Source: Clostridia bacterium
GTDB lineage: Bacteria > Bacillota > Clostridia > Oscillospirales > Acutalibacteraceae
Reading direction: 5' to 3'
Assembly (NCBI GenBank): GCA_017380575.1
Contig: JAFODS010000028.1
Location: 62,001-126,000 of the forward strand
DNA: 64,000 nt
Numbering within the stretch: position 1 is the stretch's first letter; every line of letters begins with the position of its first letter. The position numbers and the translations under genes are program-made. A model generated the notes under the pieces. The model was not told the origin of the DNA. It ran no database searches and saw nothing but the letters and a program-made list of their open reading frames with translations. Of this stretch, positions 1-64,000 are shown piece by piece.

Positions 1-281
1 CTCCCGGTGTAGGACAGAAATATCTTGCTGCTGCAACGAACTCTGCAGTATGGGTTATGGAAACTGCAGGCGAAGGCGGACCTTACGGTATGGCACTTCT
101 TGCAGCTTACCTCAAGAACAACGAAAAGCTTCTTGAAGACTTCCTTGCTGACGATGTTTTTGCTGATGCACCCGGCACAAAGCTTGAGCCGTTGACAGCA
201 GACATTATGGGCTTTAGAGATTACCTCAGACGCTTCCTCAAGGGTCTTGAGGTTGAAAAGGCTGCAATTGAAACACTTTGA
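1..281 (+). CDS. araB: Ribulokinase C-terminus (FGGY kinase), 5' truncated
   Basis: This is the last ~93 codons of a sugar kinase; the frame is open from position 3 and has no start in the window. The residues PGVGQKYLAAATNSAVWV and AGEGGPYGMALLAAYL match the C-terminal actin-like ATPase half of FGGY carbohydrate kinases. Because araA follows after 14 bases and araD after that, the substrate is almost certainly L-ribulose, phosphorylated with ATP to L-ribulose 5-phosphate in the cytosol. An internal ATG at 57 could be mistaken for a start, but the homology-like sequence runs upstream of it. Kinase identity is clear; the exact sugar rests on context. Confidence 0.85.
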   Translation, partial: PGVGQKYLAAATNSAVWVMETAGEGGPYGMALLAAYLKNNEKLLEDFLADDVFADAPGTKLEPLTADIMGFRDYLRRFLKGLEVEKAAIETL

Positions 282-295
282 TTGGAGGAACTGTT

Positions 296-1762
296 ATGAA
301 AAATTACGAATTCTGGTTTGTAGTCGGTTCACAGTTTCTTTACGGTCCCGAGGTGCTTGAAACTGTTGAAGAAAGAGCAAAGGAGATGGCTGAAAAATTA
401 AGCAAGGCTCTCCCCTATCCTCTTGTTTATAAAGTTACTGCTAAGACAAACAAAGAAATTACAGACATTGTAAAAGAAGCAAATTATGACGATAACTGTT
501 GCGGTATCATCACATGGTGCCACACATTTTCACCCAGCAAAATGTGGATAAACGGTCTTGCAGCTTTGCAGAAGCCGTACTGCCATTTTGCAACACAGTA
601 TAACCGTGAAATTCCCAACGATGAGATTGATATGGACTTTATGAATCTCAACCAGGCGGCACACGGTGACCGTGAGCACGGCTTTATTGCAGCAAGACTC
701 CGAATGCCGAGAAAGGTTATCGCAGGCTACTGGCAGGACGAAAAAGTTCACAAGAAGATTGCTGACTGGATGAAGGCAGCTGTCGGTGTTTCTGTCAGCA
801 AAAATATGAAGGTTATGCGCTTCGGTGACAACATGCGTGAAGTTGCAGTAACCGAGGGCGACAAGGTTGAAGTTCAGACAAAGCTCGGCTGGCAGGTTAA
901 CACCTGGGCTGTAGGCGACCTTGTGAAAGAGATGAACAACGTAACAGAAGCTGAAATTGATGCTCTTGTTGACATTTATAAATCAAATTACGACATTGCA
1001 ACCGATAACCTTGAAGCAATCCGCTATCAGGCTAAGGAAGAAATTGCAATGAAGAAAATGATGGACAGCGAAGGCTGTATGGCATTTTCCAACACATTCC
1101 AGGACCTTTACGGTATGGAACAGCTTCCCGGACTTGCATCACAGCACCTTATGGCTCAGGGCTACGGCTACGGCGGCGAAGGCGACTGGAAGGTTTCCGC
1201 AATGACAGCCATTATGAAGGCTATGGGCGAAAACGGCAACGGTGCTTCAGCATTTATGGAAGATTATACATACCACCTTGCAGAGGGTCAGGAATACAGC
1301 CTTGGTGCACATATGCTTGAGGTATGCCCAAGCCTTGCAGCAGACAGACCGAGAATCGAAACACATTACCTTGGAATCGGTATGAACGAAAAAGACCCTG
1401 CACGTCTTGTATTTGAAGGTAAGGCAGGAGATGCTATTGTTGTTTCACTTGTTGATATGGGCGGACGTCTTCGTCTTATCTGTCAGGATATCGTTTGTGT
1501 GAAGCCGATTATGCCGATGCCTAACCTCCCCGTAGCAAGAGTTATGTGGAGAGCTATGCCTGACCTTACAACAGGCGTTGAATGCTGGATTACTGCAGGC
1601 GGTGCACACCACACAGTTCTTTCTTACGATGTTTCTGCTGAGCAGATGAAGGACTGGGCAAGAATGATGGATATTGAATTTGTCCACATCACAAAGGACA
1701 CAAGCGTTGATTCTCTTGAAAAAGAGCTTTTCCTCAACGACCTTGCATGGAAGCTGAAGTGA
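296..1762 (+). CDS. araA: L-arabinose isomerase
   Basis: It converts L-arabinose to L-ribulose, the first step of arabinose catabolism, in the cytosol using Mn2+. The protein is 488 aa, close to the usual ~490-500. Family features include the N-terminal [27 protein letters not shown], the metal-site stretch [12 protein letters not shown] and the C-terminal [12 protein letters not shown]. The start is ATG 296, preceded by GGAGG at 284-288; an in-frame TTG at 278 overlaps the araB stop and lacks its own ribosome site. Gene order is araB-araA-araD with gaps of 14 and 7 bases, so one mRNA is expected. Nothing is unusual in the sequence. Confidence 0.97.
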
Positions 1763-1769
1763 GGTAATT

Positions 1770-2465
1770 ATGTTAGAATCATTAAAAGAGCTTGTTTGTA
1801 AAGCTAACCTTGAACTTCCGAAATACGGACTTGTCACCTTCACATGGGGTAACGTTTCAGGTGTTGACCGTGAGTCAGGTCTTATGGTTATCAAGCCGAG
1901 CGGTGTTGAATATGACAATATGACAGCCGAGGATATGGTTGCTGTTTCACTTGAAACAGGAGAAAAGGTTGAGGGCAAATGGAAGCCTTCATCAGACACA
2001 GCAACACACGTTGCTTTATACAATGCTTTTCCCGAAATTGGCGGTATTGTTCACACTCATTCACGCTGGGCAACATCATTCGCTCAGGCAGGAAGAGGCA
2101 TACCCGCTTACGGTACAACTCACGGTGATTACTTCTACGGTGAGATTCCCTGTACAAGAAAGATGACACCAGAAGAAATCGGCGGTGAATACGAAAAAGA
2201 AACAGGAAACGTAATTATCGAAACATTCAGAGGAATCGACGAAAATACAATTCCTGCAGTTCTCGTAAACAGTCACGGACCGTTTTCATGGGGTACTGAC
2301 CCTGAAAATGCAGTTCATAATGCGGTTGTTCTTGAAGAGCTGGCTTTTATGGCGTTGCAGACAGAAGCACTTAATCCGAACATTAAACCTATGCAACAGG
2401 AGCTTCTTGACAAGCATTTTTTGCGAAAGCACGGCAAAAACGCATATTACGGACAAGATAAATAA
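1770..2465 (+). CDS. araD: L-ribulose-5-phosphate 4-epimerase
   Basis: It interconverts L-ribulose 5-phosphate and D-xylulose 5-phosphate, feeding arabinose carbon into the pentose phosphate pathway. The protein is 231 aa, the normal size for class II aldolase/epimerases. Zinc-binding histidines are visible in [14 protein letters not shown] and VNSHGPF, and the [14 protein letters not shown] stretch is typical of AraD. A GAGGT ribosome site overlaps the araA stop, and ATG 1770 lies 7 bases beyond it. It is the last gene of the arabinose operon and is followed at once by a strong hairpin terminator. Confidence 0.96.
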
Positions 2466-2474
2466 GCACAGAAA

Positions 2475-2502
2475 ACGGAGCGTATCACTCGATACGCTCC
2501 GT
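2475..2502. terminator. Bidirectional terminator between araD and the phosphoesterase gene
   Basis: A perfect 12-bp stem (2475-2486 pairing with 2491-2502) with a 4-base ACTC loop lies between two convergent genes. A CAGTTTTA run follows on the plus strand and GTTTTC follows on the minus strand. It can end both the araBAD transcript and the minus-strand gene that stops at 2508. Confidence 0.85.
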
Positions 2503-2507
2503 CAGTT

Positions 2508-5399
2508 TTATCTTGTATAAACTGGTATGTATGAAAGAATCAAATTTATCAAAGACTCAATAAAGTTGAATATCATTTCAAAAATATTGATTTTTTCTGT
2601 ACCCTCATCTATTTCTTCTTCGGCATCAATTTCAGGCGACTGATCAATAAGACCGATATACTCTGAAAAAGCAGAAGAGGTTTCAAAGCTTTCAGGTTCT
2701 GACTGGTTGACTGTAGACAGGATAAGACCTGCATCGTTGAGAAGAGAAACGTCACTTTCATCAATAACACCGTCGTGGTTACAGTCTGCCGCCATATAAA
2801 CAGCTTCACTGACATCATCCTGAGTGAGCATTCCGTTTGCAAGGCAGGAAACAATCAAAGAATCCTGACCGTCATACCAACCGTCACCGTTGACGTCACC
2901 GAAAACAACTACCGTATAGTTCGTTGTAACATTCTTCTGTTTAACCGCCACTACAGAGCCTGTACCCATAACTTTATTTTGGGACGGTGTTGCGGTAACT
3001 GAAAGGTACTTAAGATTAAAATAATCTTTTATTTCGGTATCTGAAACATTGGCCGTAAAGCCATAAATAAATTCATCGCTAACGGTTGCCGTTGTTGCCT
3101 TCGGAGATTCGAGATATACACTCTGTTTACAAACAGAACAGGTTGATCTGTCTGTACCTGTCTGAGTAAGGGTCGGCATAATATAGTAAACCCAGTCACC
3201 GTAGGTATGTCCCGTTGCTGTTAAAGTTTCACCCTGAACAAGAACCTGACCGCAATCAACACAGCAATGGTCACCGGTATAACCGTCTTTTTCACAGGTT
3301 GCACTGACCGAATTTTTGAGTGTTGTTTTTCCGTGACCTGTCGGCTCTGCAAGAATTTCATAACAAAATCTGCAAACCTCCGGTTCAGTACAGGTTGCAC
3401 CGACTTCAGAGGAATGATAATGCTCAGGTTCAAAAACAGCTGTTACAACAAGGCTTGAAGTTGCGTTTGACGTGTCCGTATCCCAGCCGATGAACTTATA
3501 GTGATTTTTCTCATCAGACTCTCTTTGTGGGAGTTTTTCGCACGATACAGAAGAGCCATACGGAACATAAAGCGTTTCAAGTATGCTTCCGTCATAATTT
3601 TTGAACTGTACCTGTAGCTGTATATTTGAAAGTCCCAGATCAATCTGATCACAAAGATAATCGATATAAGCCTGATCGTTGGAAGTTACTTTGTCCGCTT
3701 CAAGGTCTTTAAGAAGACTGTCAACAGAATCCATTGTGCTTTCCAATACACTGCCTGAGCCTTGATAATATCCGCCTGTATCAAGAACATTCTGTGCAAG
3801 CTTTCTTTTTTCTGAAAGTTCAGAAAGATCAAGCGGGGTTACTGTTGACATATAGCAATAAATATATTCACCGCCAGCACCTGAATTAAGATCAGCAGGT
3901 TTGTACGGTGCACCGAGAACTGTTGCAACCTTATGCTGCGATGAACCTGAACTGCCGAAGCTGATTGCTTTTATCGGCGGTCCTGCATTTTCATCGTGAC
4001 AAGTGTAAGCGTAGATATAATCACCGCCTGCACCCTTGTTAAGGTCAACATCACCTACTCTTGTATAAGTACATGCTTTTCCGTTTACCGTAACACTTGC
4101 TGTACTCCAAGATTCCGCCTCATCGGCAACATAGAACTTTATATCGCGCAAAGCCTTCAACGGGTCATTTGTCGTTTTATAACCCATATAGATATAGTTA
4201 CCGCCTGCATCTGCATTCAGATCTTTATCAATAAGCGTATAGCCTCCGCTTGCCAGCGAATTTTTTGCAGACGATGCCGTAGCCGCAGATGAAAGACTGA
4301 TTGAAAAAATATATTCATTAGTGCTTGCACCGCCGTAATATTCAGAGGTTTCCCAATCGAAAGATGCCTTCTTGCCGTTCCATGATTCATAGTATGTTAC
4401 GGTATGGGTTGAATAATCAGAAGTATCGTTTTCATTAAGCTCGATAACTCCGTAACCACGGCAATTATCGTCACCGTATGACTGGAAAGTTATACCCGGC
4501 ATCTGTAAGAATCCGATCCCCTTATACTTTCCGTGGAATGCATTTGAATGGTCGTGTCCGGTTACAACACCGAGGACATCACCGCGTTCAAGGAGAGCAT
4601 CAAACTGTCCTCCGTTAACAGCAGGAGGACAAGGAAATTCACCGAGGTAACCCGAAGCATTTGAATTAAGATTCTGAGAATATTTCTTGCCGAGGTAACT
4701 CTTTGTACCCGATGAGTTTTCTGTCAGAAGATTATAAATTTCGGGCAAGGCGATATGCTGAAACATAAGAGAATTAACCTTGTGTCCGACCTGATTTTCA
4801 AGTGCAAGACTTGTTCTCTTGTACCAGTCAATCTGATCCTGTCTTACATGGTCGTAACCGCCATCAGCGTAAGTAAGTGAATCAATCATCCACAAGTTAA
4901 ATGCAATATCTTTACCGTTTGAAGAATAAACCGGAATATTACAGTTTCCGAATCCGTTAAGAGAGGGCTCAGCATCATACGTCATACAGTAGCCGAGAGA
5001 AGCATATACACTGTGCATAAACTCCTTTGAAAGTCCTCTTTCATCATCGTGATTACCGAAGGTGTATGCATAAGGTATTCCCCTGTCAATAAGAGGCTGA
5101 ATAATTTTTTGTGCTCCTGTCCTGAAATTGCTTTCGGTGCCGACAACAACATTATCGCCCGTAAAAACAACAAAATCAGGTTTTTCGTTGTCAAGTGCAT
5201 CACTCATCAGGTCAATCATTTTCTGATAAGGTGAATTATCATCCTGACAATCGGCAAAAACAAGAATTTTGAATTTACCGTCTGTATTAAATCGGAGCTT
5301 TCCGTCAAACGCTGCACCCGAAGGGATATACAAGCTGAACGAGAGTGAAAAAACAAGGGCTGTTACAAGCAAGGATGAGATTAATCTTTTTATTTTCAT
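2508..5399 (-). CDS. Secreted metallophosphoesterase with type I dockerin
   Basis: The 963-aa protein begins with a signal peptide (about 1-30, hydrophobic core then PSGAA). Residues ~43-330 are a calcineurin-like phosphoesterase domain: ILVFADCQDD, FTGDNV, FGNHDDE and GVVTGHDHSN supply the metal-binding Asp/Asn/His residues. Three repeats of the form DLNxGAGGxYIY follow and resemble a beta-prism fold. Next come an InlB/Flg_new-like repeat (FKNYDGS...FIGWD) and a Cys-rich segment with CxxC pairs. A type I dockerin sits at ~835-895, with calcium loops DVNGDGWYDG and DCNHDGVIDESD. The tail (~940-963) is hydrophobic. It has its own promoter and an AGGTG ribosome site. The phosphoester substrate is unknown; cohesin binding is inferred from the dockerin. 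Confidence 0.85.
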   Translation of the reverse strand: MKIKRLISSLLVTALVFSLSFSLYIPSGAAFDGKLRFNTDGKFKILVFADCQDDNSPYQKMIDLMSDALDNEKPDFVVFTGDNVVVGTESNFRTGAQKIIQPLIDRGIPYAYTFGNHDDERGLSKEFMHSVYASLGYCMTYDAEPSLNGFGNCNIPVYSSNGKDIAFNLWMIDSLTYADGGYDHVRQDQIDWYKRTSLALENQVGHKVNSLMFQHIALPEIYNLLTENSSGTKSYLGKKYSQNLNSNASGYLGEFPCPPAVNGGQFDALLERGDVLGVVTGHDHSNAFHGKYKGIGFLQMPGITFQSYGDDNCRGYGVIELNENDTSDYSTHTVTYYESWNGKKASFDWETSEYYGGASTNEYIFSISLSSAATASSAKNSLASGGYTLIDKDLNADAGGNYIYMGYKTTNDPLKALRDIKFYVADEAESWSTASVTVNGKACTYTRVGDVDLNKGAGGDYIYAYTCHDENAGPPIKAISFGSSGSSQHKVATVLGAPYKPADLNSGAGGEYIYCYMSTVTPLDLSELSEKRKLAQNVLDTGGYYQGSGSVLESTMDSVDSLLKDLEADKVTSNDQAYIDYLCDQIDLGLSNIQLQVQFKNYDGSILETLYVPYGSSVSCEKLPQRESDEKNHYKFIGWDTDTSNATSSLVVTAVFEPEHYHSSEVGATCTEPEVCRFCYEILAEPTGHGKTTLKNSVSATCEKDGYTGDHCCVDCGQVLVQGETLTATGHTYGDWVYYIMPTLTQTGTDRSTCSVCKQSVYLESPKATTATVSDEFIYGFTANVSDTEIKDYFNLKYLSVTATPSQNKVMGTGSVVAVKQKNVTTNYTVVVFGDVNGDGWYDGQDSLIVSCLANGMLTQDDVSEAVYMAADCNHDGVIDESDVSLLNDAGLILSTVNQSEPESFETSSAFSEYIGLIDQSPEIDAEEEIDEGTEKINIFEMIFNFIESLINLILSYIPVYTR

Positions 5400-5423
5400 A
5401 ATGCTTCACACCTCCGCTATTTT

Positions 5424-5452
5424 ATAATAACACAATTATCACAGCCGTTCAA
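5424..5452 (-). promoter_or_regulatory. Promoter for the dockerin phosphoesterase
   Basis: On the minus strand a TTGAAC box (5447-5452) is separated by 17 bases from TATTAT (5424-5429), placing a start about 20 bases before the ribosome site. It is a reasonable sigma-A promoter by match and spacing. Confidence 0.55.
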
Positions 5453-5490
5453 TAAGTATTATGCATTGAGTGTCAAAAGTTACGTTCTGA

Positions 5491-5519
5491 TTGACAAAAC
5501 AATTAAAAGATAATATAAT
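5491..5519 (+). promoter_or_regulatory. Consensus sigma-A promoter for the GT2 gene
   Basis: TTGACA at 5491-5496 and TATAAT at 5514-5519 with a 17-base spacer are a perfect sigma-A match, 40 bases before the ATG at 5559. It suggests the lone glycosyltransferase is strongly or constitutively transcribed. Confidence 0.85.
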
Positions 5520-5558
5520 TAACGGGTTAAGTAACCACATAATATGAGGTGGAAAATT

Positions 5559-6467
5559 ATGGATAAGCTTGTGTCGGTTGTTATTCCCACACACAAAAGA
5601 GAGGTCAGCTGCCTTTCGGTTGCTGTCGATTCAGCACTTAATCAGACTTATAAAAACATTGAAATAATTATTGTTGATGATAGTCCGTCAACATACGAGA
5701 AACGCGATGAGGTCAAAGCTTATGCAGAGTCAATTGACTTTGAACGATTAATTTATATCCAGAACGAAAAGAACCTTGGCGGTTCACTTACCCGAAACCG
5801 CGGTATAGAAGCCGCACACGGAGATTATATCACCTTCCTTGATGACGATGATGAATACGTACTTGATAAAATTGAAAAGCAACTTCGATATATGCTTGAA
5901 AATGACCTTGAAATGACTTTCTCAAACACAGTTATGTGTAAAAACGGACAACCGGTTGAGGTAAGAGATTTCAAGGATATTCCTGCATTTGACAATGAAA
6001 CTCTTCTTCGCTATCACCTGCTCTATCACCTTACCGGAACATCAACGTATATGTTCAAGGCTGAGAAGCTTCGTGAAATCGGCGGATTCGACAACGCTCT
6101 GTGCGGTCAGGAATTCATCCTTATGCTTAAGACTATTGAAGGCGGTCTTAAAATCGGATATATGGACGTCAACGATGTTCTTCATACAATCAGTGCAGAA
6201 GGAAGCATATCTTTCAGCAGAAATAAAATCCAGGGAGAAAAGAATCTTTACAAAAGAAAAATGCAGTATTTCCCGAAGCTCAGCAAAAAAGAAATCCGTT
6301 ACGTTAAATTCAGGTACCATGCAATTATGGCAATTGCTTACAAGCGAAACTCTATGTACGGAAAAATGATTGGCGAAGCAATCGTTTCGGTTGTAACCTC
6401 ACCTTTTGACTTCGTCAGCGAATGTCTTGCACTTCTTAAAAACACAATAGAACAAAGAACTAAATAA
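5559..6467 (+). CDS. Family 2 glycosyltransferase
   Basis: The 302-aa protein has a GT-A fold beginning VSVVIPTHKR, with EIIIVDDSP, NRGIEAAHGDYITFLDDDDEY (the DxD-type metal/nucleotide site) and a later GGFDNALCGQEFILML. It should transfer a sugar from a nucleotide sugar to a lipid-linked or surface acceptor at the inner face of the membrane. ATG 5559 follows AGGTGG by a good spacing; the in-frame ATG at 5544 lies before that ribosome site. It stands alone between a consensus promoter and a strong terminator, well outside the main glycan locus. Acceptor and sugar cannot be read from the sequence. Confidence 0.9.
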   Translation: MDKLVSVVIPTHKREVSCLSVAVDSALNQTYKNIEIIIVDDSPSTYEKRDEVKAYAESIDFERLIYIQNEKNLGGSLTRNRGIEAAHGDYITFLDDDDEYVLDKIEKQLRYMLENDLEMTFSNTVMCKNGQPVEVRDFKDIPAFDNETLLRYHLLYHLTGTSTYMFKAEKLREIGGFDNALCGQEFILMLKTIEGGLKIGYMDVNDVLHTISAEGSISFSRNKIQGEKNLYKRKMQYFPKLSKKEIRYVKFRYHAIMAIAYKRNSMYGKMIGEAIVSVVTSPFDFVSECLALLKNTIEQRTK

Positions 6468-6473
6468 TATTTT

Positions 6474-6512
6474 CAGGCGGCAACACAAAGCAATGTGTTG
6501 CCGCCTGATTTT
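6474..6512 (+). terminator. Terminator after the GT2 gene
   Basis: A perfect 14-bp stem (6474-6487 with 6494-6507), loop AAGCAA, is followed by ATTTTT. It ends the plus-strand glycosyltransferase transcript; the minus-strand side lacks a T run. Confidence 0.88.
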
Positions 6513-6539
6513 TACAAAAATCCCACCATTCCGAAAATA

Positions 6540-7460
6540 TTAATAATTGTTAATATATCCTTCCGCAAAATGTGCCGCCGTTGCTCCGTCTGAAACTGCC
6601 GTAACAACCTGACGCAAAGTCTTCGTTCTTACATCACCTGCAACAAAAACTCCGTCAATATTCGTTTTCGTTGATTCATCTGCAATTATATAACCGTAGT
6701 CATCAAGCTTCAATTTACCCTTGAAAAGCTCCGATGCAGGTTTTCTGCCAATACTTACAAATAAGCCGTCACAATCAATATTTTTCACTTCAGATGAAAT
6801 AAGATTTTCAACCTTTATACCGTTTAACCGGTTGTCAGCAACAAGTTCTTTTACTGTGGCGTTCCATATAAATTCAATATTTTCCGCTTTCTTAAGCGGT
6901 TCGTGATAAATTTTTGTTGCTCTTAGTTCATTTCTTCTGTGAATGAGATAAACCTTTTTAGCAAGCCTTGAAAGGTAAATTGCATCCTCTGCTGCCGAAT
7001 TACCGCCTCCTACGACAGCAACAACCTTATCTTTATAAAACCTTCCGTCACAGTGAGCACAATAATGAACACCTTTCCCGACAAGCTCCTGTTCTCCGTC
7101 AATACCGAGTTCACGCGGATTAGCACCTGTTGCAATTATAACCGCTTTGGATTTATATTCATGTGCCGCACCCTTAACGGATTTTATCTTTCCGTCAAGA
7201 CTTACTTCAAGAATTTCATCAAATTCCGTTTTCGCTCCGTAGCGTTCAGCACCCTGCTGCATTTTAAAACCAAGACTTATTCCGTCTATCCCCTCTTCAA
7301 ATCCGGGGTAATTATCTATAACGTCCGTAAGTGTCATCTGACCGCCTATCGAAAACTTTTCGATGACAAGTGTGTCAAGTCCTGCCCTTGCAGAATAAAG
7401 TGCTGCTGAGTAGCCTGCCGGGCCGCCGCCGATTATTATTACATCATAAAGGTGACTCAT
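6540..7460 (-). CDS. trxB: Thioredoxin reductase
   Basis: The 306-aa flavoprotein reduces thioredoxin with NADPH. The FAD motif GGGPAG starts at residue 12, the redox pair is in YCAHCDG (CxxC near 135-138), the second dinucleotide motif is VVGGGNSAAEDA, and VAGDVR lies near the C terminus. The size is typical. It is divergent from an MBL-hydrolase/Crp-Fnr operon and shares with trxA a TGTGAC-type palindrome near -41 of its promoter, which suggests activation by the neighbouring Crp/Fnr protein. The ATG follows an AGGAGGG-like site. Confidence 0.96.
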   Translation of the reverse strand: MSHLYDVIIIGGGPAGYSAALYSARAGLDTLVIEKFSIGGQMTLTDVIDNYPGFEEGIDGISLGFKMQQGAERYGAKTEFDEILEVSLDGKIKSVKGAAHEYKSKAVIIATGANPRELGIDGEQELVGKGVHYCAHCDGRFYKDKVVAVVGGGNSAAEDAIYLSRLAKKVYLIHRRNELRATKIYHEPLKKAENIEFIWNATVKELVADNRLNGIKVENLISSEVKNIDCDGLFVSIGRKPASELFKGKLKLDDYGYIIADESTKTNIDGVFVAGDVRTKTLRQVVTAVSDGATAAHFAEGYINNY

Positions 7461-7489
7461 ATAAAACCCTCCTTCTCTTTTATGTTTAT

Positions 7490-7518
7490 ATTATAGAACT
7501 TGTCATATGCATTTTCTG
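7490..7518 (-). promoter_or_regulatory. trxB promoter with weak -35
   Basis: On the minus strand TATAAT (7490-7495) is preceded 17 bases upstream by CAGAAA (7513-7518), a poor -35 box. The palindrome at 7517-7531 is centred about 41 bases before the predicted start, the class II activator position known for CRP/FNR proteins. Confidence 0.65.
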
Positions 7519-7531
7519 TGACTCAATCACA
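7517..7531. promoter_or_regulatory. Predicted Crp/Fnr operator between trxB and the MBL gene
   Basis: The 15-mer TGTGACTCAATCACA is an inverted repeat of TGTGA halves flanked by TTTC and AAAA. It matches the palindrome upstream of trxA. It is centred near -41 of trxB and near -58 of the divergent MBL-regulator operon. Confidence 0.7.
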
Positions 7532-7546
7532 AAACTGCTGTAAATA

Positions 7547-7575
7547 TTGACAGCAGAAAAAAACGAACGTATAAT
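7547..7575 (+). promoter_or_regulatory. Consensus promoter for the MBL hydrolase-regulator operon
   Basis: TTGACA (7547-7552) and TATAAT (7570-7575) with a 17-base spacer form a perfect sigma-A promoter, 28 bases before the ATG at 7604. Confidence 0.85.
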
Positions 7576-7603
7576 TTAGTTGATTAACTACTGAGGTGAA
7601 ATT

Positions 7604-8380
7604 ATGAAAATCACTTGTCTTGTTGAAAACACAACTCAGATTGACACCATTGACTGTGAACACGGACTTTCGCTGTTTATTGAACACAACGGTTTAAAAA
7701 TCCTGTTTGATATGGGACAGACAGAATTGTTTTACGAAAATGCACAGAAGCTCGGAATTGACCTTTGTGATGTTGATTTTGCCGTTCTTTCTCACGGTCA
7801 TTATGACCACGGCGGAGGGCTGAAAAAATTTCTTGAAATCAACAACTCTGCACCCGTTTATTTAAACAGGTACGCATTCGAACCCCACTATAACGGTACG
7901 GAAAAATATATCGGTCTTGATGTTTCACTAAAAAACAACGATCGTTTGATTTTTACTGACGATAAATTCAAAATCACAGACGTAATAACACTGTTTTCCT
8001 GTAACAATAAAATCAAGCAGCATTACCTTGGAAGCTGCGGGCTTAATATGGTTGAAAACGGAATTATTGTGCCTGACGATTTCAGACACGAACAATATCT
8101 GCTTATTGAAGACAACGGCAAAAAAATCCTCATAAGCGGTTGCTCTCATAAGGGTGTTATGGACATAACGGAATGGTTCGATCCTGACATTCTTATCGGC
8201 GGTTTTCACTATTCAAAATTTGATCTTAACGATAAGCTTGCGGGATATGCCAAGTTTCTTGACAGCTTTAAAACAAAATATTATACCTGCCACTGTACGG
8301 GAACCGAACAGTATGAATTTATGAAAAACTATATGAGTAACCTTGAATATCTGTCCTGCGGACAGTCGATTGAAATTTAA
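7604..8380 (+). CDS. MBL-fold metallo-hydrolase
   Basis: The 258-aa protein carries the metallo-beta-lactamase metal motif LSHGHYDHGGG (HxHxDH, ~residues 64-74), a later SGCSHKG and a C-terminal FHY/HCTG region. The arrangement resembles the subgroup often annotated as dihydropterin-type MBL hydrolases. It is expected to be a cytosolic di-metal hydrolase; the substrate is unknown. It is the first gene of an operon with a Crp/Fnr regulator 12 bases downstream and is divergent from trxB, so a role in redox or nitrosative/oxidative stress is possible, but that is inference. A GAGGTG site precedes the ATG. Confidence 0.85.
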   Translation: MKITCLVENTTQIDTIDCEHGLSLFIEHNGLKILFDMGQTELFYENAQKLGIDLCDVDFAVLSHGHYDHGGGLKKFLEINNSAPVYLNRYAFEPHYNGTEKYIGLDVSLKNNDRLIFTDDKFKITDVITLFSCNNKIKQHYLGSCGLNMVENGIIVPDDFRHEQYLLIEDNGKKILISGCSHKGVMDITEWFDPDILIGGFHYSKFDLNDKLAGYAKFLDSFKTKYYTCHCTGTEQYEFMKNYMSNLEYLSCGQSIEI

Positions 8381-8392
8381 AGAGGTGTAACT

Positions 8393-9067
8393 ATGGAATA
8401 CTGTGCTTTTGAAAAGGCATTTTCTGAAACTTTTGATTTTTGGAACCTTATTTCTGATAACGACAAAAAAACAATATGTGAAAACACACGCACATTTTCC
8501 TTTCCGAAAGGAACAACCGTTCACGACGGTAACAGTTGTTCGGGTGTGTTTGTTATTAACTCAGGCAGTCTGAGAGTTTACGTTTTATCGGATGAAGGAA
8601 AGGAAATAACTCTTTACCGACTTCACAAGGGAGAAATGTGTATGCTTTCCGCTTCTTGTGTTCTGCAGGCAATAACTTTTGACGTAGTTGTTGATGCTGA
8701 AGAGGACTGCGAATGTATGGTAATTAACGGTGATATCTTTTCACAGTTATCCGAGAAGACTCCCGAAATTAAAATTTTTGCTTTGGAAACTGCTGTCGAA
8801 AGATTTTCAGATGTTATGTGGGTTTTACAGCAGATACTTTTTATGAGTATAGATAAACGTCTTGCAATTTTTCTTTTAGATGAATCAATCCGACTCGGTT
8901 CGGATAATATAGAATTGACTCACGAGCAAATCGCAAAATACATCGGATCTGCCCGTGAGGTCGTTTCAAGAACTCTTAAATATTTTTCAAACGAAAAAAT
9001 CGTTGAAAACTCGCGAAAAGGAGTAAAAATCATCAACAAGGAGCTTCTGAAAAAATCAGCCCTCTAA
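8393..9067 (+). CDS. Crp/Fnr family transcription regulator
   Basis: The 224-aa protein has an N-terminal cyclic-nucleotide-like beta-roll (PKGTTVHDG...INSGSLRVYVLSDEGKE) and a C-terminal winged helix (LTHEQIAKYIGSAREVVSR). The recognition helix keeps the RExxxR pattern of CRP, which fits TGTGA half sites. Several cysteines (4, 29, 49 and others near 83-110) are present, but not the tight N-terminal cluster of E. coli FNR, so the signal is unclear. Two matching palindromes lie before trxB/its own operon (7517-7531) and before trxA (9425-9439). It overlaps the end of trxA tail-to-tail by 12 bases. A direct role in thioredoxin control is inferred. Confidence 0.9.
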   Translation: MEYCAFEKAFSETFDFWNLISDNDKKTICENTRTFSFPKGTTVHDGNSCSGVFVINSGSLRVYVLSDEGKEITLYRLHKGEMCMLSASCVLQAITFDVVVDAEEDCECMVINGDIFSQLSEKTPEIKIFALETAVERFSDVMWVLQQILFMSIDKRLAIFLLDESIRLGSDNIELTHEQIAKYIGSAREVVSRTLKYFSNEKIVENSRKGVKIINKELLKKSAL

Positions 9068-9364
9068 GAGTGCAAGAATCTGATTTTTCGGTCTTGCTCC
9101 CGATGACACATTAACAACTTTTCCGTTTTCAATAACCGCCAGCGTCGGTACACTGTAAACATCAAAAGCCTGTGCAAGCTCGGGTTCATTATCTATATTG
9201 ATTTTACCAATCAGGTACTGAGGATTTTCTTCTGCAATCTGCTCCACCAACGGTAAAACCATACGGCAGGGACCGCACCAATCTGCATAGAAGTCGAGAA
9301 GAACCTTCTTTTCACTTTTTAATATTTCTTCAAAATTATTTTTATTTACAATTACAGCTGACAT
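9056..9364 (-). CDS. trxA: Thioredoxin
   Basis: The 102-aa protein has the active site WCGPC in LLDFYADWCGPCRM, the cis-proline segment YSVPTLAVIENG and normal thioredoxin length. It reduces protein disulfides in the cytosol and is recharged by TrxB, encoded 1.6 kb away. The start at 9364 is preceded by AAGGA with good spacing. A longer in-frame reading back to 9454 would run through the promoter and operator and is not supported. Its 3' end overlaps the convergent Crp/Fnr gene by 12 bases, leaving no room for a terminator between them. Confidence 0.95.
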   Translation of the reverse strand: MSAVIVNKNNFEEILKSEKKVLLDFYADWCGPCRMVLPLVEQIAEENPQYLIGKINIDNEPELAQAFDVYSVPTLAVIENGKVVNVSSGARPKNQILALLEG

Positions 9365-9398
9365 AAACTGCACATCCTTTCTTTTCTTTGTGGTTTTA

Positions 9399-9439
9399 GT
9401 ATAACCGCTTTTTAAAAATAAATCTGTGACCAAGTCACA
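9399..9439 (-). promoter_or_regulatory. trxA promoter with Crp/Fnr-type operator
   Basis: On the minus strand TATACT (9399-9404) has only a weak ACAGAT at the -35 position (9422-9427). The palindrome TGTGACCAAGTCACA (9425-9439) overlaps it, centred about 41 bases before the predicted start. The geometry copies the trxB promoter: 28-29 bases between the -10 edge and the operator centre in both. Confidence 0.68.
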
Positions 9440-9461
9440 AATACAGCAAATCATACAAAAT

Positions 9462-9506
9462 AAGACCGGATTTTTTTACTGCAACACAGTTTAAAAATTC
9501 GGTCTT
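9462..9506. repeat. Imperfect 20-bp inverted repeat upstream of the glycosidase gene
   Basis: Arms 9462-9481 and 9487-9506 match at 17 of 20 positions around a CAACA loop, just upstream of the -35 box of the glycosidase promoter. It could be a regulator site or an RNA/DNA hairpin; no incoming plus-strand transcript needs terminating here. Confidence 0.45.
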
Positions 9507-9509
9507 TTG

Positions 9510-9538
9510 TTGATTTTTAAACAGTAAATTGCTATACT
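9510..9538 (+). promoter_or_regulatory. Promoter of the GH106-like gene
   Basis: TTGATT (9510-9515) and TATACT (9533-9538) with a 17-base spacer lie just before an AAGGAGG ribosome site (9554-9560). Confidence 0.65.
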
Positions 9539-9567
9539 GAATTTAATATGTTTAAGGAGGCAAATGT

Positions 9568-12500
9568 ATGCTTTATCCAAAAAATCAAGATGAAAAACTT
9601 AGCGTTGAGCTTTTTAAAAATCCGACATCCGAGTATCGCTGTACGCCGTTCTGGGCGTGGAACTGCGACCTTAAGCTGGATGAACTCAAAAAAGAAATTG
9701 ACTTTATGAAAGAAATGGGTATGGGCGGTTTCCATATGCATACACGTGTTGGTCAGTCCACACCGTACCTTTCAGATGATTATATGGCAAACATAAAGGG
9801 TTGCACCGAGAAGGCAAAGAAAGAAAATATGCTTGCCTGGCTTTACGACGAGGATAAGTGGCCCTCAGGCTTTGCAGGCGGCCTTGTTACAAAAAAGCCC
9901 GAAAACAGACAGAAATTCCTCCTCGGAACATTTGATCCGTCAAATGTAGAAGGTGTTTTTCTTGCAAAATACGATATAAAGCTTGACGACGAAGGATACC
10001 TCGCTTCATACAAAAAACTCAGTGAAAACGAAAAAGCAGCTGACAAAGAGTGGTATGTTTCCCTCGAAACCTCAAAATCCGATCCGTGGTACAACCTTGA
10101 AACATATGTTGACACACTTTCAAAATCTGCAATTGACGATTTCATTAATACAACACACGAAAGATATAAGGAAGTGGTTGGCGACGACTTCGGCACAACC
10201 GTTCCTGCGATTTTCACAGATGAGCCTCAGGTTTTCCGTAAGAGCTGTATAGACCATTCTCTTGACGCTGAAGACGTTAAATTCCCGTTTACAACCGATT
10301 TCCCCGAAACATATAAGGCTGCATACGGTGTTGATTTCTTCGATACTCTTCCCGAGCTTGTCTGGGAGAAAAAAGAAGGCTGCAGCCTTTCAAGATACCG
10401 CTATCACGACCATGCAACGGAAAGATTTGCCGAAGCATTCTGCGACAATGTTGGTTCATGGTGCAGCAACAACAATCTTCTTCTTACGGGTCATATGATG
10501 GAAGAGCCGACACTTGAAAGCCAGACCTGCGCTATCGGTGAAGCAATGCGTGCTTACCGTTCGTTCGGCCTCCCCGGAATCGATATGCTCTGCGACAGAA
10601 GAGAATTCACAACCGCAAAGCAGGCAGCAAGTGCAACACATCAGTTCGGATATCCCGGCGTTATGAGTGAGCTTTACGGCGTTACAAACTGGGACTTCGA
10701 CTTCAGAGGTCACAAACTTCAGGGCGACTGGCAGGCAGCACTCGGTGTAACAGTACGTGTACCGCATCTTTACTGGGTATCAATGAAGGGCGAAGCAAAG
10801 CGTGACTACCCTGCTTCAATCGGTCATCAGTCCGCATGGTATAAAGAGTATTCATACATTGAAGATCACTTTGCAAGAGTTAACACAATGCTCACAAGGG
10901 GCACTGCGGACATTAAAATAGGTGTTATTCATCCGATTGAGTCTTATTGGCTTCACTACGGTCCGACAGACAAAACAAGTGTTATCCGCGATGAAATGGA
11001 TGAACGATTCAGCCAGATTACAGAGTGGCTTCTTTACGGTACACTTGATTTTGATTTCATCTGCGAATCCTTGCTCGAGGAACAGTTCGGCGGTGCGGAC
11101 ACAAGCTTCAAAGTCGGAAAAATGGCATATGACGTTATCGTTGTTCCCGCCTGCGAAACTATCCGCAAAACTACACTTGACAAACTCAACGAATTCGCTT
11201 CAAACGGCGGCAAGGTAATCTTCATGGGTGAAATTCCCACAATGGTTGACGCTGTTTCTTCAGACGAACCGAAGGCACTTGCAGAAAAATGCGAATTAAT
11301 CAGCTGGAGCAAGTCAAAGCTTTTTGAAGTGCTTTCACCGTTCCGCACAGTAGATATCCGTGACGACAGAGGTAACCCTTCAGACAACCTTATGTATGCT
11401 CTTCGTAACGACGGTGACGGAAAGAATCTTTTCATCTGCCATATCAAAGACACACTCAGAACAGCTATCGATCAGGAAGAAAATTATACCGTAACAATCA
11501 AAGGTGAATTCAAGCCCGTTCTTATGGATTCACTCACGGGCGAAATTTCTGACTACCCTGCTTCATACGCTGACGGAAATACAATTCTTCAGTGGAATTG
11601 CTTCTCACAGTCAAGCATACTTCTTCGTCTTGAGCCGGGCAAGGCTGAATCTTCTGAAATCAAGGCAGAAGAAAAAGGTGAGCTTGAATACATAAATGAT
11701 GATATTGAAGTATTTCTTGACGAGCCTAACGTATGTGTACTCGATATGGCTGAGTGGAAAATTGACGACGGCGAATGGCAGAAAAAAGAAGAAATGCTTC
11801 GCCTTTGTGTCAAAGCCAAGGAAGATCTCGGTTTTTCAACTGACTCTGTTCACGGTGTTCAGCCTTGGGTTATGGGTAACGTTGAAGCTAAGAATACAAT
11901 CACAGTAAAAGCTACATTCAACTCCGACATTGAAGTTGAAAACGCAACACTTGCCCTTGAAGATTTTGACGACTGCGAAATTATCTTCAACGGAAATAAA
12001 ATTGAAAAAGTTGCTCAGGGTTACTTCGTTGACTTCTCAATCACAAAAGTAAACATCGGCAAAATCAACAAGGGCGAAAACACAGTCATTGTTACAAAAC
12101 CGTTCACAGTTGTTTCCAACGTTGAAAATATGTTCATCCTCGGCGACTTCGGCGTTCAGGTTGCTGGTACTGCAGTTAAGCTTACCGCACCGAACAACAA
12201 GATTCATTTCGGTGATCTTACATGTCAGGGATTCCCCTTCTACGGCGGTGTTATGACATACAGACTCAAGATTGACGGTGGTAAGGACACAAAGCTTTGT
12301 CTTGGACTTTTCAAAGCACCCTGCGTCTGCGCTGAGCTTGACGGAAAGAGAGTTGCAAACCTTTCGCTTTCTCCGCACTCTGTTGACCTCGGAAAACTTT
12401 CTGAAGGTGAACACACGCTTGACCTTATTGTATCGCTCAGCAGAATCAATACTTTCGGTACACTCCATATGTGCGACGGCAGACGTGATTGGTTCGGTCC

Positions 12501-12594
12501 TGACGGATGGTACACTGAGGACGAAGATTGGACATACGGTTATATGCTCAGGCCTACTGGTCTTATAACTGCACCTCGTATGTATAAAAAATAA
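9568..12594 (+). CDS. Large GH106-like (alpha-L-rhamnosidase-related) glycoside hydrolase
   Basis: The 1008-aa protein starts with the block TPFWAWNCDLKLDELKKEI followed by MGMGGFHMHTRVG, typical of clostridial proteins annotated as GH106-related glycosidases. A TIM-barrel-like half (to ~residue 430; FTDEPQVF, GHMMEE and MSELYGVTNWDFD carry candidate acidic residues) is followed by a GATase-like region and beta-rich C-terminal modules. No signal peptide is visible, so it should act in the cytosol on imported oligosaccharides. It is a single gene with its own promoter and terminator. The family call is from recalled sequence patterns; the exact substrate, rhamnose or another deoxy sugar, is not settled. 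Confidence 0.65.
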   Translation: MLYPKNQDEKLSVELFKNPTSEYRCTPFWAWNCDLKLDELKKEIDFMKEMGMGGFHMHTRVGQSTPYLSDDYMANIKGCTEKAKKENMLAWLYDEDKWPSGFAGGLVTKKPENRQKFLLGTFDPSNVEGVFLAKYDIKLDDEGYLASYKKLSENEKAADKEWYVSLETSKSDPWYNLETYVDTLSKSAIDDFINTTHERYKEVVGDDFGTTVPAIFTDEPQVFRKSCIDHSLDAEDVKFPFTTDFPETYKAAYGVDFFDTLPELVWEKKEGCSLSRYRYHDHATERFAEAFCDNVGSWCSNNNLLLTGHMMEEPTLESQTCAIGEAMRAYRSFGLPGIDMLCDRREFTTAKQAASATHQFGYPGVMSELYGVTNWDFDFRGHKLQGDWQAALGVTVRVPHLYWVSMKGEAKRDYPASIGHQSAWYKEYSYIEDHFARVNTMLTRGTADIKIGVIHPIESYWLHYGPTDKTSVIRDEMDERFSQITEWLLYGTLDFDFICESLLEEQFGGADTSFKVGKMAYDVIVVPACETIRKTTLDKLNEFASNGGKVIFMGEIPTMVDAVSSDEPKALAEKCELISWSKSKLFEVLSPFRTVDIRDDRGNPSDNLMYALRNDGDGKNLFICHIKDTLRTAIDQEENYTVTIKGEFKPVLMDSLTGEISDYPASYADGNTILQWNCFSQSSILLRLEPGKAESSEIKAEEKGELEYINDDIEVFLDEPNVCVLDMAEWKIDDGEWQKKEEMLRLCVKAKEDLGFSTDSVHGVQPWVMGNVEAKNTITVKATFNSDIEVENATLALEDFDDCEIIFNGNKIEKVAQGYFVDFSITKVNIGKINKGENTVIVTKPFTVVSNVENMFILGDFGVQVAGTAVKLTAPNNKIHFGDLTCQGFPFYGGVMTYRLKIDGGKDTKLCLGLFKAPCVCAELDGKRVANLSLSPHSVDLGKLSEGEHTLDLIVSLSRINTFGTLHMCDGRRDWFGPDGWYTEDEDWTYGYMLRPTGLITAPRMYKK

Positions 12595-12605
12595 GATATA
12601 AAGCT

Positions 12606-12640
12606 TACCGCCTGCTGAAAACCAGCAGGCGGTATTTTTT
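12606..12640 (+). terminator. Terminator after the glycosidase gene
   Basis: A 12-bp perfect stem (12606-12617 with 12623-12634), AAAAC loop, is followed by a T run to 12640. Confidence 0.9.
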
Positions 12641-12682
12641 ATAAGCTATTAAGAATTTTTAGAACGCACTCAAGCTCTGATT

Positions 12683-13327
12683 TTAAAGTTTTGAGAAACC
12701 GAAGTTATTTATAAGTGCATCAATTTTCTGCTTCTGTTTGCAAAGCGGACAATCGTGGAAAGAAACCGTGAAGTATCCCGGAATATCGTTCGGGTCAAAT
12801 ACTGAATTTACGGGATAACCACCGCATTCTTTCTTTGTTGCGAAAATTGAAGCGATTCCGACAACTTCGCCGCCGTAATATCTGATAGCTTCAATTGCCG
12901 AATTAGCTGTGTAACCTGTTGCAACTGAAACAGCGAGTATGAGGACGTGCTTACCCTGAATCATCGGAGCATAGTTATCTCTAAAAATAAGCTGAGAAGC
13001 ACCTGTCATTTCAGGAGTAACAACATAAATTGTCTGGTGAGCATTGATGTTCATAAAGTTGTTTTCAGTAAGCTCATCAGCAAGGCAGGTACCGATTACC
13101 TCAGTACCGTCAAGGCAAAGGATTGTGTCGATAATCTGAGTGTTATAGTTATAATTTCTGCAAAGCTCTTTAGCAACAGCTCTTGCCTCGGAAAGACGTG
13201 ATTTCTGTGCAGCAACATCGATATAATAGTTACTGTGAGAATGGTTAGAAGCAAAATGTCCTTCCATTACACGAAGATGCAGATCATTACTTTTGGTTTT
13301 GATTTTGATTACGTTTTTTTCAGGCAT
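12683..13327 (-). CDS. Phosphoribosyltransferase-like protein (orotate PRT-like)
   Basis: The 214-aa protein shows a PRTase-like core: an N-terminal GHFASNHSHSNYYID segment, a central LCLDGTEVIG, and the PRPP-loop region HVLILAVSVATGYTANSAIEA followed by GGEVVGIASIFA. The loop lacks the usual paired acidic residues (DD or DE before the TTG/TG), replaced by AVSVATG. A CPLC motif lies near the C terminus. The start is ATG 13327, 8 bases after GAGG; a GTG at 13336 lies inside the ribosome site. It may be a regulator or binding protein rather than an active transferase. It stands alone, with about 180 bases separating it from the end of the glycan operon. Confidence 0.7.
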   Translation of the reverse strand: MPEKNVIKIKTKSNDLHLRVMEGHFASNHSHSNYYIDVAAQKSRLSEARAVAKELCRNYNYNTQIIDTILCLDGTEVIGTCLADELTENNFMNINAHQTIYVVTPEMTGASQLIFRDNYAPMIQGKHVLILAVSVATGYTANSAIEAIRYYGGEVVGIASIFATKKECGGYPVNSVFDPNDIPGYFTVSFHDCPLCKQKQKIDALINNFGFSKL

Positions 13328-13456
13328 ACTGAACACCTCTTTAAAGAATTGTACATAAGATTATGTGTTATTATTTTACAATATATGCACAATAATTTCA
13401 ATAGTGTTTTAAAAATTTTTATTATAAATAAATAATTTCTTGTAACTTCCCTTCTG

Positions 13457-13504
13457 TAAAAAACAAGCCGATATATTAATCTTTGCAGAGAAATACATCG
13501 GCTT
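13457..13504 (-). terminator. Terminator of the glycan biosynthesis operon
   Basis: On the minus strand arms 13492-13504 and 13465-13477 pair at 12 of 13 positions and are followed by GTTTTTT. It lies 8 bases past the stop at 13512 and marks the 3' end of the operon. The rest of 13328-13511 is AT-rich with no gene seen. Confidence 0.8.
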
Positions 13505-13511
13505 TATAAAA

Positions 13512-14252
13512 TCACTGATCAGCAATACCCTTATATTCTTTTTTCACCTTTTCATAGCTTTCAAGGTTGCCTATATCGTATCGCTTACCGAGCATCTCCA
13601 TTGCATAAACAGTAGTTTTAGTGCAAAGCCAAGCAATGTAACTTCCCGGTGCATCTGTTCCGCAACCGCTTTCTATGCCTTCGGACACAAGGCGCGCATC
13701 CTCTTTTGTGTAATAATAGAACGGCGGACAGCACCAGTTTGTTGCAGGTGTCGGTGATTTTTCCGTCATACTGAGCACCTTGTCATCACCGTCAATTGCG
13801 ACTACTCCGCATTTCAGAAGCTTCTGAAACTCAGGCTCGTAGTAACGCATAATGCAGGACGCGTTCTTTTCCTTAGCGTAGTGTATAAACTTCGTCAGAC
13901 TGAAATCAAGGACATTGTCCCCTGCTATAACAAGCATATCGTCATCAATTTCGAGACTTTCAAGCGCAAACTGAATATCTTTAACCGCACCGAGGCGAGT
14001 TTCGTTTGATGATGTGCCGTCGTCCACAACAGTTACTTTCTGCTTCTTTGTCTTTGCCCATTCATCAAAATGACAGGCATATTTGTGGTTTGATATGACT
14101 ATATACTCGTCCACCAATCCCGACTCATCAATATCATCAACGAGCCAATCAAGTATGGTCTTGTCACCAACCGTAAGAAGCGGTTTCGGAAAATTTTCAG
14201 TTAAAGGATAAAGCCGCGTTGCATAGCCCGCAGCAAGAATAAGACATTTCAT
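13512..14252 (-). CDS. Sugar-1-phosphate nucleotidyltransferase
   Basis: The 246-aa protein opens with the nucleotidyltransferase signature LILAAGYATRLYPLT and FPKPLL, followed by AGDNVLDFSL. It should join a sugar 1-phosphate to an NTP to give an NDP-sugar and pyrophosphate. It ends 7 bases after a GHMP sugar kinase of the galactokinase type, so the two probably form a kinase/pyrophosphorylase salvage pair. It is the last gene of the 24-gene operon. The base and sugar cannot be told from sequence; it resembles the MurU/RmlA-like small nucleotidyltransferases. Confidence 0.85.
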   Translation of the reverse strand: MKCLILAAGYATRLYPLTENFPKPLLTVGDKTILDWLVDDIDESGLVDEYIVISNHKYACHFDEWAKTKKQKVTVVDDGTSSNETRLGAVKDIQFALESLEIDDDMLVIAGDNVLDFSLTKFIHYAKEKNASCIMRYYEPEFQKLLKCGVVAIDGDDKVLSMTEKSPTPATNWCCPPFYYYTKEDARLVSEGIESGCGTDAPGSYIAWLCTKTTVYAMEMLGKRYDIGNLESYEKVKKEYKGIADQ

Positions 14253-14258
14253 AATTTA

Positions 14259-15440
14259 TCATCCCTCAAGATTTATACCGTCCGCACTTTCGCAGATATG
14301 GCAGGAAAACTTACCTTCAAGCTCCGGAAAAGCCTTAAGATATTCTGTTGTTACTGTTTCAACAATATTTTCTTCGTATGCAGGGTCAATCAAAGCCATA
14401 CAACAGCCTTTGAAGCCTGCACCTGAGAATCGACCGCCATAGATGCCCTTTTGTTTTGTCATTATCTCATAAAGAGTTATCAACTCAGGAGAACCTGTTT
14501 CCCAGTTTTCGATTGAAGATTTTCCACTTTCAAACGAAAGCCTGCCGAATTCTTCAATATCTCCCCTGCGCCAGGCTTCAGCACCTTCCTGCACACGGAA
14601 GAATTCCGTATACCAATGTTCAGCGCGTTTTCGCCAGTTTTCGGGAAGCTTGTCCTTATACTGAAGGTAAACGTCATAAGGAACATCACGAAGATGTGTT
14701 TCTTCGAACTTGCCGTAATCCATACCTGCATAAGCTTTGAGTGCATACGCGGCACTTCGGCATTCGTCTACCCTCATATTGAAAGCAGAACCCGCAAGAC
14801 TGCGTTCAATTCCGCTGAAGAAAATCGCAATCTTATACGGTTTCATACAGGGATGCTGCGGAATGAGTTCATATGTGTCATCCTGCAAATCCATATATAA
14901 CAGGTTGTCTTTTCTACAATAAATCTCACACGACTGATCAAGCTTGCCGCAGGAAACACCGACGTATTTATTTTCAGCTTCCTGAGAAATTGCTATAAGC
15001 TCAGGCGGAGTAAGGATTATCCCGTTCATCTTACAAAGAGCAGATAAAAACGTAATAATAACCGCTGCAGATGAGGACAAACCTCCTATCGGAAGTTCAC
15101 CGTCAACAACTGCACAAAGTCCGCGACGCAACGGATAACGTTTATCAAGAGCTATCGTTGCACCCCTGAGGTGGTCAGCCCAGTCGCCCTGCTTTTCCGA
15201 AGGAGTTGCCTGAACATGCCACTGTGCACGCTTTTCAAACTGCAAAGACTGAATTTCGATAACACCGTTTTCCTTCGGGCCGTAGGCTATATTAACCCCC
15301 TTGTTAATTGCCATTCCTGTAATTTTGCCGAGCTGATGGTCACTGTGCGCACCGATCGGACAGATTCGGTACGGGGTGAATGCAACACACTGAGGGGATT
15401 TTTTATATATTTTTTCGAATAAATAAGCTGACGCTGTCAT
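14259..15440 (-). CDS. GHMP sugar kinase, galactokinase-like
   Basis: The 393-aa protein has the galactokinase-type N-terminal motif RICPIGAHSDHQLG (usually RVNLIGEHTDY), the ATP loop PIGGLSSSAAV and a C-terminal GGRFSGAGFKGC glycine motif, so all three GHMP motifs are present. It should phosphorylate C1 of a free sugar. The altered substrate motif (AHSDHQ) argues for a sugar other than galactose. The start is ATG 15440 behind AAGGTG; a GTG at 15449 lies in that ribosome site. It is paired with the downstream nucleotidyltransferase inside the glycan operon, suggesting activation of a salvaged sugar to an NDP-sugar. Confidence 0.85.
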   Translation of the reverse strand: MTASAYLFEKIYKKSPQCVAFTPYRICPIGAHSDHQLGKITGMAINKGVNIAYGPKENGVIEIQSLQFEKRAQWHVQATPSEKQGDWADHLRGATIALDKRYPLRRGLCAVVDGELPIGGLSSSAAVIITFLSALCKMNGIILTPPELIAISQEAENKYVGVSCGKLDQSCEIYCRKDNLLYMDLQDDTYELIPQHPCMKPYKIAIFFSGIERSLAGSAFNMRVDECRSAAYALKAYAGMDYGKFEETHLRDVPYDVYLQYKDKLPENWRKRAEHWYTEFFRVQEGAEAWRRGDIEEFGRLSFESGKSSIENWETGSPELITLYEIMTKQKGIYGGRFSGAGFKGCCMALIDPAYEENIVETVTTEYLKAFPELEGKFSCHICESADGINLEG

Positions 15441-15467
15441 AGTTTTCACCTTTTATTCTAAATAAAG

Positions 15468-16652
15468 TCAGAACTTTCTCCAGACCATTTTATCCACAAC
15501 ACCGGTATAAGACTGAATAATTTTAACAACCTTTGTGCTGACGTTTTCTTCCACGTAATCAGGCACAGGCATCCCGTAATCACCGCTGTCATTCATATCT
15601 ACAGCTGTAGTTACTGCCTGAAGAAGACTCTTTTCATCGATACCTGCAAGAACAAAGCAAGCCTTATCAAGAGCTTCGGGACGTTCGGTAGATGTCCTTA
15701 TGCAAACAGCCGGGAACGGATGACCTACACTTGTAAAGAAGCTTGATTCTTCGGGAAGTGTACCGCTGTCCGAAACAACCGCGTAAGCATTCATCTGCAG
15801 TTTATTATAATCGTGGAAGCCGAGAGGCTCATTCCTGATTACTCTCTTATCAAGCACAAAACCGCTTTTTTCAAGACGGTTACGGCTTCTCGGATGGCAG
15901 GAATAAAGAATCGGCATATCATATTTTTCTGCCAGCTTATTTATAGCATTAAACAAACTGAGGAAATTCTTTTCTGTATCAATATTTTCTTCTCTGTGAG
16001 CAGAAAGTAAAATATACTTTTTCGGTTCAAGACCAAGACGTTCAAGAACATCGCTCGCCTCAATTTCAGAAAGATTCTGATGAAGCACCTCTGCCATAGG
16101 AGAGCCCGTTACATAGGTACGCTCCTTCGGGAGTCCGCATTCATGAAGATATTTTCTTGCGTGTTCACTGTATGCAAGGTTGACATCAGAAATAATATCA
16201 ACAATACGGCGGTTAGTTTCTTCCGGCAAGCACTCATCCTTGCATCTGTTACCTGCTTCCATATGAAAAATCGGTATATGAAGTCTTTTAGCCGCAATTG
16301 CCGAAAGGCAGGAATTTGTATCACCGAGAATCAGAAGAGCATCCGGCTTTATCTCTGCCATAAGCTTGTATGAACAGTTAATGATATTTCCGACTGTTGC
16401 ACCGAGATCATCGCCCACGGCATTCATATATACTTCAGGATCAGCAAGCTTAAGGTCTCTGAAAAAAACTCCGTTGAGATTGTAGTCATAATTCTGACCT
16501 GTATGCGCAAGAACAGTATCAAAATATTTACGGCACTTGTTTATAACAGCTGCAAGGCGGATAATTTCCGGTCTTGTTCCGACGATAATAAGAAGCTTCA
16601 GTTTGCCATTATTCTGAAATTTTATATCACTGTAATCAAGTTTAATATCCAT
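15468..16652 (-). CDS. capG: UDP-N-acetylglucosamine 2-epimerase family (CapG-like)
   Basis: The 394-aa non-hydrolysing epimerase shows VGTRPEIIRLAAV, HTGQNYD, HMEAGNRCKDECLPEETNR, LSAHREENID and SDSGTLPEES, all family hallmarks. Directly upstream on the strand lie CapF- and CapE-type genes, so here it most likely performs the last epimerisation to UDP-N-acetyl-L-fucosamine, as CapG does in Staphylococcus aureus type 5/8 capsule. WecB/MnaA activity (UDP-ManNAc) is the alternative if context is ignored. It acts in the cytosol. Confidence 0.88.
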   Translation of the reverse strand: MDIKLDYSDIKFQNNGKLKLLIIVGTRPEIIRLAAVINKCRKYFDTVLAHTGQNYDYNLNGVFFRDLKLADPEVYMNAVGDDLGATVGNIINCSYKLMAEIKPDALLILGDTNSCLSAIAAKRLHIPIFHMEAGNRCKDECLPEETNRRIVDIISDVNLAYSEHARKYLHECGLPKERTYVTGSPMAEVLHQNLSEIEASDVLERLGLEPKKYILLSAHREENIDTEKNFLSLFNAINKLAEKYDMPILYSCHPRSRNRLEKSGFVLDKRVIRNEPLGFHDYNKLQMNAYAVVSDSGTLPEESSFFTSVGHPFPAVCIRTSTERPEALDKACFVLAGIDEKSLLQAVTTAVDMNDSGDYGMPVPDYVEENVSTKVVKIIQSYTGVVDKMVWRKF

Positions 16653-16667
16653 TTGAAATCCCTTTCA

Positions 16668-17867
16668 TTATTCAACAATTTCAAAAAATGTATCGGGATG
16701 CTTCGGATCGAACTGCTCGTTCGCCCACATAACCGTTACAAGATTTTCAGTTTCTGAAAGATTAATTATGTTATGCGTATAACCGGGAAGCACATGAATT
16801 GCTTCGATTTTGTCCCCACTGACTTCGAAATTCATAATCTCATCGGTGCCGATTTTCCTCTCCTGAATGAGGCCGTGACCGCTTACCACAATAAAGAATT
16901 CCCATTTAGAATGATGCCAGTGCTGACCCTTTGTTATACCCGGCTTAGATATGTTAACTGAAAACTGACCGCATTTTTCCGTCTTAAGAAGCTCGGTAAA
17001 GCTTCCTCTTTCGTCCGAATTCATTTTCAAAGGGAATGAAACCTTTTCTTGAGGAAGATAGGATAAGAAAGTACTGTAAAGCTTCTTCGCAAATGAATTA
17101 TCAGGAATTTCAGGCATTACCAATGTGCTTGTCTGACTTTTGAAAGCTTCAAGTAAATCAACAATTTCACCGAGAGTTACCTTGTGAGTAACGGGAGCAG
17201 CACAGTATTTTCCATCTTCGCAAAGTACAGTTTCGATTCCGTCAAACGTGCAGCGATGCTCTTTATTTTCAAGAGCATCAAGCATTTCAGCAACCAGGTC
17301 ATCAATATAAAGAAGCTCAAGCTGAACCGCTCGATCACTTACGGTTATAGGAAGGTCGTTTGCAATATTGTTACAGAAGGTTGCAACAGCACTATTATAA
17401 TTTGGTCTGCACCATTTGCCGAAAAGATTCGGAAAACGGTAAACATAAACCTTCGCCCCTGTTTCTAAGCTGTATGCAAAAAGCAGGTCCTCGCCAGCCT
17501 TTTTGCTTCTGCCATAATCACTGTCATAACGGCCTATGCAGGTCGCTTGGATTGAAGATGAAATCATCACAGGACAAGTATTATTATACTTTTTAAGTGT
17601 TTCGAGGAGTTCGGAAGCAAACCCGAAATTACCCTGCATAAACTCTTCCGTGTTCTGAGGACGGTTAATTCCTGCAAGATTGAAAACAAAATCAGCTTTT
17701 GCACAATATTCATCAAGCAAAGCTTTATCCGTATCAACATCGAACTCGAAAATCTCGTCTATTTTAATTTCCGGACGTGTTCTGTCTTTACCGTCGCGAA
17801 TATTTTTAAGGCCGGCACAAAGGTTTTTACCAACGAACCCTTTTGCTCCTGTTACAAGTATATTCAT
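16668..17867 (-). CDS. capF: CapF-like bifunctional epimerase/reductase with cupin domain
   Basis: The 399-aa protein combines a Rossmann SDR domain (MNILVTGAKGFVGKNL at the N terminus, YGRSKKAGE with the YxxxK pair near 140) and a C-terminal cupin (~residues 285-399; DERGSFTE, GQHWHHSKWEFF with metal-binding His). This fusion is the hallmark of CapF, which reduces and 3-epimerises the CapE product toward UDP-L-FucNAc. It is placed 2 bases after capE and 15 bases before capG, so the three enzymes are translated from one message. Confidence 0.92.
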   Translation of the reverse strand: MNILVTGAKGFVGKNLCAGLKNIRDGKDRTRPEIKIDEIFEFDVDTDKALLDEYCAKADFVFNLAGINRPQNTEEFMQGNFGFASELLETLKKYNNTCPVMISSSIQATCIGRYDSDYGRSKKAGEDLLFAYSLETGAKVYVYRFPNLFGKWCRPNYNSAVATFCNNIANDLPITVSDRAVQLELLYIDDLVAEMLDALENKEHRCTFDGIETVLCEDGKYCAAPVTHKVTLGEIVDLLEAFKSQTSTLVMPEIPDNSFAKKLYSTFLSYLPQEKVSFPLKMNSDERGSFTELLKTEKCGQFSVNISKPGITKGQHWHHSKWEFFIVVSGHGLIQERKIGTDEIMNFEVSGDKIEAIHVLPGYTHNIINLSETENLVTVMWANEQFDPKHPDTFFEIVE

Positions 17868-17869
17868 AC

Positions 17870-18910
17870 TTATTTTGCCTCCTTTGCAAGCTCTTCCTGA
17901 ATATACGCAAGAGATGCAATTTTAGCTTTCGTTTCTTCTACTGTAAGAAGCTGTGTGTTATTGGAATTAAATTCAGTAAGAACATTTCGCTCTGCATCGC
18001 CCTCACTGAAATATTTATCGTAATTAAGTCCTCTCTTATCACAAGGTACTCTGTAAAACTCACCCATATCGACAGCGTTAGCACACTCTTCATTTGTGAG
18101 CAAAGTTTCATACATTTTCTCACCGTGACGGATACCGATGATTTTAATATCATCTTTATTACCGCCAAAAAGTTCACATACAGCTTCAGCCTGTGTCTGA
18201 ATTGTGCAGGCAGGTGCTTTCTGCACAAGAATATCGCCCGGTTCACCGTTTTCAAAAGCAAACAAAACAAGGTCAACTGCTTCGTCAAGTGACATTATAA
18301 AACGAGTCATAGAAGGCTCTGTTACCGTGATAGGATTGCCTTTTTTTATCTGTTCTATCCAAAGAGGAATAACCGAACCGCGTGAACACATAACGTTACC
18401 GTAACGTGTACAGCAGATTTTCGTCTTCGTTGTTGTTCGTGCCTTAGCGACAACAACCTTTTCCATCATAGCTTTTGATGTACCCATTGCATTAACGGGA
18501 TAAGCAGCCTTGTCCGTTGAAAGACAAACAACATTTTTTACGCCTGCTTCAATAGCAGCCGTGAGAACATTTTCCGTTCCGATAACATTTGTCTTAACTG
18601 CCTCAATAGGGAAAAACTCACAAGACGGAACCTGCTTAAGTGCCGCAGCGTGGAAAATATAATCTACACCATGCATCGCATTTTTGACAGAAGCAATATC
18701 GCGCACGTCGCCGATATAAAACTTAATTTTGTCAGCAACTTCAGGCATTTTCACCTGAAACTCATGACGCATATCATCCTGCTTTTTCTCGTCGCGGGAA
18801 AAAATACGGATTTCGCCGATATCTGTACGAAGGAAACGGTTAAGCACAGCGTTACCAAATGAACCTGTACCGCCGGTAATAAGTAATGTTTTACCTGTAA
18901 AATTAGCCAT
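17870..18910 (-). CDS. capE: UDP-GlcNAc 4,6-dehydratase/5-epimerase (CapE-like)
   Basis: The 346-aa SDR protein starts TLLITGGTGSFGNAVLNRFL and has RIFSRDEKKQDDMR, FHAAALKQVPSCEF and MGTSKAMMEKV in the catalytic region, matching the CapE/PseB-type dehydratases. It makes the 4-keto-6-deoxy intermediate from UDP-GlcNAc, the first step to UDP-L-FucNAc. The catalytic Tyr of YxxxK appears as Met in MGTSK, which is normal for this subfamily. It precedes capF and capG in the operon. Confidence 0.92.
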   Translation of the reverse strand: MANFTGKTLLITGGTGSFGNAVLNRFLRTDIGEIRIFSRDEKKQDDMRHEFQVKMPEVADKIKFYIGDVRDIASVKNAMHGVDYIFHAAALKQVPSCEFFPIEAVKTNVIGTENVLTAAIEAGVKNVVCLSTDKAAYPVNAMGTSKAMMEKVVVAKARTTTKTKICCTRYGNVMCSRGSVIPLWIEQIKKGNPITVTEPSMTRFIMSLDEAVDLVLFAFENGEPGDILVQKAPACTIQTQAEAVCELFGGNKDDIKIIGIRHGEKMYETLLTNEECANAVDMGEFYRVPCDKRGLNYDKYFSEGDAERNVLTEFNSNNTQLLTVEETKAKIASLAYIQEELAKEAK

Positions 18911-18926
18911 ATTATTTCTCCTATTT

Positions 18927-20210
18927 TTATTCTATATTTTCGCCACAAATAATACTTTTTACAAATTCACTGTTCTTTTTCAAACTGTGATTTTTATCTG
19001 CGAGAGTTAAAGCGTTTTTAACATATTTTTCTCTGAATGTTTTATTTTCAATACACTCAGATAAAATCATCTTAAGTTCTTCTTCATCAGATGCAATGTG
19101 TGCTGCGTTATGTTCATCAAAATACTGCACAAAAGGATATTCACGCAACGCATAAATAAGCGTTGGTATTCCGCAGGCCAGATAATCAGCCAGCTTGGTT
19201 GAAAATGCACATTGTAAATTTTTTACTCGTTCGGGATTTTCACAATGAATAAGCATTGAACAGTTTTTAGTTTCCACCAACACTTGAGCGTATGGTATTT
19301 TTCCGCCAAACTCAACATTAGGACAACCTATCAACTGTTCTTCCGATGCGTTATCCGGAAAAGATCCGAATATTTTAAGTTTAGCGGTAGGAGCAACTTC
19401 ATAAAGAGCTTTTGCCAACGACAGCAAAACTGCCGGTCGACCCACACCGAGATTTCCGCAATACAGCAAAGTAAACTGTTCAGGTTCTTTATGTTCGCAA
19501 CTGTAATTATCCATACTCGCAGCTGTATATACGGCATCACTCTTTCCATGATGAGGATATGTAAGCTGATACTGATTTTCTAAATACTCTGTAATATAAA
19601 AACAGTAGCTAACTTTTTTCATAAATTCTGAATATGATTTTTTTAAGCGGTGTTTTAATAATAAATGCCATACGGAATATTTTTTTGCACCGGAATACAT
19701 AACTTCTTTAAGAACATAGTTTTCGCAGTTGTACATGTATAAAGGAATTCGACGTTTTTTCGCAATCAATCTTGCGATGTCATACATAAACGGAGCATCA
19801 CCTGCGTACAACAAAACTGCCTGAGGTGAGAAATCATCCAAAAATTTTTCAAAATCAGAAGTCCACCATCTTTTTGTTGACCAGATTAAAGAGCGTATAT
19901 ATTTATTTTTACAAGATTTTGCAATCTTCTTTTTAGACTGTTCAGCAGACTTTACGCTTTCATGTGTACTACAAGGACTTACATTTCCATGAATAAAATT
20001 TCTGAATGAGGGTTTAATAACTGATTTCAATGCCGTATTATCTGAAATATGATAGTAATGCTTGCAACAGGTAAAATCCGGTGTTCCGTTAATATAAAAC
20101 TGAGCCAATTCTTCCGCTTCGAAAGCTGATATAAGATTCATCAGCGTTCGACCATTAGAAGAAGATTCGTTCATAGCTGTGTTCGCAATTATAAGCAAGC
20201 GAGTTTTCAT
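18927..20210 (-). CDS. GT4-like glycosyltransferase
   Basis: The 427-aa protein has a GT-B pattern: LLIIANTAMNESSSNGRTL at the N terminus, a nucleotide-binding half with LLYCGNLGVGRP, KIFGSFP, GGKIPYAQVL and a donor-site region FSTKLADYLACGIPTL. It should build the glycan repeat from a nucleotide sugar at the inner membrane face. No transmembrane helix is evident. The N-terminal 200 residues are divergent, so the specificity is unknown. It lies between capE and a Stealth phosphotransferase. Confidence 0.8.
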   Translation of the reverse strand: MKTRLLIIANTAMNESSSNGRTLMNLISAFEAEELAQFYINGTPDFTCCKHYYHISDNTALKSVIKPSFRNFIHGNVSPCSTHESVKSAEQSKKKIAKSCKNKYIRSLIWSTKRWWTSDFEKFLDDFSPQAVLLYAGDAPFMYDIARLIAKKRRIPLYMYNCENYVLKEVMYSGAKKYSVWHLLLKHRLKKSYSEFMKKVSYCFYITEYLENQYQLTYPHHGKSDAVYTAASMDNYSCEHKEPEQFTLLYCGNLGVGRPAVLLSLAKALYEVAPTAKLKIFGSFPDNASEEQLIGCPNVEFGGKIPYAQVLVETKNCSMLIHCENPERVKNLQCAFSTKLADYLACGIPTLIYALREYPFVQYFDEHNAAHIASDEEELKMILSECIENKTFREKYVKNALTLADKNHSLKKNSEFVKSIICGENIE

Positions 20211-20226
20211 AATATGCTCCTAAACA

Positions 20227-21225
20227 TTATTGTTCAAACATAGACTTTTCAGGAAATTTTTGTTTGAAGGCATTATTTACAATTTCCTTAACACGTTCAA
20301 AAATTTCCCCACTGCATACTTCATTAATACAAATTTCGGGATATTTGTTATTTATAATAGCTGTAGCAACTTTTCTTGCTACATCTTCATCTGACACACT
20401 GAAATACTTCCCGATAGATTTGCGTGCTACATATTTGCCTTCACACATTCTCCAATTACGAAAAAGAAAATGTGTCAGGTCAGTTTTTGAGCGGAATCGA
20501 TTATGCTGAGTAGCGATTAATTTTTCTCTTTCTTTATCCCATACTCTTTTAAAATCTTCTTTTACGTAAGGGGTAGACAAATGCGGAATTACAAAACCAA
20601 CCCTATCTTTTTGGATTGCATAAACTAACGACCTGACAAATGTTTTTCCATACCAAGGGCGGAACCAACGCCAAAAACCATCAACTACTATACTTTTCTT
20701 GTTGAAGTGTGAAAAGATTACATCACTATTGTTTCTCATAAGGAAGGAAAAAACGTTATCATCCTTTGCTTTAGGAGCACAAATGAAACCCGGCATATCA
20801 ACAGGCATCCCATTTTTGAAAAAGTAATCAGTTGAAACAGGTGCCGTCAAGAACATATCATCATTGAAATAAACAAAGTGTTCAGAAAGCTCGGGAATAT
20901 CGCATATACCGACTTCAATTGCACTTGAATTAAATGTAGGTAAGGATGAAGAAGGCATATAGTCACTATGTTTTACAAGATTAAGTTTAGGGCACTCTGT
21001 GTTTAACCATGCGGGAATCTGACCGTTTGTTACAAGATGAACACGGTTAACCCACGGAGCATATTTTTCTACACTACGAAACCAATATTTAAAATTCTCC
21101 CAATCCTGATAACGAATAACAGAATTATCCACATCCTTTACGCCTGCGTAACGATTCTTTTCTTTCTGCCATTCAGCATCGTTGCAATCTACCCAGAGAA
21201 CAACAAAATCAATAGGTTTGTCCAT
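20227..21225 (-). CDS. Stealth-family sugar-phosphate transferase
   Basis: The 332-aa protein starts with the Stealth CR1 motif IDFVVLWVDCND and has the CR2 block RYQDWENFKYWFRSVE...VHLVTNG...FNSSAIEVGI and FVYFNDDMFL. Stealth proteins (related to GlcNAc-1-phosphotransferase and capsular phosphotransferases) move hexose 1-phosphate from a nucleotide sugar to an acceptor, creating phosphodiester links. Here it predicts a phosphodiester in the surface polymer, in keeping with LicD and a cytidylyltransferase in the same operon. Confidence 0.9.
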   Translation of the reverse strand: MDKPIDFVVLWVDCNDAEWQKEKNRYAGVKDVDNSVIRYQDWENFKYWFRSVEKYAPWVNRVHLVTNGQIPAWLNTECPKLNLVKHSDYMPSSSLPTFNSSAIEVGICDIPELSEHFVYFNDDMFLTAPVSTDYFFKNGMPVDMPGFICAPKAKDDNVFSFLMRNNSDVIFSHFNKKSIVVDGFWRWFRPWYGKTFVRSLVYAIQKDRVGFVIPHLSTPYVKEDFKRVWDKEREKLIATQHNRFRSKTDLTHFLFRNWRMCEGKYVARKSIGKYFSVSDEDVARKVATAIINNKYPEICINEVCSGEIFERVKEIVNNAFKQKFPEKSMFEQ

Positions 21226-21276
21226 AGATTTAACCTCTCACATCAAAACATCATATGTTTTCTCATAAATTAAATA

Positions 21277-22797
21277 TCATTTTCGTTTTAAAAGCTTATT
21301 TACAACCGACATAACAGGTTCAGTCCTCAAAATTAATCCCATTATGAAATAAGTTATTACACCTAAACCAACCATCATCATAAGTTGTAACATTTCACTT
21401 GATACAAAACCTGAAACATAATTACTTCCCCAAACAATGGAAACAGCCATAACACCTGAGCTTACGAGAGATTTAATGCCGACTGAAACAAAACTCTTCA
21501 ATCCAAAATCGCCAATCTTCTTTCTTAGAAGGATATAAAGAATAATACTGTTAAATATCGCGGATATACTGGTTGCAAGTGCCAAACCGTTTATACCCCA
21601 TTTTTTTGTACAAATGAAAGAAAGAACAATTTTCAACACAATTGCAGCGGTAGAAGTTACAGTAGTTGTTCTTGTGTCTTTATAAGCATAAAACACTTTC
21701 ACTAGAGTATCTCTCATAGCAAGGGAAAATAATCCGACGGTATAACAACAAAGTGCTCCTGTTGTCATCATTATTGATCTTTCATCAAAATTTCCCCTGC
21801 AAAGGACAATTTTAACAATCGGTCTTGCGAGAACTATAATACCTACGGAAGAGGGTATAAGTAAAAAACTCAACACATTTATTGTTGACGAAAGTTTTGC
21901 TTTAACCTCTTGATGTTTTGCGTGAGCAACCAATTCAGCACAACTTGCAAAAAGAATAGTTATAATACCAGTAACGAGAACTTCCTGCACTGCAGTATTA
22001 ATTACCGAAGCATAGGATAGTGCCGAAATACCGCCCTCTACAACGGTAGAAGCAAGTGATCGATCTATAATTTTATTAATCTGACCTACACACATACCGA
22101 AGAAAATAGGTAGTAGGATGTATGCAGTATGTTTTAAATTTTCATCTTTTAAATCTATCGTAGGTCTGTATCGATAGTGTTTTCTTAATACAAAAGGCAG
22201 AAGGAAAAGAAACTCAAATATATAGGCAACGAGCAAACCGATTCCGAGATACTTTACTCCATATACTGCAGCTATCACTATAGATACAACTATCGCTACA
22301 TTTCTTGGAACTGAAATTGCTGCAGGTGCAAGGAAATTTTTATTAGCTTGAAGATATCCCCCAAAAACACTTAAAATTGTCATAAAGAAAATGCTAGGAG
22401 AAGACAATTTTATTAAGTCGGCAGCGATACTTGCTGTTTCGTCATCAAATCCCGTTGCAAAAATCTTAACTGCAACCATGGGACATAAAAACAAAAACAC
22501 AAAAATAATAGCACTTACAACAAGACTCAAATTCAAAAGATTATTAGAAAATCGCTGTGCACTTTTCTCGTCTTTCTCCGCTTTAATCTTGTTATACATC
22601 GGTATATATGCCGTTGAAAGTGAATGACCGATAAAGTAGAAAATCAGCGTAGGCACCGAAACAGTAATAAGATATGCGTCACTTATATTTGATGTGCCAA
22701 AATAGTTTGCAAGAACAACGTCCCTGAACATACCTATAAGCTTGGCAACAACAATTACAAGCATAAGAGTCAATGTGCTTTTTTGAAGTTTTTTCAT
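21277..22797 (-). CDS. MurJ/MviN-family polysaccharide flippase
   Basis: The 506-aa protein is hydrophobic throughout, about 14 predicted helices, and opens TLMLVIVVAKLIGMFRDVVLA with NYFGTSNISDAYLI, the classic MurJ N terminus. In a glycan operon with polymerase and priming transferase it probably flips undecaprenyl-linked repeat units in place of a Wzx protein, although lipid II transport cannot be excluded. No clear ribosome site precedes ATG 22797, and the 40-base gap to the upstream gene is one of the larger ones in the operon. Confidence 0.85.
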   Translation of the reverse strand: MKKLQKSTLTLMLVIVVAKLIGMFRDVVLANYFGTSNISDAYLITVSVPTLIFYFIGHSLSTAYIPMYNKIKAEKDEKSAQRFSNNLLNLSLVVSAIIFVFLFLCPMVAVKIFATGFDDETASIAADLIKLSSPSIFFMTILSVFGGYLQANKNFLAPAAISVPRNVAIVVSIVIAAVYGVKYLGIGLLVAYIFEFLFLLPFVLRKHYRYRPTIDLKDENLKHTAYILLPIFFGMCVGQINKIIDRSLASTVVEGGISALSYASVINTAVQEVLVTGIITILFASCAELVAHAKHQEVKAKLSSTINVLSFLLIPSSVGIIVLARPIVKIVLCRGNFDERSIMMTTGALCCYTVGLFSLAMRDTLVKVFYAYKDTRTTTVTSTAAIVLKIVLSFICTKKWGINGLALATSISAIFNSIILYILLRKKIGDFGLKSFVSVGIKSLVSSGVMAVSIVWGSNYVSGFVSSEMLQLMMMVGLGVITYFIMGLILRTEPVMSVVNKLLKRK

Positions 22798-22837
22798 TAA
22801 AACAACACACTTTCAAAAATTAAAATAATCTGATTAT

Positions 22838-24058
22838 TTATTCAAACGTTCCATTTTTTATGGCATTTCTGACATATTTCGGAATAATAATCGCAAACAA
22901 CGTAAGGAAATAACTGTCAATTGATGAATAGAATAGTGTGGTTGTTGCAGTAAACATGTACACTCCGGAAGCAACTACAAATCCGTTAAATGTTTTACAT
23001 AATTTTCTCTCAGTTTTAGAGCAATTACCGATATTGTTATCAAGCAAACTTGTAATGAGCACACCCACAATAAAAACAACACCTTTAATTCCGTTAGTTG
23101 TCAACATTTGGATATAGCCATTATGGAGATTTCCGTGATCAGAATAACTTTCCAAAACAGTATTAAAATCAGCATTACCGAATATTTTTTGAATAAGTGT
23201 GGCTTCCTTAAACATTTTAATGCCAATTTGAGCAAGTTCGTTTCGACCCGAGTCAGTTCCTTCTTTAAAAACAATATTCGTTACAAAAAAACTTAGCTGG
23301 GGAAAGATACAGATCGACAAACCTAATGCGAACAGAAACAGAAGTAACGTCGTTCTTAAAGATTTCTTAGCAAAATATATCATATACGCTATTAGCATTA
23401 CACCAAATGCAATTATAGAAGTTCTGGAAAATGTAAGCACTAAATTCAAAGCAAAAACTAAAAGACCAATTATATAAAGAGTTTTTCGCCACGAAGGAAT
23501 AAATTCACTCAATTCCATACAAATAAAAATTGACATTATTCCAAAAGAAAGATACATTCCATATTCTAGGTTACTCATAAGAAAAGAACAAAGTTCATTG
23601 CCATAAGCAGAGGAAATAGTAAACGCTGAGGCAAACTGATCCCTACAAAAAACAACTGCATAAATCACTATGTATGATACAACCATAATTACCCAGTGCA
23701 TCAGACTTATGAGTTGCTTTTTATTTATCTGTGCATTCCACCCAACTGAATATATAATAAAATATAAAAACACCGGATAAAGATAGTATAAGATAGTATT
23801 GAATGATATTCCACTTGAGGAAAACAAAGTAACTAAGGCACATGAACCTAAAAACAGAGTACACATCAATGGATAAAGCTTCAGCCGTTGAGTATTAAAA
23901 CAAAAATACACAACCATAAGCATAATCAATCCAGCTTTGATTAATGTGTCTACAGCACCTCGATTACCTACAGAACGGACATTCTGCCACGCCAGAAGAA
24001 CAAACCAGTAGACAAACAGAACAATATGAACTTTATCCAAATTATTTTGCTTCATCAT
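22838..24058 (-). CDS. Wzy-like polymerase/O-antigen ligase family membrane protein
   Basis: The 406-aa protein has about 10-12 hydrophobic segments and a large polar loop near residues 260-315 (GTDSGRNELAQIGIK, SDHGNLHNGYIQMLTTNG). The GR and HNGYIQ patterns resemble the periplasmic loop of Wzy/WaaL O-antigen polymerases and ligases. In this operon it most likely polymerises the repeat unit on the outer face of the membrane. Sequence conservation in this group is low, so the call rests on topology, loop motifs and context. Its start overlaps the acyltransferase stop by 17 bases. Confidence 0.75.
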   Translation of the reverse strand: MMKQNNLDKVHIVLFVYWFVLLAWQNVRSVGNRGAVDTLIKAGLIMLMVVYFCFNTQRLKLYPLMCTLFLGSCALVTLFSSSGISFNTILYYLYPVFLYFIIYSVGWNAQINKKQLISLMHWVIMVVSYIVIYAVVFCRDQFASAFTISSAYGNELCSFLMSNLEYGMYLSFGIMSIFICMELSEFIPSWRKTLYIIGLLVFALNLVLTFSRTSIIAFGVMLIAYMIYFAKKSLRTTLLLFLFALGLSICIFPQLSFFVTNIVFKEGTDSGRNELAQIGIKMFKEATLIQKIFGNADFNTVLESYSDHGNLHNGYIQMLTTNGIKGVVFIVGVLITSLLDNNIGNCSKTERKLCKTFNGFVVASGVYMFTATTTLFYSSIDSYFLTLFAIIIPKYVRNAIKNGTFE

Positions 24059-25091
24059 TTTGAGTCCCCATACTTTTGATAAACTTTTTTATAGAAAAAA
24101 ACATAATCGATAGTGTAAAAGAAGCAAACCAAAAAAGTGCTATTGTTCCGAACGAAATTTCTTTTCGAGAAATAACAACAGCAAAAACTAAACCATGTAT
24201 AAGATATAATTCATTGGATAACACTCCTATCCAATGGGCAATTTCAAATAAAAAACCTGGAAGGTATTTGCATATAATGTGAACCAATACTATCAAAAAC
24301 GCCATAAGACCAACTACCTGTAATAATTCTACAATATTAAAAATCAATTCATTGGCGTTTCTAATAAAAGTTGTTTGTTTCAGCAAAAGCAATCCGCCAC
24401 CTGCAAAAAATGCAATAGTGCACACATATATCTTATTTAAATACATAGCAATGCATTTATATTGCCTACCACACAAAACACCAATCGTAAACGAAAAAAC
24501 CTGTTGTTTAAACAACGTGCCTGCGAAAACAAAAATTACGATTGCTGTAACAAGTAACACTGTGCATTTTAACCAAAATTTTTCTTTAGAAACAAGAGAA
24601 GCAATATAAAAGATTATATAGTATAAAAACAGACATTGCATATACCATCCGTAAGGATGCAACGGCTTGATAAGTAAAAAATCTTGTATAATTTCAGAAA
24701 ATCCGTTGCCCTGTATCTTATCGCTGATACTAAAAAAGCAATTTATAACCTCGATTAAAGCATATGGCAAATAAGCTGTAGTAATACGTTTTTTCCAATA
24801 ACCTTTTAGCCCCTTCTTATTGTAAGAGGATTCAAGACCAAAACCTGAAGCAAACAAAAAAACTGCAACACCAAGCGATCCTAATGGATTTAGATATCTT
24901 ATACCAAACACATTACCTAAATGTGCCAACATAATTATAGAAATTGAAACACCTTTACAGATCGTTACAACATCAAAAGACAAAGGTGTTAATAAATCTC
25001 GTTTTTTTCTTTTATTCAAAACTTCCACAATTGCTGAAGCAAGCAAGTAACTTACAGCAAAAATCGTTAATGTAAAAAATAAATATTTCAT
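24042..25091 (-). CDS. Acyltransferase 3 family membrane protein
   Basis: The 349-aa protein has roughly ten hydrophobic helices and the acyltransferase-3 motifs ISIIMLAHLGNVFG (catalytic-type His), FASGFGLE and YLIHGLVF. Such proteins O-acetylate sugars of surface glycans from the membrane. Start ATG 25091 lies behind AAGGTG; the GTG at 25100 is inside the ribosome site. It overlaps the polymerase gene by 17 bases, implying translational coupling. Confidence 0.85.
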   Translation of the reverse strand: MKYLFFTLTIFAVSYLLASAIVEVLNKRKKRDLLTPLSFDVVTICKGVSISIIMLAHLGNVFGIRYLNPLGSLGVAVFLFASGFGLESSYNKKGLKGYWKKRITTAYLPYALIEVINCFFSISDKIQGNGFSEIIQDFLLIKPLHPYGWYMQCLFLYYIIFYIASLVSKEKFWLKCTVLLVTAIVIFVFAGTLFKQQVFSFTIGVLCGRQYKCIAMYLNKIYVCTIAFFAGGGLLLLKQTTFIRNANELIFNIVELLQVVGLMAFLIVLVHIICKYLPGFLFEIAHWIGVLSNELYLIHGLVFAVVISRKEISFGTIALFWFASFTLSIMFFSIKKFIKSMGTQNDEAK

Positions 25092-25109
25092 TTCAAACAC
25101 CTTAATACA

Positions 25110-25910
25110 TCAGTGACATTTAGGATACCAATTCATTACCTGGTAGCCTTCGTTCCCGCTTTTCATCCAACTGAGCTTTTCAAAAAAAGTTAAGCCTCCG
25201 TCTTTGAGTGTACGTAAAGCAAAATATAGCATCCATATATATTTTGTTTTAGGATGAAGTGCTTGATAAAAAGCACCCTTTCCGTAATAAAACTTTTCGT
25301 CTGCACCTGTAAACCAAGTTGAATTTTCAAAATCAATCTTTCCGATAGTTTCCTTAGAAACGTAGAAAGTTAAGCCCTTTTTCCTTGCGTCTGTAAGCCA
25401 CATGCTGTCTTCGCCTGAAGGAAATATACATCCACCGCCAAAGAGCGTAGTAAACCACACATTTGCTTTACGGATCGAATTGAGCCTTACAGCTATTCTT
25501 ACTCCGCCCCATGGCATTTTGCAGAAGCGACTGCACTTTTTTGTTTCGTTATATTTAATCTGCTTACGTTCTGAATCTGTATCAAGGTGAAATATGATAA
25601 TATCCGCATCGGGATGAGCATCAAACTCCGCAAGCACTCTTTCTTCAACATCATCGTTATAAGTTACGTCATCATCGGCAAAAAGACAGATTTCGCCTTT
25701 TGCATAAGTAAGTGCAAGGTTACGGTTAATGCCTACTCCCCTTGTGTCTGTAGTAATCATACGTGCAAGATGACCGTCAAACTCTTTTTCTTCAAAACAA
25801 GTTCTGTCATCCTGATTAGCAAAAACAACATCAGAATGAATATTCATCTGTTCAATTTTAGAAAAGTCTTTCTGGTGCATCGTAACGCACAAAATTTCAA
25901 ACCTTGACAT
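25110..25910 (-). CDS. GT-A fold glycosyltransferase
   Basis: The 266-aa protein has GVGINRNLALTYAKGE followed by ICLFADDDVTYNDD, the acidic metal/nucleotide site of GT2-like enzymes, and a later FGGGCIFPSGEDSMW segment. The N terminus is shorter than in ordinary GT2 proteins and lacks the SVIIP block, starting instead ILCVTMHQKDF. It is expected to add a sugar to the lipid-linked repeat. Its ATG overlaps the LicD stop (TAATG), so the genes are coupled. Confidence 0.85.
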   Translation of the reverse strand: MSRFEILCVTMHQKDFSKIEQMNIHSDVVFANQDDRTCFEEKEFDGHLARMITTDTRGVGINRNLALTYAKGEICLFADDDVTYNDDVEERVLAEFDAHPDADIIIFHLDTDSERKQIKYNETKKCSRFCKMPWGGVRIAVRLNSIRKANVWFTTLFGGGCIFPSGEDSMWLTDARKKGLTFYVSKETIGKIDFENSTWFTGADEKFYYGKGAFYQALHPKTKYIWMLYFALRTLKDGGLTFFEKLSWMKSGNEGYQVMNWYPKCH

Positions 25911-26746
25911 TAAACATTCCCCAAATACTCGGTATAATTTTTTTCTGTATCAAAAACATATGCATGAACAGCAGCCTTACGCTGTTCTTCACTCGGGAGT
26001 TTCATGTAGTCACCGTAACGGTATTCGAGATATTCCTTAATCTTTTCTGAACCAAAAAGATTTGTATCTTCAAACGGAATATCTATCGGCTTTTCAAAAA
26101 AGGTTTTATCGAACAATCCGTTTCTGAATTTTGCCGGAGTTATCCAATAGCAATATTTATAATTATCTTTTCGGTTGTCATATCTGTAAATATGACTGTA
26201 TGCAATTCGTGCAATAAGTTTACAAGGCATAAACTTAAGTGATTTTAAAACAACTTCCTGTGACTTAGATTTCGGATTCCAGTTTCTTTGAGACAAGCCG
26301 TAAAGTGTTACGAACTTAGATTCATAGTAGACTATTTTCTGAATAAATTTATTTTCCGGAACCTTGTGAAGAATCATTATATCAACATAGATACCGTGGT
26401 GCATATCTTTACGGTCCTTGAAATTCTCTTCAATAAATGTAGTACCATTCATACGGATTTTCGCGTATTCAAGATAGTTTTTATCGGTTCGCCATTCTTG
26501 AAGTATAAACTGCTCACTGTTTGAGTTTTCAAAAACTGTTTTGAATTTTTTATATTGGTCGGGAGTCATAAATATATCCAGATCATCGTCCCAAGGAATA
26601 AATCCTCCGTGGCGGACCGCACCGAGTGCTGTACCACCCATAATATAATAAACAATACCTTGTTCGCGGCACAGTTTATCAATAAATTTCATTGTTTCAA
26701 GAATTTTATCCTGCACCATTCGAACGGATTGTTCAGACATTATCAT
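25910..26746 (-). CDS. LicD-family phosphotransferase
   Basis: The 278-aa protein has the LicD hallmark YIMGGTALGAVRHGGFIPWDDDLDI (residues ~33-57), with the paired Asp of a nucleotidyltransferase-type active site, and a C-terminal EYRYGDYMKLP. LicD proteins transfer phosphocholine or polyol phosphate from a CDP donor onto glycans. A CTP-using cytidylyltransferase lies in the same operon and may make that donor. The start chosen is ATG 26746, six bases after GAGGTG... ; ATG 26740 is also possible. It overlaps the preceding GT4 gene by 14 bases. Confidence 0.9.
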   Translation of the reverse strand: MIMSEQSVRMVQDKILETMKFIDKLCREQGIVYYIMGGTALGAVRHGGFIPWDDDLDIFMTPDQYKKFKTVFENSNSEQFILQEWRTDKNYLEYAKIRMNGTTFIEENFKDRKDMHHGIYVDIMILHKVPENKFIQKIVYYESKFVTLYGLSQRNWNPKSKSQEVVLKSLKFMPCKLIARIAYSHIYRYDNRKDNYKYCYWITPAKFRNGLFDKTFFEKPIDIPFEDTNLFGSEKIKEYLEYRYGDYMKLPSEEQRKAAVHAYVFDTEKNYTEYLGNV

Positions 26747-27827
26747 TGAGCACCTCTTTATAAACATTTAATGTATTTTCAGCCATTTTAGTTGCAGTAA
26801 GTGATGCCTTAGCAAAATCATAAGCAGCTTGAGTTAGATTTTGATATTCAAGCACATTTTTGTTAACTATATTTCTTATAACCTTCACCATGTCTTCCGG
26901 ATCAGTTGCACTAATCGGCACACCGTATTTCATATCCTCATATCCGGCAGTCTTAGTTCTGACAACAGGAACTTTCATGAAAGCAGCCTCAACAACACTT
27001 AGCGGAAATCCCTCTTTAAAACTTGGCAAAAACAAATAATCAGCAATTCCCAATATTTTACGTGTATTAACCCAACCAATGAAACTAAAGTAATTTTGAA
27101 GATTGTAACGTTTGATCAACTCGATTATTTCATTGTAATAAGGACCTTTTGGTTCGCCCGAACAAACAATTCGAATTTTTTCTTTTTCACATTCTTCCAA
27201 CCTATTAACCGCCTCAACAACTAAACGATGGTTTTTAACCGGATCAATTCGCGAATGCATTACAATAACAATCTTATCTTCTGGAATATTCCATTCATTT
27301 TTCACCATATTTACTTCATTTTTTTGCATCGGCAACAATGCTCTTTCGTCCACTCCGTTAAGAACGGTCACCACTTTTTCAGAAGAAATTTTCAAATCAT
27401 CGACCAACGAATTACTAACATCTGTTGAAACGCCAATGGCTTTTGCACCAATAAAAGTAAATTTTCGGTGAACTATATCATGTGGAATATTAGCTAAATG
27501 TAATGTATATACATAAGGAATCTTATAAACTAAATTATACAGGAATATATATACAGAAGCCACTCTATGATGGCAGTGAACAATGTCAATATTGTTTTCA
27601 TTTATAATCTTATGTAGTTTAATTATGCTTTTAACTACACCTACAGGGTTCTTTAGTTGGGTATAAATTTTTATAAATTTCACATTATCATTTGACAAAA
27701 CTATATCCTGGGTTCCTGATACAACAATAACATTATGCCCAAGACGTTGCAAAGAATCCGAAAGCAAATCAATATGATTTCCTACTCCTGTCTTTGCTAA
27801 AATGCGTGAAAAAAGCATTATATTCAC
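26733..27827 (-). CDS. GT4 glycosyltransferase
   Basis: The 364-aa GT-B protein has MLFSRILAKTGVGNHI at the N terminus, HCHHRVASVY in the acceptor half, VVTVLNGVDERALLP at the hinge, IVMHSRIDPVKNHRLVVEA and the donor motif FLPSFKEGFPLSVVEAAF (EX7E). It is a retaining sugar transferase acting at the cytosolic membrane face. The predicted start is GTG 27827 behind AGGTGA; the next ATG (27818) has poorer spacing. It is part of the tightly packed operon. Confidence 0.92.
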   Translation of the reverse strand: MNIMLFSRILAKTGVGNHIDLLSDSLQRLGHNVIVVSGTQDIVLSNDNVKFIKIYTQLKNPVGVVKSIIKLHKIINENNIDIVHCHHRVASVYIFLYNLVYKIPYVYTLHLANIPHDIVHRKFTFIGAKAIGVSTDVSNSLVDDLKISSEKVVTVLNGVDERALLPMQKNEVNMVKNEWNIPEDKIVIVMHSRIDPVKNHRLVVEAVNRLEECEKEKIRIVCSGEPKGPYYNEIIELIKRYNLQNYFSFIGWVNTRKILGIADYLFLPSFKEGFPLSVVEAAFMKVPVVRTKTAGYEDMKYGVPISATDPEDMVKVIRNIVNKNVLEYQNLTQAAYDFAKASLTATKMAENTLNVYKEVLNDNV

Positions 27828-27835
27828 AATCTCAC

Positions 27836-28666
27836 CTAAACCTTTTTAGCTAAAAAATAATACTTGCTCATTAACTTGTTGCAAAACGGGATTTTAATTA
27901 AAATCTTTGCAACAAATTTTAAAACTTTAAATATAAAAGTTTTCGTTATATAAACAACAACAGACTCTGTCCAACGATGTGGGTGAATGCTGATAATATT
28001 GCCCTTAGTCTTGTCTAATGCCTCTGATAAATAATCAAGATTTTTATAAGGGATGTTTTTATCATCAGTATTGACAATATCGTTATTTATCGGGTCATAG
28101 ATAAGCTTGAACATTCGTCCCGCATCTGAGAAATACAGATAATCTGTCGGGATTTTCTCTTTAAAATTAACCATTATATCCGAAATTTCCGGATATAATT
28201 CACTCACCTTTTCATTTCTGAAAAAGTCACGGTTTGAGTGATATCCCACACGTTCAACAATCGGATTGCCGTGCTGACAAACAGTTATAATATTAAATCC
28301 GTTATCCTCAAACAACCTTTTGTTTTTTTCAAACTCTTCGGTTGCTTTTTCAAAATCACCTTTGCAAGCATCAAGTACATCGTAATGATACGATATTTCA
28401 TGGCCCATTTGCTGTATTTTTTTCAGCAATTCGACATTATTGTTACTTTCAAGCAGATAAGCCTGAACATAATACGAACCTCTGTGACCGTACTGCTTTT
28501 CTATCTGAGCAATCCTAAAGGCATGTGAAACATCGGTTTCGACATCGTGCTTTAAAACGATGTAGTTACCTGAATCTGATTTAACTTCACATGCAGGAAT
28601 GCTTATAAAACCTTTTTCTTTTAACGTTGAGCAAAACTCAGCCCACTTTTTGTATACAAAAATCAT
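27836..28666 (-). CDS. Polysaccharide deacetylase-like protein
   Basis: The 276-aa protein has IVLKHDVETDVSHAFRIAQIE (metal-type Asp/His), GHEISYHYDVLD, CQHGNP and a C-terminal IISIHPHRW, a pattern of the NodB-like polysaccharide deacetylase fold found in glycan loci. A hydrophobic C-terminal segment (~235-276) could anchor it. It could remove N-acetyl groups from the glycan or its precursors, but the first HD motif is unusual (KHDVETD) and some homologues are inactive. It overlaps the downstream end of the cytidylyltransferase gene by 4 bases. Confidence 0.7.
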   Translation of the reverse strand: MIFVYKKWAEFCSTLKEKGFISIPACEVKSDSGNYIVLKHDVETDVSHAFRIAQIEKQYGHRGSYYVQAYLLESNNNVELLKKIQQMGHEISYHYDVLDACKGDFEKATEEFEKNKRLFEDNGFNIITVCQHGNPIVERVGYHSNRDFFRNEKVSELYPEISDIMVNFKEKIPTDYLYFSDAGRMFKLIYDPINNDIVNTDDKNIPYKNLDYLSEALDKTKGNIISIHPHRWTESVVVYITKTFIFKVLKFVAKILIKIPFCNKLMSKYYFLAKKV

Positions 28667-29088
28667 TCTTTATTAAGCCTCTCGCGCAGAATAGTTGACG
28701 AAATTCCATCTGTATGTGAAAGATAAACCACAGTACAGCCCTCTGTTGCGAACTCTTTTTCGTAATTATCCCAAGCAGGTGTACCCTGCCAATCAGATCC
28801 GACAAAAACAGCATCAACGTTGTACTTCTTTACGGCTGAAAGCTTATCCATATCATTCTGTAAAACTACCTTATCAACATACTTGATAGAATCAACAATC
28901 TCAACTCGTTCTTCTTCGCAGATAATGGGTTTCTTGTTTTTTCTCTTTATACAGAGTTCATCAGTTGTAACTCCGACAATAAGATACTCACACTGTTCTT
29001 TTGCTCTTTTAATTATATTGAGATGCCCGATATGAAACATATCGTATACGCCTGTTGTGTAGCCTATTTTGTACTTCTTTTCAGCCAT
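28663..29088 (-). CDS. CTP-dependent cytidylyltransferase (TagD/glycerol-3-P type)
   Basis: The 141-aa protein has the HxGH site in GYTTGVYDMFHIGHLN, the KR-containing IKRKNKKP loop, VFVGSDWQGT and the GISSTILRERL motif, all typical of glycerol-3-phosphate or phosphocholine/ethanolamine cytidylyltransferases. It makes a CDP-alcohol from CTP. With LicD about 2 kb away in the operon it likely supplies the CDP donor for phosphodiester decoration. ATG 29088 is used; an in-frame TTG at 29094 overlaps the upstream stop. Confidence 0.9.
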   Translation of the reverse strand: MAEKKYKIGYTTGVYDMFHIGHLNIIKRAKEQCEYLIVGVTTDELCIKRKNKKPIICEEERVEIVDSIKYVDKVVLQNDMDKLSAVKKYNVDAVFVGSDWQGTPAWDNYEKEFATEGCTVVYLSHTDGISSTILRERLNKE

Positions 29089-29090
29089 AA

Positions 29091-29918
29091 TCAAACCGTC
29101 TTTCTGGCAAAATTTTTAAACACCCAACTGCGGAGTTTATTAGGTAATAAAACCTGGACAACAAATCTTTCACCAACATTTACAGCAAATCTGCCCAAGC
29201 CGATAATTTTATTATCCAACATAAATTTCTGCAATTTTGCTTCACTCATAAAATACTTTGTTCCGCCACGTCGCTGATACATTTCCTTGCCGATACGAAC
29301 ATTAACAAGATAATCCGGCAAATTGGCAAATTTTGCACCATCAAGAAATAGGCGAAGCCACAAATATGTATCCTCTTCGCAGTACCAATCAATGTATCCG
29401 CCGACGCTGTCAACACGGCTTTTTTTGAACATAACCGTGACCTGATTCATCGGGCAGCGTTTCTTCATATCTTCTTTTATTGATGCATCATCAGATTTGA
29501 CAACACGTGCTTCGACAATATTATCCGGTGTACCGACAAATTCGGTGATGTTTCCGCCTACAATAGTAAGCTTGGAATCGCTTTCAAACATTGCAAGTTG
29601 CTTTTCGAATCTGTCCTCTGCACTGATATCATCCGCATCCATTAAAGCCACAAGCTCGTTTGAACAGTTGTTCAGACCGACTCGACGAGCTTCTCCGTGT
29701 CCCTTATTTTCAGGCAAACGGATAACTTTGAATATTGAATTTTGCTCAAAAGGGTTAATTACATCATCAAGCTCCTGCGGAACAGGACCATCAACAACAA
29801 GAACTACTTCATCGGGTTTTCTTGTCTGATTAAGGATACTGTCAACCGCTGTTCTGAACCATTCCGGATTATCCTTGCCGTAAACACACATGGATACAGA
29901 AAATTTTGTATCAGGCAT
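29091..29918 (-). CDS. Family 2 glycosyltransferase
   Basis: The 275-aa GT-A protein has FSVSMCVYGKDNPEWF, VVLVVDGP, GHGEARRVGLNNCSNELVALMDADDIS (with the DxD-type metal site) and EEDTYLWLRL. Three ATGs stand in a row; the third (29918) has the best distance to GGAGG. It lies directly after the priming sugar transferase, so it may add an early sugar of the repeat unit. Specificity is unknown. Confidence 0.92.
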   Translation of the reverse strand: MPDTKFSVSMCVYGKDNPEWFRTAVDSILNQTRKPDEVVLVVDGPVPQELDDVINPFEQNSIFKVIRLPENKGHGEARRVGLNNCSNELVALMDADDISAEDRFEKQLAMFESDSKLTIVGGNITEFVGTPDNIVEARVVKSDDASIKEDMKKRCPMNQVTVMFKKSRVDSVGGYIDWYCEEDTYLWLRLFLDGAKFANLPDYLVNVRIGKEMYQRRGGTKYFMSEAKLQKFMLDNKIIGLGRFAVNVGERFVVQVLLPNKLRSWVFKNFARKTV

Positions 29919-29920
29919 CA

Positions 29921-30601
29921 TCATACCTCCAGGAGATCTTTTGCTTCTTTCTGGCGAAGTTCATATTCTTCGTTTGTCACTTCACCTTTTTGCAGCAGAT
30001 AGTCACCAAAGTCAAGGTCGCTTGCCGTTCCTTCTCGTACTGTATCTGCTCTTTCAAAAACTTTTATTACTGTTTTGAAAACAATCTTTGCATCATTCAA
30101 AAACGTTATTCCGTTTTCTATGTACTCAATATCATACTCAAATTTCTTTTCCCAGCTGATATTGTTTCTTCCGTTAACCTGAGCCCAACCTGTTAATCCG
30201 GGCATTACACTGTGACGTACCCTCTGCTTCGGCGTCATAAACACCATATCGCGTACCAACTGCGGTCTGGGACCTACAATTGACATATCACCTTTGAGAA
30301 TATTTATAAGTTCAGGTAATTCATCCATTGACGTTGCACGAAGAAACCTTCCGTACCTTGTAAGACGCTTGTCATCAGGTAAAAGCTTTCCGTCAGCATC
30401 TTTTTTATTGGTCATTGAACGGAATTTTATTAACTTGAAAATCTTTTCGTTCTTTCCCGGTCTTGGTTGTGTGAAGAACGGATTGCCTCTCATCTGAACA
30501 GCACCGATAATTATAAGCACCAACATCAATGGTGAAAGTATCACCAAGGCTATCAGAGAAAGTAAAAAATCTATTGTTCTTTTAAAAAACTTTTGGTACA
30601 T
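29921..30601 (-). CDS. Priming sugar-phosphate transferase (PglC/EpsL type)
   Basis: The 226-aa protein has one N-terminal membrane helix (FFKRTIDFLLSLIALVIL region) followed by the mono-topic phosphoglycosyl transferase core: KFRSMTNKKD, RYGRFLRATSMDELPELINILKGDMSIVGPRP split over two blocks, and PGLTGWAQVNGR. It loads the first sugar phosphate onto undecaprenyl phosphate. It directly follows an aminotransferase of the PglE/LegC type, suggesting an amino-sugar (bacillosamine-like) first residue. The start is ATG 30601, nine bases after GAGG; a TTG at 30625 lies in the upstream gene. It is the second such enzyme of the locus. Confidence 0.92.
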   Translation of the reverse strand: MYQKFFKRTIDFLLSLIALVILSPLMLVLIIIGAVQMRGNPFFTQPRPGKNEKIFKLIKFRSMTNKKDADGKLLPDDKRLTRYGRFLRATSMDELPELINILKGDMSIVGPRPQLVRDMVFMTPKQRVRHSVMPGLTGWAQVNGRNNISWEKKFEYDIEYIENGITFLNDAKIVFKTVIKVFERADTVREGTASDLDFGDYLLQKGEVTNEEYELRQKEAKDLLEV

Positions 30602-30612
30602 ACCTAAAAACC

Positions 30613-31872
30613 TCAATCGAAGCAACTTCTCACGATTTCAATAATAGCATTCTGCTCATCTGCCGTCATTTTTATATCGCTGGGCAAACACAAGCCACGC
30701 TCAAAAATATCCATACTTACATCAAAAATTCCACCTTTGATGTAAGCGTTTGTTTTAGCTCTTAATGAACCGCTTTTTGTTACGAACTCATGCATACGGT
30801 ACATCGGCTGCATATGCATCGGCTTCCACAGCGGTCTGCCTTCTGCATTGTAGCTTGCAAGCTTTTCAAGAATTTCTGTCGGACAAGTCTTGCCTTTCTC
30901 CTTAACATAGAGGGCATTGGAATCGTCCCTTACCTGACGGCACATATAATCCTTATCGATAATCATAGCCGAAAGCCAATAGTTAGGCTCAGTTTCATCA
31001 ACTATAGGATTCATTTTTACAGGAAGATCTTTGAATCCTTCTCGATAACGCTCATAAAGCATTTTTTTACGTTCAATATGTTCTTCGAGGTACTTGTACT
31101 GACCGCGGATAACACCTGCAACAACATTGCTCATACGGTAGTTATATCCAACCTCTTCGTGCTGATACCACGGTGCATTCTCCCTTGCCTGTGTTGACCA
31201 TTTGCTTGCCTTGTTTGCAACTTCCTTGTCATCAGTAAGAAGACATCCGCCTGCCGAACCCGTAATGATTTTATTTCCGTTATAGCTTATTGCGGAATAA
31301 TCACCGAACGAGCCGCACTGTCTGCCGACAACTGTTGCACCCATAGCTTCGGCAGCATCTTCAATGAGAAGTGCACCGTGCTTTTCACAGATTTCTTTGA
31401 TTTTATCAATTCTTCCCGGGAAGCCGTAAAGCTCAGCATAAACAACAAGCTTGACATCCGGATAAAGTTCAAATGCTTTTTCAAGAGCAACGGGATCCAT
31501 ATTCCATGAATCCTCTTCAGTGTCAATAAAAACAGGGATACCGCCTTCATAAACAACCGGATTAAGTGTTGCTGCAAAAGTCATATCGGAGCAGAAAACA
31601 CGCCTGTTTTCGAGTGCACCGTGGCTGATTGCAGGTCTGCCGTAAAGTCTTTCACCTGCAGCCTTAACCGTGAGGTGGAGTGCTGCAGTACACGACGAAA
31701 GACCTACCGCGTATTTCTTTTCAGCCTTTTGAGCTGCTATACGTTCAACCTCGTTGATGTTTGCACCAACTGTAGACATCCAGTTTGTTTCATAGGCTTC
31801 TTTCATATATTCAAGCTCTTCTCCGTGCATTGTCGGAGTAGCCAGCCATATTTTCTTACTGAATCTTTCCAA
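30613..31872 (-). CDS. DegT/DnrJ/EryC1-type PLP aminotransferase (PglE/LegC-like)
   Basis: The 419-aa protein has IWLATPTMHGEELEYMKEAY, GLSSCTAALHLTVKA, IEDAAEAMGA and SYNGNKIITGSAGG, where Lys forms the PLP Schiff base. It aminates a 4-keto nucleotide sugar. The start appears to be TTG 31872, 8 bases after GAGGG; no ATG fits, since the first Met is inside the conserved PTMHGEE block. A matching 4-keto sugar could come from the CapE-type dehydratase encoded later, as no dedicated PglF-type dehydratase is seen. It lies between the nucleotidyltransferase and priming-transferase genes. Confidence 0.9.
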   Translation of the reverse strand: MERFSKKIWLATPTMHGEELEYMKEAYETNWMSTVGANINEVERIAAQKAEKKYAVGLSSCTAALHLTVKAAGERLYGRPAISHGALENRRVFCSDMTFAATLNPVVYEGGIPVFIDTEEDSWNMDPVALEKAFELYPDVKLVVYAELYGFPGRIDKIKEICEKHGALLIEDAAEAMGATVVGRQCGSFGDYSAISYNGNKIITGSAGGCLLTDDKEVANKASKWSTQARENAPWYQHEEVGYNYRMSNVVAGVIRGQYKYLEEHIERKKMLYERYREGFKDLPVKMNPIVDETEPNYWLSAMIIDKDYMCRQVRDDSNALYVKEKGKTCPTEILEKLASYNAEGRPLWKPMHMQPMYRMHEFVTKSGSLRAKTNAYIKGGIFDVSMDIFERGLCLPSDIKMTADEQNAIIEIVRSCFD

Positions 31873-31924
31873 AACCAAATCCCTCTTTTTGTAAAGTTTC
31901 TTATAAAAAATCTTATATTAATGA

Positions 31925-33082
31925 TTATTTTAAACCTAATTTATCTAGCAAATTATGGTCATAATCACTTTTTGATACCGTTTCAAGTCTGTTGACATAC
32001 GTATTCTTAAAACCCTTCTTTTTGCCGAACAAAAGTGAAAAAATCCTGTGAAACTCATAAAATGGTGTCAGAAACGGACACTTTTCAAGTATCGGATAAT
32101 CTCTTTTTAAATATCTGTACGGAACAAAAAGTCGGGAAATCATATATCTTACCTTGCTGCCGGAGCGTTGGTTTACTGACTCGGCTCTTGTTTTTGCTGA
32201 GCCGAAAATTCCGCCTTCAAGAATATATTTTTCCATCTGCAATGTTGTTTCGTCGTGTTCATCATCGCAGAACCACACACGGCTGAGTTTTCTTGCACTT
32301 TCGGCAAAAGTTAAAAGTTTACCCCTTTTCAGAGTTTTATTTATTTCGGCGGTATATCCGCACTTGTTATCTATAAGCATCAGGTCGATGAACGGACGCA
32401 ATCCGCATCCGCCGAGTCTGAAATGCTTTGCCATATGAAGAATATGATAGTAATAAAAAATCTCATCACTGAGCTTATATCTGTAATCCGAACCATCGCA
32501 AGGCTCTGCTTTTTTCCAGACATCCTTAAGAACGGACGAATAAAGCGGCGATTTTTTATTGGCAAGTAATTTATAATGAAGTTCGATAACTGTTTTATTA
32601 GCTGAAACAAAAACAATATCGTGTTTACTTTCACCTTTTTTTGAATAATCTTTAATGCTAAAAATTGCCTCCGAAGCCTTCTTCAGATCTTTTTCTTTAA
32701 CAAGAATATCAATATCACAGCTTGTTCTCATCCAAGGTTGAGGATACAGGTTGCGTATTTCAGCACCTTTCAGAGGGATATACGGAATACCTTTTTCCTC
32801 TAACACTGAACAAACCTCGTTTAAAGATTCATTCAACTTTTCCTGTTCAAAAACAGCTTTATAAAACTCGTTCATAAACTGACCTTGCTGAGGACAGTTT
32901 GCAAAATAGCCGTTGTTATTCAGTGCTGAAGCTATAAGATGTGCAACGTTATGCTTATAAGACATTAAAAGCAACTCAACAAAATCTTTTTCGGTTAACA
33001 AAGCATTATCTGACAAACAAAGTTCCTGTTGAAAAACTTCGTGTTTTATGAGATTCATTAAAATTTTGTCGGTTTGCTCCAT
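31925..33082 (-). CDS. NTP_transf_5 family nucleotidyltransferase
   Basis: The 385-aa protein carries the motif IPLKGAEIRNLYPQPWMR followed by SCDIDILV, with Asp123 and Asp125 as the metal pair of a nucleotidyltransferase-fold protein (Pfam NTP_transf_5, mostly uncharacterised). It resembles members found next to PqqD-like and HprK-related proteins in glycan and peptide-modification loci. It is the sixth gene of the third transcription unit, after the S26 peptidase. It may transfer a nucleotide or nucleotide-linked group to the peptide, to a protein or to a sugar; none is proven. Confidence 0.82.
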   Translation of the reverse strand: MEQTDKILMNLIKHEVFQQELCLSDNALLTEKDFVELLLMSYKHNVAHLIASALNNNGYFANCPQQGQFMNEFYKAVFEQEKLNESLNEVCSVLEEKGIPYIPLKGAEIRNLYPQPWMRTSCDIDILVKEKDLKKASEAIFSIKDYSKKGESKHDIVFVSANKTVIELHYKLLANKKSPLYSSVLKDVWKKAEPCDGSDYRYKLSDEIFYYYHILHMAKHFRLGGCGLRPFIDLMLIDNKCGYTAEINKTLKRGKLLTFAESARKLSRVWFCDDEHDETTLQMEKYILEGGIFGSAKTRAESVNQRSGSKVRYMISRLFVPYRYLKRDYPILEKCPFLTPFYEFHRIFSLLFGKKKGFKNTYVNRLETVSKSDYDHNLLDKLGLK

Positions 33083-33095
33083 AATGTTTCTCCGG

Positions 33096-33560
33096 TTATC
33101 TTTTGTTTTTTATTCTTCTTACCTTAAACCACAAACGCATAAAAAGAGGACGAATCGGTGTAAGAAACTCCCATATAAATACAAGTGTTTTCCAATAAAC
33201 CGACTCAGGGCTTTTCTGTTTACCCTTTCGTTCAATTTCACTGACACAGGCAACCACCTGAGATTTTTCAATCTTTTCACACTTCGTTTGTGCATCACCG
33301 CAAAGAAGCATTGAACCGTCTGAATTGATCTTTTTAATTCTGTGTAAAACGAGTGAGCCGTTTATTCTTTTAAAAAGAATAATACTTCCGGTTCTTAAGT
33401 CGTTTTCCGTATGTTTCCTGAGATAGACCATATCACGTCTGCTTATAAGAAAAGGATTCATGCTGCTTCCCGAAACACAGAGAGGTACAGTTGCACCTTC
33501 GGCAATTAAATTTTCAATTGAATCTGAAATCTCTTCTACCGAACAGTTCAACTTTTCCAT
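33096..33560 (-). CDS. S26/S24-family signal peptidase-like protease
   Basis: The 154-aa protein has the nucleophile motif CVSGSSMNPF (Ser33) and a second box VLHRIKKI, with His73 where bacterial signal peptidases have Lys, as in the archaeal/ER type, and LLCGDA after it. A hydrophobic C-terminal segment (~120-140) may hold it at the membrane. It may cleave the leader of the 94-aa candidate precursor encoded two genes upstream, since the ABC exporter lacks a C39 peptidase domain. That partnership is inferred from gene order. Confidence 0.82.
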   Translation of the reverse strand: MEKLNCSVEEISDSIENLIAEGATVPLCVSGSSMNPFLISRRDMVYLRKHTENDLRTGSIILFKRINGSLVLHRIKKINSDGSMLLCGDAQTKCEKIEKSQVVACVSEIERKGKQKSPESVYWKTLVFIWEFLTPIRPLFMRLWFKVRRIKNKR

Positions 33561-33563
33561 AAT

Positions 33564-34325
33564 TCACCTAAAAATTTCATTGTATGTCAATCTTACAGCC
33601 TCTTCGTCAGGTCTGCATTCAAGAAGAAAAACAGGAACTTTTTTTAAAAGACTGTCAAAAGTATCCAGAGTCTTATTAAGACAATCTTTATCCCAATGAG
33701 GCAAAAAGATATGTGGCATAAGATACTCTGTTGCAGTTTCATTAAGCTTTGTTATATGGTTTTCGGCAGATTGCATTAAAACAACAATCGCACTTAGCGG
33801 TGCTTTTTTGTTAAGACAATACTCTGATGATCCCTTCCAAGGAAGACCGTAAGCAAAAAAGGTTCCGTCTGTTTCACGTACAAAAGCTTTGTCACCGTTT
33901 ACGATTTCAGCACCGAGGAAGTTCCTCCAGAGTTCGGCCTGAGTTGTCTTTCCGACACCGGAATAGCCTGTAAAAAGAATTCCTTTTACGTTAAGCGTTA
34001 CAAACGAAGAATGTGTAAGCAAAGCGTTGAAAGAAGAAAATCGCGAACAGATTGCCGCAAGCGGTAAAGCAAAATCTTTGTCGTATTCCGGATGGTAATA
34101 CGAAACGACCTCACTCCAATCGTTATTTGCAAAAAGAATATCGCCGTTTTTACCTCTTAACAGATGTTCCGGTTTTTCCAAAGCATACTGTACAGAATGA
34201 CATTCCAGCATTTTATCTTCAAATTTAATTCTTATTACCGAATCTTTTTCGCAAGTTAAAAACTCTTCTGCGAAACTACAGTTTTCTTTCTGCCAGTCAA
34301 CTGACAGGTCTGCAATTTTTATCAT
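33564..34325 (-). CDS. HprK-related P-loop kinase
   Basis: The 253-aa protein has a Walker A loop GYSGVGKTTQ (120-127) after a beta-strand GILF, a D145 in IVNGDKAFV, and FAYGLPWKGSSEYC, a pattern shared with HPr kinase/phosphorylase and the HprK-related kinases of PqqD-associated systems. The N-terminal ~110 residues are unlike classical HprK. Target is unknown; a peptide, protein or sugar is possible. Its ATG overlaps the candidate precursor stop (ATGA), so expression is coupled one-to-one with that peptide. Confidence 0.82.
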   Translation of the reverse strand: MIKIADLSVDWQKENCSFAEEFLTCEKDSVIRIKFEDKMLECHSVQYALEKPEHLLRGKNGDILFANNDWSEVVSYYHPEYDKDFALPLAAICSRFSSFNALLTHSSFVTLNVKGILFTGYSGVGKTTQAELWRNFLGAEIVNGDKAFVRETDGTFFAYGLPWKGSSEYCLNKKAPLSAIVVLMQSAENHITKLNETATEYLMPHIFLPHWDKDCLNKTLDTFDSLLKKVPVFLLECRPDEEAVRLTYNEIFR

Positions 34326-34606
34326 ACGTTCTGTGAACTACTGAAGCAAAAGAAATAAGCTTCAAATGCACCTTGCTCTTTAACCTTTGTCATAAGGTCA
34401 TTGTAATAATGGACGAAATCTGTACCAGGAAGATTCTGAGATACTGCAAGCCTACCTGTGTACAACTCTCGGCAACCGTCCTGAAGGTTTTTAAACTGGA
34501 TAACAGCCATACCGCCAATCACATCATCACCGACCGAAGCAGCGATGCTTTCATTAAGATTGAGAGCGATAAGCTTACTTTCCGGAGCTACATATTTTTT
34601 CTTCAT
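34322..34606 (-). CDS. Candidate RiPP precursor peptide
   Basis: The 94-aa protein has a leader-like N terminus (residues ~3-24: KKYVAPESKLIALNLNES then IAAS) and a gap-rich second half containing Cys45, Cys87 and an aromatic C-terminal stretch YFFCF. Leaders of the form KKYxxPExxxIxLN occur in short ORFs beside PqqD/radical SAM genes. It is fused by ATGA overlaps to the radical SAM gene upstream and to the kinase gene downstream. No homology-based function can be given; an alternative is a small regulatory or chaperone protein. Precursor status is inferred from context and shape. Confidence 0.6.
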   Translation of the reverse strand: MKKKYVAPESKLIALNLNESIAASVGDDVIGGMAVIQFKNLQDGCRELYTGRLAVSQNLPGTDFVHYYNDLMTKVKEQGAFEAYFFCFSSSQNV

Positions 34607-35661
34607 AATTCTGTCTCCTTCTTTTTTATGTCATATAACTGTTTAAGTTGTTTTGCTATATTGCAGAAGTCCTCGTCAATTTTTTCAGGGTGTCCGCTTT
34701 CTGCACAAAGCACTGCGGGACAACGCTGACAAAATTCTTTCCATTCGCAATCCGAACACTCTTTTGGATTTTTTATTTTTTCAAGCTGAGTGTACAGGTT
34801 TTTGAAATCGTTACTGATATTCCCTGAATAATCTACACAAGGTTCGTTCATAAATGAACAAAGCTGAAGCTTGCCATGCCAGGTGATATAAAGTGATTTA
34901 CGGTAACTTGCACACATTGAGAAAGGCAATTCAGGAAAACGGTATTTGCTCTTCTCTAAATCTTCTAAAGTATATTCGTATGAAAAATCCGCAATACCTA
35001 ATCTTGAAGTTTCTGCAGTGTTTTCTGCACCTCGTGAAGATTTCACAACAGAAACGGTATGCTGAAGCGGTACTTTCTTTTCTCGTGCAAACTGATAAAT
35101 CTGCTGAAGATCATCCGCATTTTCTTTCACTATTGTTGAAGAAAGAGTAAGCGGTACACCGGCTTCTTTAATAAGGTCAATTGCCTTTGAAACACGGTCA
35201 AAACCGTCGGACACTCCGCACATTCTTCGATAAGTTTCATTGCTTGCACCGTATACAGTAACTTGCATATTGTGCGGCATTCCGTAAAGACGAAATTTTT
35301 CCATTGCAGTTTCATCAATAAGATAACCGTTGGAAAAAATTGTAATCCAGAACCCCATCTTATTAAGACGGCTGTAAATATCCCAGAAATCAGGATGAGT
35401 AAAAACCTCACCGCCGGTAAGCAGGATTTTAAGGGTCCCCATTTCGCGGAGCTTTTCAGCAATTTTAATCCACTCATCTGCAGTAAGAATTTTCCCTTGA
35501 AGTTCCGCCTGTTCTTTGTCAAGACGGACATAACACATAACGCATTTAAAATTACAGAAAGGTGTCAGTTCAAACGTTACCGAGAAAGGTGCGCAATGTT
35601 CAACCGCCCATAAATTGAGCTTCGCCAAAAATCCGTCGCCGAAGTTTTCGCAACCCAGCAT
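34603..35661 (-). CDS. Radical SAM/SPASM enzyme
   Basis: The 352-aa protein binds the radical-SAM [4Fe-4S] cluster through C36-x3-C40-x2-C43 in TPFCNFKCVMCY and has the TGGEVF GG-motif (~82-86). A C-terminal SPASM-type region holds Cys250, 268, 275, 302, 305, 311, 314, 319 and 333 and may bind auxiliary clusters. Such enzymes form C-C or C-S cross-links, epimerise or otherwise alter peptides. The PqqD-like partner directly upstream (TAATG overlap) supports a peptide substrate, most likely the next gene's product. Confidence 0.9.
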   Translation of the reverse strand: MLGCENFGDGFLAKLNLWAVEHCAPFSVTFELTPFCNFKCVMCYVRLDKEQAELQGKILTADEWIKIAEKLREMGTLKILLTGGEVFTHPDFWDIYSRLNKMGFWITIFSNGYLIDETAMEKFRLYGMPHNMQVTVYGASNETYRRMCGVSDGFDRVSKAIDLIKEAGVPLTLSSTIVKENADDLQQIYQFAREKKVPLQHTVSVVKSSRGAENTAETSRLGIADFSYEYTLEDLEKSKYRFPELPFSMCASYRKSLYITWHGKLQLCSFMNEPCVDYSGNISNDFKNLYTQLEKIKNPKECSDCEWKEFCQRCPAVLCAESGHPEKIDEDFCNIAKQLKQLYDIKKKETEL

Positions 35662-35930
35662 TATTCCAACGCTCCCTGTTCTTTTAATGAACCAATGAAT
35701 TTTTCAACATCTTCGGTTGCAACAGAAGTTTCAACATCATAATTTTCAATAAGAATTTCCGTAAGTTCTTCAACTGTCGCACCTTTTTCAAGAGCACCCC
35801 ACAAAAGCTCTCCGCTTTCGCTCAGTGCAATCATTCCGTGCATCTCTGATGTCTGTGCACCAACAGGAACAGCCATTACATATTCACCTATTTTTCGGAC
35901 AACAAAGCCGTTCTTTACACGATACACCAT
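35661..35930 (-). CDS. PqqD-like RiPP recognition element protein
   Basis: The 89-aa protein matches the PqqD shape: an N-terminal beta region (RKIGEYVMAVPVG), SGELLWGALEKGATVEELTEI and a helical tail with EDVEKFIGSLKEQGALE. It would bind the leader peptide and present it to the radical SAM enzyme. The start is ATG 35930, close behind GGGAGG; a GTG at 35948 overlaps the ribosome site. It is the first gene of the third transcription unit of the glycan locus and has its own promoter. Confidence 0.88.
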   Translation of the reverse strand: MVYRVKNGFVVRKIGEYVMAVPVGAQTSEMHGMIALSESGELLWGALEKGATVEELTEILIENYDVETSVATEDVEKFIGSLKEQGALE

Positions 35931-35973
35931 ACTTCCTCCCAGAAACACTACACCTATCTTATTTTACCGATAA

Positions 35974-36002
35974 ATTATAGCATTTTAACGCCATTAAATC
36001 AA
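35974..36002 (-). promoter_or_regulatory. Promoter of the RiPP-glycan operon
   Basis: On the minus strand TTGATT (35997-36002) and TATAAT (35974-35979) with a 17-base spacer lie 44 bases before the PqqD-like ATG and just after the terminator of the ABC gene. It is the only good promoter found before the 24-gene run ending at 13512. Confidence 0.72.
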
Positions 36003-36043
36003 TATTTTATTGTAAAAAATAATCGTAAATTTGAACAAATTGA

Positions 36044-36080
36044 CAAAAAACAAAGTGCATCAATTTTATATGACGCACTT
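36044..36080 (-). terminator. Terminator after the ABC exporter gene
   Basis: On the minus strand AAGTGCGTCA (36071-36080) pairs with TGATGCACTT (36053-36062) with one G-T wobble, followed by TGTTTTTTG. It lies six bases after the ABC stop and separates the regulatory unit from the RiPP-glycan operon. Confidence 0.8.
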
Positions 36081-36085
36081 AAAAA

Positions 36086-37807
36086 TTATTTATTTGTCTG
36101 TGTAAGATTTCCGTCTTCATCTACCCTGTAAACGCGGTCACAATACTGCAGCATACTCGGCCTATGAGTTGTTATAACACACGTTCTGTTCGGGTAGGAT
36201 TGCATAATATTAGCAAGAACTTTTTGCTCTGTTTCAGCGTCAAGTGCACTTGTTGCCTCGTCCATAACAAGCACAGGAGAGTTCTTAAGAATTGCTCTTG
36301 CGATTGAGATTCTCTGGATCTGTCCTTCGGAAAAATTGACGCCCTTTTCGTTTATAACCGTATGAATCCCAAGCGGTAGCTTTTCTATAAAGCTCCAGGC
36401 ATCAGCCGTTTTAAGGACATAGATCAACTCATCATCGGTAGCTTCAGGATTAACCATACGCAGATTTTCCGCAATACTTCCGGCAAATACAGCATTCTCC
36501 TGCGGAACATAAGAGCAGAATCTGCGCGTACTTGCAGAAACTTCAGTTTTTCTTCCGTCTGCTACAGCCATCGTCATTCTACCCTGCTGAGGCCTGACAA
36601 GGCCTAAAATCAACCTGAGGATTGTTGTTTTACCCTCTCCCGAAGGACCTACAAGTGCAACGGTTTCTCCCGGATTCACATAGAAGGAAATATCCTTTAC
36701 AACAGGAGTTTTTCCGTCTTTATAGGAGTATGTAAGATTGTCGCAATTAAGATAAACACCCTTATCGCGAGCTAACGGTTCAAGCTCTTCAACTTCAGCC
36801 GCGTTATCTGTATTTTCTTCATCAAGCTCAGTTATTTCCATAATTCTGCCTGCAGCTGTCGCAATCGAAATTGAAGTCGGCAAAAGAGAAACTATTGAAG
36901 AAAACGATGACGTGAGCTGTCCCGAAATCTGAAGGAACAGTGTCATTGTACCGTAAGTTATTGCACCCTGCCAGAGTCTCCACACTCCCCAACCGTAGCA
37001 AAGATATGAAACAGCAAGTCCTATAACAGAAAGACACATAGTCATAATGATTGAGAACTTACCGTGATCAAGACGCATTTTCCTGTAAACGAAGAGATAA
37101 TCCCTGAGCTGATTCACATAACGGTTCGTTATACCAAAAGCCTTGATTGTCTGAATGTTCTGAATTGACTCGGAATAAAATGAAAGGATTTTTCCGTTCA
37201 TTTCTCTGCTTTCCTTGTTATATTTACGCATCATTTTAGCCGAAATCTTTGAGGTCAAAGCCAGAAACGGTGCACTCATAAATGCAAACAAAGCCATTAC
37301 CGGATCGTAATACAAAACTACTGCAAGACAGCCAACAAACTGTGTCACTCGCGTAAAAACGCTCGGGATAAAGGAAATTATGCTGCTTGAAATTGCAGAA
37401 ACATCCCCTTCGATTCTGTTAAGAAGGTCGCCCGAATGGTATTTGCTTATTTCCTCCCAATCGGCATACACAACGTGTTCATACACATTGCTGCGGATTT
37501 CGTTGCTTATTTTAGAACCAACCACAGTCGCAACCCTTGACGTTGCCGAGGTAACGAGAATCTGCAGAAGTCCGAGACCTACAGCAAAAGCCGCACTTGA
37601 AATAATAGTCTTTTCATTGTGTGAAACAACAGAGTCAATAAGATATTTCGAAGCTACTGTTGACCCGATACCCATTAACGTACCTGAAATTCCGATAACA
37701 ATATAAAGAAAAATCTGAAGGCGATAACCTGAAGCATGGCGAAAAAGCCACTTCCATTCTTTAGCCAAAGAACGGTACAACGCAGCATATTCACCCGGCT
37801 TTTTCAT
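36086..37807 (-). CDS. ABC transporter, fused membrane and ATPase domains
   Basis: The 573-aa protein has six membrane helices in its N-terminal ~320 residues and a C-terminal ATPase: Walker A VALVGPSGEGKTTI, signature NFSEGQIQRISIARAIL and Walker B VLVMDEATSALDAE. It is a homodimeric type I exporter half. There is no C39 peptidase domain at the N terminus, so any leader cleavage must be done elsewhere, for example by the nearby S26 protease. Start ATG 37807 follows GAGG; a GTG at 37816 overlaps it. It is the last gene of the CpsB/BY-kinase unit. Cargo is inferred as the modified peptide or a glycan intermediate. Confidence 0.92.
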   Translation of the reverse strand: MKKPGEYAALYRSLAKEWKWLFRHASGYRLQIFLYIVIGISGTLMGIGSTVASKYLIDSVVSHNEKTIISSAAFAVGLGLLQILVTSATSRVATVVGSKISNEIRSNVYEHVVYADWEEISKYHSGDLLNRIEGDVSAISSSIISFIPSVFTRVTQFVGCLAVVLYYDPVMALFAFMSAPFLALTSKISAKMMRKYNKESREMNGKILSFYSESIQNIQTIKAFGITNRYVNQLRDYLFVYRKMRLDHGKFSIIMTMCLSVIGLAVSYLCYGWGVWRLWQGAITYGTMTLFLQISGQLTSSFSSIVSLLPTSISIATAAGRIMEITELDEENTDNAAEVEELEPLARDKGVYLNCDNLTYSYKDGKTPVVKDISFYVNPGETVALVGPSGEGKTTILRLILGLVRPQQGRMTMAVADGRKTEVSASTRRFCSYVPQENAVFAGSIAENLRMVNPEATDDELIYVLKTADAWSFIEKLPLGIHTVINEKGVNFSEGQIQRISIARAILKNSPVLVMDEATSALDAETEQKVLANIMQSYPNRTCVITTHRPSMLQYCDRVYRVDEDGNLTQTNK

Positions 37808-37839
37808 AGTTATCACCTCGAATCATTATATTTTTAATA

Positions 37840-39321
37840 TTACTTTTTGCTCTTCTTTTTACCTGAATAACCGTATTTTGAAGAATAACCGTAGCGGTAG
37901 GAATATCCGTAGCGGTATCTGTTGTAGTATCCGCCATATCTGTAATATCCGCCGTATCCGCCAATTCCTCCTGCAGCACCGTTAAGAATACAGCCAAGGA
38001 ACTCTGCATCAGTTTCAAGCATGGAATTGATACCTGCGCGGATAGTCTTCTGAATAACAGCATCTTCTCTGATTACATAAATAATTGAGTCGACCATCTG
38101 TGCAACCATTGTTGCATCCGAAATAATTCCGCAAGGAGGCGTATCAACCAATATCAGATCATAGTCCGCTTTAAGAACCTCTAATTTTTTCTTAATCTCT
38201 TCCGTACGAAGTATTTTCTGAACGCTTTCAACCTTCGGTTTGAATGAAAGCAAATAAAAACCGAGAGAGTCAATAAGATCTATGCGGTAATATTTATTAT
38301 CTTCAACTTTTGTTTTAACGGTTACATCTTCACCCAACAGGTGTTGAATTCCTGAGTCTCGCAAATCCGCATCTATTATTAAAACTCTCTTTTCATTTTT
38401 CGCAAAAATAGATGCAAGATTAACGGAGAACAATGTTTTACCTTCAGACGGGGCAGTACTGGTAACCATAATTGAATTTTTATTTTCATCAATCAGACCT
38501 TGAACTGTACCTCGGATCAATCGCAAAGACTCCATAAACTCGTTTCCGACAAGCGGATTGGTCAGAATTATTCTTTGATCAATCTCTCTTCTGTATTTTT
38601 TAAACACAACTTGCGGCAAAACACCAAGACAATGTTGGTTGAGGACTGTACGGATATCTTCTTTAGTACGGATAGTTTTTCTGAGCAAGGCATACATTAC
38701 TATCCATAAAACACCCAAAGCAAAACCAACAAGAGCAGCCTTAGCAACTGAAGACACCCAGGCTCCCGAATTTGAAGGTTTCTCAGCAACTTCAGGTTCA
38801 CTGATCATTACCAATTTTGTTCTTCCTATAATGTAGTCTGCTACAAAAGAGTAATTATCAATAACAGATATCAGAGTATCATATGTAAGCTGAGCATCAG
38901 TTCCTGTAGATGTCAGCGTAACCATATTGGTTCCCTGAACACAGGTCGCATTGACTGTCGCAGGCATACTATCTACTCCAAGATCATTACATACCTTACT
39001 CTGAAGAATTTTATTATTAATTATATGGGGAAAAACTGTTTCCAGCTGGTCAGCAGTTTCTCTGTCATAGTAATATGAATATGCTGCGATACCGTTATCG
39101 CCAGTCAGTACCTGATTTTCGGTGTGAACCGTAAATGTAGCTGTCGTTTTATAAGAAGGAACAAAATGAACACGTGTTCTGTAAAACTGTATACCCGACA
39201 GAAGAACAGCAAGTGCAAGTGCTACCCAACCGAATTTTTTAATTCCTCGCAACACATCGCTTATCAGAACACCAATTTCTATGGTCATTTCTTCTTTTTC
39301 ATTTTCAATCGTATTGTTCAT
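37840..39321 (-). CDS. Wzz/BY-kinase fusion with Tyr-rich tail
   Basis: The 493-aa protein has an N-terminal chain-length determinant region flanked by two membrane helices (~30-50 and ~195-215) and a cytosolic bacterial tyrosine kinase: Walker A' VTSTAPSEGKTLFSVN, RVLIIDADLRDSG and LILVDTPPCG. The C terminus (last ~45 residues) contains 14 tyrosines spaced by Gly, Arg and Ser plus a lysine-rich end, a strong autophosphorylation cluster. It sets polymer chain length with the CpsB-like phosphatase. The weak AGGA ribosome site is noted. Confidence 0.92.
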   Translation of the reverse strand: MNNTIENEKEEMTIEIGVLISDVLRGIKKFGWVALALAVLLSGIQFYRTRVHFVPSYKTTATFTVHTENQVLTGDNGIAAYSYYYDRETADQLETVFPHIINNKILQSKVCNDLGVDSMPATVNATCVQGTNMVTLTSTGTDAQLTYDTLISVIDNYSFVADYIIGRTKLVMISEPEVAEKPSNSGAWVSSVAKAALVGFALGVLWIVMYALLRKTIRTKEDIRTVLNQHCLGVLPQVVFKKYRREIDQRIILTNPLVGNEFMESLRLIRGTVQGLIDENKNSIMVTSTAPSEGKTLFSVNLASIFAKNEKRVLIIDADLRDSGIQHLLGEDVTVKTKVEDNKYYRIDLIDSLGFYLLSFKPKVESVQKILRTEEIKKKLEVLKADYDLILVDTPPCGIISDATMVAQMVDSIIYVIREDAVIQKTIRAGINSMLETDAEFLGCILNGAAGGIGGYGGYYRYGGYYNRYRYGYSYRYGYSSKYGYSGKKKSKK

Positions 39322-39331
39322 AATACCAATC

Positions 39332-40837
39332 CTATTCGTTTCGGTTTAAGTTATCCAATGAATTTGTTGAAAATCCGCCATCATCCTTTGCAACTTCATC
39401 AGTCACAGACCTACCTGTTTTGGAATAAGCATAATAGTTGCTCTGACCGTGATAACCTCGTTCATCTGTACCCAACTGTCCGAACAATGTAAACGGTTTA
39501 TATACGTTATTAAGTACACAACCTTCAATATTTCCTCCTGCTTCTGTAACATTAAGAATAACTTCATTGATATCCTCAACAGGAACACAGTCAGTTCGAA
39601 CTACAAGAATGGTTGTATCAGCTACTTCAGAAATAGTTATCGCGTCAGCAGAAACAGAAATGGGTGGCGTATCAATTATAACAAAGTCAGCCTTTTGTTC
39701 TATCTGGTTCAAAGCATTTTTAATAATAAGGTTATTTGAAAGAACATCCGCACTTTCATGTGTTTTTTTATTGAACGCTATAGTAAGACTACTCTTTCTG
39801 TACCTGTAAAACTTAAAATTTATAAGATCCACATCCTTTGACAACACATCAGAAAAATCAGTTTCAATGTCATCGTGGAAATCAAAAATTTTGTGTATAG
39901 ACGGCTTTCTGACATCAAGATCAAGGAGAACAACATTGTAACCTCTGTCGGAAAGTGCCAAAGCTATATTGGCCGCAACTGTTGATTTACCTTCATTTTC
40001 AGCTACACTGGAAATAACGAAGGTTTTTTTATTCTGATTCTTATGTAAATATTCAAATTTTGTACAAAGTTTTTGGTAATCTTCAGTAAAACGCAGACTT
40101 GAATATGCATCATTAATGAGCAATGCTCTTTTCTTACGCTTGAATCTTTCTTTCTTCGAAAGATGCGGCCGCTCATGTGACACTGTTCCGATCAGCTTAG
40201 AATCGACTTTATCAGAAAATCCCTTTTCTTCTTTAACCGTTCCGCGCAACAAAGAAAACAGCACTACCAATCCGCCTTCAAAAAGCATGGCCAAAACTAT
40301 AATCTGTTTTCTGTAAACCGTAAGACGTGAATTGGAAGGGGTTGTTGCCATTGTTGGCTCTGAAACGACATCAATAATTGAATCGGTAAACACCGCTTCT
40401 GTTACTTCCGGATAAACCTCGAGTATTGATGTAAGCAATTTGAATGCCAATTCAGGTTCTTCCGCCCTTACAGCAACATTCAAAAGATTGGTAGATTCAG
40501 TCAGACTTGTTGAAATTGTTCCGTCGAATGATTCTAATCCAAGATTTTCTGCAGCTAATTTTTTGAGTGAGTTCTGCTTAAAAACATCTTTGAAAATATT
40601 TGCCATTTCTGCCGAAGCGGTAAGGCTGCTGAATGCTCCCGTTGTTCCTACCCTTGAGCGGACAACCAAGACAGCCTTACTGGTATATGTAGGTGTGTAA
40701 ATACTTTTTTCAACAATCTGAATACCCATAAGTGCGATAAGAGCAATCAGAATAATAGCCCAGAAACTGCGCACAACATCCCTTACCAGGCTGTTCCATT
40801 CAAAATTAAACGATATACCTGAACTTCTGTTTTTCAC
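39332..40837 (-). CDS. Wzz/BY-kinase fusion (second copy)
   Basis: The 501-aa protein has the same order: two membrane helices (~25-45 and ~180-200) around a Wzz domain and a kinase with VAENEGKSTVAANIAL, NVVLLDLDVRKPS and VIIDTPPIS. Its C-terminal tail has only a few tyrosines (YHGQSNYYAYS). It starts with GTG 40837 behind GGAGTG. It sits 11 bases before the Tyr-rich paralog, so the two probably act together, perhaps as kinase and substrate or as a mixed ring. Divergence between the two suggests an old duplication. Confidence 0.9.
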   Translation of the reverse strand: MKNRSSGISFNFEWNSLVRDVVRSFWAIILIALIALMGIQIVEKSIYTPTYTSKAVLVVRSRVGTTGAFSSLTASAEMANIFKDVFKQNSLKKLAAENLGLESFDGTISTSLTESTNLLNVAVRAEEPELAFKLLTSILEVYPEVTEAVFTDSIIDVVSEPTMATTPSNSRLTVYRKQIIVLAMLFEGGLVVLFSLLRGTVKEEKGFSDKVDSKLIGTVSHERPHLSKKERFKRKKRALLINDAYSSLRFTEDYQKLCTKFEYLHKNQNKKTFVISSVAENEGKSTVAANIALALSDRGYNVVLLDLDVRKPSIHKIFDFHDDIETDFSDVLSKDVDLINFKFYRYRKSSLTIAFNKKTHESADVLSNNLIIKNALNQIEQKADFVIIDTPPISVSADAITISEVADTTILVVRTDCVPVEDINEVILNVTEAGGNIEGCVLNNVYKPFTLFGQLGTDERGYHGQSNYYAYSKTGRSVTDEVAKDDGGFSTNSLDNLNRNE

Positions 40838-40843
40838 TCTTTA

Positions 40844-41671
40844 TCACTCCTCTACTACAACCGTCATAATAGAATGTCCTTCATAACCGTCTTTAGTTGA
40901 AATATAATAATGAACATTATACGTTCCGGCTTCTTCCGAATCAAAGTTTGTAGAAATCAACAACTGAATATCATCAGGCTTCATAAGCACACCGTTTACC
41001 GTAACGTCACCAAGATAATCTTCAAACTTTGGATTTTCACCCTTCTTTATGTAAATAAGGCTCTTCTTCAGCTGAATCTGCGGAGCCATTGTTTCGTTAC
41101 CCTCAACATGTACGGTTACATCAAGATAAATCGTTTCGCCCATACTGTTTGACACCTGTAACGAAACAGTAAAAACACCCGCGGTATTTCTTATGTAGTC
41201 CGTTGTAACAATAGCAACTCTGTCGCTGATGTCACCATCAATGCAGTCGCGTGCACCGACAGCTCCTCTGATATCCAGTGCCTCGTCAACGCTGTAAACC
41301 AAAGCTCGTTTCATATAAAATTCCGGCTTTGTATAGTCTGTATATTTAAGTGTTCTTGTCTTTTTTACAACATGCTTGTCCGAGTCAGCAACAGCATATG
41401 TAACCGTACATACACCCGGTTCAATGAACTTTGAAACCGATTCAATACAAACCCAGTCTGTAATATCGCCGTCCTTTTTATCGTAGGCGGTAACACCCTG
41501 TAAAAGCATTTCTTTTTTGTCTTTTACACTGAGTTCAATGACTTCGCTTTCAATGGTAATTTCAGGAATAGTTGTATCCGTTGTGATTTTTTCAACAACA
41601 GAAAAGATAATGAATGCAATCAACATCAACACAAAAAGAAGAAGTGTAAGTCTTCTGAGTAATCTGACCAT
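40844..41671 (-). CDS. Membrane-anchored Ig-like (DUF5011-type) protein
   Basis: The 275-aa protein has one N-terminal membrane helix (RLTLLLFVLMLIAFIIFSVV) and an outside region of beta-rich repeats with AYDKKDGDITDWV and ARDCIDGDISDRV, the DGD motif of DUF5011/HYR-like Ig folds, ending with a third module (EAGTYNVHYYIS). It probably binds or organises the glycan or its assembly complex outside the membrane. It is encoded between the CpsB-like phosphatase and the first BY-kinase, 4 and 6 bases away. Confidence 0.78.
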   Translation of the reverse strand: MVRLLRRLTLLLFVLMLIAFIIFSVVEKITTDTTIPEITIESEVIELSVKDKKEMLLQGVTAYDKKDGDITDWVCIESVSKFIEPGVCTVTYAVADSDKHVVKKTRTLKYTDYTKPEFYMKRALVYSVDEALDIRGAVGARDCIDGDISDRVAIVTTDYIRNTAGVFTVSLQVSNSMGETIYLDVTVHVEGNETMAPQIQLKKSLIYIKKGENPKFEDYLGDVTVNGVLMKPDDIQLLISTNFDSEEAGTYNVHYYISTKDGYEGHSIMTVVVEE

Positions 41672-41675
41672 AATA

Positions 41676-42401
41676 TCACCGTATTTCTATATTTTTTATA
41701 ACCTTAAAAGGATTTTCCGAGAATAATACATCGGCATATTCATACGAATATTTCCCGCAAACAATTTCATGTGCCTCAGACATATCGGGAGTTCTGGTAT
41801 ACTGACTGTGAGCATCGCTTGCAACAAAGTCTGCAAGTTCGTTTTCAAGTATGTATTCCGAAACTAATTTAGGATATCTTCCGAAAGCACCGATTATACT
41901 TTGAGCATTAAGCTGAATTAAGGCTCCGTATTTTTTCAGTTTCAAAATTGAAGCACTGTTTTCGAAAGCAAAAGCATATCTTTCAGGATGGGCAACTATC
42001 GGAACATATCCGAACGAGGTCAATTCTTTCACTGCGGAATAAGCTTCAGCTTCCTGAGTTTTAAAATCGAATTCAAGCAGAACATATCTTGATTTGTTAA
42101 GAGTTATCAGGCCACCGCTTCTTAACTTAGACAAAACATCTCCGTGACAAAAAATTTCCTGACCAGGATAAATTTTTATATCGATTCCCCGCTTTGAAAA
42201 TTCCGTATTAAGTGTTTGGATTTTTTCATCAAACAAATCTGTCCAATAATTTTCAAAAACACCCGGGATGTTGCTGTGCGGTGTTGCAATTATAGCTTTT
42301 ATGCCTGTTTTTGCTGCAAGGGAAGACATTTCGACGGAATCGACTATACTACCCGACCCATCGTCAACATACGGTATTATATGACAATGAATATCGTACA
42401 T
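41676..42401 (-). CDS. CpsB/YwqE-type PHP tyrosine phosphatase
   Basis: The 241-aa protein begins MYDIHCHIIPYVDDGSGS and has ATPHSN, FDFKTQEAEAYSAV, VPIVAHPERYAF and FVASDAHSQYTR, the metal-binding His/Asp set of PHP phosphatases that dephosphorylate BY-kinases. It would reset the kinases encoded next to it and so control polymer length. The start is ATG 42401; an in-frame TTG at 42434 has no ribosome site. It heads the second unit of the glycan locus. Confidence 0.9.
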   Translation of the reverse strand: MYDIHCHIIPYVDDGSGSIVDSVEMSSLAAKTGIKAIIATPHSNIPGVFENYWTDLFDEKIQTLNTEFSKRGIDIKIYPGQEIFCHGDVLSKLRSGGLITLNKSRYVLLEFDFKTQEAEAYSAVKELTSFGYVPIVAHPERYAFAFENSASILKLKKYGALIQLNAQSIIGAFGRYPKLVSEYILENELADFVASDAHSQYTRTPDMSEAHEIVCGKYSYEYADVLFSENPFKVIKNIEIR

Positions 42402-42457
42402 TGTTTCACCCGCCTCACTAATTTCAAAAAACAAACACTTCCACTAATATTCAAATA

Positions 42458-42486
42458 ATTATAGCATAGCGTGCAAAAAAAAACAA
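42458..42486 (-). promoter_or_regulatory. Promoter of the CpsB-kinase-ABC unit
   Basis: On the minus strand TTGTTT (42481-42486) and TATAAT (42458-42463) with a 17-base spacer, about 57 bases before the CpsB-like start and downstream of the terminator of the priming transferase gene. Confidence 0.6.
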
Positions 42487-42500
42487 TAACAAATTAATCA

Positions 42501-42528
42501 TAAAAAATCCCCGCCTGAGGCAGGGATT
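42501..42528 (-). terminator. Terminator after the first priming transferase
   Basis: On the minus strand AATCCCTGCC (42519-42528) pairs with GGCGGGGATT (42506-42515), one wobble, TCA loop, then TTTTTTA. It begins six bases past the gene's stop. Confidence 0.85.
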
Positions 42529-42533
42529 GAACA

Positions 42534-43253
42534 TTATCTGGCTTGATCATCTCCGAGGAGAAGTTTATATGTTTCCAAAACACATTTAAGGTCGATTAAG
42601 AAAGATTGTTTTTCAATGTATTCAACATCCCACGCAACCTTCTCTTCAGGCTTCAGCTCATAACCGCCGTTAATCTGTGCCCAACCTGTAAGACCAGGTT
42701 TCACATAAAGTCTGTGCTTAAAACCGACAATATAAGACTCAAATTCGTCGTAGAAGAACTGACGTTCAGGACGCGGACCTACAACACTCATATCACCTTT
42801 CAGGATGTTCCAGAACTGCGGAATTTCGTCAAGGTGAGTTTTTCTGAGAATTGCACCAATCTTCGTCACTCGATCATCGTCTTTTTTTGCCCAGACTGCA
42901 CCGTCTTTTTCGGCATCGGTAATCATTGTACGGAATTTGTAAATATCAAATTCTTCACCGTTTTTACCAAGACGTTTCTGTGAATAAATAACAGGACCTT
43001 TAGAAGTTGCTAAAATACAAACCGCAATAATAATTGAAGGAATCAGGAAAACGAGAATAGCGATCACAGAGCAAACGATATCGAAAAAACGCTTTCCAAA
43101 AAGGAAAAATTTTCCACCGTTTACCCTGACAGGCTCTTTCACCACGAACTTTCTTGTACCGTCAAATTCCTTGACGGATAAGTGAGTTTTCACAACTTCG
43201 TGCTGATTTTCAGAAATAACAATATCAAGTTTTTCTTTTACTGTTACTCCCAT
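42534..43253 (-). CDS. Priming sugar-phosphate transferase (first of two)
   Basis: The 239-aa protein has an N-terminal extension of ~50 residues, one hydrophobic helix (DIVCSVIAILVFLIPSIIIA) and the phosphoglycosyl transferase core YKFRTMITDAEKDG, ILRKTHLDEIPQFWNILKGD, SVVGPRPER and PGLTGWAQINGG. It loads the first sugar phosphate on undecaprenyl phosphate. It forms its own transcription unit with promoter and terminator. A second such enzyme lies at 29921-30601, so the locus may start two glycans or use alternative first sugars. Confidence 0.93.
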   Translation of the reverse strand: MGVTVKEKLDIVISENQHEVVKTHLSVKEFDGTRKFVVKEPVRVNGGKFFLFGKRFFDIVCSVIAILVFLIPSIIIAVCILATSKGPVIYSQKRLGKNGEEFDIYKFRTMITDAEKDGAVWAKKDDDRVTKIGAILRKTHLDEIPQFWNILKGDMSVVGPRPERQFFYDEFESYIVGFKHRLYVKPGLTGWAQINGGYELKPEEKVAWDVEYIEKQSFLIDLKCVLETYKLLLGDDQAR

Positions 43254-43282
43254 AAAATCCCCTTACAACAAATTCTCCAAAG

Positions 43283-43311
43283 ATTATAACACTAAAAAAA
43301 ATAATAATCAA
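43283..43311 (-). promoter_or_regulatory. Promoter of the first priming transferase
   Basis: On the minus strand TTGATT (43306-43311), 17 bases, TATAAT (43283-43288), 30 bases before the ATG at 43253, which is preceded by AAGGGG. Confidence 0.7.
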
Positions 43312-43356
43312 CCACCAAATTATACAATTTCGTTGCCGTTTTTTACACATATAAAC

Positions 43357-43404
43357 AAAAGCTTCCCGTATTCAGCAACGCTGAATACAAGAAGCTTTTT
43401 TTAA
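43357..43404. terminator. Bidirectional terminator of the spoVA operon
   Basis: Paired arms AAAAGCTTC (43357-43365) plus GTATTCAGC (43368-43376) fold against GCTGAATAC (43380-43388) plus GAAGCTTTT (43391-43399), with T runs on both sides. It ends the minus-strand spoVA transcript. The ~60 AT-rich bases up to the small ORF hold nothing else. Confidence 0.8.
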
Positions 43405-43462
43405 TTTCGATATTGCAAAAAACATACCGTAAAACTGCAATCTGTTTTTTAATTTTTTAATA

Positions 43463-43624
43463 TTATTTTTCAGAATTTATGAAACATATTGCACTTATAA
43501 AGAGCTTCACAATCACAGAAACAGTAAGAACAGTACTCAGCACGTTTGCAATAACAATCAGTTTTCTGTCTGCCTCTGCCATCTTTAAAAAAGTTTTTGC
43601 TGTAAGTGCTGTGTTATTTTTCAT
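43463..43624 (-). CDS. 53-aa membrane peptide at the end of the spoVA operon
   Basis: This small ORF begins at ATG 43624, inside the last codons of spoVAD, with a strong GGAGG ribosome site at 43632-43636 seven bases upstream. The product starts MKNNTALTAKTFLKMAEADR and has a hydrophobic span of about 25 residues (KLIVIANVLSTVL... to AICFIN), then ends SEK. One or two membrane passes are possible. It stands where spoVAE genes often stand but is far too short and unlike SpoVAE. The ribosome site, overlap and following terminator support it as a real gene. Function is unknown. Confidence 0.6.
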   Translation of the reverse strand: MKNNTALTAKTFLKMAEADRKLIVIANVLSTVLTVSVIVKLFISAICFINSEK

Positions 43625-44645
43625 CGGTCACCCTCCCGCCTGTCAGCAGAATTCCGTGAGCGATTGAAGGTATACTTTCTCCCTGAAACGGCGAAATTGC
43701 CGAAAGCAAGGCACCTGTTGCAACAACCAACACCTTTCTAAGCTTACCGTTTTTAAGTTCATTCAGTATTTTTGTGCATAAAACCGTTCCGCAACAAGCA
43801 CAACCGCTTCCACCAGCATGAACATCCTGTTCATCAAGATAATATATCATAAGACCTGCATCGTTATGAACGTTTCGGATATTTATTGAATATTCGGTTT
43901 CAAGCAATTCGTAGAGCAAGGCTGTGCCTACCTTGCCAAGATCACCTGTCATAATCAAATCGTACTCTTCCGGTGTTGTATTTGTATCTTCAAGAAAATC
44001 CGCTATGGTCTGTGCCGCAGCAGGTGCCATAGCCGCGCCCATATTGGCAGCATCTGTTACACCTTTATCGACAATGCGACCGATAATTGCTTTTTCGATT
44101 TTGGGATAAGCATCGTTTTTCTCATTACTGACCAGAGCCGATGCGGCACCCGTTACCGTCCACTGAGCTGTAGGTGTTCGTTGTCCGCCATATTCAAGAG
44201 GCTGACGGAATTGCTTTTCAGCCGAGCAGAAATGCGATGAGGTTGAAGAAATTGCCCTTTTGAAAACACCTGAATTCACACCGATAGCGGCATTGATCAT
44301 CGAAAGAACAGATGTTGAGCAGGCTCCGTAAACTCCGCTGAAAGGGATATTATAATTTCTTATACCGAAGCCTGTACCGCTGCATTGATTGAGAAGGTCA
44401 CCTGCAAAAATGGCATCAACATCTTCATCTTTTACACCTGCTTTATCAAGAAGTATTCCTATTGCAGTTTTCTGTAGTTCACTTTCTGCCTGCTCCCAGG
44501 TGTCCTTACCGTCGGTTGCATCGCTGATTATCATATCAAAAAGATTTCCTAACGGACCCTCATTCTCTTTCTGACCCGCTACAGCCGACCATTCAACTAC
44601 AGACGGCTTGTTTTCAAACTCAATTGTATATCTCCCCTGCCTCAC
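43614..44645 (-). CDS. spoVAD: Stage V sporulation protein AD
   Basis: The 343-aa protein has a thiolase-like fold with ATDGKDTWEQAESEL, FAGDLLNQC, YGACSTSVLSM and GSGCACCGTVLCTKIL, as in SpoVAD, which binds dipicolinic acid and helps load it into forespores and release it in germination. It starts with GTG 44645, overlapping the spoVAC stop (GTGA), behind AAGGTG. The presence of spoVAC and spoVAD is direct evidence for a spore-forming lineage. No full spoVAE follows. Confidence 0.95.
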   Translation of the reverse strand: MRQGRYTIEFENKPSVVEWSAVAGQKENEGPLGNLFDMIISDATDGKDTWEQAESELQKTAIGILLDKAGVKDEDVDAIFAGDLLNQCSGTGFGIRNYNIPFSGVYGACSTSVLSMINAAIGVNSGVFKRAISSTSSHFCSAEKQFRQPLEYGGQRTPTAQWTVTGAASALVSNEKNDAYPKIEKAIIGRIVDKGVTDAANMGAAMAPAAAQTIADFLEDTNTTPEEYDLIMTGDLGKVGTALLYELLETEYSINIRNVHNDAGLMIYYLDEQDVHAGGSGCACCGTVLCTKILNELKNGKLRKVLVVATGALLSAISPFQGESIPSIAHGILLTGGRVTDEK

Positions 44646-45091
44646 GTCATCACCTTCTGCACAATGTAATATACAAGACCGAACACTGTTGATGCAAAAA
44701 TACCGTAAGCAATAACCGGACCCGAAACTTTAAAAATATTAGCTCCCGTACCCATAACAAAGCCTTCACTCTTATGCTCAAGTGCAGGTGCAACAACTGA
44801 ATTGGCAAAGCCTGTGATCGGAACAACAGTCCCTGCACCCGCGTGTTTTGCAATTTTATCAAATATTCCGATACCTGTAAGAATTGCTGCAATAACAATC
44901 AGGGTTACGGACACCATTGTACGCGTTTCTACGGTATCCATACCGAACATACCGTACAGTTTGAACAAAAGCTCCCCTAAGCAGCATATAGCACCGCCAA
45001 CACCGAATGCCCACAGACAGTTTTTAAGCACCGGTGACGGTGGCGAAGCTTTTTTCACCATTTCATCATATTTTTTATTTGAAATATCCAT
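44642..45091 (-). CDS. spoVAC: Stage V sporulation protein AC
   Basis: The 149-aa membrane protein shows four or five hydrophobic helices, with FGVGGAICCLGELLF and the SpoVAC motif AGAGTVVPITGFANSVVAPALE followed by KSEGFVMGTGANIF. SpoVAC is a mechanosensitive channel-like part of the dipicolinate transport complex in the forespore inner membrane. The upstream region (45092-45142) has GCATT and a CAGATAATA stretch that could be a loose sigma-G promoter, but the match is poor. Confidence 0.93.
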   Translation of the reverse strand: MDISNKKYDEMVKKASPPSPVLKNCLWAFGVGGAICCLGELLFKLYGMFGMDTVETRTMVSVTLIVIAAILTGIGIFDKIAKHAGAGTVVPITGFANSVVAPALEHKSEGFVMGTGANIFKVSGPVIAYGIFASTVFGLVYYIVQKVMT

Positions 45092-45142
45092 TTCATCAAC
45101 TCGCTTTCAGGTTTATTATCTGCAAACTGATTGATAAAATGC

Positions 45143-45172
45143 AAAAACCAACCTCTTCCGAAGTTGGTTTTT
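45143..45172 (-). terminator. Terminator of the RACo-like gene
   Basis: On the minus strand AAAAACCAAC (45163-45172) pairs with GTTGGTTTTT (45143-45152) around a 10-base loop, directly after the stop at 45175. It also lies just upstream of the spoVA promoter region. Confidence 0.75.
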
Positions 45173-45174
45173 GA

Positions 45175-46557
45175 TTAAAACATCATATTTTCAATAAAAA
45201 GCTGTGAAAAATCATTTATTGAGGATAAATCGACATATTCTGAATTTTTAAGTATCGAAGCCGTTTTGTCTGTTCCGCAGGCATATCCGACTGTTCCGAG
45301 CAAGCTGCTGTTGTTAATAGCCTTGCATTTATTTTCTAAGTCCTTCGGAATAAGACCTGTTTTTACAGCATTCTGTATATTGATTTTTGCGGAAAAGCCA
45401 CCCGAAACACAGACTTTTTCAACATCATTATGTGTAATTTTTTTATATTTCAAAAGCGTTTCAATCGCTGAATATACGGCTGATTTTGCAAGCTGATACT
45501 GTCTTACATCTGCCTGCGAAATCGAAACACCGTCAGCAATTTCAATTTCTTCATTTTCCATATATCCTGTTTCGTCGATTTCACAACCAAGCAATTCAGC
45601 AATAACATCAACAAGACCTGTACCGCAGATTCCTTTCGGAACAACATTTCCGACTGTTTTGTATCCCGACTTTGAATATGCATATATTGCACCGTCGGAT
45701 GCACTCATTCCGCACGAAATATTTGCTCCTTCAAAGCAAGGACCTGCCGCTGCGGAAGTGCAGACAACTTCACTTTCTGTAAAAAGTGCAATTTCTGCAT
45801 TTGTGCCGAGGTCTATGAGCATATTGTATTTTCCTTTTTCAGGATATTCGATACAATTAAGACCCGCAACAATATCTGCACCGACAAATGCTGAAATACA
45901 AGGGAGCGACTCTACCCTTCCAACTCCTTTAAGACCGATTTCAACACCTTCAAACGTCTGCTTTTCAAGAAAAACAGGAGTATAAGGAGCGACACCTATT
46001 CCCGACGGATCAACATTCCAAAACAAATGAAGCATCGTTGTATTACCCGAAACGAAGAGCGGAAGTTCTTTTTCACAGCCCAAAGAAGCAATCATTGAGT
46101 TGATTTCATCAATAAGGATTCTATGGAGTTCCGTATGTGAAGATTTACGGCAATATTCAATTCTTGATATCACATCTGCTCCGTACATTTTCTGAGGGTT
46201 AGTACGTGTTACTGTATTAATTACTTCATTATTATCAAGAGAAATGAGTGCAAGCGCAAGAGTTGTTGTACCTATATCGAGGGCAAAACACATATTTCCC
46301 ATTTCAGATTTAGCGGTAGTGATTCCTGTTTCAGAAAAAATTTCAGCTTTTTCCGGTATAGTAACCTCAATATCAGCGGTTACGGTGTACTGACAGGAAA
46401 GCTCAGGTTTGCCGTCGACAAGTACCGTGCATTTTTTACAAATTCCTTTTCCTGCACAAGGATGGTCAACAAATATGCCGTTTTTAATGAGAATATCAGA
46501 AAGCCTTTCGCCTTTTTCAGCGTGTAGTATTTCATTTTTTAAAATTATTTCCGGCAT
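45175..46557 (-). CDS. RACo-like [2Fe-2S] ferredoxin/ASKHA protein
   Basis: The 460-aa protein has an N-terminal ferredoxin-type domain with Cys33, 39, 42 and 54 (HPCAGKGICKKC...LSC) and a C-terminal ASKHA ATPase (CFALDIGTTTLALAL, LIDLGTNAEIALF, PSGIGVAPYTP, VCVSGGFSAKI). It matches the reductive activators of corrinoid proteins (RACo/RamA-like, DUF4445). The usual corrinoid protein and methyltransferase genes are not nearby, so the target is unknown. It shares an operon with a DUF6054 gene 33 bases upstream and has a strong AAAGGAGG site. Confidence 0.85.
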   Translation of the reverse strand: MPEIILKNEILHAEKGERLSDILIKNGIFVDHPCAGKGICKKCTVLVDGKPELSCQYTVTADIEVTIPEKAEIFSETGITTAKSEMGNMCFALDIGTTTLALALISLDNNEVINTVTRTNPQKMYGADVISRIEYCRKSSHTELHRILIDEINSMIASLGCEKELPLFVSGNTTMLHLFWNVDPSGIGVAPYTPVFLEKQTFEGVEIGLKGVGRVESLPCISAFVGADIVAGLNCIEYPEKGKYNMLIDLGTNAEIALFTESEVVCTSAAAGPCFEGANISCGMSASDGAIYAYSKSGYKTVGNVVPKGICGTGLVDVIAELLGCEIDETGYMENEEIEIADGVSISQADVRQYQLAKSAVYSAIETLLKYKKITHNDVEKVCVSGGFSAKINIQNAVKTGLIPKDLENKCKAINNSSLLGTVGYACGTDKTASILKNSEYVDLSSINDFSQLFIENMMF

Positions 46558-46590
46558 AGTTTCCCTCCTTTACGTCTGATAAATAAAAAT

Positions 46591-46920
46591 TTAATCAAGC
46601 AATTCTATAAGCTTATCAAGAAATGCTTCTTCGCCCCATGTGTTGACTTTGAAAAACATTGCCTGGCTACCGCCCGAAGTAATTGCAGAAAGATTAATCG
46701 GTCCGTCACCGTTCTGAAACAGAGTAACATTCATACTTACACGGTTTCCGCCCGCATAGCTGTAACGTTCAAAAACGCGTACACTGCACCTTGCATCACC
46801 GTCGCAAAAATCGCTTGAATCTTCAAGTGAAGCAGAAACATTACCGCCTAAAATTCCGTTCTCAATTGTTTTTAATAACTGTTCAAAATCACCGTTAACT
46901 GCCTGCTCAAATTTTGCCAT
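46591..46920 (-). CDS. DUF6054 family protein
   Basis: The 109-aa protein matches my memory of the clostridial DUF6054 family, with MAKFEQAVNGDFEQLLKTIE, FCDGDARCSVRVFERYSYAGG and NLSAITSGGSQAMFFK. No enzyme motif or membrane segment is seen; the fold looks alpha/beta. It lies 33 bases before the RACo-like gene and likely shares its transcript, started by an extended -10 box at 46995-47000. Function unknown. Confidence 0.75.
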   Translation of the reverse strand: MAKFEQAVNGDFEQLLKTIENGILGGNVSASLEDSSDFCDGDARCSVRVFERYSYAGGNRVSMNVTLFQNGDGPINLSAITSGGSQAMFFKVNTWGEEAFLDKLIELLD

Positions 46921-46991
46921 TGTTATTACTCCCTTTCAAATGTGTTTTTTACTTATCAGACAGGAAATGAACCCTTCACTGCTGATTTAAT

Positions 46992-47000
46992 TCTATTATA
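46992..47000 (-). promoter_or_regulatory. Extended -10 promoter before the DUF6054 gene
   Basis: On the minus strand TGG is followed by TATAAT (46995-47000 on the plus strand); no good -35 box is seen. It is the only promoter-like sequence between the trpB terminator and the DUF6054 gene. Confidence 0.45.
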
Positions 47001-47013
47001 CCATATACTCATA

Positions 47014-47045
47014 TAAAAAAACAACTCCGCACGAAGCGGAGCTGT
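47014..47045 (-). terminator. trpB terminator
   Basis: On the minus strand a stem with one mismatch (47036-47045 with 47021-47030) and a TTCGT loop is followed by TTTTTTT. It ends the trpB message. Confidence 0.85.
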
Positions 47046-47051
47046 ACAAAT

Positions 47052-48272
47052 TTATCTGATACCGTAATTTTCGATAATATAGTCCATATCCTTATCGCCT
47101 CTGCCTGAGAGGTTGATAAGAACTGAGCCGTGATCCATTCTTTCTGCAAGCTTCATACCGTATGCAACAGCGTGTGAGCTTTCGATTGCAGGAATAATAC
47201 CTTCAAGACGTGAGAGCTTGAAAAATGCATCAATTGTTTCATCGTCATTGATAACATCATACTTTACTCTGCCGATTTCCTGAAGGAAAGCATGTTCAGG
47301 ACCTGAAGACGGATAATCAAGTCCGCTTGCAACAGAATAAACCGGTGCAGGCTCGCCGTTTTCATCCTTGAGCATAATGCTGTTGAAACCGTGCATAATG
47401 CCCTCTGTGCCGTACTTAAGGCTTGCGGCATGGTCACCGAGCTTTTCTCCTCTGCCGAGTGGTTCGATACCGTAAATATCAACAGGGTCATTAAGGAAGC
47501 CCGCAAAAAGACCTGCCGCATTGCTGCCACCGCCGACACAAGCTACGATTGCATTCGGAAGATGACCTGTCATTTCGATAAACTGTTCTCTTGCTTCGAT
47601 ACCTACAACGCTTTGGAAATCACGTACCATCATCGGGAACGGATGAGGTCCGAGAACTGAACCGATACAGTAAATTGCATCGTTATATTCCTTGCTGTAT
47701 GCATCAAATGCCGCGTCAACAGCCTCTTTGAGTGTCTGAAGGCCGTGAGTAACCTCAACAACGTTTGCACCGAGAATCTTCATTCTTGCAACGTTCGGAG
47801 CCTGCTTTTTGATATCAACAGAGCCCATATAGATGTCACATTCAAGACCAAAATATGCTGCTGCAGTTGCAAGTGCAACACCGTGCTGACCTGCACCTGT
47901 TTCAGCGATAACCTTTTTCTTACCCATATACTTTGCAAGAAGTGCTTCACCCATACAGTGGTTAAGCTTGTGGGCACCCGAATGGTTAAGGTCTTCACGC
48001 TTTGCATAAAGCTGTACCTTTCCGCCAAGTGCATCAGAAAGACGCTCAAGGTGAGTTACGGGAGTCGGTCTGCCCTGGAACTCCTTGCGGATTCTGCGAA
48101 GCTCAGCAATAAACTTTCTTGACTGGCAGATTGAATAATAAGCCTCTGTTGTTTCAGCCATAGCTGCCTTGAGCTTATCGTCAACAAAAACTCCTCCGTA
48201 TTTTCCGAAATATCCGTTTTTATCGGGATAGTTATTAAAATAAGTATCAAAATCAATTCCGTTGAGTTTCAT
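47052..48272 (-). CDS. trpB: Tryptophan synthase beta chain
   Basis: The 406-aa PLP enzyme makes tryptophan from indole and serine. Motifs include [39 protein letters not shown] (PLP Lys in HK), [18 protein letters not shown] and NLSGRGDKD. No other trp gene is adjacent, so it stands alone, which may mean it salvages indole. ATG 48272 follows GGAGG; an earlier start at 48287 precedes that site. A T-box leader with a tryptophan specifier controls it. Confidence 0.95.
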
Positions 48273-48312
48273 AATAAATTCCTCCATAAGTTAAGATTAT
48301 AATATTTTCGGT

Positions 48313-48351
48313 TCAGACTGAGCCTCGCCATCGTTTTGTAAGCAATACCAT
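48313..48351 (-). CDS. 12-codon leader ORF with a Trp codon before trpB
   Basis: ATG at 48351 follows a strong GGAGG (48358-48362) by six bases and reads MVLLTKRWRGSV then TGA at 48313. It lies between the T-box terminator and trpB and contains a single tryptophan codon at position 8. It is too short to be sure; it may be a leader peptide, a reinitiation device or a chance ORF with a good ribosome site. Confidence 0.35.
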   Translation of the reverse strand: MVLLTKRWRGSV

Positions 48352-48380
48352 AATCTTCCTCCTGAAATAGTCTTTCTGAC

Positions 48381-48425
48381 AAAAACAAAACGTCCCTGAC
48401 AGAATTAATTAATCTGTCAAGGACG
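48381..48425 (-). terminator. T-box terminator hairpin of trpB
   Basis: On the minus strand the arm at 48413-48425 pairs with 48391-48403 (one wobble), followed by TTTTGTTTTT. It competes with the antiterminator formed by the T-box sequence upstream. Confidence 0.88.
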
Positions 48426-48663
48426 AATAAAACTTATCCGCGGTGCCACCTTGTTTCACGGTTTACCGTGCACTTTCAGGATACTTACATACCCTTGCCA
48501 ACTAACGTATGGCTGACGTTGCAGAATACTTTGCATTACGCATTTGACTGCACCCTCCGCGGTCCATTTGACGAAGTGTTTCTTACCTGATTTTCAGCAT
48601 CGCAGGCTCTCTGTAAAGGCATCGTCGCCGTTATCTCCGCATCAACGGTTTAATTTTAAAATT
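48381..48663 (-). ncRNA. Tryptophan T-box leader of trpB
   Basis: The minus strand holds the T-box core AAGGTGGCACCGCGG (48438-48452), followed by the terminator. About 115 bases upstream, in the segment reading AAATGGACC (TGG at 48564-48566), is a candidate tryptophan specifier codon with the usual purine after it. Uncharged tRNA-Trp would pair there and at the T-box bulge to stabilise the antiterminator and allow trpB transcription. The leader is about 280 nt from a consensus promoter start near 48663. The core is certain; the specifier call is by eye. Confidence 0.88.
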
Positions 48664-48669
48664 TGGCTT

Positions 48670-48698
48670 ATTATATCACCGTAGCTTCAAGTTGTCAA
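48670..48698 (-). promoter_or_regulatory. Consensus promoter of the trpB leader
   Basis: On the minus strand TTGACA (48693-48698) and TATAAT (48670-48675) with a 17-base spacer are a perfect sigma-A match, downstream of nrnA. Confidence 0.88.
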
Positions 48699-48715
48699 TG
48701 GTTTGATGAAAACTT

Positions 48716-49678
48716 TCAGTTGTTAACATCTTCCTGCAGGTATTTTTCGATACAGGAAACAACAAGGTTTCTTGCCGTATTCACGTTACCGCTTACCGTA
48801 CAGCCTGCCGCTCTCGGGTGGCCGCCGCCACCGAGCATTGCACAGACTTCGGAAGCATCAACGCCCTCGTGTGTTCTCATTGAAACTTTGAAGGTTCCGT
48901 CTGTTTTTTCGCGCATTGTCACACCGACAACAACACCCTCAATCTGTCGGGGTATTGCAGCAATAGCGTCAACTTCACTTTCGTCCGAGCCGCTTCTGCG
49001 GTACATATCCTGAGTGATTGTGATAAATGCACATTTACCGTCAAGATACATTTTCATCGACTCAAGTGCAAGACGCTCAAGTGCAACATAAGTTCTTGTT
49101 TTGGTTTCGAACATTATGATATTGATTTTACTGTGGTCAGCTCCCGATTCAATCATTTCCGCTGCCATATGCATAGTTCTCGGAGTAACGTTTGCATACC
49201 TGAAACAGCCCGTGTCCGTTGAAAGTCCCGTGAATATGCAATCCGCAATATTCTTTGTAATTTCAACACCGAGAGCCTTTATAACCTCAAGAATAATCTC
49301 ACACGCTGCCGCCGCAGTCGGGTCAAGAAGAGTCTTTTCAGCGTAAAGTCTGTTTGAACCGTGGTGGTCAATACAGAGCTTTACCCTGCTGCCGAAGCGA
49401 GCTTCAAAATCTTTACCGAGGAGCTTCGCATCTGCAACGTCAACCGCAATGATATTATCATATTCGATGTCTTCTTCACACAGTCTGCCCATATAGGAAT
49501 ACTTTTCGGGTGCAGTGTCACCGCAACGTACAACTGCATTTTTACCGCAGCTTTTCAGTGCTTCACAAAGAGCAAAACCGCAGCCGAGAGTATCTCCGTC
49601 AGGATGTGAATGTGTAAGAATCAGAAAATCATCATTATTTTTAAGGAATTCTACCGCTTGGTTCAAGTCAATAATCAT
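48716..49678 (-). CDS. nrnA: DHH-family oligoribonuclease/pAp phosphatase
   Basis: The 320-aa protein has LTHSHPDGDTLGCG, VDVADAKLLG, LCIDHHGSNR (DHH motif), ATAACEIILEV and the DHHA1 GGGGHPRAAGC motif, all hallmarks of NrnA. It degrades nanoRNAs and dephosphorylates 3'-phosphoadenosine 5'-phosphate with Mn2+. It is the last gene of the rimP-infB operon, 27 bases after rbfA. No terminator is visible before the trpB promoter. Confidence 0.93.
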   Translation of the reverse strand: MIIDLNQAVEFLKNNDDFLILTHSHPDGDTLGCGFALCEALKSCGKNAVVRCGDTAPEKYSYMGRLCEEDIEYDNIIAVDVADAKLLGKDFEARFGSRVKLCIDHHGSNRLYAEKTLLDPTAAAACEIILEVIKALGVEITKNIADCIFTGLSTDTGCFRYANVTPRTMHMAAEMIESGADHSKINIIMFETKTRTYVALERLALESMKMYLDGKCAFITITQDMYRRSGSDESEVDAIAAIPRQIEGVVVGVTMREKTDGTFKVSMRTHEGVDASEVCAMLGGGGHPRAAGCTVSGNVNTARNLVVSCIEKYLQEDVNN

Positions 49679-49705
49679 AATCCCTCATCCCTCAATTATA
49701 ACGGA

Positions 49706-50047
49706 TTATTTTAAATCATCCATAATTTTAACAATGTTCATACCGTGTTCAATGGAATCGTCTGCAATAAACACAAGCTCGGGTGTTTTTCTTAAATGCA
49801 GACGCTTTCCAACCTCACGGCGGACATATCCCGTTGCACTTTTAAGACCCTTTACAGCTTCTTTTGCCGTATCAAGACCTTCAAGTGCGCTGATGTAAAC
49901 CTTTGCATAGGATGCATCTGAGCTTACTTCAACGCGTACAACGGTAAGCATTTTATCCAGCACCCTCGGATCCTTAAGCTCACGGACAATTGCAATTATC
50001 TCGCGCTTGATATCCTCGGATACTCTGTCAATTCTGTATCCAGCCAT
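49706..50047 (-). CDS. rbfA: 30S ribosome-binding factor A
   Basis: The 113-aa protein, starting MAGYRIDRVSEDIKREI with LKDPRV and a KH-like ending LVFIADDSIEHG, matches RbfA, which helps mature the 16S rRNA 5' end and the 30S subunit. It follows infB after 12 bases, the normal bacterial order. Start ATG is behind AGAGGT. Confidence 0.95.
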   Translation of the reverse strand: MAGYRIDRVSEDIKREIIAIVRELKDPRVLDKMLTVVRVEVSSDASYAKVYISALEGLDTAKEAVKGLKSATGYVRREVGKRLHLRKTPELVFIADDSIEHGMNIVKIMDDLK

Positions 50048-50059
50048 AAATACCTCTTA

Positions 50060-52459
50060 TCAATCTCTGTATTCTTCGATGATATATGCTTCGAAGATGT
50101 CGCCTTCCTTGATATCGCCGAACTTGTTAAGTCCGATACCGCATTCATAGTTGGAAGCAACTTCCTTAACGTCATCCTTGAAACGGCGGAGTGATGAAAT
50201 TTCGTCATCAGCAAGCACAATACCGTCACGGACAACACGGATTTTTGAATTTCTTGTGATTTTACCGTCAAGAACGTAACAACCTGCAATCTTACCTACA
50301 GAAGAGATTGTAATAACGTTTCTTACCTCACAGCGACCCTGCTCAACCTCGCGGAACTTCGGAGCGAGCATACCCTTGATAGCTGCCTGGATTTCCTCGA
50401 TGCAGTCGTAGATAATACGGTACATTCTCATTTCAACACCGTCACGCTCTGCAAACTGAACAGCAACGGGGTCGGGACGTACATTGAAGCCGACGATGAT
50501 AGCGTTTGAAGCATTTGCAAGCATAACGTCAGACTCACTCGGAGCACCAACACCGTTATGAATAACACGAACGCGTACTTCCTCGTTTGAAAGCTTTTCA
50601 AGACTCTGCTTAACAGCTTCTGCTGAACCCTGAACGTCAGCCTTAACGATAACATTGAGGTCTTTCATTTCACCTTCCTTGAGTGAATCAAAGAGGTTAT
50701 CAAGAGTGACCTTCTGCATTGACTTGAACTGCTCTTCCTTAGCTTCGCTCTTTCTCTGCTCAACAAGCTCACGTGCAAGACGCTCGTCGCTTACTGCATC
50801 AAAGATATCGCCTGCCTGCGGAACTTCAGCAAGACCTGTGATTTCAACAGGAACTGACGGACCTGCAACCTTAACTTTTTTACCCTTATCGTCTGTCATT
50901 ACACGTACACGACCAACGGCTGTACCTGCAACGATAATATCACCCGAATTAAGTGTACCCTTCTGAACAAGGAGAGTTGCAACAGGACCGCGACCCTTAT
51001 CAAGACGAGCTTCAATAACAATACCCTTTGCAGCTCTGTTCGGGTTAGCCTTAAGCTCCTGCATTTCAGCAACGAGAAGGATGTTTTCAAGAAGAGTATC
51101 AATACCCATATGAGTTTTTGCAGAAACAGGTACACAGATAACGTCACCGCCCCACTCTTCGGGAACAAGGCTGTGCTCTGTGAGCTGCTGCATAATTCTG
51201 TCGGGGTTGACATCCTGCTTATCCATCTTATTGATAGCAACAATAATCTGAACACCTGCAGCCTTTGCATGGTTGATAGCTTCGATTGTCTGCGGCATGA
51301 TACCGTCATCAGCAGCAACAACAAGAACTGCAATATCTGTAGCCTGAGCACCGCGGGCACGCATTGATGTGAAAGCAGCATGACCCGGAGTATCAAGGAA
51401 TGTAATCTTCTGACCGTTGAGGTCAACTCTGTAAGCACCGATATGCTGAGTGATACCGCCTGCTTCAGTTGTTGTAACTGATGTGTTTCTGATAGCATCA
51501 AGAAGTGAAGTTTTACCGTGGTCAACGTGACCCATTACACAGACAACGGGATCACGGAGAACAAGATCTTCGTCTGTATCTTCACTGTCGTCGATGATTC
51601 TGTCTTCAATTGTAACAACAACTTCTCTTTCAACCTTTGCACCAAGCTCTGTTGCAACGATTTCAGCTGTATCGTAGTCGATAACCTCGTTTACACTTGC
51701 CATCTGACCGAGCATAAAGAGCTTTTTGATAACTTCAGCTGCTGTCATGTGGAGAAGTTCAGCAAGAGCACCGACTGTGATCTCTTCGGGAACCTGAATC
51801 TTAAGCTGAGGCTTCTTTGCTCGCTCTGCAGCGATTCTCTGAAGTCTTTCCTGCTCAGTTTCTCTTCTTGAAGAACGCATACCCTGCTTACGGTACTGCT
51901 GTGACTTCTGCTTGAGCTTCTGCTTGTTTACTGTTTTATCGTTCTGAACACCGCGGTTTGCGGGAGCGATATTTTCATAACGCTCGTTGTACTTTTCAAG
52001 GTCAACGTTGTTTGCTCTTGTATCAACTGTTCTTGCTTCACCCTTTGTTCTGCTCTGCGGCTTTGCATTGGGATCCTTTTCCTTTTTCTTCGGAGGATTG
52101 TTCTGCGGCTGTGCTGCCTTTTCGGGAGCCTTATTCTGCTTTGCAGGTTCAGCCTTTTTATCCTTATTGCCCTTTTCTGCAGGAACTTCAGCAGCTTTTT
52201 CAGCTACCTTTTCCTCAGCTTTCGGCTCTTCTGCTTTTTCTTCCTTCTTAGGCTCATTTGCCGTTGCGAAGTAAGCATCGAAGCTCTCGACGCTGTTTTC
52301 CTTAGTGTAAACCTCAAAAATAACGTCAAGCTCATTTTCTTCAAGAGCTGTCATAGATTTCTTCTGACCCTCAAAGTGTTTGCCCAAAAGCTCAAGCACA
52401 CTTTTGCTGGACACATCGAAATCCTTAGCGACCTCGTGAACTCGGTATTTATTTATCAT
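50060..52459 (-). CDS. infB: Translation initiation factor IF-2
   Basis: The 799-aa GTPase has an N-terminal IF2-N domain ([16 protein letters not shown]), a charged low-complexity linker rich in Lys, Glu, Ala and Pro (~70-215), a second IF2-N domain (~225-275) and the G domain with GHVDHGKT at 310-317, DTPGHA and NKMDKQD. C-terminal domains bind fMet-tRNA. The size is normal. Its ATG overlaps the ylxQ stop (ATGA). Confidence 0.98.
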
Positions 52460-52785
52460 AAACCTCGCTCCTTTCCGGATTTGTTATCGTTAATTTTTGT
52501 AATAATTGTTTTTGCGAAACCTTCATCGTCAACCGTAAAAACCGCAGCTTTGAAGCTTGTGGCATTTTTGATATCGAGCATCGTATAGCTGACGTCAAAG
52601 ATTTTCACACCTGCATTCTGTGCAAGTGAAGTAATTTCATCATTAAGCCTTTGTGAAGCGTCACTGCATATTACGCAAAGACTTGCACTTCCTGCCTTGA
52701 GAGCCAGCTTACAGGCATCGTGACCGAGGCTGAGCTTTCCGGCTTTTCTGCAAAGACCTAAGAGGCTGAGTGCTGAATCATTCAT
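52456..52785 (-). CDS. ylxQ: YlxQ-like L7Ae-family RNA-binding protein
   Basis: The 109-aa protein starts [25 protein letters not shown] with ICSDASQR, the L7Ae/L30e fold of the YlxQ protein between ylxR and infB. It likely binds a kink-turn RNA. It overlaps ylxR by 8 bases and infB by 4. Confidence 0.9.
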
Positions 52786-53050
52786 GATTTTTCAGCTCCT
52801 CTTCCATTTTATCGTAAATCTCATCGGGAATCTGCATCTGAAAAGATCTTTCGATTCTCTTGGATTTTCTTGCAATTTTAAGACACTGCGCATTCGGGCA
52901 GATATAAGCTCCCCTGCCGTTGACTCTTCCTGTAAGGTCCATAAGAACCTCATCTTCGGGAGTTTTAACAACGCGGACAAGCTCCTTTTTCGGCTTCATT
53001 TCACCGCAGCCCGTACATTTGCGAAGAGGTATCTTCTTTTTCTGCTGCAT
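52778..53050 (-). CDS. ylxR: YlxR (DUF448) RNA-binding protein
   Basis: The 90-aa protein has RKCTGCGEMKPKKELVRVV and GRGAYICPNAQCL, the YlxR/RnpM signature, reported to bind RNase P RNA in Bacillus. Cysteines C15 and C18 and a second pair suggest a structural fold. It lies between nusA and ylxQ in the standard operon. Confidence 0.93.
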   Translation of the reverse strand: MQQKKKIPLRKCTGCGEMKPKKELVRVVKTPEDEVLMDLTGRVNGRGAYICPNAQCLKIARKSKRIERSFQMQIPDEIYDKMEEELKNHE

Positions 53051-53065
53051 TCCTATTCCTCCTTA

Positions 53066-54142
53066 TTAAAGGATGATAGAAGGTTCGATTTTTCCGCTTT
53101 CGGGTTTGATATCAATTTTCCAACCTGTGAGCTTTGCTGCAAGACGTGCATTCTGACCCTTGTTACCGATAGCAAGTGAAAGCTGAAGATCAGGAACGAT
53201 TACTCGGCAAGCCTTTTCGCCGTTTTCGTCAACAGTTACTGACACAACGTCTGCCGGAGCAAGAGCTGCTGCAACAAACTCTGCAGGATTTTCGCTGTAC
53301 TTAACAATGTCGATTTTCTCACCGTAGAGCATATCAACAATCTTGCCCACACGAGCACCGCGGGGACCGATACATGCACCTACTGCATCAACATTTTCGT
53401 CCGCACTGTAAACAGCGATCTTTGTTCTTGAACCTGCCTCACGTGAAACTGACTTAATTTCAACAGTACCGTCATAGATTTCAGGAACTTCTGATTCAAA
53501 GAGTCTCTTAACGAGTCCCGGATGTGTTCTTGAGATAGTAGCTCTCGGACCGCGTCTGCCCATTTCCTTTGCATCTGCAACACTTGCAATATAAACCTTG
53601 ATAAGTGCACCGGGAACAAGTGTTTCACCCGGAATCTGCTCACTTTTGAAAAGTGTTTCCTGAGCCTTGCCGATTTCAACAACTGCGTCGCCTGTTTCAG
53701 GATCAACACGAGAAACCTTAGCTGTAACGATTTCCTGATTGTGGCTCTGGAATTCCTCACGAAGCTTACCGTGTTCAGCCTCTCTGATACCCTGACGGAT
53801 AACGTGCTTACCCTTGTCAGCTGCGATACGGCTTACTTCCTTTGTTTCAAGCTCGATTTCGATGATATCACCGACAAGAGCTGTTGCCTTATACTTCTGA
53901 GCCTGCTCAAGTGTCATATCCTCATCGGGATCAACAATCTCAGAAACAACGTTCTTTCTTACGAAAACGCGCATTGTTTCCTCTTCGGGATCAAGCTCGC
54001 AGAAAACGATATCCTTATTGTTATAATCACGCTTAACTGCTGTTACAAGAGCTCTCTGGATGCCTTCGCAAAGTGTTTCCATCGGGATTCCTTTTTCTTT
54101 TTCAAGCATCTTGAGTGCCATAAAAAGTTCCTTGTTTACCAT
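53066..54142 (-). CDS. nusA: Transcription termination/antitermination factor NusA
   Basis: The 358-aa protein has the N-terminal RNAP-binding domain (MVNKELFMALKMLEKEKGIP), an S1 domain, and two KH domains (GACIGPRGARVGKIV, LAIGNKGQNARLAAKL). Its length is right for Firmicutes. It modulates pausing and termination. Its ATG overlaps the rimP stop (TAATG). Confidence 0.97.
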   Translation of the reverse strand: MVNKELFMALKMLEKEKGIPMETLCEGIQRALVTAVKRDYNNKDIVFCELDPEEETMRVFVRKNVVSEIVDPDEDMTLEQAQKYKATALVGDIIEIELETKEVSRIAADKGKHVIRQGIREAEHGKLREEFQSHNQEIVTAKVSRVDPETGDAVVEIGKAQETLFKSEQIPGETLVPGALIKVYIASVADAKEMGRRGPRATISRTHPGLVKRLFESEVPEIYDGTVEIKSVSREAGSRTKIAVYSADENVDAVGACIGPRGARVGKIVDMLYGEKIDIVKYSENPAEFVAAALAPADVVSVTVDENGEKACRVIVPDLQLSLAIGNKGQNARLAAKLTGWKIDIKPESGKIEPSIIL

Positions 54143-54627
54143 TATTCTACTCCTCCGAAATCATCAAGTTTAACATAAGATGTTTCTTTTTTATTAATCA
54201 TGAGCTTTGTGCCGTCCTCCAGCAGAAGCTCAAAGTTTCCGTTATCATAGCTTTCAAGAGTACCCTTGAATTCTCTCTGTCCGTCAACAGGACGGATAAG
54301 CTTTACCATAATTTTCTCACCGAGGCTCTTTTCAAAATGAGCATCACGCTTAAGGTCACGCTCAAGACCCGGTGAAGAAACCTCAAGACAATAGCTCTGT
54401 TCAATCGGATCAGCCTCGTCAAGCGGCTTGTCAATCGCGTGACTCATATCCACACAGTCATCAATTGAAACTCCGCCTTCTTTATCAATGAAAACACGAA
54501 GGAACCAGTCTGCACCTTCTTTTTCAAAGCGGACGTCCCAGATTTCAAGACCGAGAGACTGAGCAATCGGCTCAGCGATTTCCCAGACGGTGTTGACGGT
54601 ATTACCGCCCTTACCTTTTGAAGCCAT
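54142..54627 (-). CDS. rimP: Ribosome maturation factor RimP
   Basis: The 161-aa protein has VWEIAEPIAQSLGLEIWDVRF, LRVFIDKEGGVSIDDCVDMS and EVSSPGLERDL, the RimP hallmarks. It helps assemble the 30S subunit. It heads the rimP-nusA-ylxR-ylxQ-infB-rbfA-nrnA operon, with a stable leader hairpin just before the ribosome site. Confidence 0.96.
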   Translation of the reverse strand: MASKGKGGNTVNTVWEIAEPIAQSLGLEIWDVRFEKEGADWFLRVFIDKEGGVSIDDCVDMSHAIDKPLDEADPIEQSYCLEVSSPGLERDLKRDAHFEKSLGEKIMVKLIRPVDGQREFKGTLESYDNGNFELLLEDGTKLMINKKETSYVKLDDFGGVE

Positions 54628-54648
54628 AATCTACCTCCTAAACAACAC

Positions 54649-54674
54649 AAAAGAGCGGGTTGCCCCACTCCTTT
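54649..54674 (-). promoter_or_regulatory. Leader hairpin before rimP
   Basis: On the minus strand AAAGGAGTGGG (54664-54674) pairs with CCCGCTCTTTT (54649-54659) with wobbles around a GCAA loop, followed by TGTG. It may act as an attenuator or autoregulatory site for the operon. The T run is short, so it is not a clear terminator. Confidence 0.55.
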
Positions 54675-54702
54675 GTCAATACATTCTAAAGTTTACTGTA
54701 AT

Positions 54703-54731
54703 ATGATATCACATTATTTCTGAAATATCAA
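54703..54731 (-). promoter_or_regulatory. Promoter of the rimP operon
   Basis: On the minus strand TTGATA (54726-54731) and TATCAT (54703-54708) with a 17-base spacer, about 30 bases before the leader hairpin. Confidence 0.65.
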
Positions 54732-54745
54732 GTGTTTTTTTGAAA

Positions 54746-55405
54746 TTAAAGTTTATTGAACTTATTAAGCACAAGAACAGTTATAACAGCTACCACGATT
54801 GTGATGAACATAAGTGTACCTGCACCCATTGTCGGGTCTACGAAATAAAGGAATGCAACACCGGCAATAAGAGGTGTGATCATAATCTTCCAATGCTTGA
54901 GGATGTAACCTGCAGCAAGTGAACCGAAGAGAGCCGGGAGAACATAATCAAATGCAGGAGCAAGAGTGCCTTCTGTAAGAACGCTGAGGTAAGGGCCGAA
55001 AGCAAGAACACCGACTGCGATAACAACTGTTGTTACGATTGAAGAAACCGCAATTGCAATAGTTGTGATAACTTCGCCTTCTTCTGTGTTTGCGCGAACC
55101 TTAGCCTGCTCCATAGCCTTAAGACCGCAGGGAAGCTTGAGGTTTGAGATGTTACCTGTAACAAAGCTGAGGTAAGCACCGCCGGGACCGAGAAGAGGAA
55201 CGTATGTGATAACCTCAACAATAGCTGTGAGCCAATAAAGAGCCATAAGCTTCGGCATAATGCTAAGAAGTGCATTTGCTTCAGGCCATACATTCCAACG
55301 GATGCAGACAGAAACAGGAATACAAATAAGAACAAGCAATGCACCGATGTTCCAGAGGATACCCCATCTGTGAACTCTGTCAAAATAGTCTTTCTGATTA
55401 ATCAT
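54746..55405 (-). CDS. Membrane protein, partner of the DUF5058-like protein
   Basis: The 219-aa protein has about six hydrophobic helices and a polar loop LKAMEQAKVRANTEEGEV. It follows the DUF5058-like gene after 14 bases, so the two probably form one membrane complex. It also has GGAYLSFVTGNISNLKLPC, a motif I recall from homologues paired with DUF5058. A transport role is inferred; no substrate can be given. Confidence 0.7.
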   Translation of the reverse strand: MINQKDYFDRVHRWGILWNIGALLVLICIPVSVCIRWNVWPEANALLSIMPKLMALYWLTAIVEVITYVPLLGPGGAYLSFVTGNISNLKLPCGLKAMEQAKVRANTEEGEVITTIAIAVSSIVTTVVIAVGVLAFGPYLSVLTEGTLAPAFDYVLPALFGSLAAGYILKHWKIMITPLIAGVAFLYFVDPTMGAGTLMFITIVVAVITVLVLNKFNKL

Positions 55406-55419
55406 TGTCTGTCCCTCCC

Positions 55420-56265
55420 TTAACCTTTGATATATTCAGCGCCGACTTCGAACCAACCGTGTGAAACAAGGTTCTCGGGAAGCACGTTCGTGAACAACAC
55501 AGCCATACCCATAGCCGCAAACATCGCGATAGGCATTGCAAACGGTTCGAGCTTTGTGAGCTTGAATTTCTTACATACGATATCAAGAACTAACATAAAC
55601 ACTATCGCACAGATAAGAACAAGGATTGACATAAAGCCTGCAGAACCGCTGATCATTTTTACCTTTTCAATCTGACCTGCTGCATTTTCTGCAGTTACAG
55701 TCTGAGTTGTAACGCTGTAAATCTCTCTTGAAACGAAAGCCATAACAATACCGATGAAAGCTGCTGCAGAGATAGCATCGCCGAATTTCTGTGACTTTTC
55801 GCTCTTGTTTACTGTTTCGCCGACCTTCTTCTGAAGCTTCTTGCAAAGGAACGGAAGAAGAAGCAAAGGAGCGATACTGCCGAGTGTCATAGCCCATGTT
55901 ATTGTTGCAAACTTCTGAGGATCGGTAACTGAATTGTTAAGGGTATCTCCCCAGAAATCAAGAGCAGACTGAGCTGCTGTTGTTTCATATGCAAGGTTAC
56001 CAATAACTGAAAGTCTGATCCACGGAAGAACAATACCCAATGCATTTGCAAGAACGATAACTGTAGCAAGAATTGAAATTGCAGGAGCAACGGTAAACAT
56101 CGCACTTGAAATCATTGTTGTTCTGAGAGTTTCTTTTGCGATACCGAGTTCGCGTGCTCTCTTTAAAGACTTAACAAGGAAAAATACGGACTGTACAACT
56201 ACGAAGCCGATAACGATCAATGCAACCGCGTACATAAATCCGCTTGTTTTGAAATCACCATTCAT
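55420..56265 (-). CDS. DUF5058-like membrane protein
   Basis: The 281-aa protein has about eight hydrophobic helices with GFVVVQSVFFLVKSLKRA, MISSAMFTVAPAIS and TITWAMTLGSIAPLLLLPF, as in DUF5058 proteins. It is first of a two-gene unit with its own promoter (56311-56340) and no neighbour of known function. It may be half of a transporter; the family is uncharacterised as far as I know. Confidence 0.72.
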   Translation of the reverse strand: MNGDFKTSGFMYAVALIVIGFVVVQSVFFLVKSLKRARELGIAKETLRTTMISSAMFTVAPAISILATVIVLANALGIVLPWIRLSVIGNLAYETTAAQSALDFWGDTLNNSVTDPQKFATITWAMTLGSIAPLLLLPFLCKKLQKKVGETVNKSEKSQKFGDAISAAAFIGIVMAFVSREIYSVTTQTVTAENAAGQIEKVKMISGSAGFMSILVLICAIVFMLVLDIVCKKFKLTKLEPFAMPIAMFAAMGMAVLFTNVLPENLVSHGWFEVGAEYIKG

Positions 56266-56310
56266 CTGGTTTTATCCCCCAATCACGTTTTTACGTTTTA
56301 GAATGAAGTA

Positions 56311-56340
56311 ATAATAACATAAATCTTTATATATCGTCAA
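56311..56340 (-). promoter_or_regulatory. Promoter of the DUF5058-type pair
   Basis: On the minus strand TTGACG (56335-56340) and TATTAT (56311-56316), 18-base spacer, about 45 bases before the ATG at 56265. Confidence 0.55.
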
Positions 56341-56539
56341 GTGCAGATAACAGTATTATTATACATTTATTTTTTATACGATCATATAAAAGTGTTTAGC
56401 TGATAAGGTCGTTTTTTATTTCCAATTTGCAATTATTAATAATTTGTTCATATTTTCTCAATTTTTCCGCTAATTCTTCGTGATATAAAAAACACAGAGA
56501 TAACATCTCTATTTTCATTTTTATTTTCTCTTTCCCTTG

Positions 56540-56570
56540 AAGGCTCCGATGCTGCACACATCGGAGCCTT
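56540..56570. repeat. Isolated perfect 12-bp hairpin
   Basis: Arms 56540-56551 and 56559-56570 pair perfectly around CTGCACA, followed by CCCCCTTTTA. It looks like a plus-strand terminator but no plus-strand gene ends here; it may be a relic or belong to an unseen small RNA. The surrounding 56266-56650 holds no other convincing gene. Confidence 0.6.
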
Positions 56571-56654
56571 CCCCCTTTTATATGGGATTTATAGTAGAAA
56601 CAGCAGAAATATATAGCAATAAGCACTTGTTGCTTTCCAAATCAACATCAGCAC

Positions 56655-56898
56655 AACAAATTTTGGTTTGTAGGGCTTTTCAGTGGTGCAGTTTTCAGGC
56701 CCCCTTGCCTAAAGGGGGGGGCTGGCACGACGAAGTCGTGACTGGGGGATATTTTTAAAGAAAACAACGAAATTCAAATATTTTTTCTAAAAGTATCCCT
56801 CCGTCTTTTGCTTCGCAAAATCCACCTCCCTTTAGCCAAGGGAGGCTTTGCTTGATTTCATAATTGTGCTAAAACACCCCTACAAACCCGAATTTGTT
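56655..56898. mobile_element. MITE-like palindromic repeat element
   Basis: About 244 bp bounded by 21-bp terminal inverted repeats (56655-56675 and 56878-56898, 19 of 21 matching, ending in TTTGTAGGG and CCCTACAAA). Inside are nested short palindromes: CACGAC-GAA-GTCGTG, TTTTGC-TTC-GCAAAA, and CCTCCCTT paired with AAGGGAGG, plus a G-run. There is no transposase ORF. The arrangement resembles non-autonomous intergenic repeats common in gut Firmicutes. Copy number must be checked in the genome. Confidence 0.65.
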
Positions 56899-57002
56899 AA
56901 ACTGATTTTTTAATATTTCACTTGTTTTTGTGAGCAAATTTTTTCTATTTGAATTACCATATAAAACATATAAAATATTTGTCAAAAAATATCGTCAAAT
57001 TA

Positions 57003-57031
57003 TTGACAAAGGTCTCTTTATGGAATAAAAT
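57003..57031 (+). promoter_or_regulatory. Promoter of acn-icd-rex
   Basis: TTGACA (57003-57008) and TAAAAT (57026-57031) with a 17-base spacer; the start falls within the Rex-like palindrome. Confidence 0.72.
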
Positions 57032-57036
57032 AAACT

Positions 57037-57055
57037 TTGTTAAAAAATTAAACAA
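57037..57055. promoter_or_regulatory. Rex-like operator before acn
   Basis: TTGTTAA-AAAA-TTAAACAA matches the Rex consensus TTGTTAANNNNTTAACAA except for one extra A in the right half. It covers the predicted transcription start, a repressor position. Rex itself is encoded as the third gene of this operon, suggesting autoregulation. Confidence 0.6.
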
Positions 57056-57076
57056 GTCGGAGGTTCAACTGCTTTT

Positions 57077-59008
57077 ATGAACTATACAATCGCGCAGAAA
57101 ATCATTAAAAATCACTTGCTTTCAGGCGATATGACCGTAGGCAGTGAAATCGGTCTCAGAATTGACCAGACTCTTACTCAGGATGCTACAGGTACAATGG
57201 CTTACCTTGAGTTTGAGGCTATGGGTATTGAAAGAGTCAAAACTGAGCTTTCAGTCGCTTATATTGACCATAACACACTTCAGACAGGTTTTGAAAACGC
57301 TGATGACCACCGTTTTATCCAGAGCGTTGCAAAAAAGAGAGGTCTTCGTTTCTCACGTCCCGGTAACGGTATCTGCCATCAGGTACACCTTGAGCGTTTC
57401 GGTGCTCCGGGTAAGACACTTATCGGTTCTGACTCACATACACCCACAGGTGGCGGTATCGGTATGCTTGCAATGGGTGCAGGCGGACTCGACGTTGCTG
57501 TTGCTATGGGCGGCGGTGCATACTATATTACTATGCCGAAAATGGTAAGAGTTAACCTTACAGGTAAACTTTCACCCTGGGTTGCTGCAAAGGACATCAT
57601 TCTTGAAGTTCTTCGCATTATGTCCGTTAAGGGCGGTGTAGGCAAGATTGTGGAATACGGTGGAGAAGGTGTAAAGACACTTTCAGTTCCCGAAAGAGCT
57701 ACAATCACAAACATGGGTGCAGAGCTTGGTGCTACAACATCCATCTTCCCCTCAGACGATATAACACGCGAATTCCTTAAGGCTCAGGGCCGTGAAAAAG
57801 ATTGGATTGAGCTTTCAGCTGATGAAGGTGCAGAATATGACGAGGTTATCGAAATCGACCTTTCAACCCTCGCTCCTCTCGCTGCTATGCCTCATATGCC
57901 AGATAATGTTAAGAAGGTTGAAGAAATCGGTGAAATCAAGGTTGACCAGGTTTGTATCGGTTCTTGCACAAACTCTTCACTTATGGATATGCTCAAGGTT
58001 GCAGCTATCCTTAAGGGTAAGACAGTTTGTCCTTCAGTAAGCCTTTCGATTGCTCCCGGTTCAAAGCAGGTTCTTAACATGCTCGCTCTCAGCGGTGCAC
58101 TTTCAGATATGATCGACGCAGGTGCAAGAATTCTTGAATCAGCTTGCGGTCCATGTATCGGTATGGGCCAGTCACCTAATTCAGCAGGTGTATCACTCCG
58201 TACATTCAACCGTAACTTTGAAGGCCGTTCGGGTACTGCAGACGCAGGTATCTACCTTGTAAGCCCCGAAGTTGCAGCTGCTTCTGCTCTTACAGGTGTT
58301 CTCACTGATCCGCGCAAGCTCGGCGAAATGCCTGAAATTGAAATGCCTGATGAATTCATCATCAACGACAATATGATCGCGATGCCCGCAGCAATTGAAG
58401 ATGCTGACAGCGTTGAGATTATGTATGGTCCGAATATCAAGCCCTTCCCGAAGACAGAGGCTCTTCCTGAAGAAATTACTGCAAAGGCAGTTCTTAAGGT
58501 TGGTGACAACATAACAACTGACCACATTATGCCTGCAGGCGCTAAGATTCTTCCCTACCGTTCAAACATCCCCTTCCTTTCAAACTTCTGTTTCAAGCAG
58601 TGCGACGAAAAGTTTGCTGAGCATTGTAAGGAAGCAGGAAAAGGTATTATCATCGGCGGTGCTAACTACGGTCAGGGTTCATCAAGAGAGCATGCGGCAC
58701 TCGTTCCGCTTTACCTCGGAATTAAAGCTGTTGTTACAAAGTCTTTCGCACGTATTCACTGTGCAAACCTTGTTAATGCAGGTATTATTCCGTTCACATT
58801 CAAAAACGAAGCTGACTACGACAAGATCAGCGTAAACGACGAGCTTTGCCTCCCTGCTATCCGTGAAGCAATCGCAAACGGCAGCGAGGTAACACTCAAA
58901 AACATCACAACAGGCGAAGAGTATGCTCTTGATTATCAGCTTTCTGAGCGTCAGAGAGATATTATCCTCGCAGGCAGCCTTCTTGACTACACAAGAGAGA
59001 ACTCATAA
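57077..59008 (+). CDS. acn: Aconitate hydratase
   Basis: The 643-aa enzyme interconverts citrate and isocitrate with a [4Fe-4S] cluster. Motifs include GSDSHTPTGGGIGMLAMGAG, the cluster Cys in GSCTNSS and SACGPCIGMGQSPNSAG, and the C-terminal swivel-domain GANYGQGSSREHAAL. It is the ~640-aa type. The nearest GGAGG is 13 bases before the ATG, longer than usual. It is followed by icd and rex. Confidence 0.94.
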   Translation: MNYTIAQKIIKNHLLSGDMTVGSEIGLRIDQTLTQDATGTMAYLEFEAMGIERVKTELSVAYIDHNTLQTGFENADDHRFIQSVAKKRGLRFSRPGNGICHQVHLERFGAPGKTLIGSDSHTPTGGGIGMLAMGAGGLDVAVAMGGGAYYITMPKMVRVNLTGKLSPWVAAKDIILEVLRIMSVKGGVGKIVEYGGEGVKTLSVPERATITNMGAELGATTSIFPSDDITREFLKAQGREKDWIELSADEGAEYDEVIEIDLSTLAPLAAMPHMPDNVKKVEEIGEIKVDQVCIGSCTNSSLMDMLKVAAILKGKTVCPSVSLSIAPGSKQVLNMLALSGALSDMIDAGARILESACGPCIGMGQSPNSAGVSLRTFNRNFEGRSGTADAGIYLVSPEVAAASALTGVLTDPRKLGEMPEIEMPDEFIINDNMIAMPAAIEDADSVEIMYGPNIKPFPKTEALPEEITAKAVLKVGDNITTDHIMPAGAKILPYRSNIPFLSNFCFKQCDEKFAEHCKEAGKGIIIGGANYGQGSSREHAALVPLYLGIKAVVTKSFARIHCANLVNAGIIPFTFKNEADYDKISVNDELCLPAIREAIANGSEVTLKNITTGEEYALDYQLSERQRDIILAGSLLDYTRENS

Positions 59009-59019
59009 GGAGAATAACA

Positions 59020-60189
59020 ATGACAGAATTACAGATTAAAAATGCAGTAGAAAAATTTGAAGCTCTTATGCGCGAACAGAGCGACCGTTCAGATGCAATC
59101 AAGGCTCAGGGCGATTTCGTCGACTTCGAAAAGCTTGATAAAATTATCATCGGTGTTTGCGGTGGTGACGGTATCGGTCCCGTTATTACAAAAGAAAGTG
59201 CAAGAGTTCTTGAGTATATGCTTGCTGACAAGGTTGCTGCAGGCAAGGTTGAATTCAAGGTTATCGACGGACTTACAATTGAAAACCGTGTTGCAGCTAA
59301 CAAGGCTATTCCCGATGATGTTCTTGAAGAGCTCAAGGCTTGTCACGTTATCCTCAAGGGCCCCACAACAACACCTCAGGCAGGCGATCCGTGGCCTAAC
59401 ATTGAAAGTGCAAACGTTGCAATGAGAAAGGCTCTCGACCTTTTTGCAAACCTTCGTCCCGTTAAGGTTCCTGACGAGGGTATCGACTGGACATTCTTCC
59501 GTGAGAACACAGAAGGTGCTTACGCTGTCGGTTCAAAGGGCTTCAATGTAACTGACGACCTTGCAGTTGACTTTGTTGTTACAACAACTGAAGGCTGTGA
59601 AAGAATTGCAAAGCTTGCATATGACTATGCAAGAAGAAACAAGAAAGAAAGAGTTTCTATTATCACAAAGGCAAATATCATCAAGACAACTGACGGTAAG
59701 TTCCTTAACCTTTGTAAGAATATCGGCAAGGATTATCCTGAAATCACAACTGATGAATGGTATATCGACATCACTACAGCAAAGCTTATCGACCCGAAGC
59801 GTCGTAAGGATTTCAAGGTATTTATTCTTCCGAACCTTTACGGTGACATCATCACAGACGAAGCTGCTGAATTCCAGGGCGGCGTTGGTACTGCAGGCAG
59901 TGCAAACATCGGTAAGAAATATGCTATGTTTGAAGCTATCCACGGTTCAGCTCCCCGTATGATGCGTGAAGGCAGAGGTCAGTATGCTGATCCTTGCTCA
60001 ATGCTCCGTGCTACAGTTATGCTTCTTTCTCACATCGGTGAACAGGAAAGTGCAGACTTGCTTGAAAGAGCACTCGACATCTGTATGTATGAAGAAAAGA
60101 AGCTTCAGATTACAGGCCGTGACACAGGTTGTACTTGTGAAGAATTCGGCAACTACGTTATGGATACAGTTAAAAAACTCAGAGCATAA
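59020..60189 (+). CDS. icd: Isocitrate dehydrogenase
   Basis: The 389-aa enzyme of the isocitrate/isopropylmalate dehydrogenase family has IIGVCGGDGIGPVITKES, FFRENTEGAYAVG, ILPNLYGDIITDEAAEFQGG and GKKYAMFEAIHGSAPR. With aconitase it oxidises isocitrate to 2-oxoglutarate for glutamate synthesis. The cofactor (NAD or NADP) is not certain from sequence. It is 11 bases after acn. Confidence 0.93.
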   Translation: MTELQIKNAVEKFEALMREQSDRSDAIKAQGDFVDFEKLDKIIIGVCGGDGIGPVITKESARVLEYMLADKVAAGKVEFKVIDGLTIENRVAANKAIPDDVLEELKACHVILKGPTTTPQAGDPWPNIESANVAMRKALDLFANLRPVKVPDEGIDWTFFRENTEGAYAVGSKGFNVTDDLAVDFVVTTTEGCERIAKLAYDYARRNKKERVSIITKANIIKTTDGKFLNLCKNIGKDYPEITTDEWYIDITTAKLIDPKRRKDFKVFILPNLYGDIITDEAAEFQGGVGTAGSANIGKKYAMFEAIHGSAPRMMREGRGQYADPCSMLRATVMLLSHIGEQESADLLERALDICMYEEKKLQITGRDTGCTCEEFGNYVMDTVKKLRA

Positions 60190-60213
60190 ATACCATTACA
60201 GAGAGGATTTATT

Positions 60214-60864
60214 ATGCCAAAAGAGAAAAAGGACATATCAATGTCCGTAATCAAGCGACTGCCGAGATATTACAGATTTCTCGGTGAGCTTAAGAAGAAG
60301 AATGTTTCAAGAATTTCATCGCGTGAGCTTTCACAGATGATGGGATTCACAGCATCGCAGATCAGGCAGGATCTTAACTGCTTCGGCGGTTTCGGACAGC
60401 AGGGATACGGTTACAATGTTGACCAGCTCCGCACCGAAATCGGCTCTATCCTTGGAGTTGGTAACGGCTTTAAGACAATTATTATCGGTTGCGGTAACCT
60501 CGGTAAAGCAATCGCTGCACATATGGCTTTTGAAGACAGAGGATTTGAGCTTGTCGGTATTTTTGACAAAAGAGCTGATGAGATGCAGGATGTCAGAATA
60601 AAGGGTATTTCAATCTCCCCTATCGAAGACCTTGAAATTTACTGCAAAGAGGTTGAGCCGATTGTTGCCGTGCTCTGCACTCCGACACTTGCAACTCCTG
60701 AAATTGTTGACAGACTTATAAATTTAGGTATCACAAATTTCTGGAATTTCAGTCATTACGATATCAATTCAGTTTATCCCCAGGCAAATGTTGAAAACGT
60801 TCACCTTAACGACAGTCTTATGACTCTCAGTTATCAGATTACAAACAACGGTGGTGTTGAATAA
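60214..60864 (+). CDS. rex: Redox-sensing transcriptional repressor Rex
   Basis: The 216-aa protein has an N-terminal winged helix (MSVIKRLPRYYRFLGEL, SQMMGFTASQIRQDLNCFG) and a Rossmann NAD(H) domain (IIIGCGNLGKAIAAH, GIFDKRADE). Rex senses the NADH/NAD ratio and represses at TTGTTAANNNNTTAACAA sites; one lies before acn. A GAGAGGA site precedes the ATG. Its coupling to acn-icd differs from the usual association with groESL, bcd or hydrogenase genes. Confidence 0.96.
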   Translation: MPKEKKDISMSVIKRLPRYYRFLGELKKKNVSRISSRELSQMMGFTASQIRQDLNCFGGFGQQGYGYNVDQLRTEIGSILGVGNGFKTIIIGCGNLGKAIAAHMAFEDRGFELVGIFDKRADEMQDVRIKGISISPIEDLEIYCKEVEPIVAVLCTPTLATPEIVDRLINLGITNFWNFSHYDINSVYPQANVENVHLNDSLMTLSYQITNNGGVE

Positions 60865-61619
60865 TGAAAGTTATGACTTTTAACGTCCTTTGCCACGGCT
60901 GCGAAGGTCACGATTGGTTTGACCGACAGGATGACGTTATTGCAACCGTACGCAAGTATATGCCCGATATTTTCGGACTTCAGGAAGCTCATCTTGACTG
61001 GATGAAAGTTTTCTGGAAAAATATGCCTGAATATGATTATGTCGGTGTAGGCAGAGATGACGGAAAGGAAGACGGAGAATTTTCTCCCGTTTTCTACAAG
61101 AAAGATAAATTTGATTTTATCGAAGGCAACACCTTCTGGATAAGTGAAACTCCCGATGTACCGTCAAGGTCATGGGACACGGCCTGCACAAGAGTCTGCT
61201 CTTATGCAAAGCTTCGTGACAAGGAAAGCGGAAAAGTTTTCGTTGCGATGAACACTCATCTTGACCACATCAGCATTGAGGCACGAAAAAACGGTGTTCG
61301 CCTTATCAATGAATTTGCAAAAAACATCGACTGTCCAATCGTTATCACAGGTGACTTTAATATTCCTGAAAAAACCGATTGCTATCCCGATATGATCGGC
61401 TACGGTATTTTCAAGGACACAAAGTATGTTGCTCCCGTTACTGAGGACACATTCACATTCCACGAGTTTTTCCACCACAACGGTGAAAGATCAGTCATCG
61501 ACTTTGTATTTATAACCGAAGGCTTCAACGCTTTGGTATATCAGGTTGTACAGGATAAAATAGACGGTGCTTTCCCGTCTGACCACTGTCCTGTTATTGC
61601 TGAAATTGATTTTGAATAA
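60864..61619 (+). CDS. Endonuclease/exonuclease/phosphatase family protein
   Basis: The 251-aa protein has MTFNVLCHG, FGLQEAHLDW, MNTHLDHISIEAR, VITGDFNIPE and FPSDHCPVIAEI, the metal and catalytic residues of the EEP fold. It has no signal peptide, so it acts inside the cell on a nucleic acid, phosphoinositide-like or other phosphate ester; the substrate is unknown. It overlaps rex (TAATG) and is the last gene of the acn operon. Confidence 0.88.
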   Translation: MKVMTFNVLCHGCEGHDWFDRQDDVIATVRKYMPDIFGLQEAHLDWMKVFWKNMPEYDYVGVGRDDGKEDGEFSPVFYKKDKFDFIEGNTFWISETPDVPSRSWDTACTRVCSYAKLRDKESGKVFVAMNTHLDHISIEARKNGVRLINEFAKNIDCPIVITGDFNIPEKTDCYPDMIGYGIFKDTKYVAPVTEDTFTFHEFFHHNGERSVIDFVFITEGFNALVYQVVQDKIDGAFPSDHCPVIAEIDFE

Positions 61620-61625
61620 TGTAAC

Positions 61626-61658
61626 AAAAATCTCAGGTTATAACAATCTGAGATTTTT
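61626..61658 (+). terminator. Terminator of acn-icd-rex-EEP
   Basis: AAAAATCTCAG (61626-61636) pairs with CTGAGATTTTT (61648-61658) around an 11-base loop, the T run being part of the stem. Confidence 0.82.
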
Positions 61659-61697
61659 ACATTATATCAGGTATGTAAAACTAACAAGCTTTTTATG

Positions 61698-61726
61698 TTG
61701 ATTAATTGCGGATTTTATGTTATAAA
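61698..61726 (+). promoter_or_regulatory. Promoter of the GDPD gene
   Basis: TTGATT (61698-61703) and TATAAA (61721-61726) with a 17-base spacer, 36 bases before the ATG at 61763. Confidence 0.65.
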
Positions 61727-61762
61727 CATAAATATTCTGGTTTAAAGGAAAGGATTTATAAA

Positions 61763-62797
61763 ATGAAAAAGAAGACTGAAAAAAGCAATAAAAAGCATAA
61801 GGGGTTAAAAGTATTTGGCTGTATTGTTCTTGTCCTTGTTCTTTTCTTTGCAACAATCAACATAATTCCTCCGAAAAAGAATCTTGAGGAAAACCCGTTT
61901 GTTTTAAAAGAAGGCCAACCAACCATGATTGCAGCACATCGCGGCGGTGGTGACATTAACCCCGAAAACACACTTCTCGCCTTCAAAGAAGCTGTTCTTA
62001 CACACAAAGTAGACATCGTTGAAAGCGACATTTATATGACAAAGGACGGCTACCTTGTATTCAATCACGACAGCTACATTGACGAAACATGTAACGTAAA
62101 CGGTGATATCAGTTATGAAGAGATGGAATCTCTTATTGAAGATGAGTCAAAACGTCACTACATCGCTGATATGACACTTGAAGAGCTTCAGCAGTACAAT
62201 TTCGGATACTATTTTGAAGATGAAAACGGACAGCGAATTTACAAGGATGTAGAGAATTTCAAAGATATCGGTCTTCAGAGGGCAACAGCGGATCAGCTTT
62301 TTGAATTTTTCTACGAAAGCCATCCTGACCTTATGTTCATTCTTGAAATCAAGAATGAAGGAGAAGAAGGCAAAAAAGCTTGCAAAATTTTCTACGATAT
62401 GCTCAAGGAAAGATTCCCGAACTATCTTGATCAGATTGTTGTAGGCACCTTTAAGGATGAAATCGGGGAAGAGCTTAAAGAGAATTACCCTGACCTTCTT
62501 GACGGTGCAGCACCGTATAAGGCTGCACAGTTTGTTCTTACACAGTACCTTGGTGTAAATCTTTTTGACAACAGCAGCTTCTCAACCCTTCAGATCCCTG
62601 TTTCTTACGATATCGGTTTCGATCTTAACCTTGTAAGCAAAAGTCTTGTAAAACGCGCTCACAAGCGTAATATCGCAGTTCAGTACTGGACAATCAACGA
62701 CCCTGACGAAATGCGTACTCTTATAGAACTCGGTGCAGACTGCCTTATGACAGACAACCCGAAGCTTATGAGAGAAATTCTTGAAGAATACAAATAA
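61763..62797 (+). CDS. Membrane-anchored glycerophosphodiester phosphodiesterase
   Basis: The 344-aa protein has a Lys-rich N terminus, one membrane helix (VFGCIVLVLVLFFATINII) and an outside GDPD domain: MIAAHRGGGDINPENTLLAF, VESDIYMTKDGYLVFNHD and a C-terminal VQYWTIND. It splits glycerophosphodiesters to an alcohol and glycerol 3-phosphate. ATG 61763 follows AAAGGA; the in-frame start at 61706 overlaps the promoter. It could remodel lipids or teichoic acid-like polymers, and the locus already predicts phosphodiester glycans. Confidence 0.92.
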   Translation: MKKKTEKSNKKHKGLKVFGCIVLVLVLFFATINIIPPKKNLEENPFVLKEGQPTMIAAHRGGGDINPENTLLAFKEAVLTHKVDIVESDIYMTKDGYLVFNHDSYIDETCNVNGDISYEEMESLIEDESKRHYIADMTLEELQQYNFGYYFEDENGQRIYKDVENFKDIGLQRATADQLFEFFYESHPDLMFILEIKNEGEEGKKACKIFYDMLKERFPNYLDQIVVGTFKDEIGEELKENYPDLLDGAAPYKAAQFVLTQYLGVNLFDNSSFSTLQIPVSYDIGFDLNLVSKSLVKRAHKRNIAVQYWTINDPDEMRTLIELGADCLMTDNPKLMREILEEYK

Positions 62798-62805
62798 ACA
62801 TAACG

Positions 62806-62840
62806 ATACCCTGATGTTCTGCAGAGCATCAGGGTATTAT
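62806..62840 (+). terminator. Terminator after the GDPD gene
   Basis: A perfect 11-bp stem (62806-62816 with 62827-62837) with a 10-base loop is followed by TATTTTA. Confidence 0.85.
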
Positions 62841-62865
62841 TTTATCATTATGTCTATAAAAGTTT

Positions 62866-62897
62866 AAACTCCGTAATGCGGTTGCATTACGGAGTTT
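62866..62897 (-). terminator. Terminator after the oxidoreductase gamma-subunit gene
   Basis: A 14-bp perfect stem (62866-62879 with 62884-62897) with a 4-base loop lies just past the minus-strand stop at 62904 and is followed by AACTTTTA. Confidence 0.85.
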
Positions 62898-62903
62898 GTT
62901 TAA

Positions 62904-63446
62904 TTATTCAGCGTAGTCGTAGCCTGACTTGATAGCTGTTTCGTTAACACCGAGAAGCTCGATCTTACGTGCTGAAACAACCTTCTTAAGAGCTGCATCA
63001 ACGTTATCAAGAGAAAAGCTTTCAACTTCCTTGAGAACCTTACCTGTGATAATCATATTAGCAAGAGTCTTGATGTTGTTATCATATGCCATCTGTGTTG
63101 CAGGGATATAATAAACATCAACGTCTGTTCTTTCAACCTTCTTGTCAATGAGTGTTGAATCGACGAAAATCTTACCGCCGCTTACAACAGAGTTCTCATA
63201 CTTTTCAAGTGAAGGAAGGTTCATTGCGATGAGTACATCGGGAGCATCAACGATGGGAGAACCGATCGGCTCGTCGCTGATGATAACTGAACAGTTAGCT
63301 GTACCGCCACGCATCTCGGGGCCGTATGACGGAAGCCAGCTTACCTGCTTGTCTTCAATAAGTCCTTTATATGCAAGGAATTTTCCTGCGAAGAGGATAC
63401 CCTGTCCGCCGAAGCCTGCAAAAAGCAATCTGCATGTCTTACTCAT
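62904..63446 (-). CDS. korC: 2-oxoacid:ferredoxin oxidoreductase gamma subunit
   Basis: The 180-aa protein has [34 protein letters not shown] and a [13 protein letters not shown] segment, as in gamma subunits of KorABC-type enzymes. Those oxidatively decarboxylate a 2-oxoacid to acyl-CoA with ferredoxin. It overlaps the beta subunit gene (ATGA). Substrate (2-oxoglutarate or another 2-oxoacid) is inferred from nearby acn-icd. Confidence 0.9.
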
Positions 63447-64000
63447 TTTGCTTCCTCCTCTGCATAGATATCTTTATAAACACCGAGAGGATAATACGGA
63501 ATCATCTTCTCATCTACCCATTCGAGTGCCTTTTCGGGAGTCATACCCCAGTTTGTCGGGCAAGTTGAAACAACCTCGATAAGAGAGAAGCCTTTGCCTT
63601 CAAGCTGGTTTTGGAAAGCCTTTTTGATAGCCTTCTTTGCGTTCTTAACGTTCTTTACGTTGTTAACAGCAACTCGCTCAAGGTAAGCTGCACCGTCAAC
63701 GTTTGAAAGAAGCTCACAAACCTTTACGGGATAACCTACTGTTTCAACATCTCTGCCGTAAGGTGAAGTCTGTGTAACCTGACCGGGAAGAGTTGTCGGA
63801 GCCATCTGACCGCCTGTCATACCGTAGATTGCATTGTTTACGAAGATAACAGTGATGTTCTCTCTTCTTGCTGCTGCGTGTACCGTTTCAGCAGTACCGA
63901 TAGCTGCAAGGTCACCGTCACCCTGATATGTAAATACGATCTTTGACGGATCACTTCTCTTAACACCTGTTGCAACTGCGGGAGCACGTCCGTGTGCAGC
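63443..64000 (-). CDS. korB: 2-oxoacid:ferredoxin oxidoreductase beta subunit, 5' truncated by the window
   Basis: The open frame runs from 64000 and has the thiamine-diphosphate motif [16 protein letters not shown] followed by [18 protein letters not shown]. An in-frame ATG at 63820 lies inside this conserved region and is not the start. The C-terminal segment [15 protein letters not shown] is also typical. The alpha subunit should lie upstream, outside the window. The true start lies beyond 64000. Confidence 0.92.

Follow-up and report, generated by a model that had tools for sequence, protein, structure and literature searches.

What is a complete gene set for making and modifying a ribosomal peptide doing among the genes of a capsule? 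The question is raised by the window, i.e., the whole stretch of 64,000 nucleotides analyzed here, in which a six-gene module sits within a capsule/exopolysaccharide cluster of a gut bacterium. A previous reading made from the sequence alone had described six tightly packed minus-strand genes at 31925-35930, and this is confirmed: the module genes are intact and coupled (Table 1). The inventory of the six genes was correct but it overlooked the MsbA-like exporter just upstream as well as the capsule/exopolysaccharide setting. The closest known systems are the linear polyphosphorylated peptides (LPP), described in 2026 in Bacilli from the lpp genes of Paenibacillus alginolyticus (PMC13381572). 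We consider it likely that the locus encodes a RiPP pathway of LPP-like kind to which a radical SAM step has been added, and which forms part of a capsule operon. The best NCBIfam model for the exporter is MsbA_rel, below its cut-off. For the terminator-like hairpin behind the exporter gene, one was found against 0.1 expected in shuffles, and the promoter-like pattern of the window recurs in 10 of the 11 loci where the gap is 113-185 bp.

Table 1. Features of the module and of the neighboring capsule genes, in positions of the window.
Feature	Position	Strand	Evidence
NTP_transf_5 protein, 385 aa	31925..33082	-	Pfam PF14907 4.3e-39
SipW/Sec11-like S26 peptidase, 154 aa	33096..33560	-	Peptidase_S24, sigpep_I_arch, SEC11A
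HprK/PEPCK-fold kinase, 253 aa	33564..34325	-	predicted model and fold matches
Precursor peptide, 94 aa	34322..34606	-	20 distinct homologues aligned, conservation, dN/dS
Radical SAM/SPASM enzyme, 352 aa	34603..35661	-	Pfam Radical_SAM
PqqD-like discrete RRE, 89 aa	35661..35930	-	Pfam PqqD
Promoter-like TTGATT-17-TATAAT, TG preceding the second hexamer	35974..36002	-	
Terminator-like hairpin, then T run, 3' of the ABC gene	36053..36080	-	
MsbA-like ABC exporter, 576 aa	36086..37816	-	ABC_membrane 5.9e-38, ABC_tran 3.4e-29
Two Wzc-type chain-length/tyrosine-autokinase proteins	37840..40837 (37840-39321 and 39332-40837)	-	
Ig-like surface protein, 275 aa	40844..41671	-	Bact_surface_Ig-like 5.3e-11
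CpsB/CapC capsule phosphatase	41676..42434	-	CpsB_CapC 5.2e-67

The leader of the precursor comprises roughly residues 1-22 and carries YVAP and ESIA, while its core contains C45 and C87. We aligned 20 distinct homologues (alignment A4), leaving out beforehand the precursors of L063 and L066, which are identical to those of L062 and L065. All 20 have the YxxP leader motif, a Glu at P+11, the invariant residues F38 and Y49 and, as judged by eye, a Ser at most three residues after IA. Values of dN/dS were 0.05-0.15 in the five computable pairs of the seven attempted, synonymous sites being saturated in the other two. Judged by this alignment and by dN/dS, the ORF is a real gene under purifying selection, which rules out a chance ORF. 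The view of the locus as a RiPP-like module whose precursor bears a leader is well supported. The expected contrast between a conserved leader and a variable core holds in part: identity is 67% in the leader and 38% in the core, but the core is not hypervariable, since it is under purifying selection and keeps at least two Cys in 20/20 homologues. The predicted structure of the precursor has a mean pLDDT of 56.9 and we claim no fold for it. In a spacer test, a spacer of 10 gave 45 matches near PqqD, as compared with 0-10 for other spacers. Precursors of the close type (type A), that of the window among them, make up 22 of the 45, and fragments of the radical SAM enzyme, the kinase or other ORFs account for about six of the remaining 23. 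Far from PqqD, there were 20 matches at spacer 10, mostly resembling precursors, and 5-13 at other spacers.

The RRE matches PqqD in Pfam (3.4e-14). When a profile of 15 relatives was compared with known structures, it matched the lasso RREs TfuB1 (2.5e-6) and TbiB1 (1.4e-5), then PbaB1 (1.8e-4) and, weakly, LppB (0.088). The available text on LppB names N33 and D70 as RRE residues, of which D70 binds the Tyr (PMC13381572). The position matching D70 is Asp in 15/15 sequences. At the one matching N33 the window has Ser, where relatives have Ser, Asn or Thr. In the radical SAM enzyme (Radical_SAM 1.1e-27; SPASM model below the Pfam cut-off), the CxxxCxxC motif and seven further cysteines (C250, C268, C302, C305, C311, C314, and C333) are invariant in 14/14 sequences. 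Its nearest solved structure by sequence is SkfB (5e-25), and the StsB, AlbA and SkfB models all match it below their cut-offs. This maturase adjoins a Cys-bearing precursor. We abandoned the idea of a clean link between radical SAM enzymes and Cys, because the FET-motif, LPP-type precursors that adjoin radical SAM modules in L163 and L164 carry a Cys too.

The kinase model is predicted with a pLDDT of 94.9 and fold searches match it to the HprK/PEPCK fold, with H105, K126 and D145 invariant in 39/39 sequences. HprK and PEPCK are related. The 50 matches listed by VIA-align comprise PEPCK only, and the absence of HprK there excludes nothing; the HprK_rel_B model matches at 6.2e-4, far below its cut-off. 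The kinase carries NGD at the position where HprK, from general knowledge, has Asp-Asp. The S26 protein matches Peptidase_S24 (1.2e-5), sigpep_I_arch (1.3e-7, below cut-off) and SEC11A (0.0076), keeps S33, H73 and D89 in 20/20 sequences and is probably the leader peptidase. The NTP_transf_5 protein is possibly a sugar or nucleotide transferase acting on a phosphopeptide. S26 and NTP_transf_5 are encoded in cis in 16 and 20 of the 22 close loci, respectively, and missing from 6 and 2. We searched for them elsewhere in three genomes lacking S26 and in G175; in the 3/3 examined genomes without both at the module, they lie side by side at another place. One count gave a single TAA within the S26 match in G309, but the ORF listing shows an unbroken ORF spanning this match.

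The same gene set recurs in relatives. The discrete PqqD-type RRE, the HprK-like kinase, the exporter, the Ig-like protein and the Wzc-type proteins occur together in 22/22 close loci, which are mutually related and were all retrieved via the radical SAM enzyme, and CpsB/CapC occurs in 17 of them. We sought precursor homologues lacking the leader or standing apart from the module, which would have spoken against a RiPP precursor. None without a leader or without radical SAM and PqqD genes was seen in 60 relatives, 394 genomes of the order and the 20 aligned sequences: the peptide profile matched 6 of the 60 relatives, each time beside the close radical SAM gene, which occurs in the same six genomes, and 2 of the 394, both at the module. 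The search for the radical SAM gene in these relatives had a cut-off of 1e-60, and weaker relatives of the enzyme are for this reason absent from its list. The sample of 60 excluded G102, which has a distant radical SAM gene. Among 58 more distant loci, which are often truncated at contig ends, we found PqqD in 56, the kinase in 53, the ABC exporter in 51, S26 in 14, NTP_transf_5 in 16, Wzc in 32, WzcK in 34 (the two profiles are related and cross-match), the Ig-like protein in 32 and CpsB in 22. Of the 88 loci used, 85 have a recognized PqqD; the loci are not independent of one another. At the more distant loci that are tied to a capsule in the same way, the small ORF is unrelated and S26 is mostly absent from the vicinity; common descent of their precursors (type B) with those of type A is unsupported (hhalign probability 0.7 of 100).

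The genes and their order, their conservation, the leader motif and the kinase fold are observed; the chemistry, export and capsule role that follow are inferred. The PqqD-like RRE would bind the YxxP leader and present the precursor to the enzymes. In the core, the radical SAM/SPASM enzyme would form a radical-derived cross-link, for which a thioether involving one conserved Cys or both is the most likely, and the kinase would phosphorylate the conserved Ser directly after ESIA. Near ESIA, the S26 (SpI-like) peptidase may cut off the leader, NTP_transf_5 may modify the phosphate with a sugar or nucleotide, and the MsbA-like protein would export a product that is predicted to act with the capsule polysaccharide or the Wzc machinery. 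An apparently full kit to make, cross-link, phosphorylate, trim and export a peptide lies within capsule genes, which suggests that a ribosomal peptide and the capsule sugar act in concert.

The radical SAM chemistry might be of another kind than a Cys thioether, e.g., an aromatic or C-C link, with the two Cys forming an extracellular disulfide, and we regard this as doubtful but worth serious attention. Conserved Tyr, Phe and Arg flank the Cys, and a pair of Cys is typical of disulfides. Against it, the last Cys, near the C-terminus, is likewise invariant among distant-type precursors (14 aligned), which show no other homology. As this is their one invariant Cys, a conserved disulfide is ill-suited.

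The role of the product can also be read in other ways. A bolder version of the pathway has the mature peptide covalently joined to the capsule as its anchor or primer: its N-terminal Ser, phosphorylated by the kinase, would receive a sugar from NTP_transf_5, and the chain produced by the neighboring glycosyltransferases would be built on it or transferred to it, giving a proteoglycan-like capsule. The usual wall-anchoring enzymes, LytR-CpsA-Psr, have three matches in the genome, all on contigs other than that of the cluster, which is fitting for a peptide-anchored capsule without being proof; we judge this version unlikely. Quite unlikely, too, is that the same pathway exports a signal or regulator that is no part of the capsule but controls its amount, with a two-component system or the Wzc kinases as sensor. 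A crude motif scan of 41 more distant loci, not all strictly of type B, placed a LytTR/GHKL two-component system ending directly at PqqD in 10 of them (confirmed by Pfam at L113), and the module of the window has its own promoter-like site. However, we noticed no such system in the cluster of the window or in the close loci, and the core, with its roughly 70 conserved residues, is longer than a signal would suggest. An antibiotic or competition peptide merely travelling with the capsule cluster seems to us decidedly improbable. Many radical SAM RiPPs are bacteriocins and an MsbA-like exporter is present. Selection-driven transfer was inferred for LPPs in the available text (PMC13381572). On the other hand, the core is under purifying selection, we recognized no immunity gene, and the module has a fixed place beside Wzc-type genes in the 22 close loci, with Wzc-type genes in another order in 32 of the 58 distant, often truncated loci. 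The fixed place of the radical SAM version beside Wzc genes and the purifying selection on its long core suggest that the peptide serves the capsule in some way and is not a passenger. Finally, a small peptide-derived cofactor such as PQQ or mycofactocin can be dismissed as barely credible: PqqD and PqqE-type profiles match moderately, but the radical SAM scores for such NCBIfam models are far below the cut-offs, and neither the long conserved core nor the kinase or the exporter suits such a product.

The locus offers a concrete precursor and gene set along with predictions of the phospho-Ser and the cross-link, and these make the relation between peptide and capsule directly testable. This applies also to cultured gut Lachnospiraceae and Coriobacteria (the latter including Olsenella and Collinsella), whose genomes carry the more distant form.

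How does the module compare with known systems? Exosortase-type exopolysaccharide loci have a PqqD-like protein and an HprK-related kinase near polysaccharide genes; the one match of the module that bears on them is HprK_rel_B, far below its cut-off. With sactipeptides and ranthipeptides (SkfB and AlbA systems) the module shares a radical SAM/SPASM enzyme and a precursor peptide, but it has a separate PqqD-type RRE, a kinase, an NTP transferase and a SpI peptidase, and only two conserved Cys. The sequence-only reading could name no standard RiPP class that combines a kinase with a nucleotidyltransferase. This part of its interpretation falls, along with the hypervariable core, while the RiPP-like module stands: the available texts describe the combination in paeninodin and pseudomycoidin lasso peptides (PMC9266682) and in LPPs (PMC13381572). 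These lasso systems have an RRE, an HprK-like kinase and a nucleotidyltransferase-like protein for a phosphorylated Ser, and in pseudomycoidin the hexoses on phospho-Ser require PsmN (PMC9266682). The module differs by its radical SAM enzyme and by a kinase target predicted at the N terminus of the core, the lasso target being a C-terminal Ser. No macrolactam cyclase was noticed among the ORFs of the cluster, and the lasso B2 leader peptidase (PF13471) has 0 matches in the genome (88.8% complete), which speaks against a lasso peptide.

The likeness to LPPs goes further. As far as the accessible text describes them, LPP gene sets comprise a kinase, an NTP transferase, a SpI peptidase, an RRE and an exporter, with capsule loci among their locations; the homologous kinase phosphorylates core Ser3, several phosphates are placed on core Ser, the SpI peptidase cleaves the leader with the RRE assisting, and in a foreign host no effect of LppN could be seen (PMC13381572). 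The window shares the RRE, the HprK-like kinase, the SpI-like peptidase, the MsbA-like exporter and an NTP transferase, the last matched via PF14907 and perhaps not of the paper's family, as well as the YxxP leader, the Glu at P+11 and the capsule-locus position. It differs in coming from Clostridia, in an RRE profile closer to lasso RREs than to LppB in the PDB ranking, and in its radical SAM/SPASM enzyme, a term that does not occur in the body of PMC13381572, whose supplementary data may hold such loci. In a literature search that barely covered subscription journals, only that paper and the lasso-peptide ones were relevant, among the matches listed, to LPPs with a radical SAM enzyme or to a link between RiPPs and capsules. 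The precursor has a long two-Cys core and no FET motif: against the published Px9Fx[T/A] (PMC13381572), none of the 20 precursors has Phe at P+10 or Thr/Ala at P+12, as read by eye from the alignment. Given the added radical SAM enzyme, the long conserved two-Cys core and the failed motif, the module is LPP-like and not an LPP.

All six ORFs of the module are open and unbroken on the minus strand of the window, and are joined, in order, by TAATG, ATGA, and ATGA overlaps and by gaps of 3 and 13 nt. Family searches named PqqD, radical SAM (rSAM), S24/S26 peptidase, and NTP_transf_5 (NTP5), with SPASM under the cut-off, and gave no credible family match for the 94-aa peptide. The kinase resembles HprK weakly in sequence; Foldseek gave HprK/P as the best match of its model (mean pLDDT 94.9), and the structural alignments listed were to PEPCK. 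Residues H105, K126, and D145 are invariant in 39/39 kinase sequences, and S33, H73, and D89 of the S26 protein are kept in 20/20.

The module is enclosed in a ~30-kb capsule or exopolysaccharide cluster (roughly 13.5-43.3 kb), since an MsbA-like ABC exporter, two Wzc-type proteins, an Ig-like surface protein, and CpsB are encoded upstream, and the following lie downstream: aminotransferase, sugar transferase, cytidylyltransferase, glycosyltransferases, LicD, acyltransferase, Wzy-type protein, MurJ-type flippase, Stealth protein, and nucleotide-sugar genes. The Stealth, LicD, and cytidylyltransferase-like genes, with the functions we presume for them, suggest a phosphate-bearing polysaccharide. 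Two separate bacterial sugar transferases (Bac_transf) flank the module on either side.

Coordinates of features in the window and in the compared loci
Feature	Sequence	Position
Stealth-like gene	window	20227-21225
LicD-like gene	window	25910-26767
Cytidylyltransferase-like gene	window	28663-29094
Bac_transf	window	29921-30625
Bac_transf	window	42534-43253
FET-motif precursor	L163	12994-13122
FET-motif precursor	L164	6494-6676
Lone S26-NTP5 pair	L146	9293-10914
Lone S26-NTP5 pair	L147	9159-10764
Lone S26-NTP5 pair	L148	6165-7779

When titled genome contigs were scanned once with a radical SAM profile, 79 loci were recovered. Type A consists of the window plus 21 of these (L061-L081), which come from uncultured Clostridia and Oscillospiraceae and whose record titles mostly name ruminant gut samples. 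Counting genes on the same strand within 9 kb, each of the 22 type A loci has PqqD, the kinase, the ABC gene, both Wzc-type genes, and the Ig-like gene (22/22), whereas NTP5 is found in 20, CpsB in 17, and S26 in 16. In G177, G305, and G309, S26 and NTP5 are absent at the module and adjoin each other elsewhere (3/3). Lone S26-NTP5 pairs with no polysaccharide cluster around them occur in genomes whose modules lack both. Many of the other 58 loci are from Lachnospiraceae and some from Coriobacteria; 32 of the 58 have a Wzc-type gene nearby, although many of the 58 lie on contigs that are cut off. A frequent layout among them, type B, runs PqqD, rSAM, a small ORF unrelated to the type A precursor, kinase, ABC, Ig-like and Wzc-type genes, and CpsB. 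Types A and B share one gene set in differing order, which argues for a functional tie. Between rSAM and kinase, L096-L137 carry an unrelated precursor-like ORF (~96-146 aa) without YxxP, with a conserved Gly-Trp and one invariant Cys close to the C-terminus (14/14 aligned).

The sequence-only reading had proposed a leader-like N terminus for the 94-aa ORF, and this is borne out: in an end-to-end alignment of 20 distinct type A precursors, YxxP and a Glu 11 residues past the Pro are conserved in 20/20. Identity is 67% in the leader against 38% in the remainder, and all 20 cores have at least two Cys. Of seven pairs tested, five allowed whole-gene dN/dS to be calculated, with values of about 0.05 to 0.15. 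Among 60 relatives, the peptide profile gave six matches, each adjoining a close rSAM gene, in the same six genomes that carry a close rSAM enzyme (at least 60% identity); it gave none in G304 and G326, where this enzyme is distant. Both matches among 394 genomes of the order lie at the module.

Across 88 loci, we searched the small ORFs for the pattern Met, Y/W-xx-P, spacer of variable length, and Glu. Spacer 10 gave 45 near-PqqD matches (22 type A precursors, including the window's, and 23 others, ~6 being pieces of other ORFs), and spacers 6-9 and 11-15 gave 0 to 10. Small ORFs starting MK.W..PE.KVF.VKMDENIAASGD occur in L082, L083, L084, L085, L087, L091, and L093, all with an rSAM gene, and in two copies in several; they are probably another precursor group sharing the leader spacing.

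In the window, the exporter-PqqD interval contains both a terminator-like hairpin and a promoter-like TTGATT-17-TATAAT site. TTGATT-17-TATA[AC]T is matched in 10 of the 11 type A loci with a 113-185 bp gap (L066 repeats L065), where the module could be switched separately from the capsule genes. In the remaining 11, exporter and PqqD abut or overlap in 10, and L071 has intervening genes. A crude motif scan found a GHKL histidine kinase ORF immediately upstream of PqqD, and ending at it, in 10/41 distant loci (L101, L102, L103, L113, L114, L115, L116, L127, L128, and L133), preceded by a LytTR response regulator in L102 and L113 (Pfam supports the latter). Such a system is a possible peptide-sensing control of the module.

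Strong comparative evidence suggests that the peptide module works and is tied to the capsule genes. We rather favor an LPP-like (linear polyphosphorylated peptide) RiPP pathway with a radical SAM step, built into a capsule operon; our confidence is lowered because this reading joins several predicted steps. The peptide would be cross-linked, phosphorylated, cleaved, linked to sugar, and exported, and its product may act with the capsule. LPPs (PMC13381572) have all enzymes of this set but the radical SAM one, and likewise sit in capsule loci. In the LPP pathway, core Ser3 is the phosphorylation site of the kinase, an SpI peptidase together with the RRE cuts the leader, and the NTP transferase had no effect seen in a foreign host; in pseudomycoidin, PsmN is required for hexoses on phospho-Ser (PMC9266682). 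The LPP leader consensus given in PMC13381572, YxxPxVLxHQxIxFETxxS, places its Glu at the distance found in type A leaders. In L163 and L164, from Clostridia-phylum genomes, FET-motif, LPP-type precursors accompany a second PqqD/kinase/S26 set. This set adjoins an rSAM module having its own Cys-bearing precursor; hence, FET-type and rSAM-type systems occur side by side. However, none of the 20 type A precursors has the LPP motif Px9Fx[T/A], and lasso RREs score above the LPP RRE, LppB, with the RRE profile. We therefore name the system LPP-like, not LPP.
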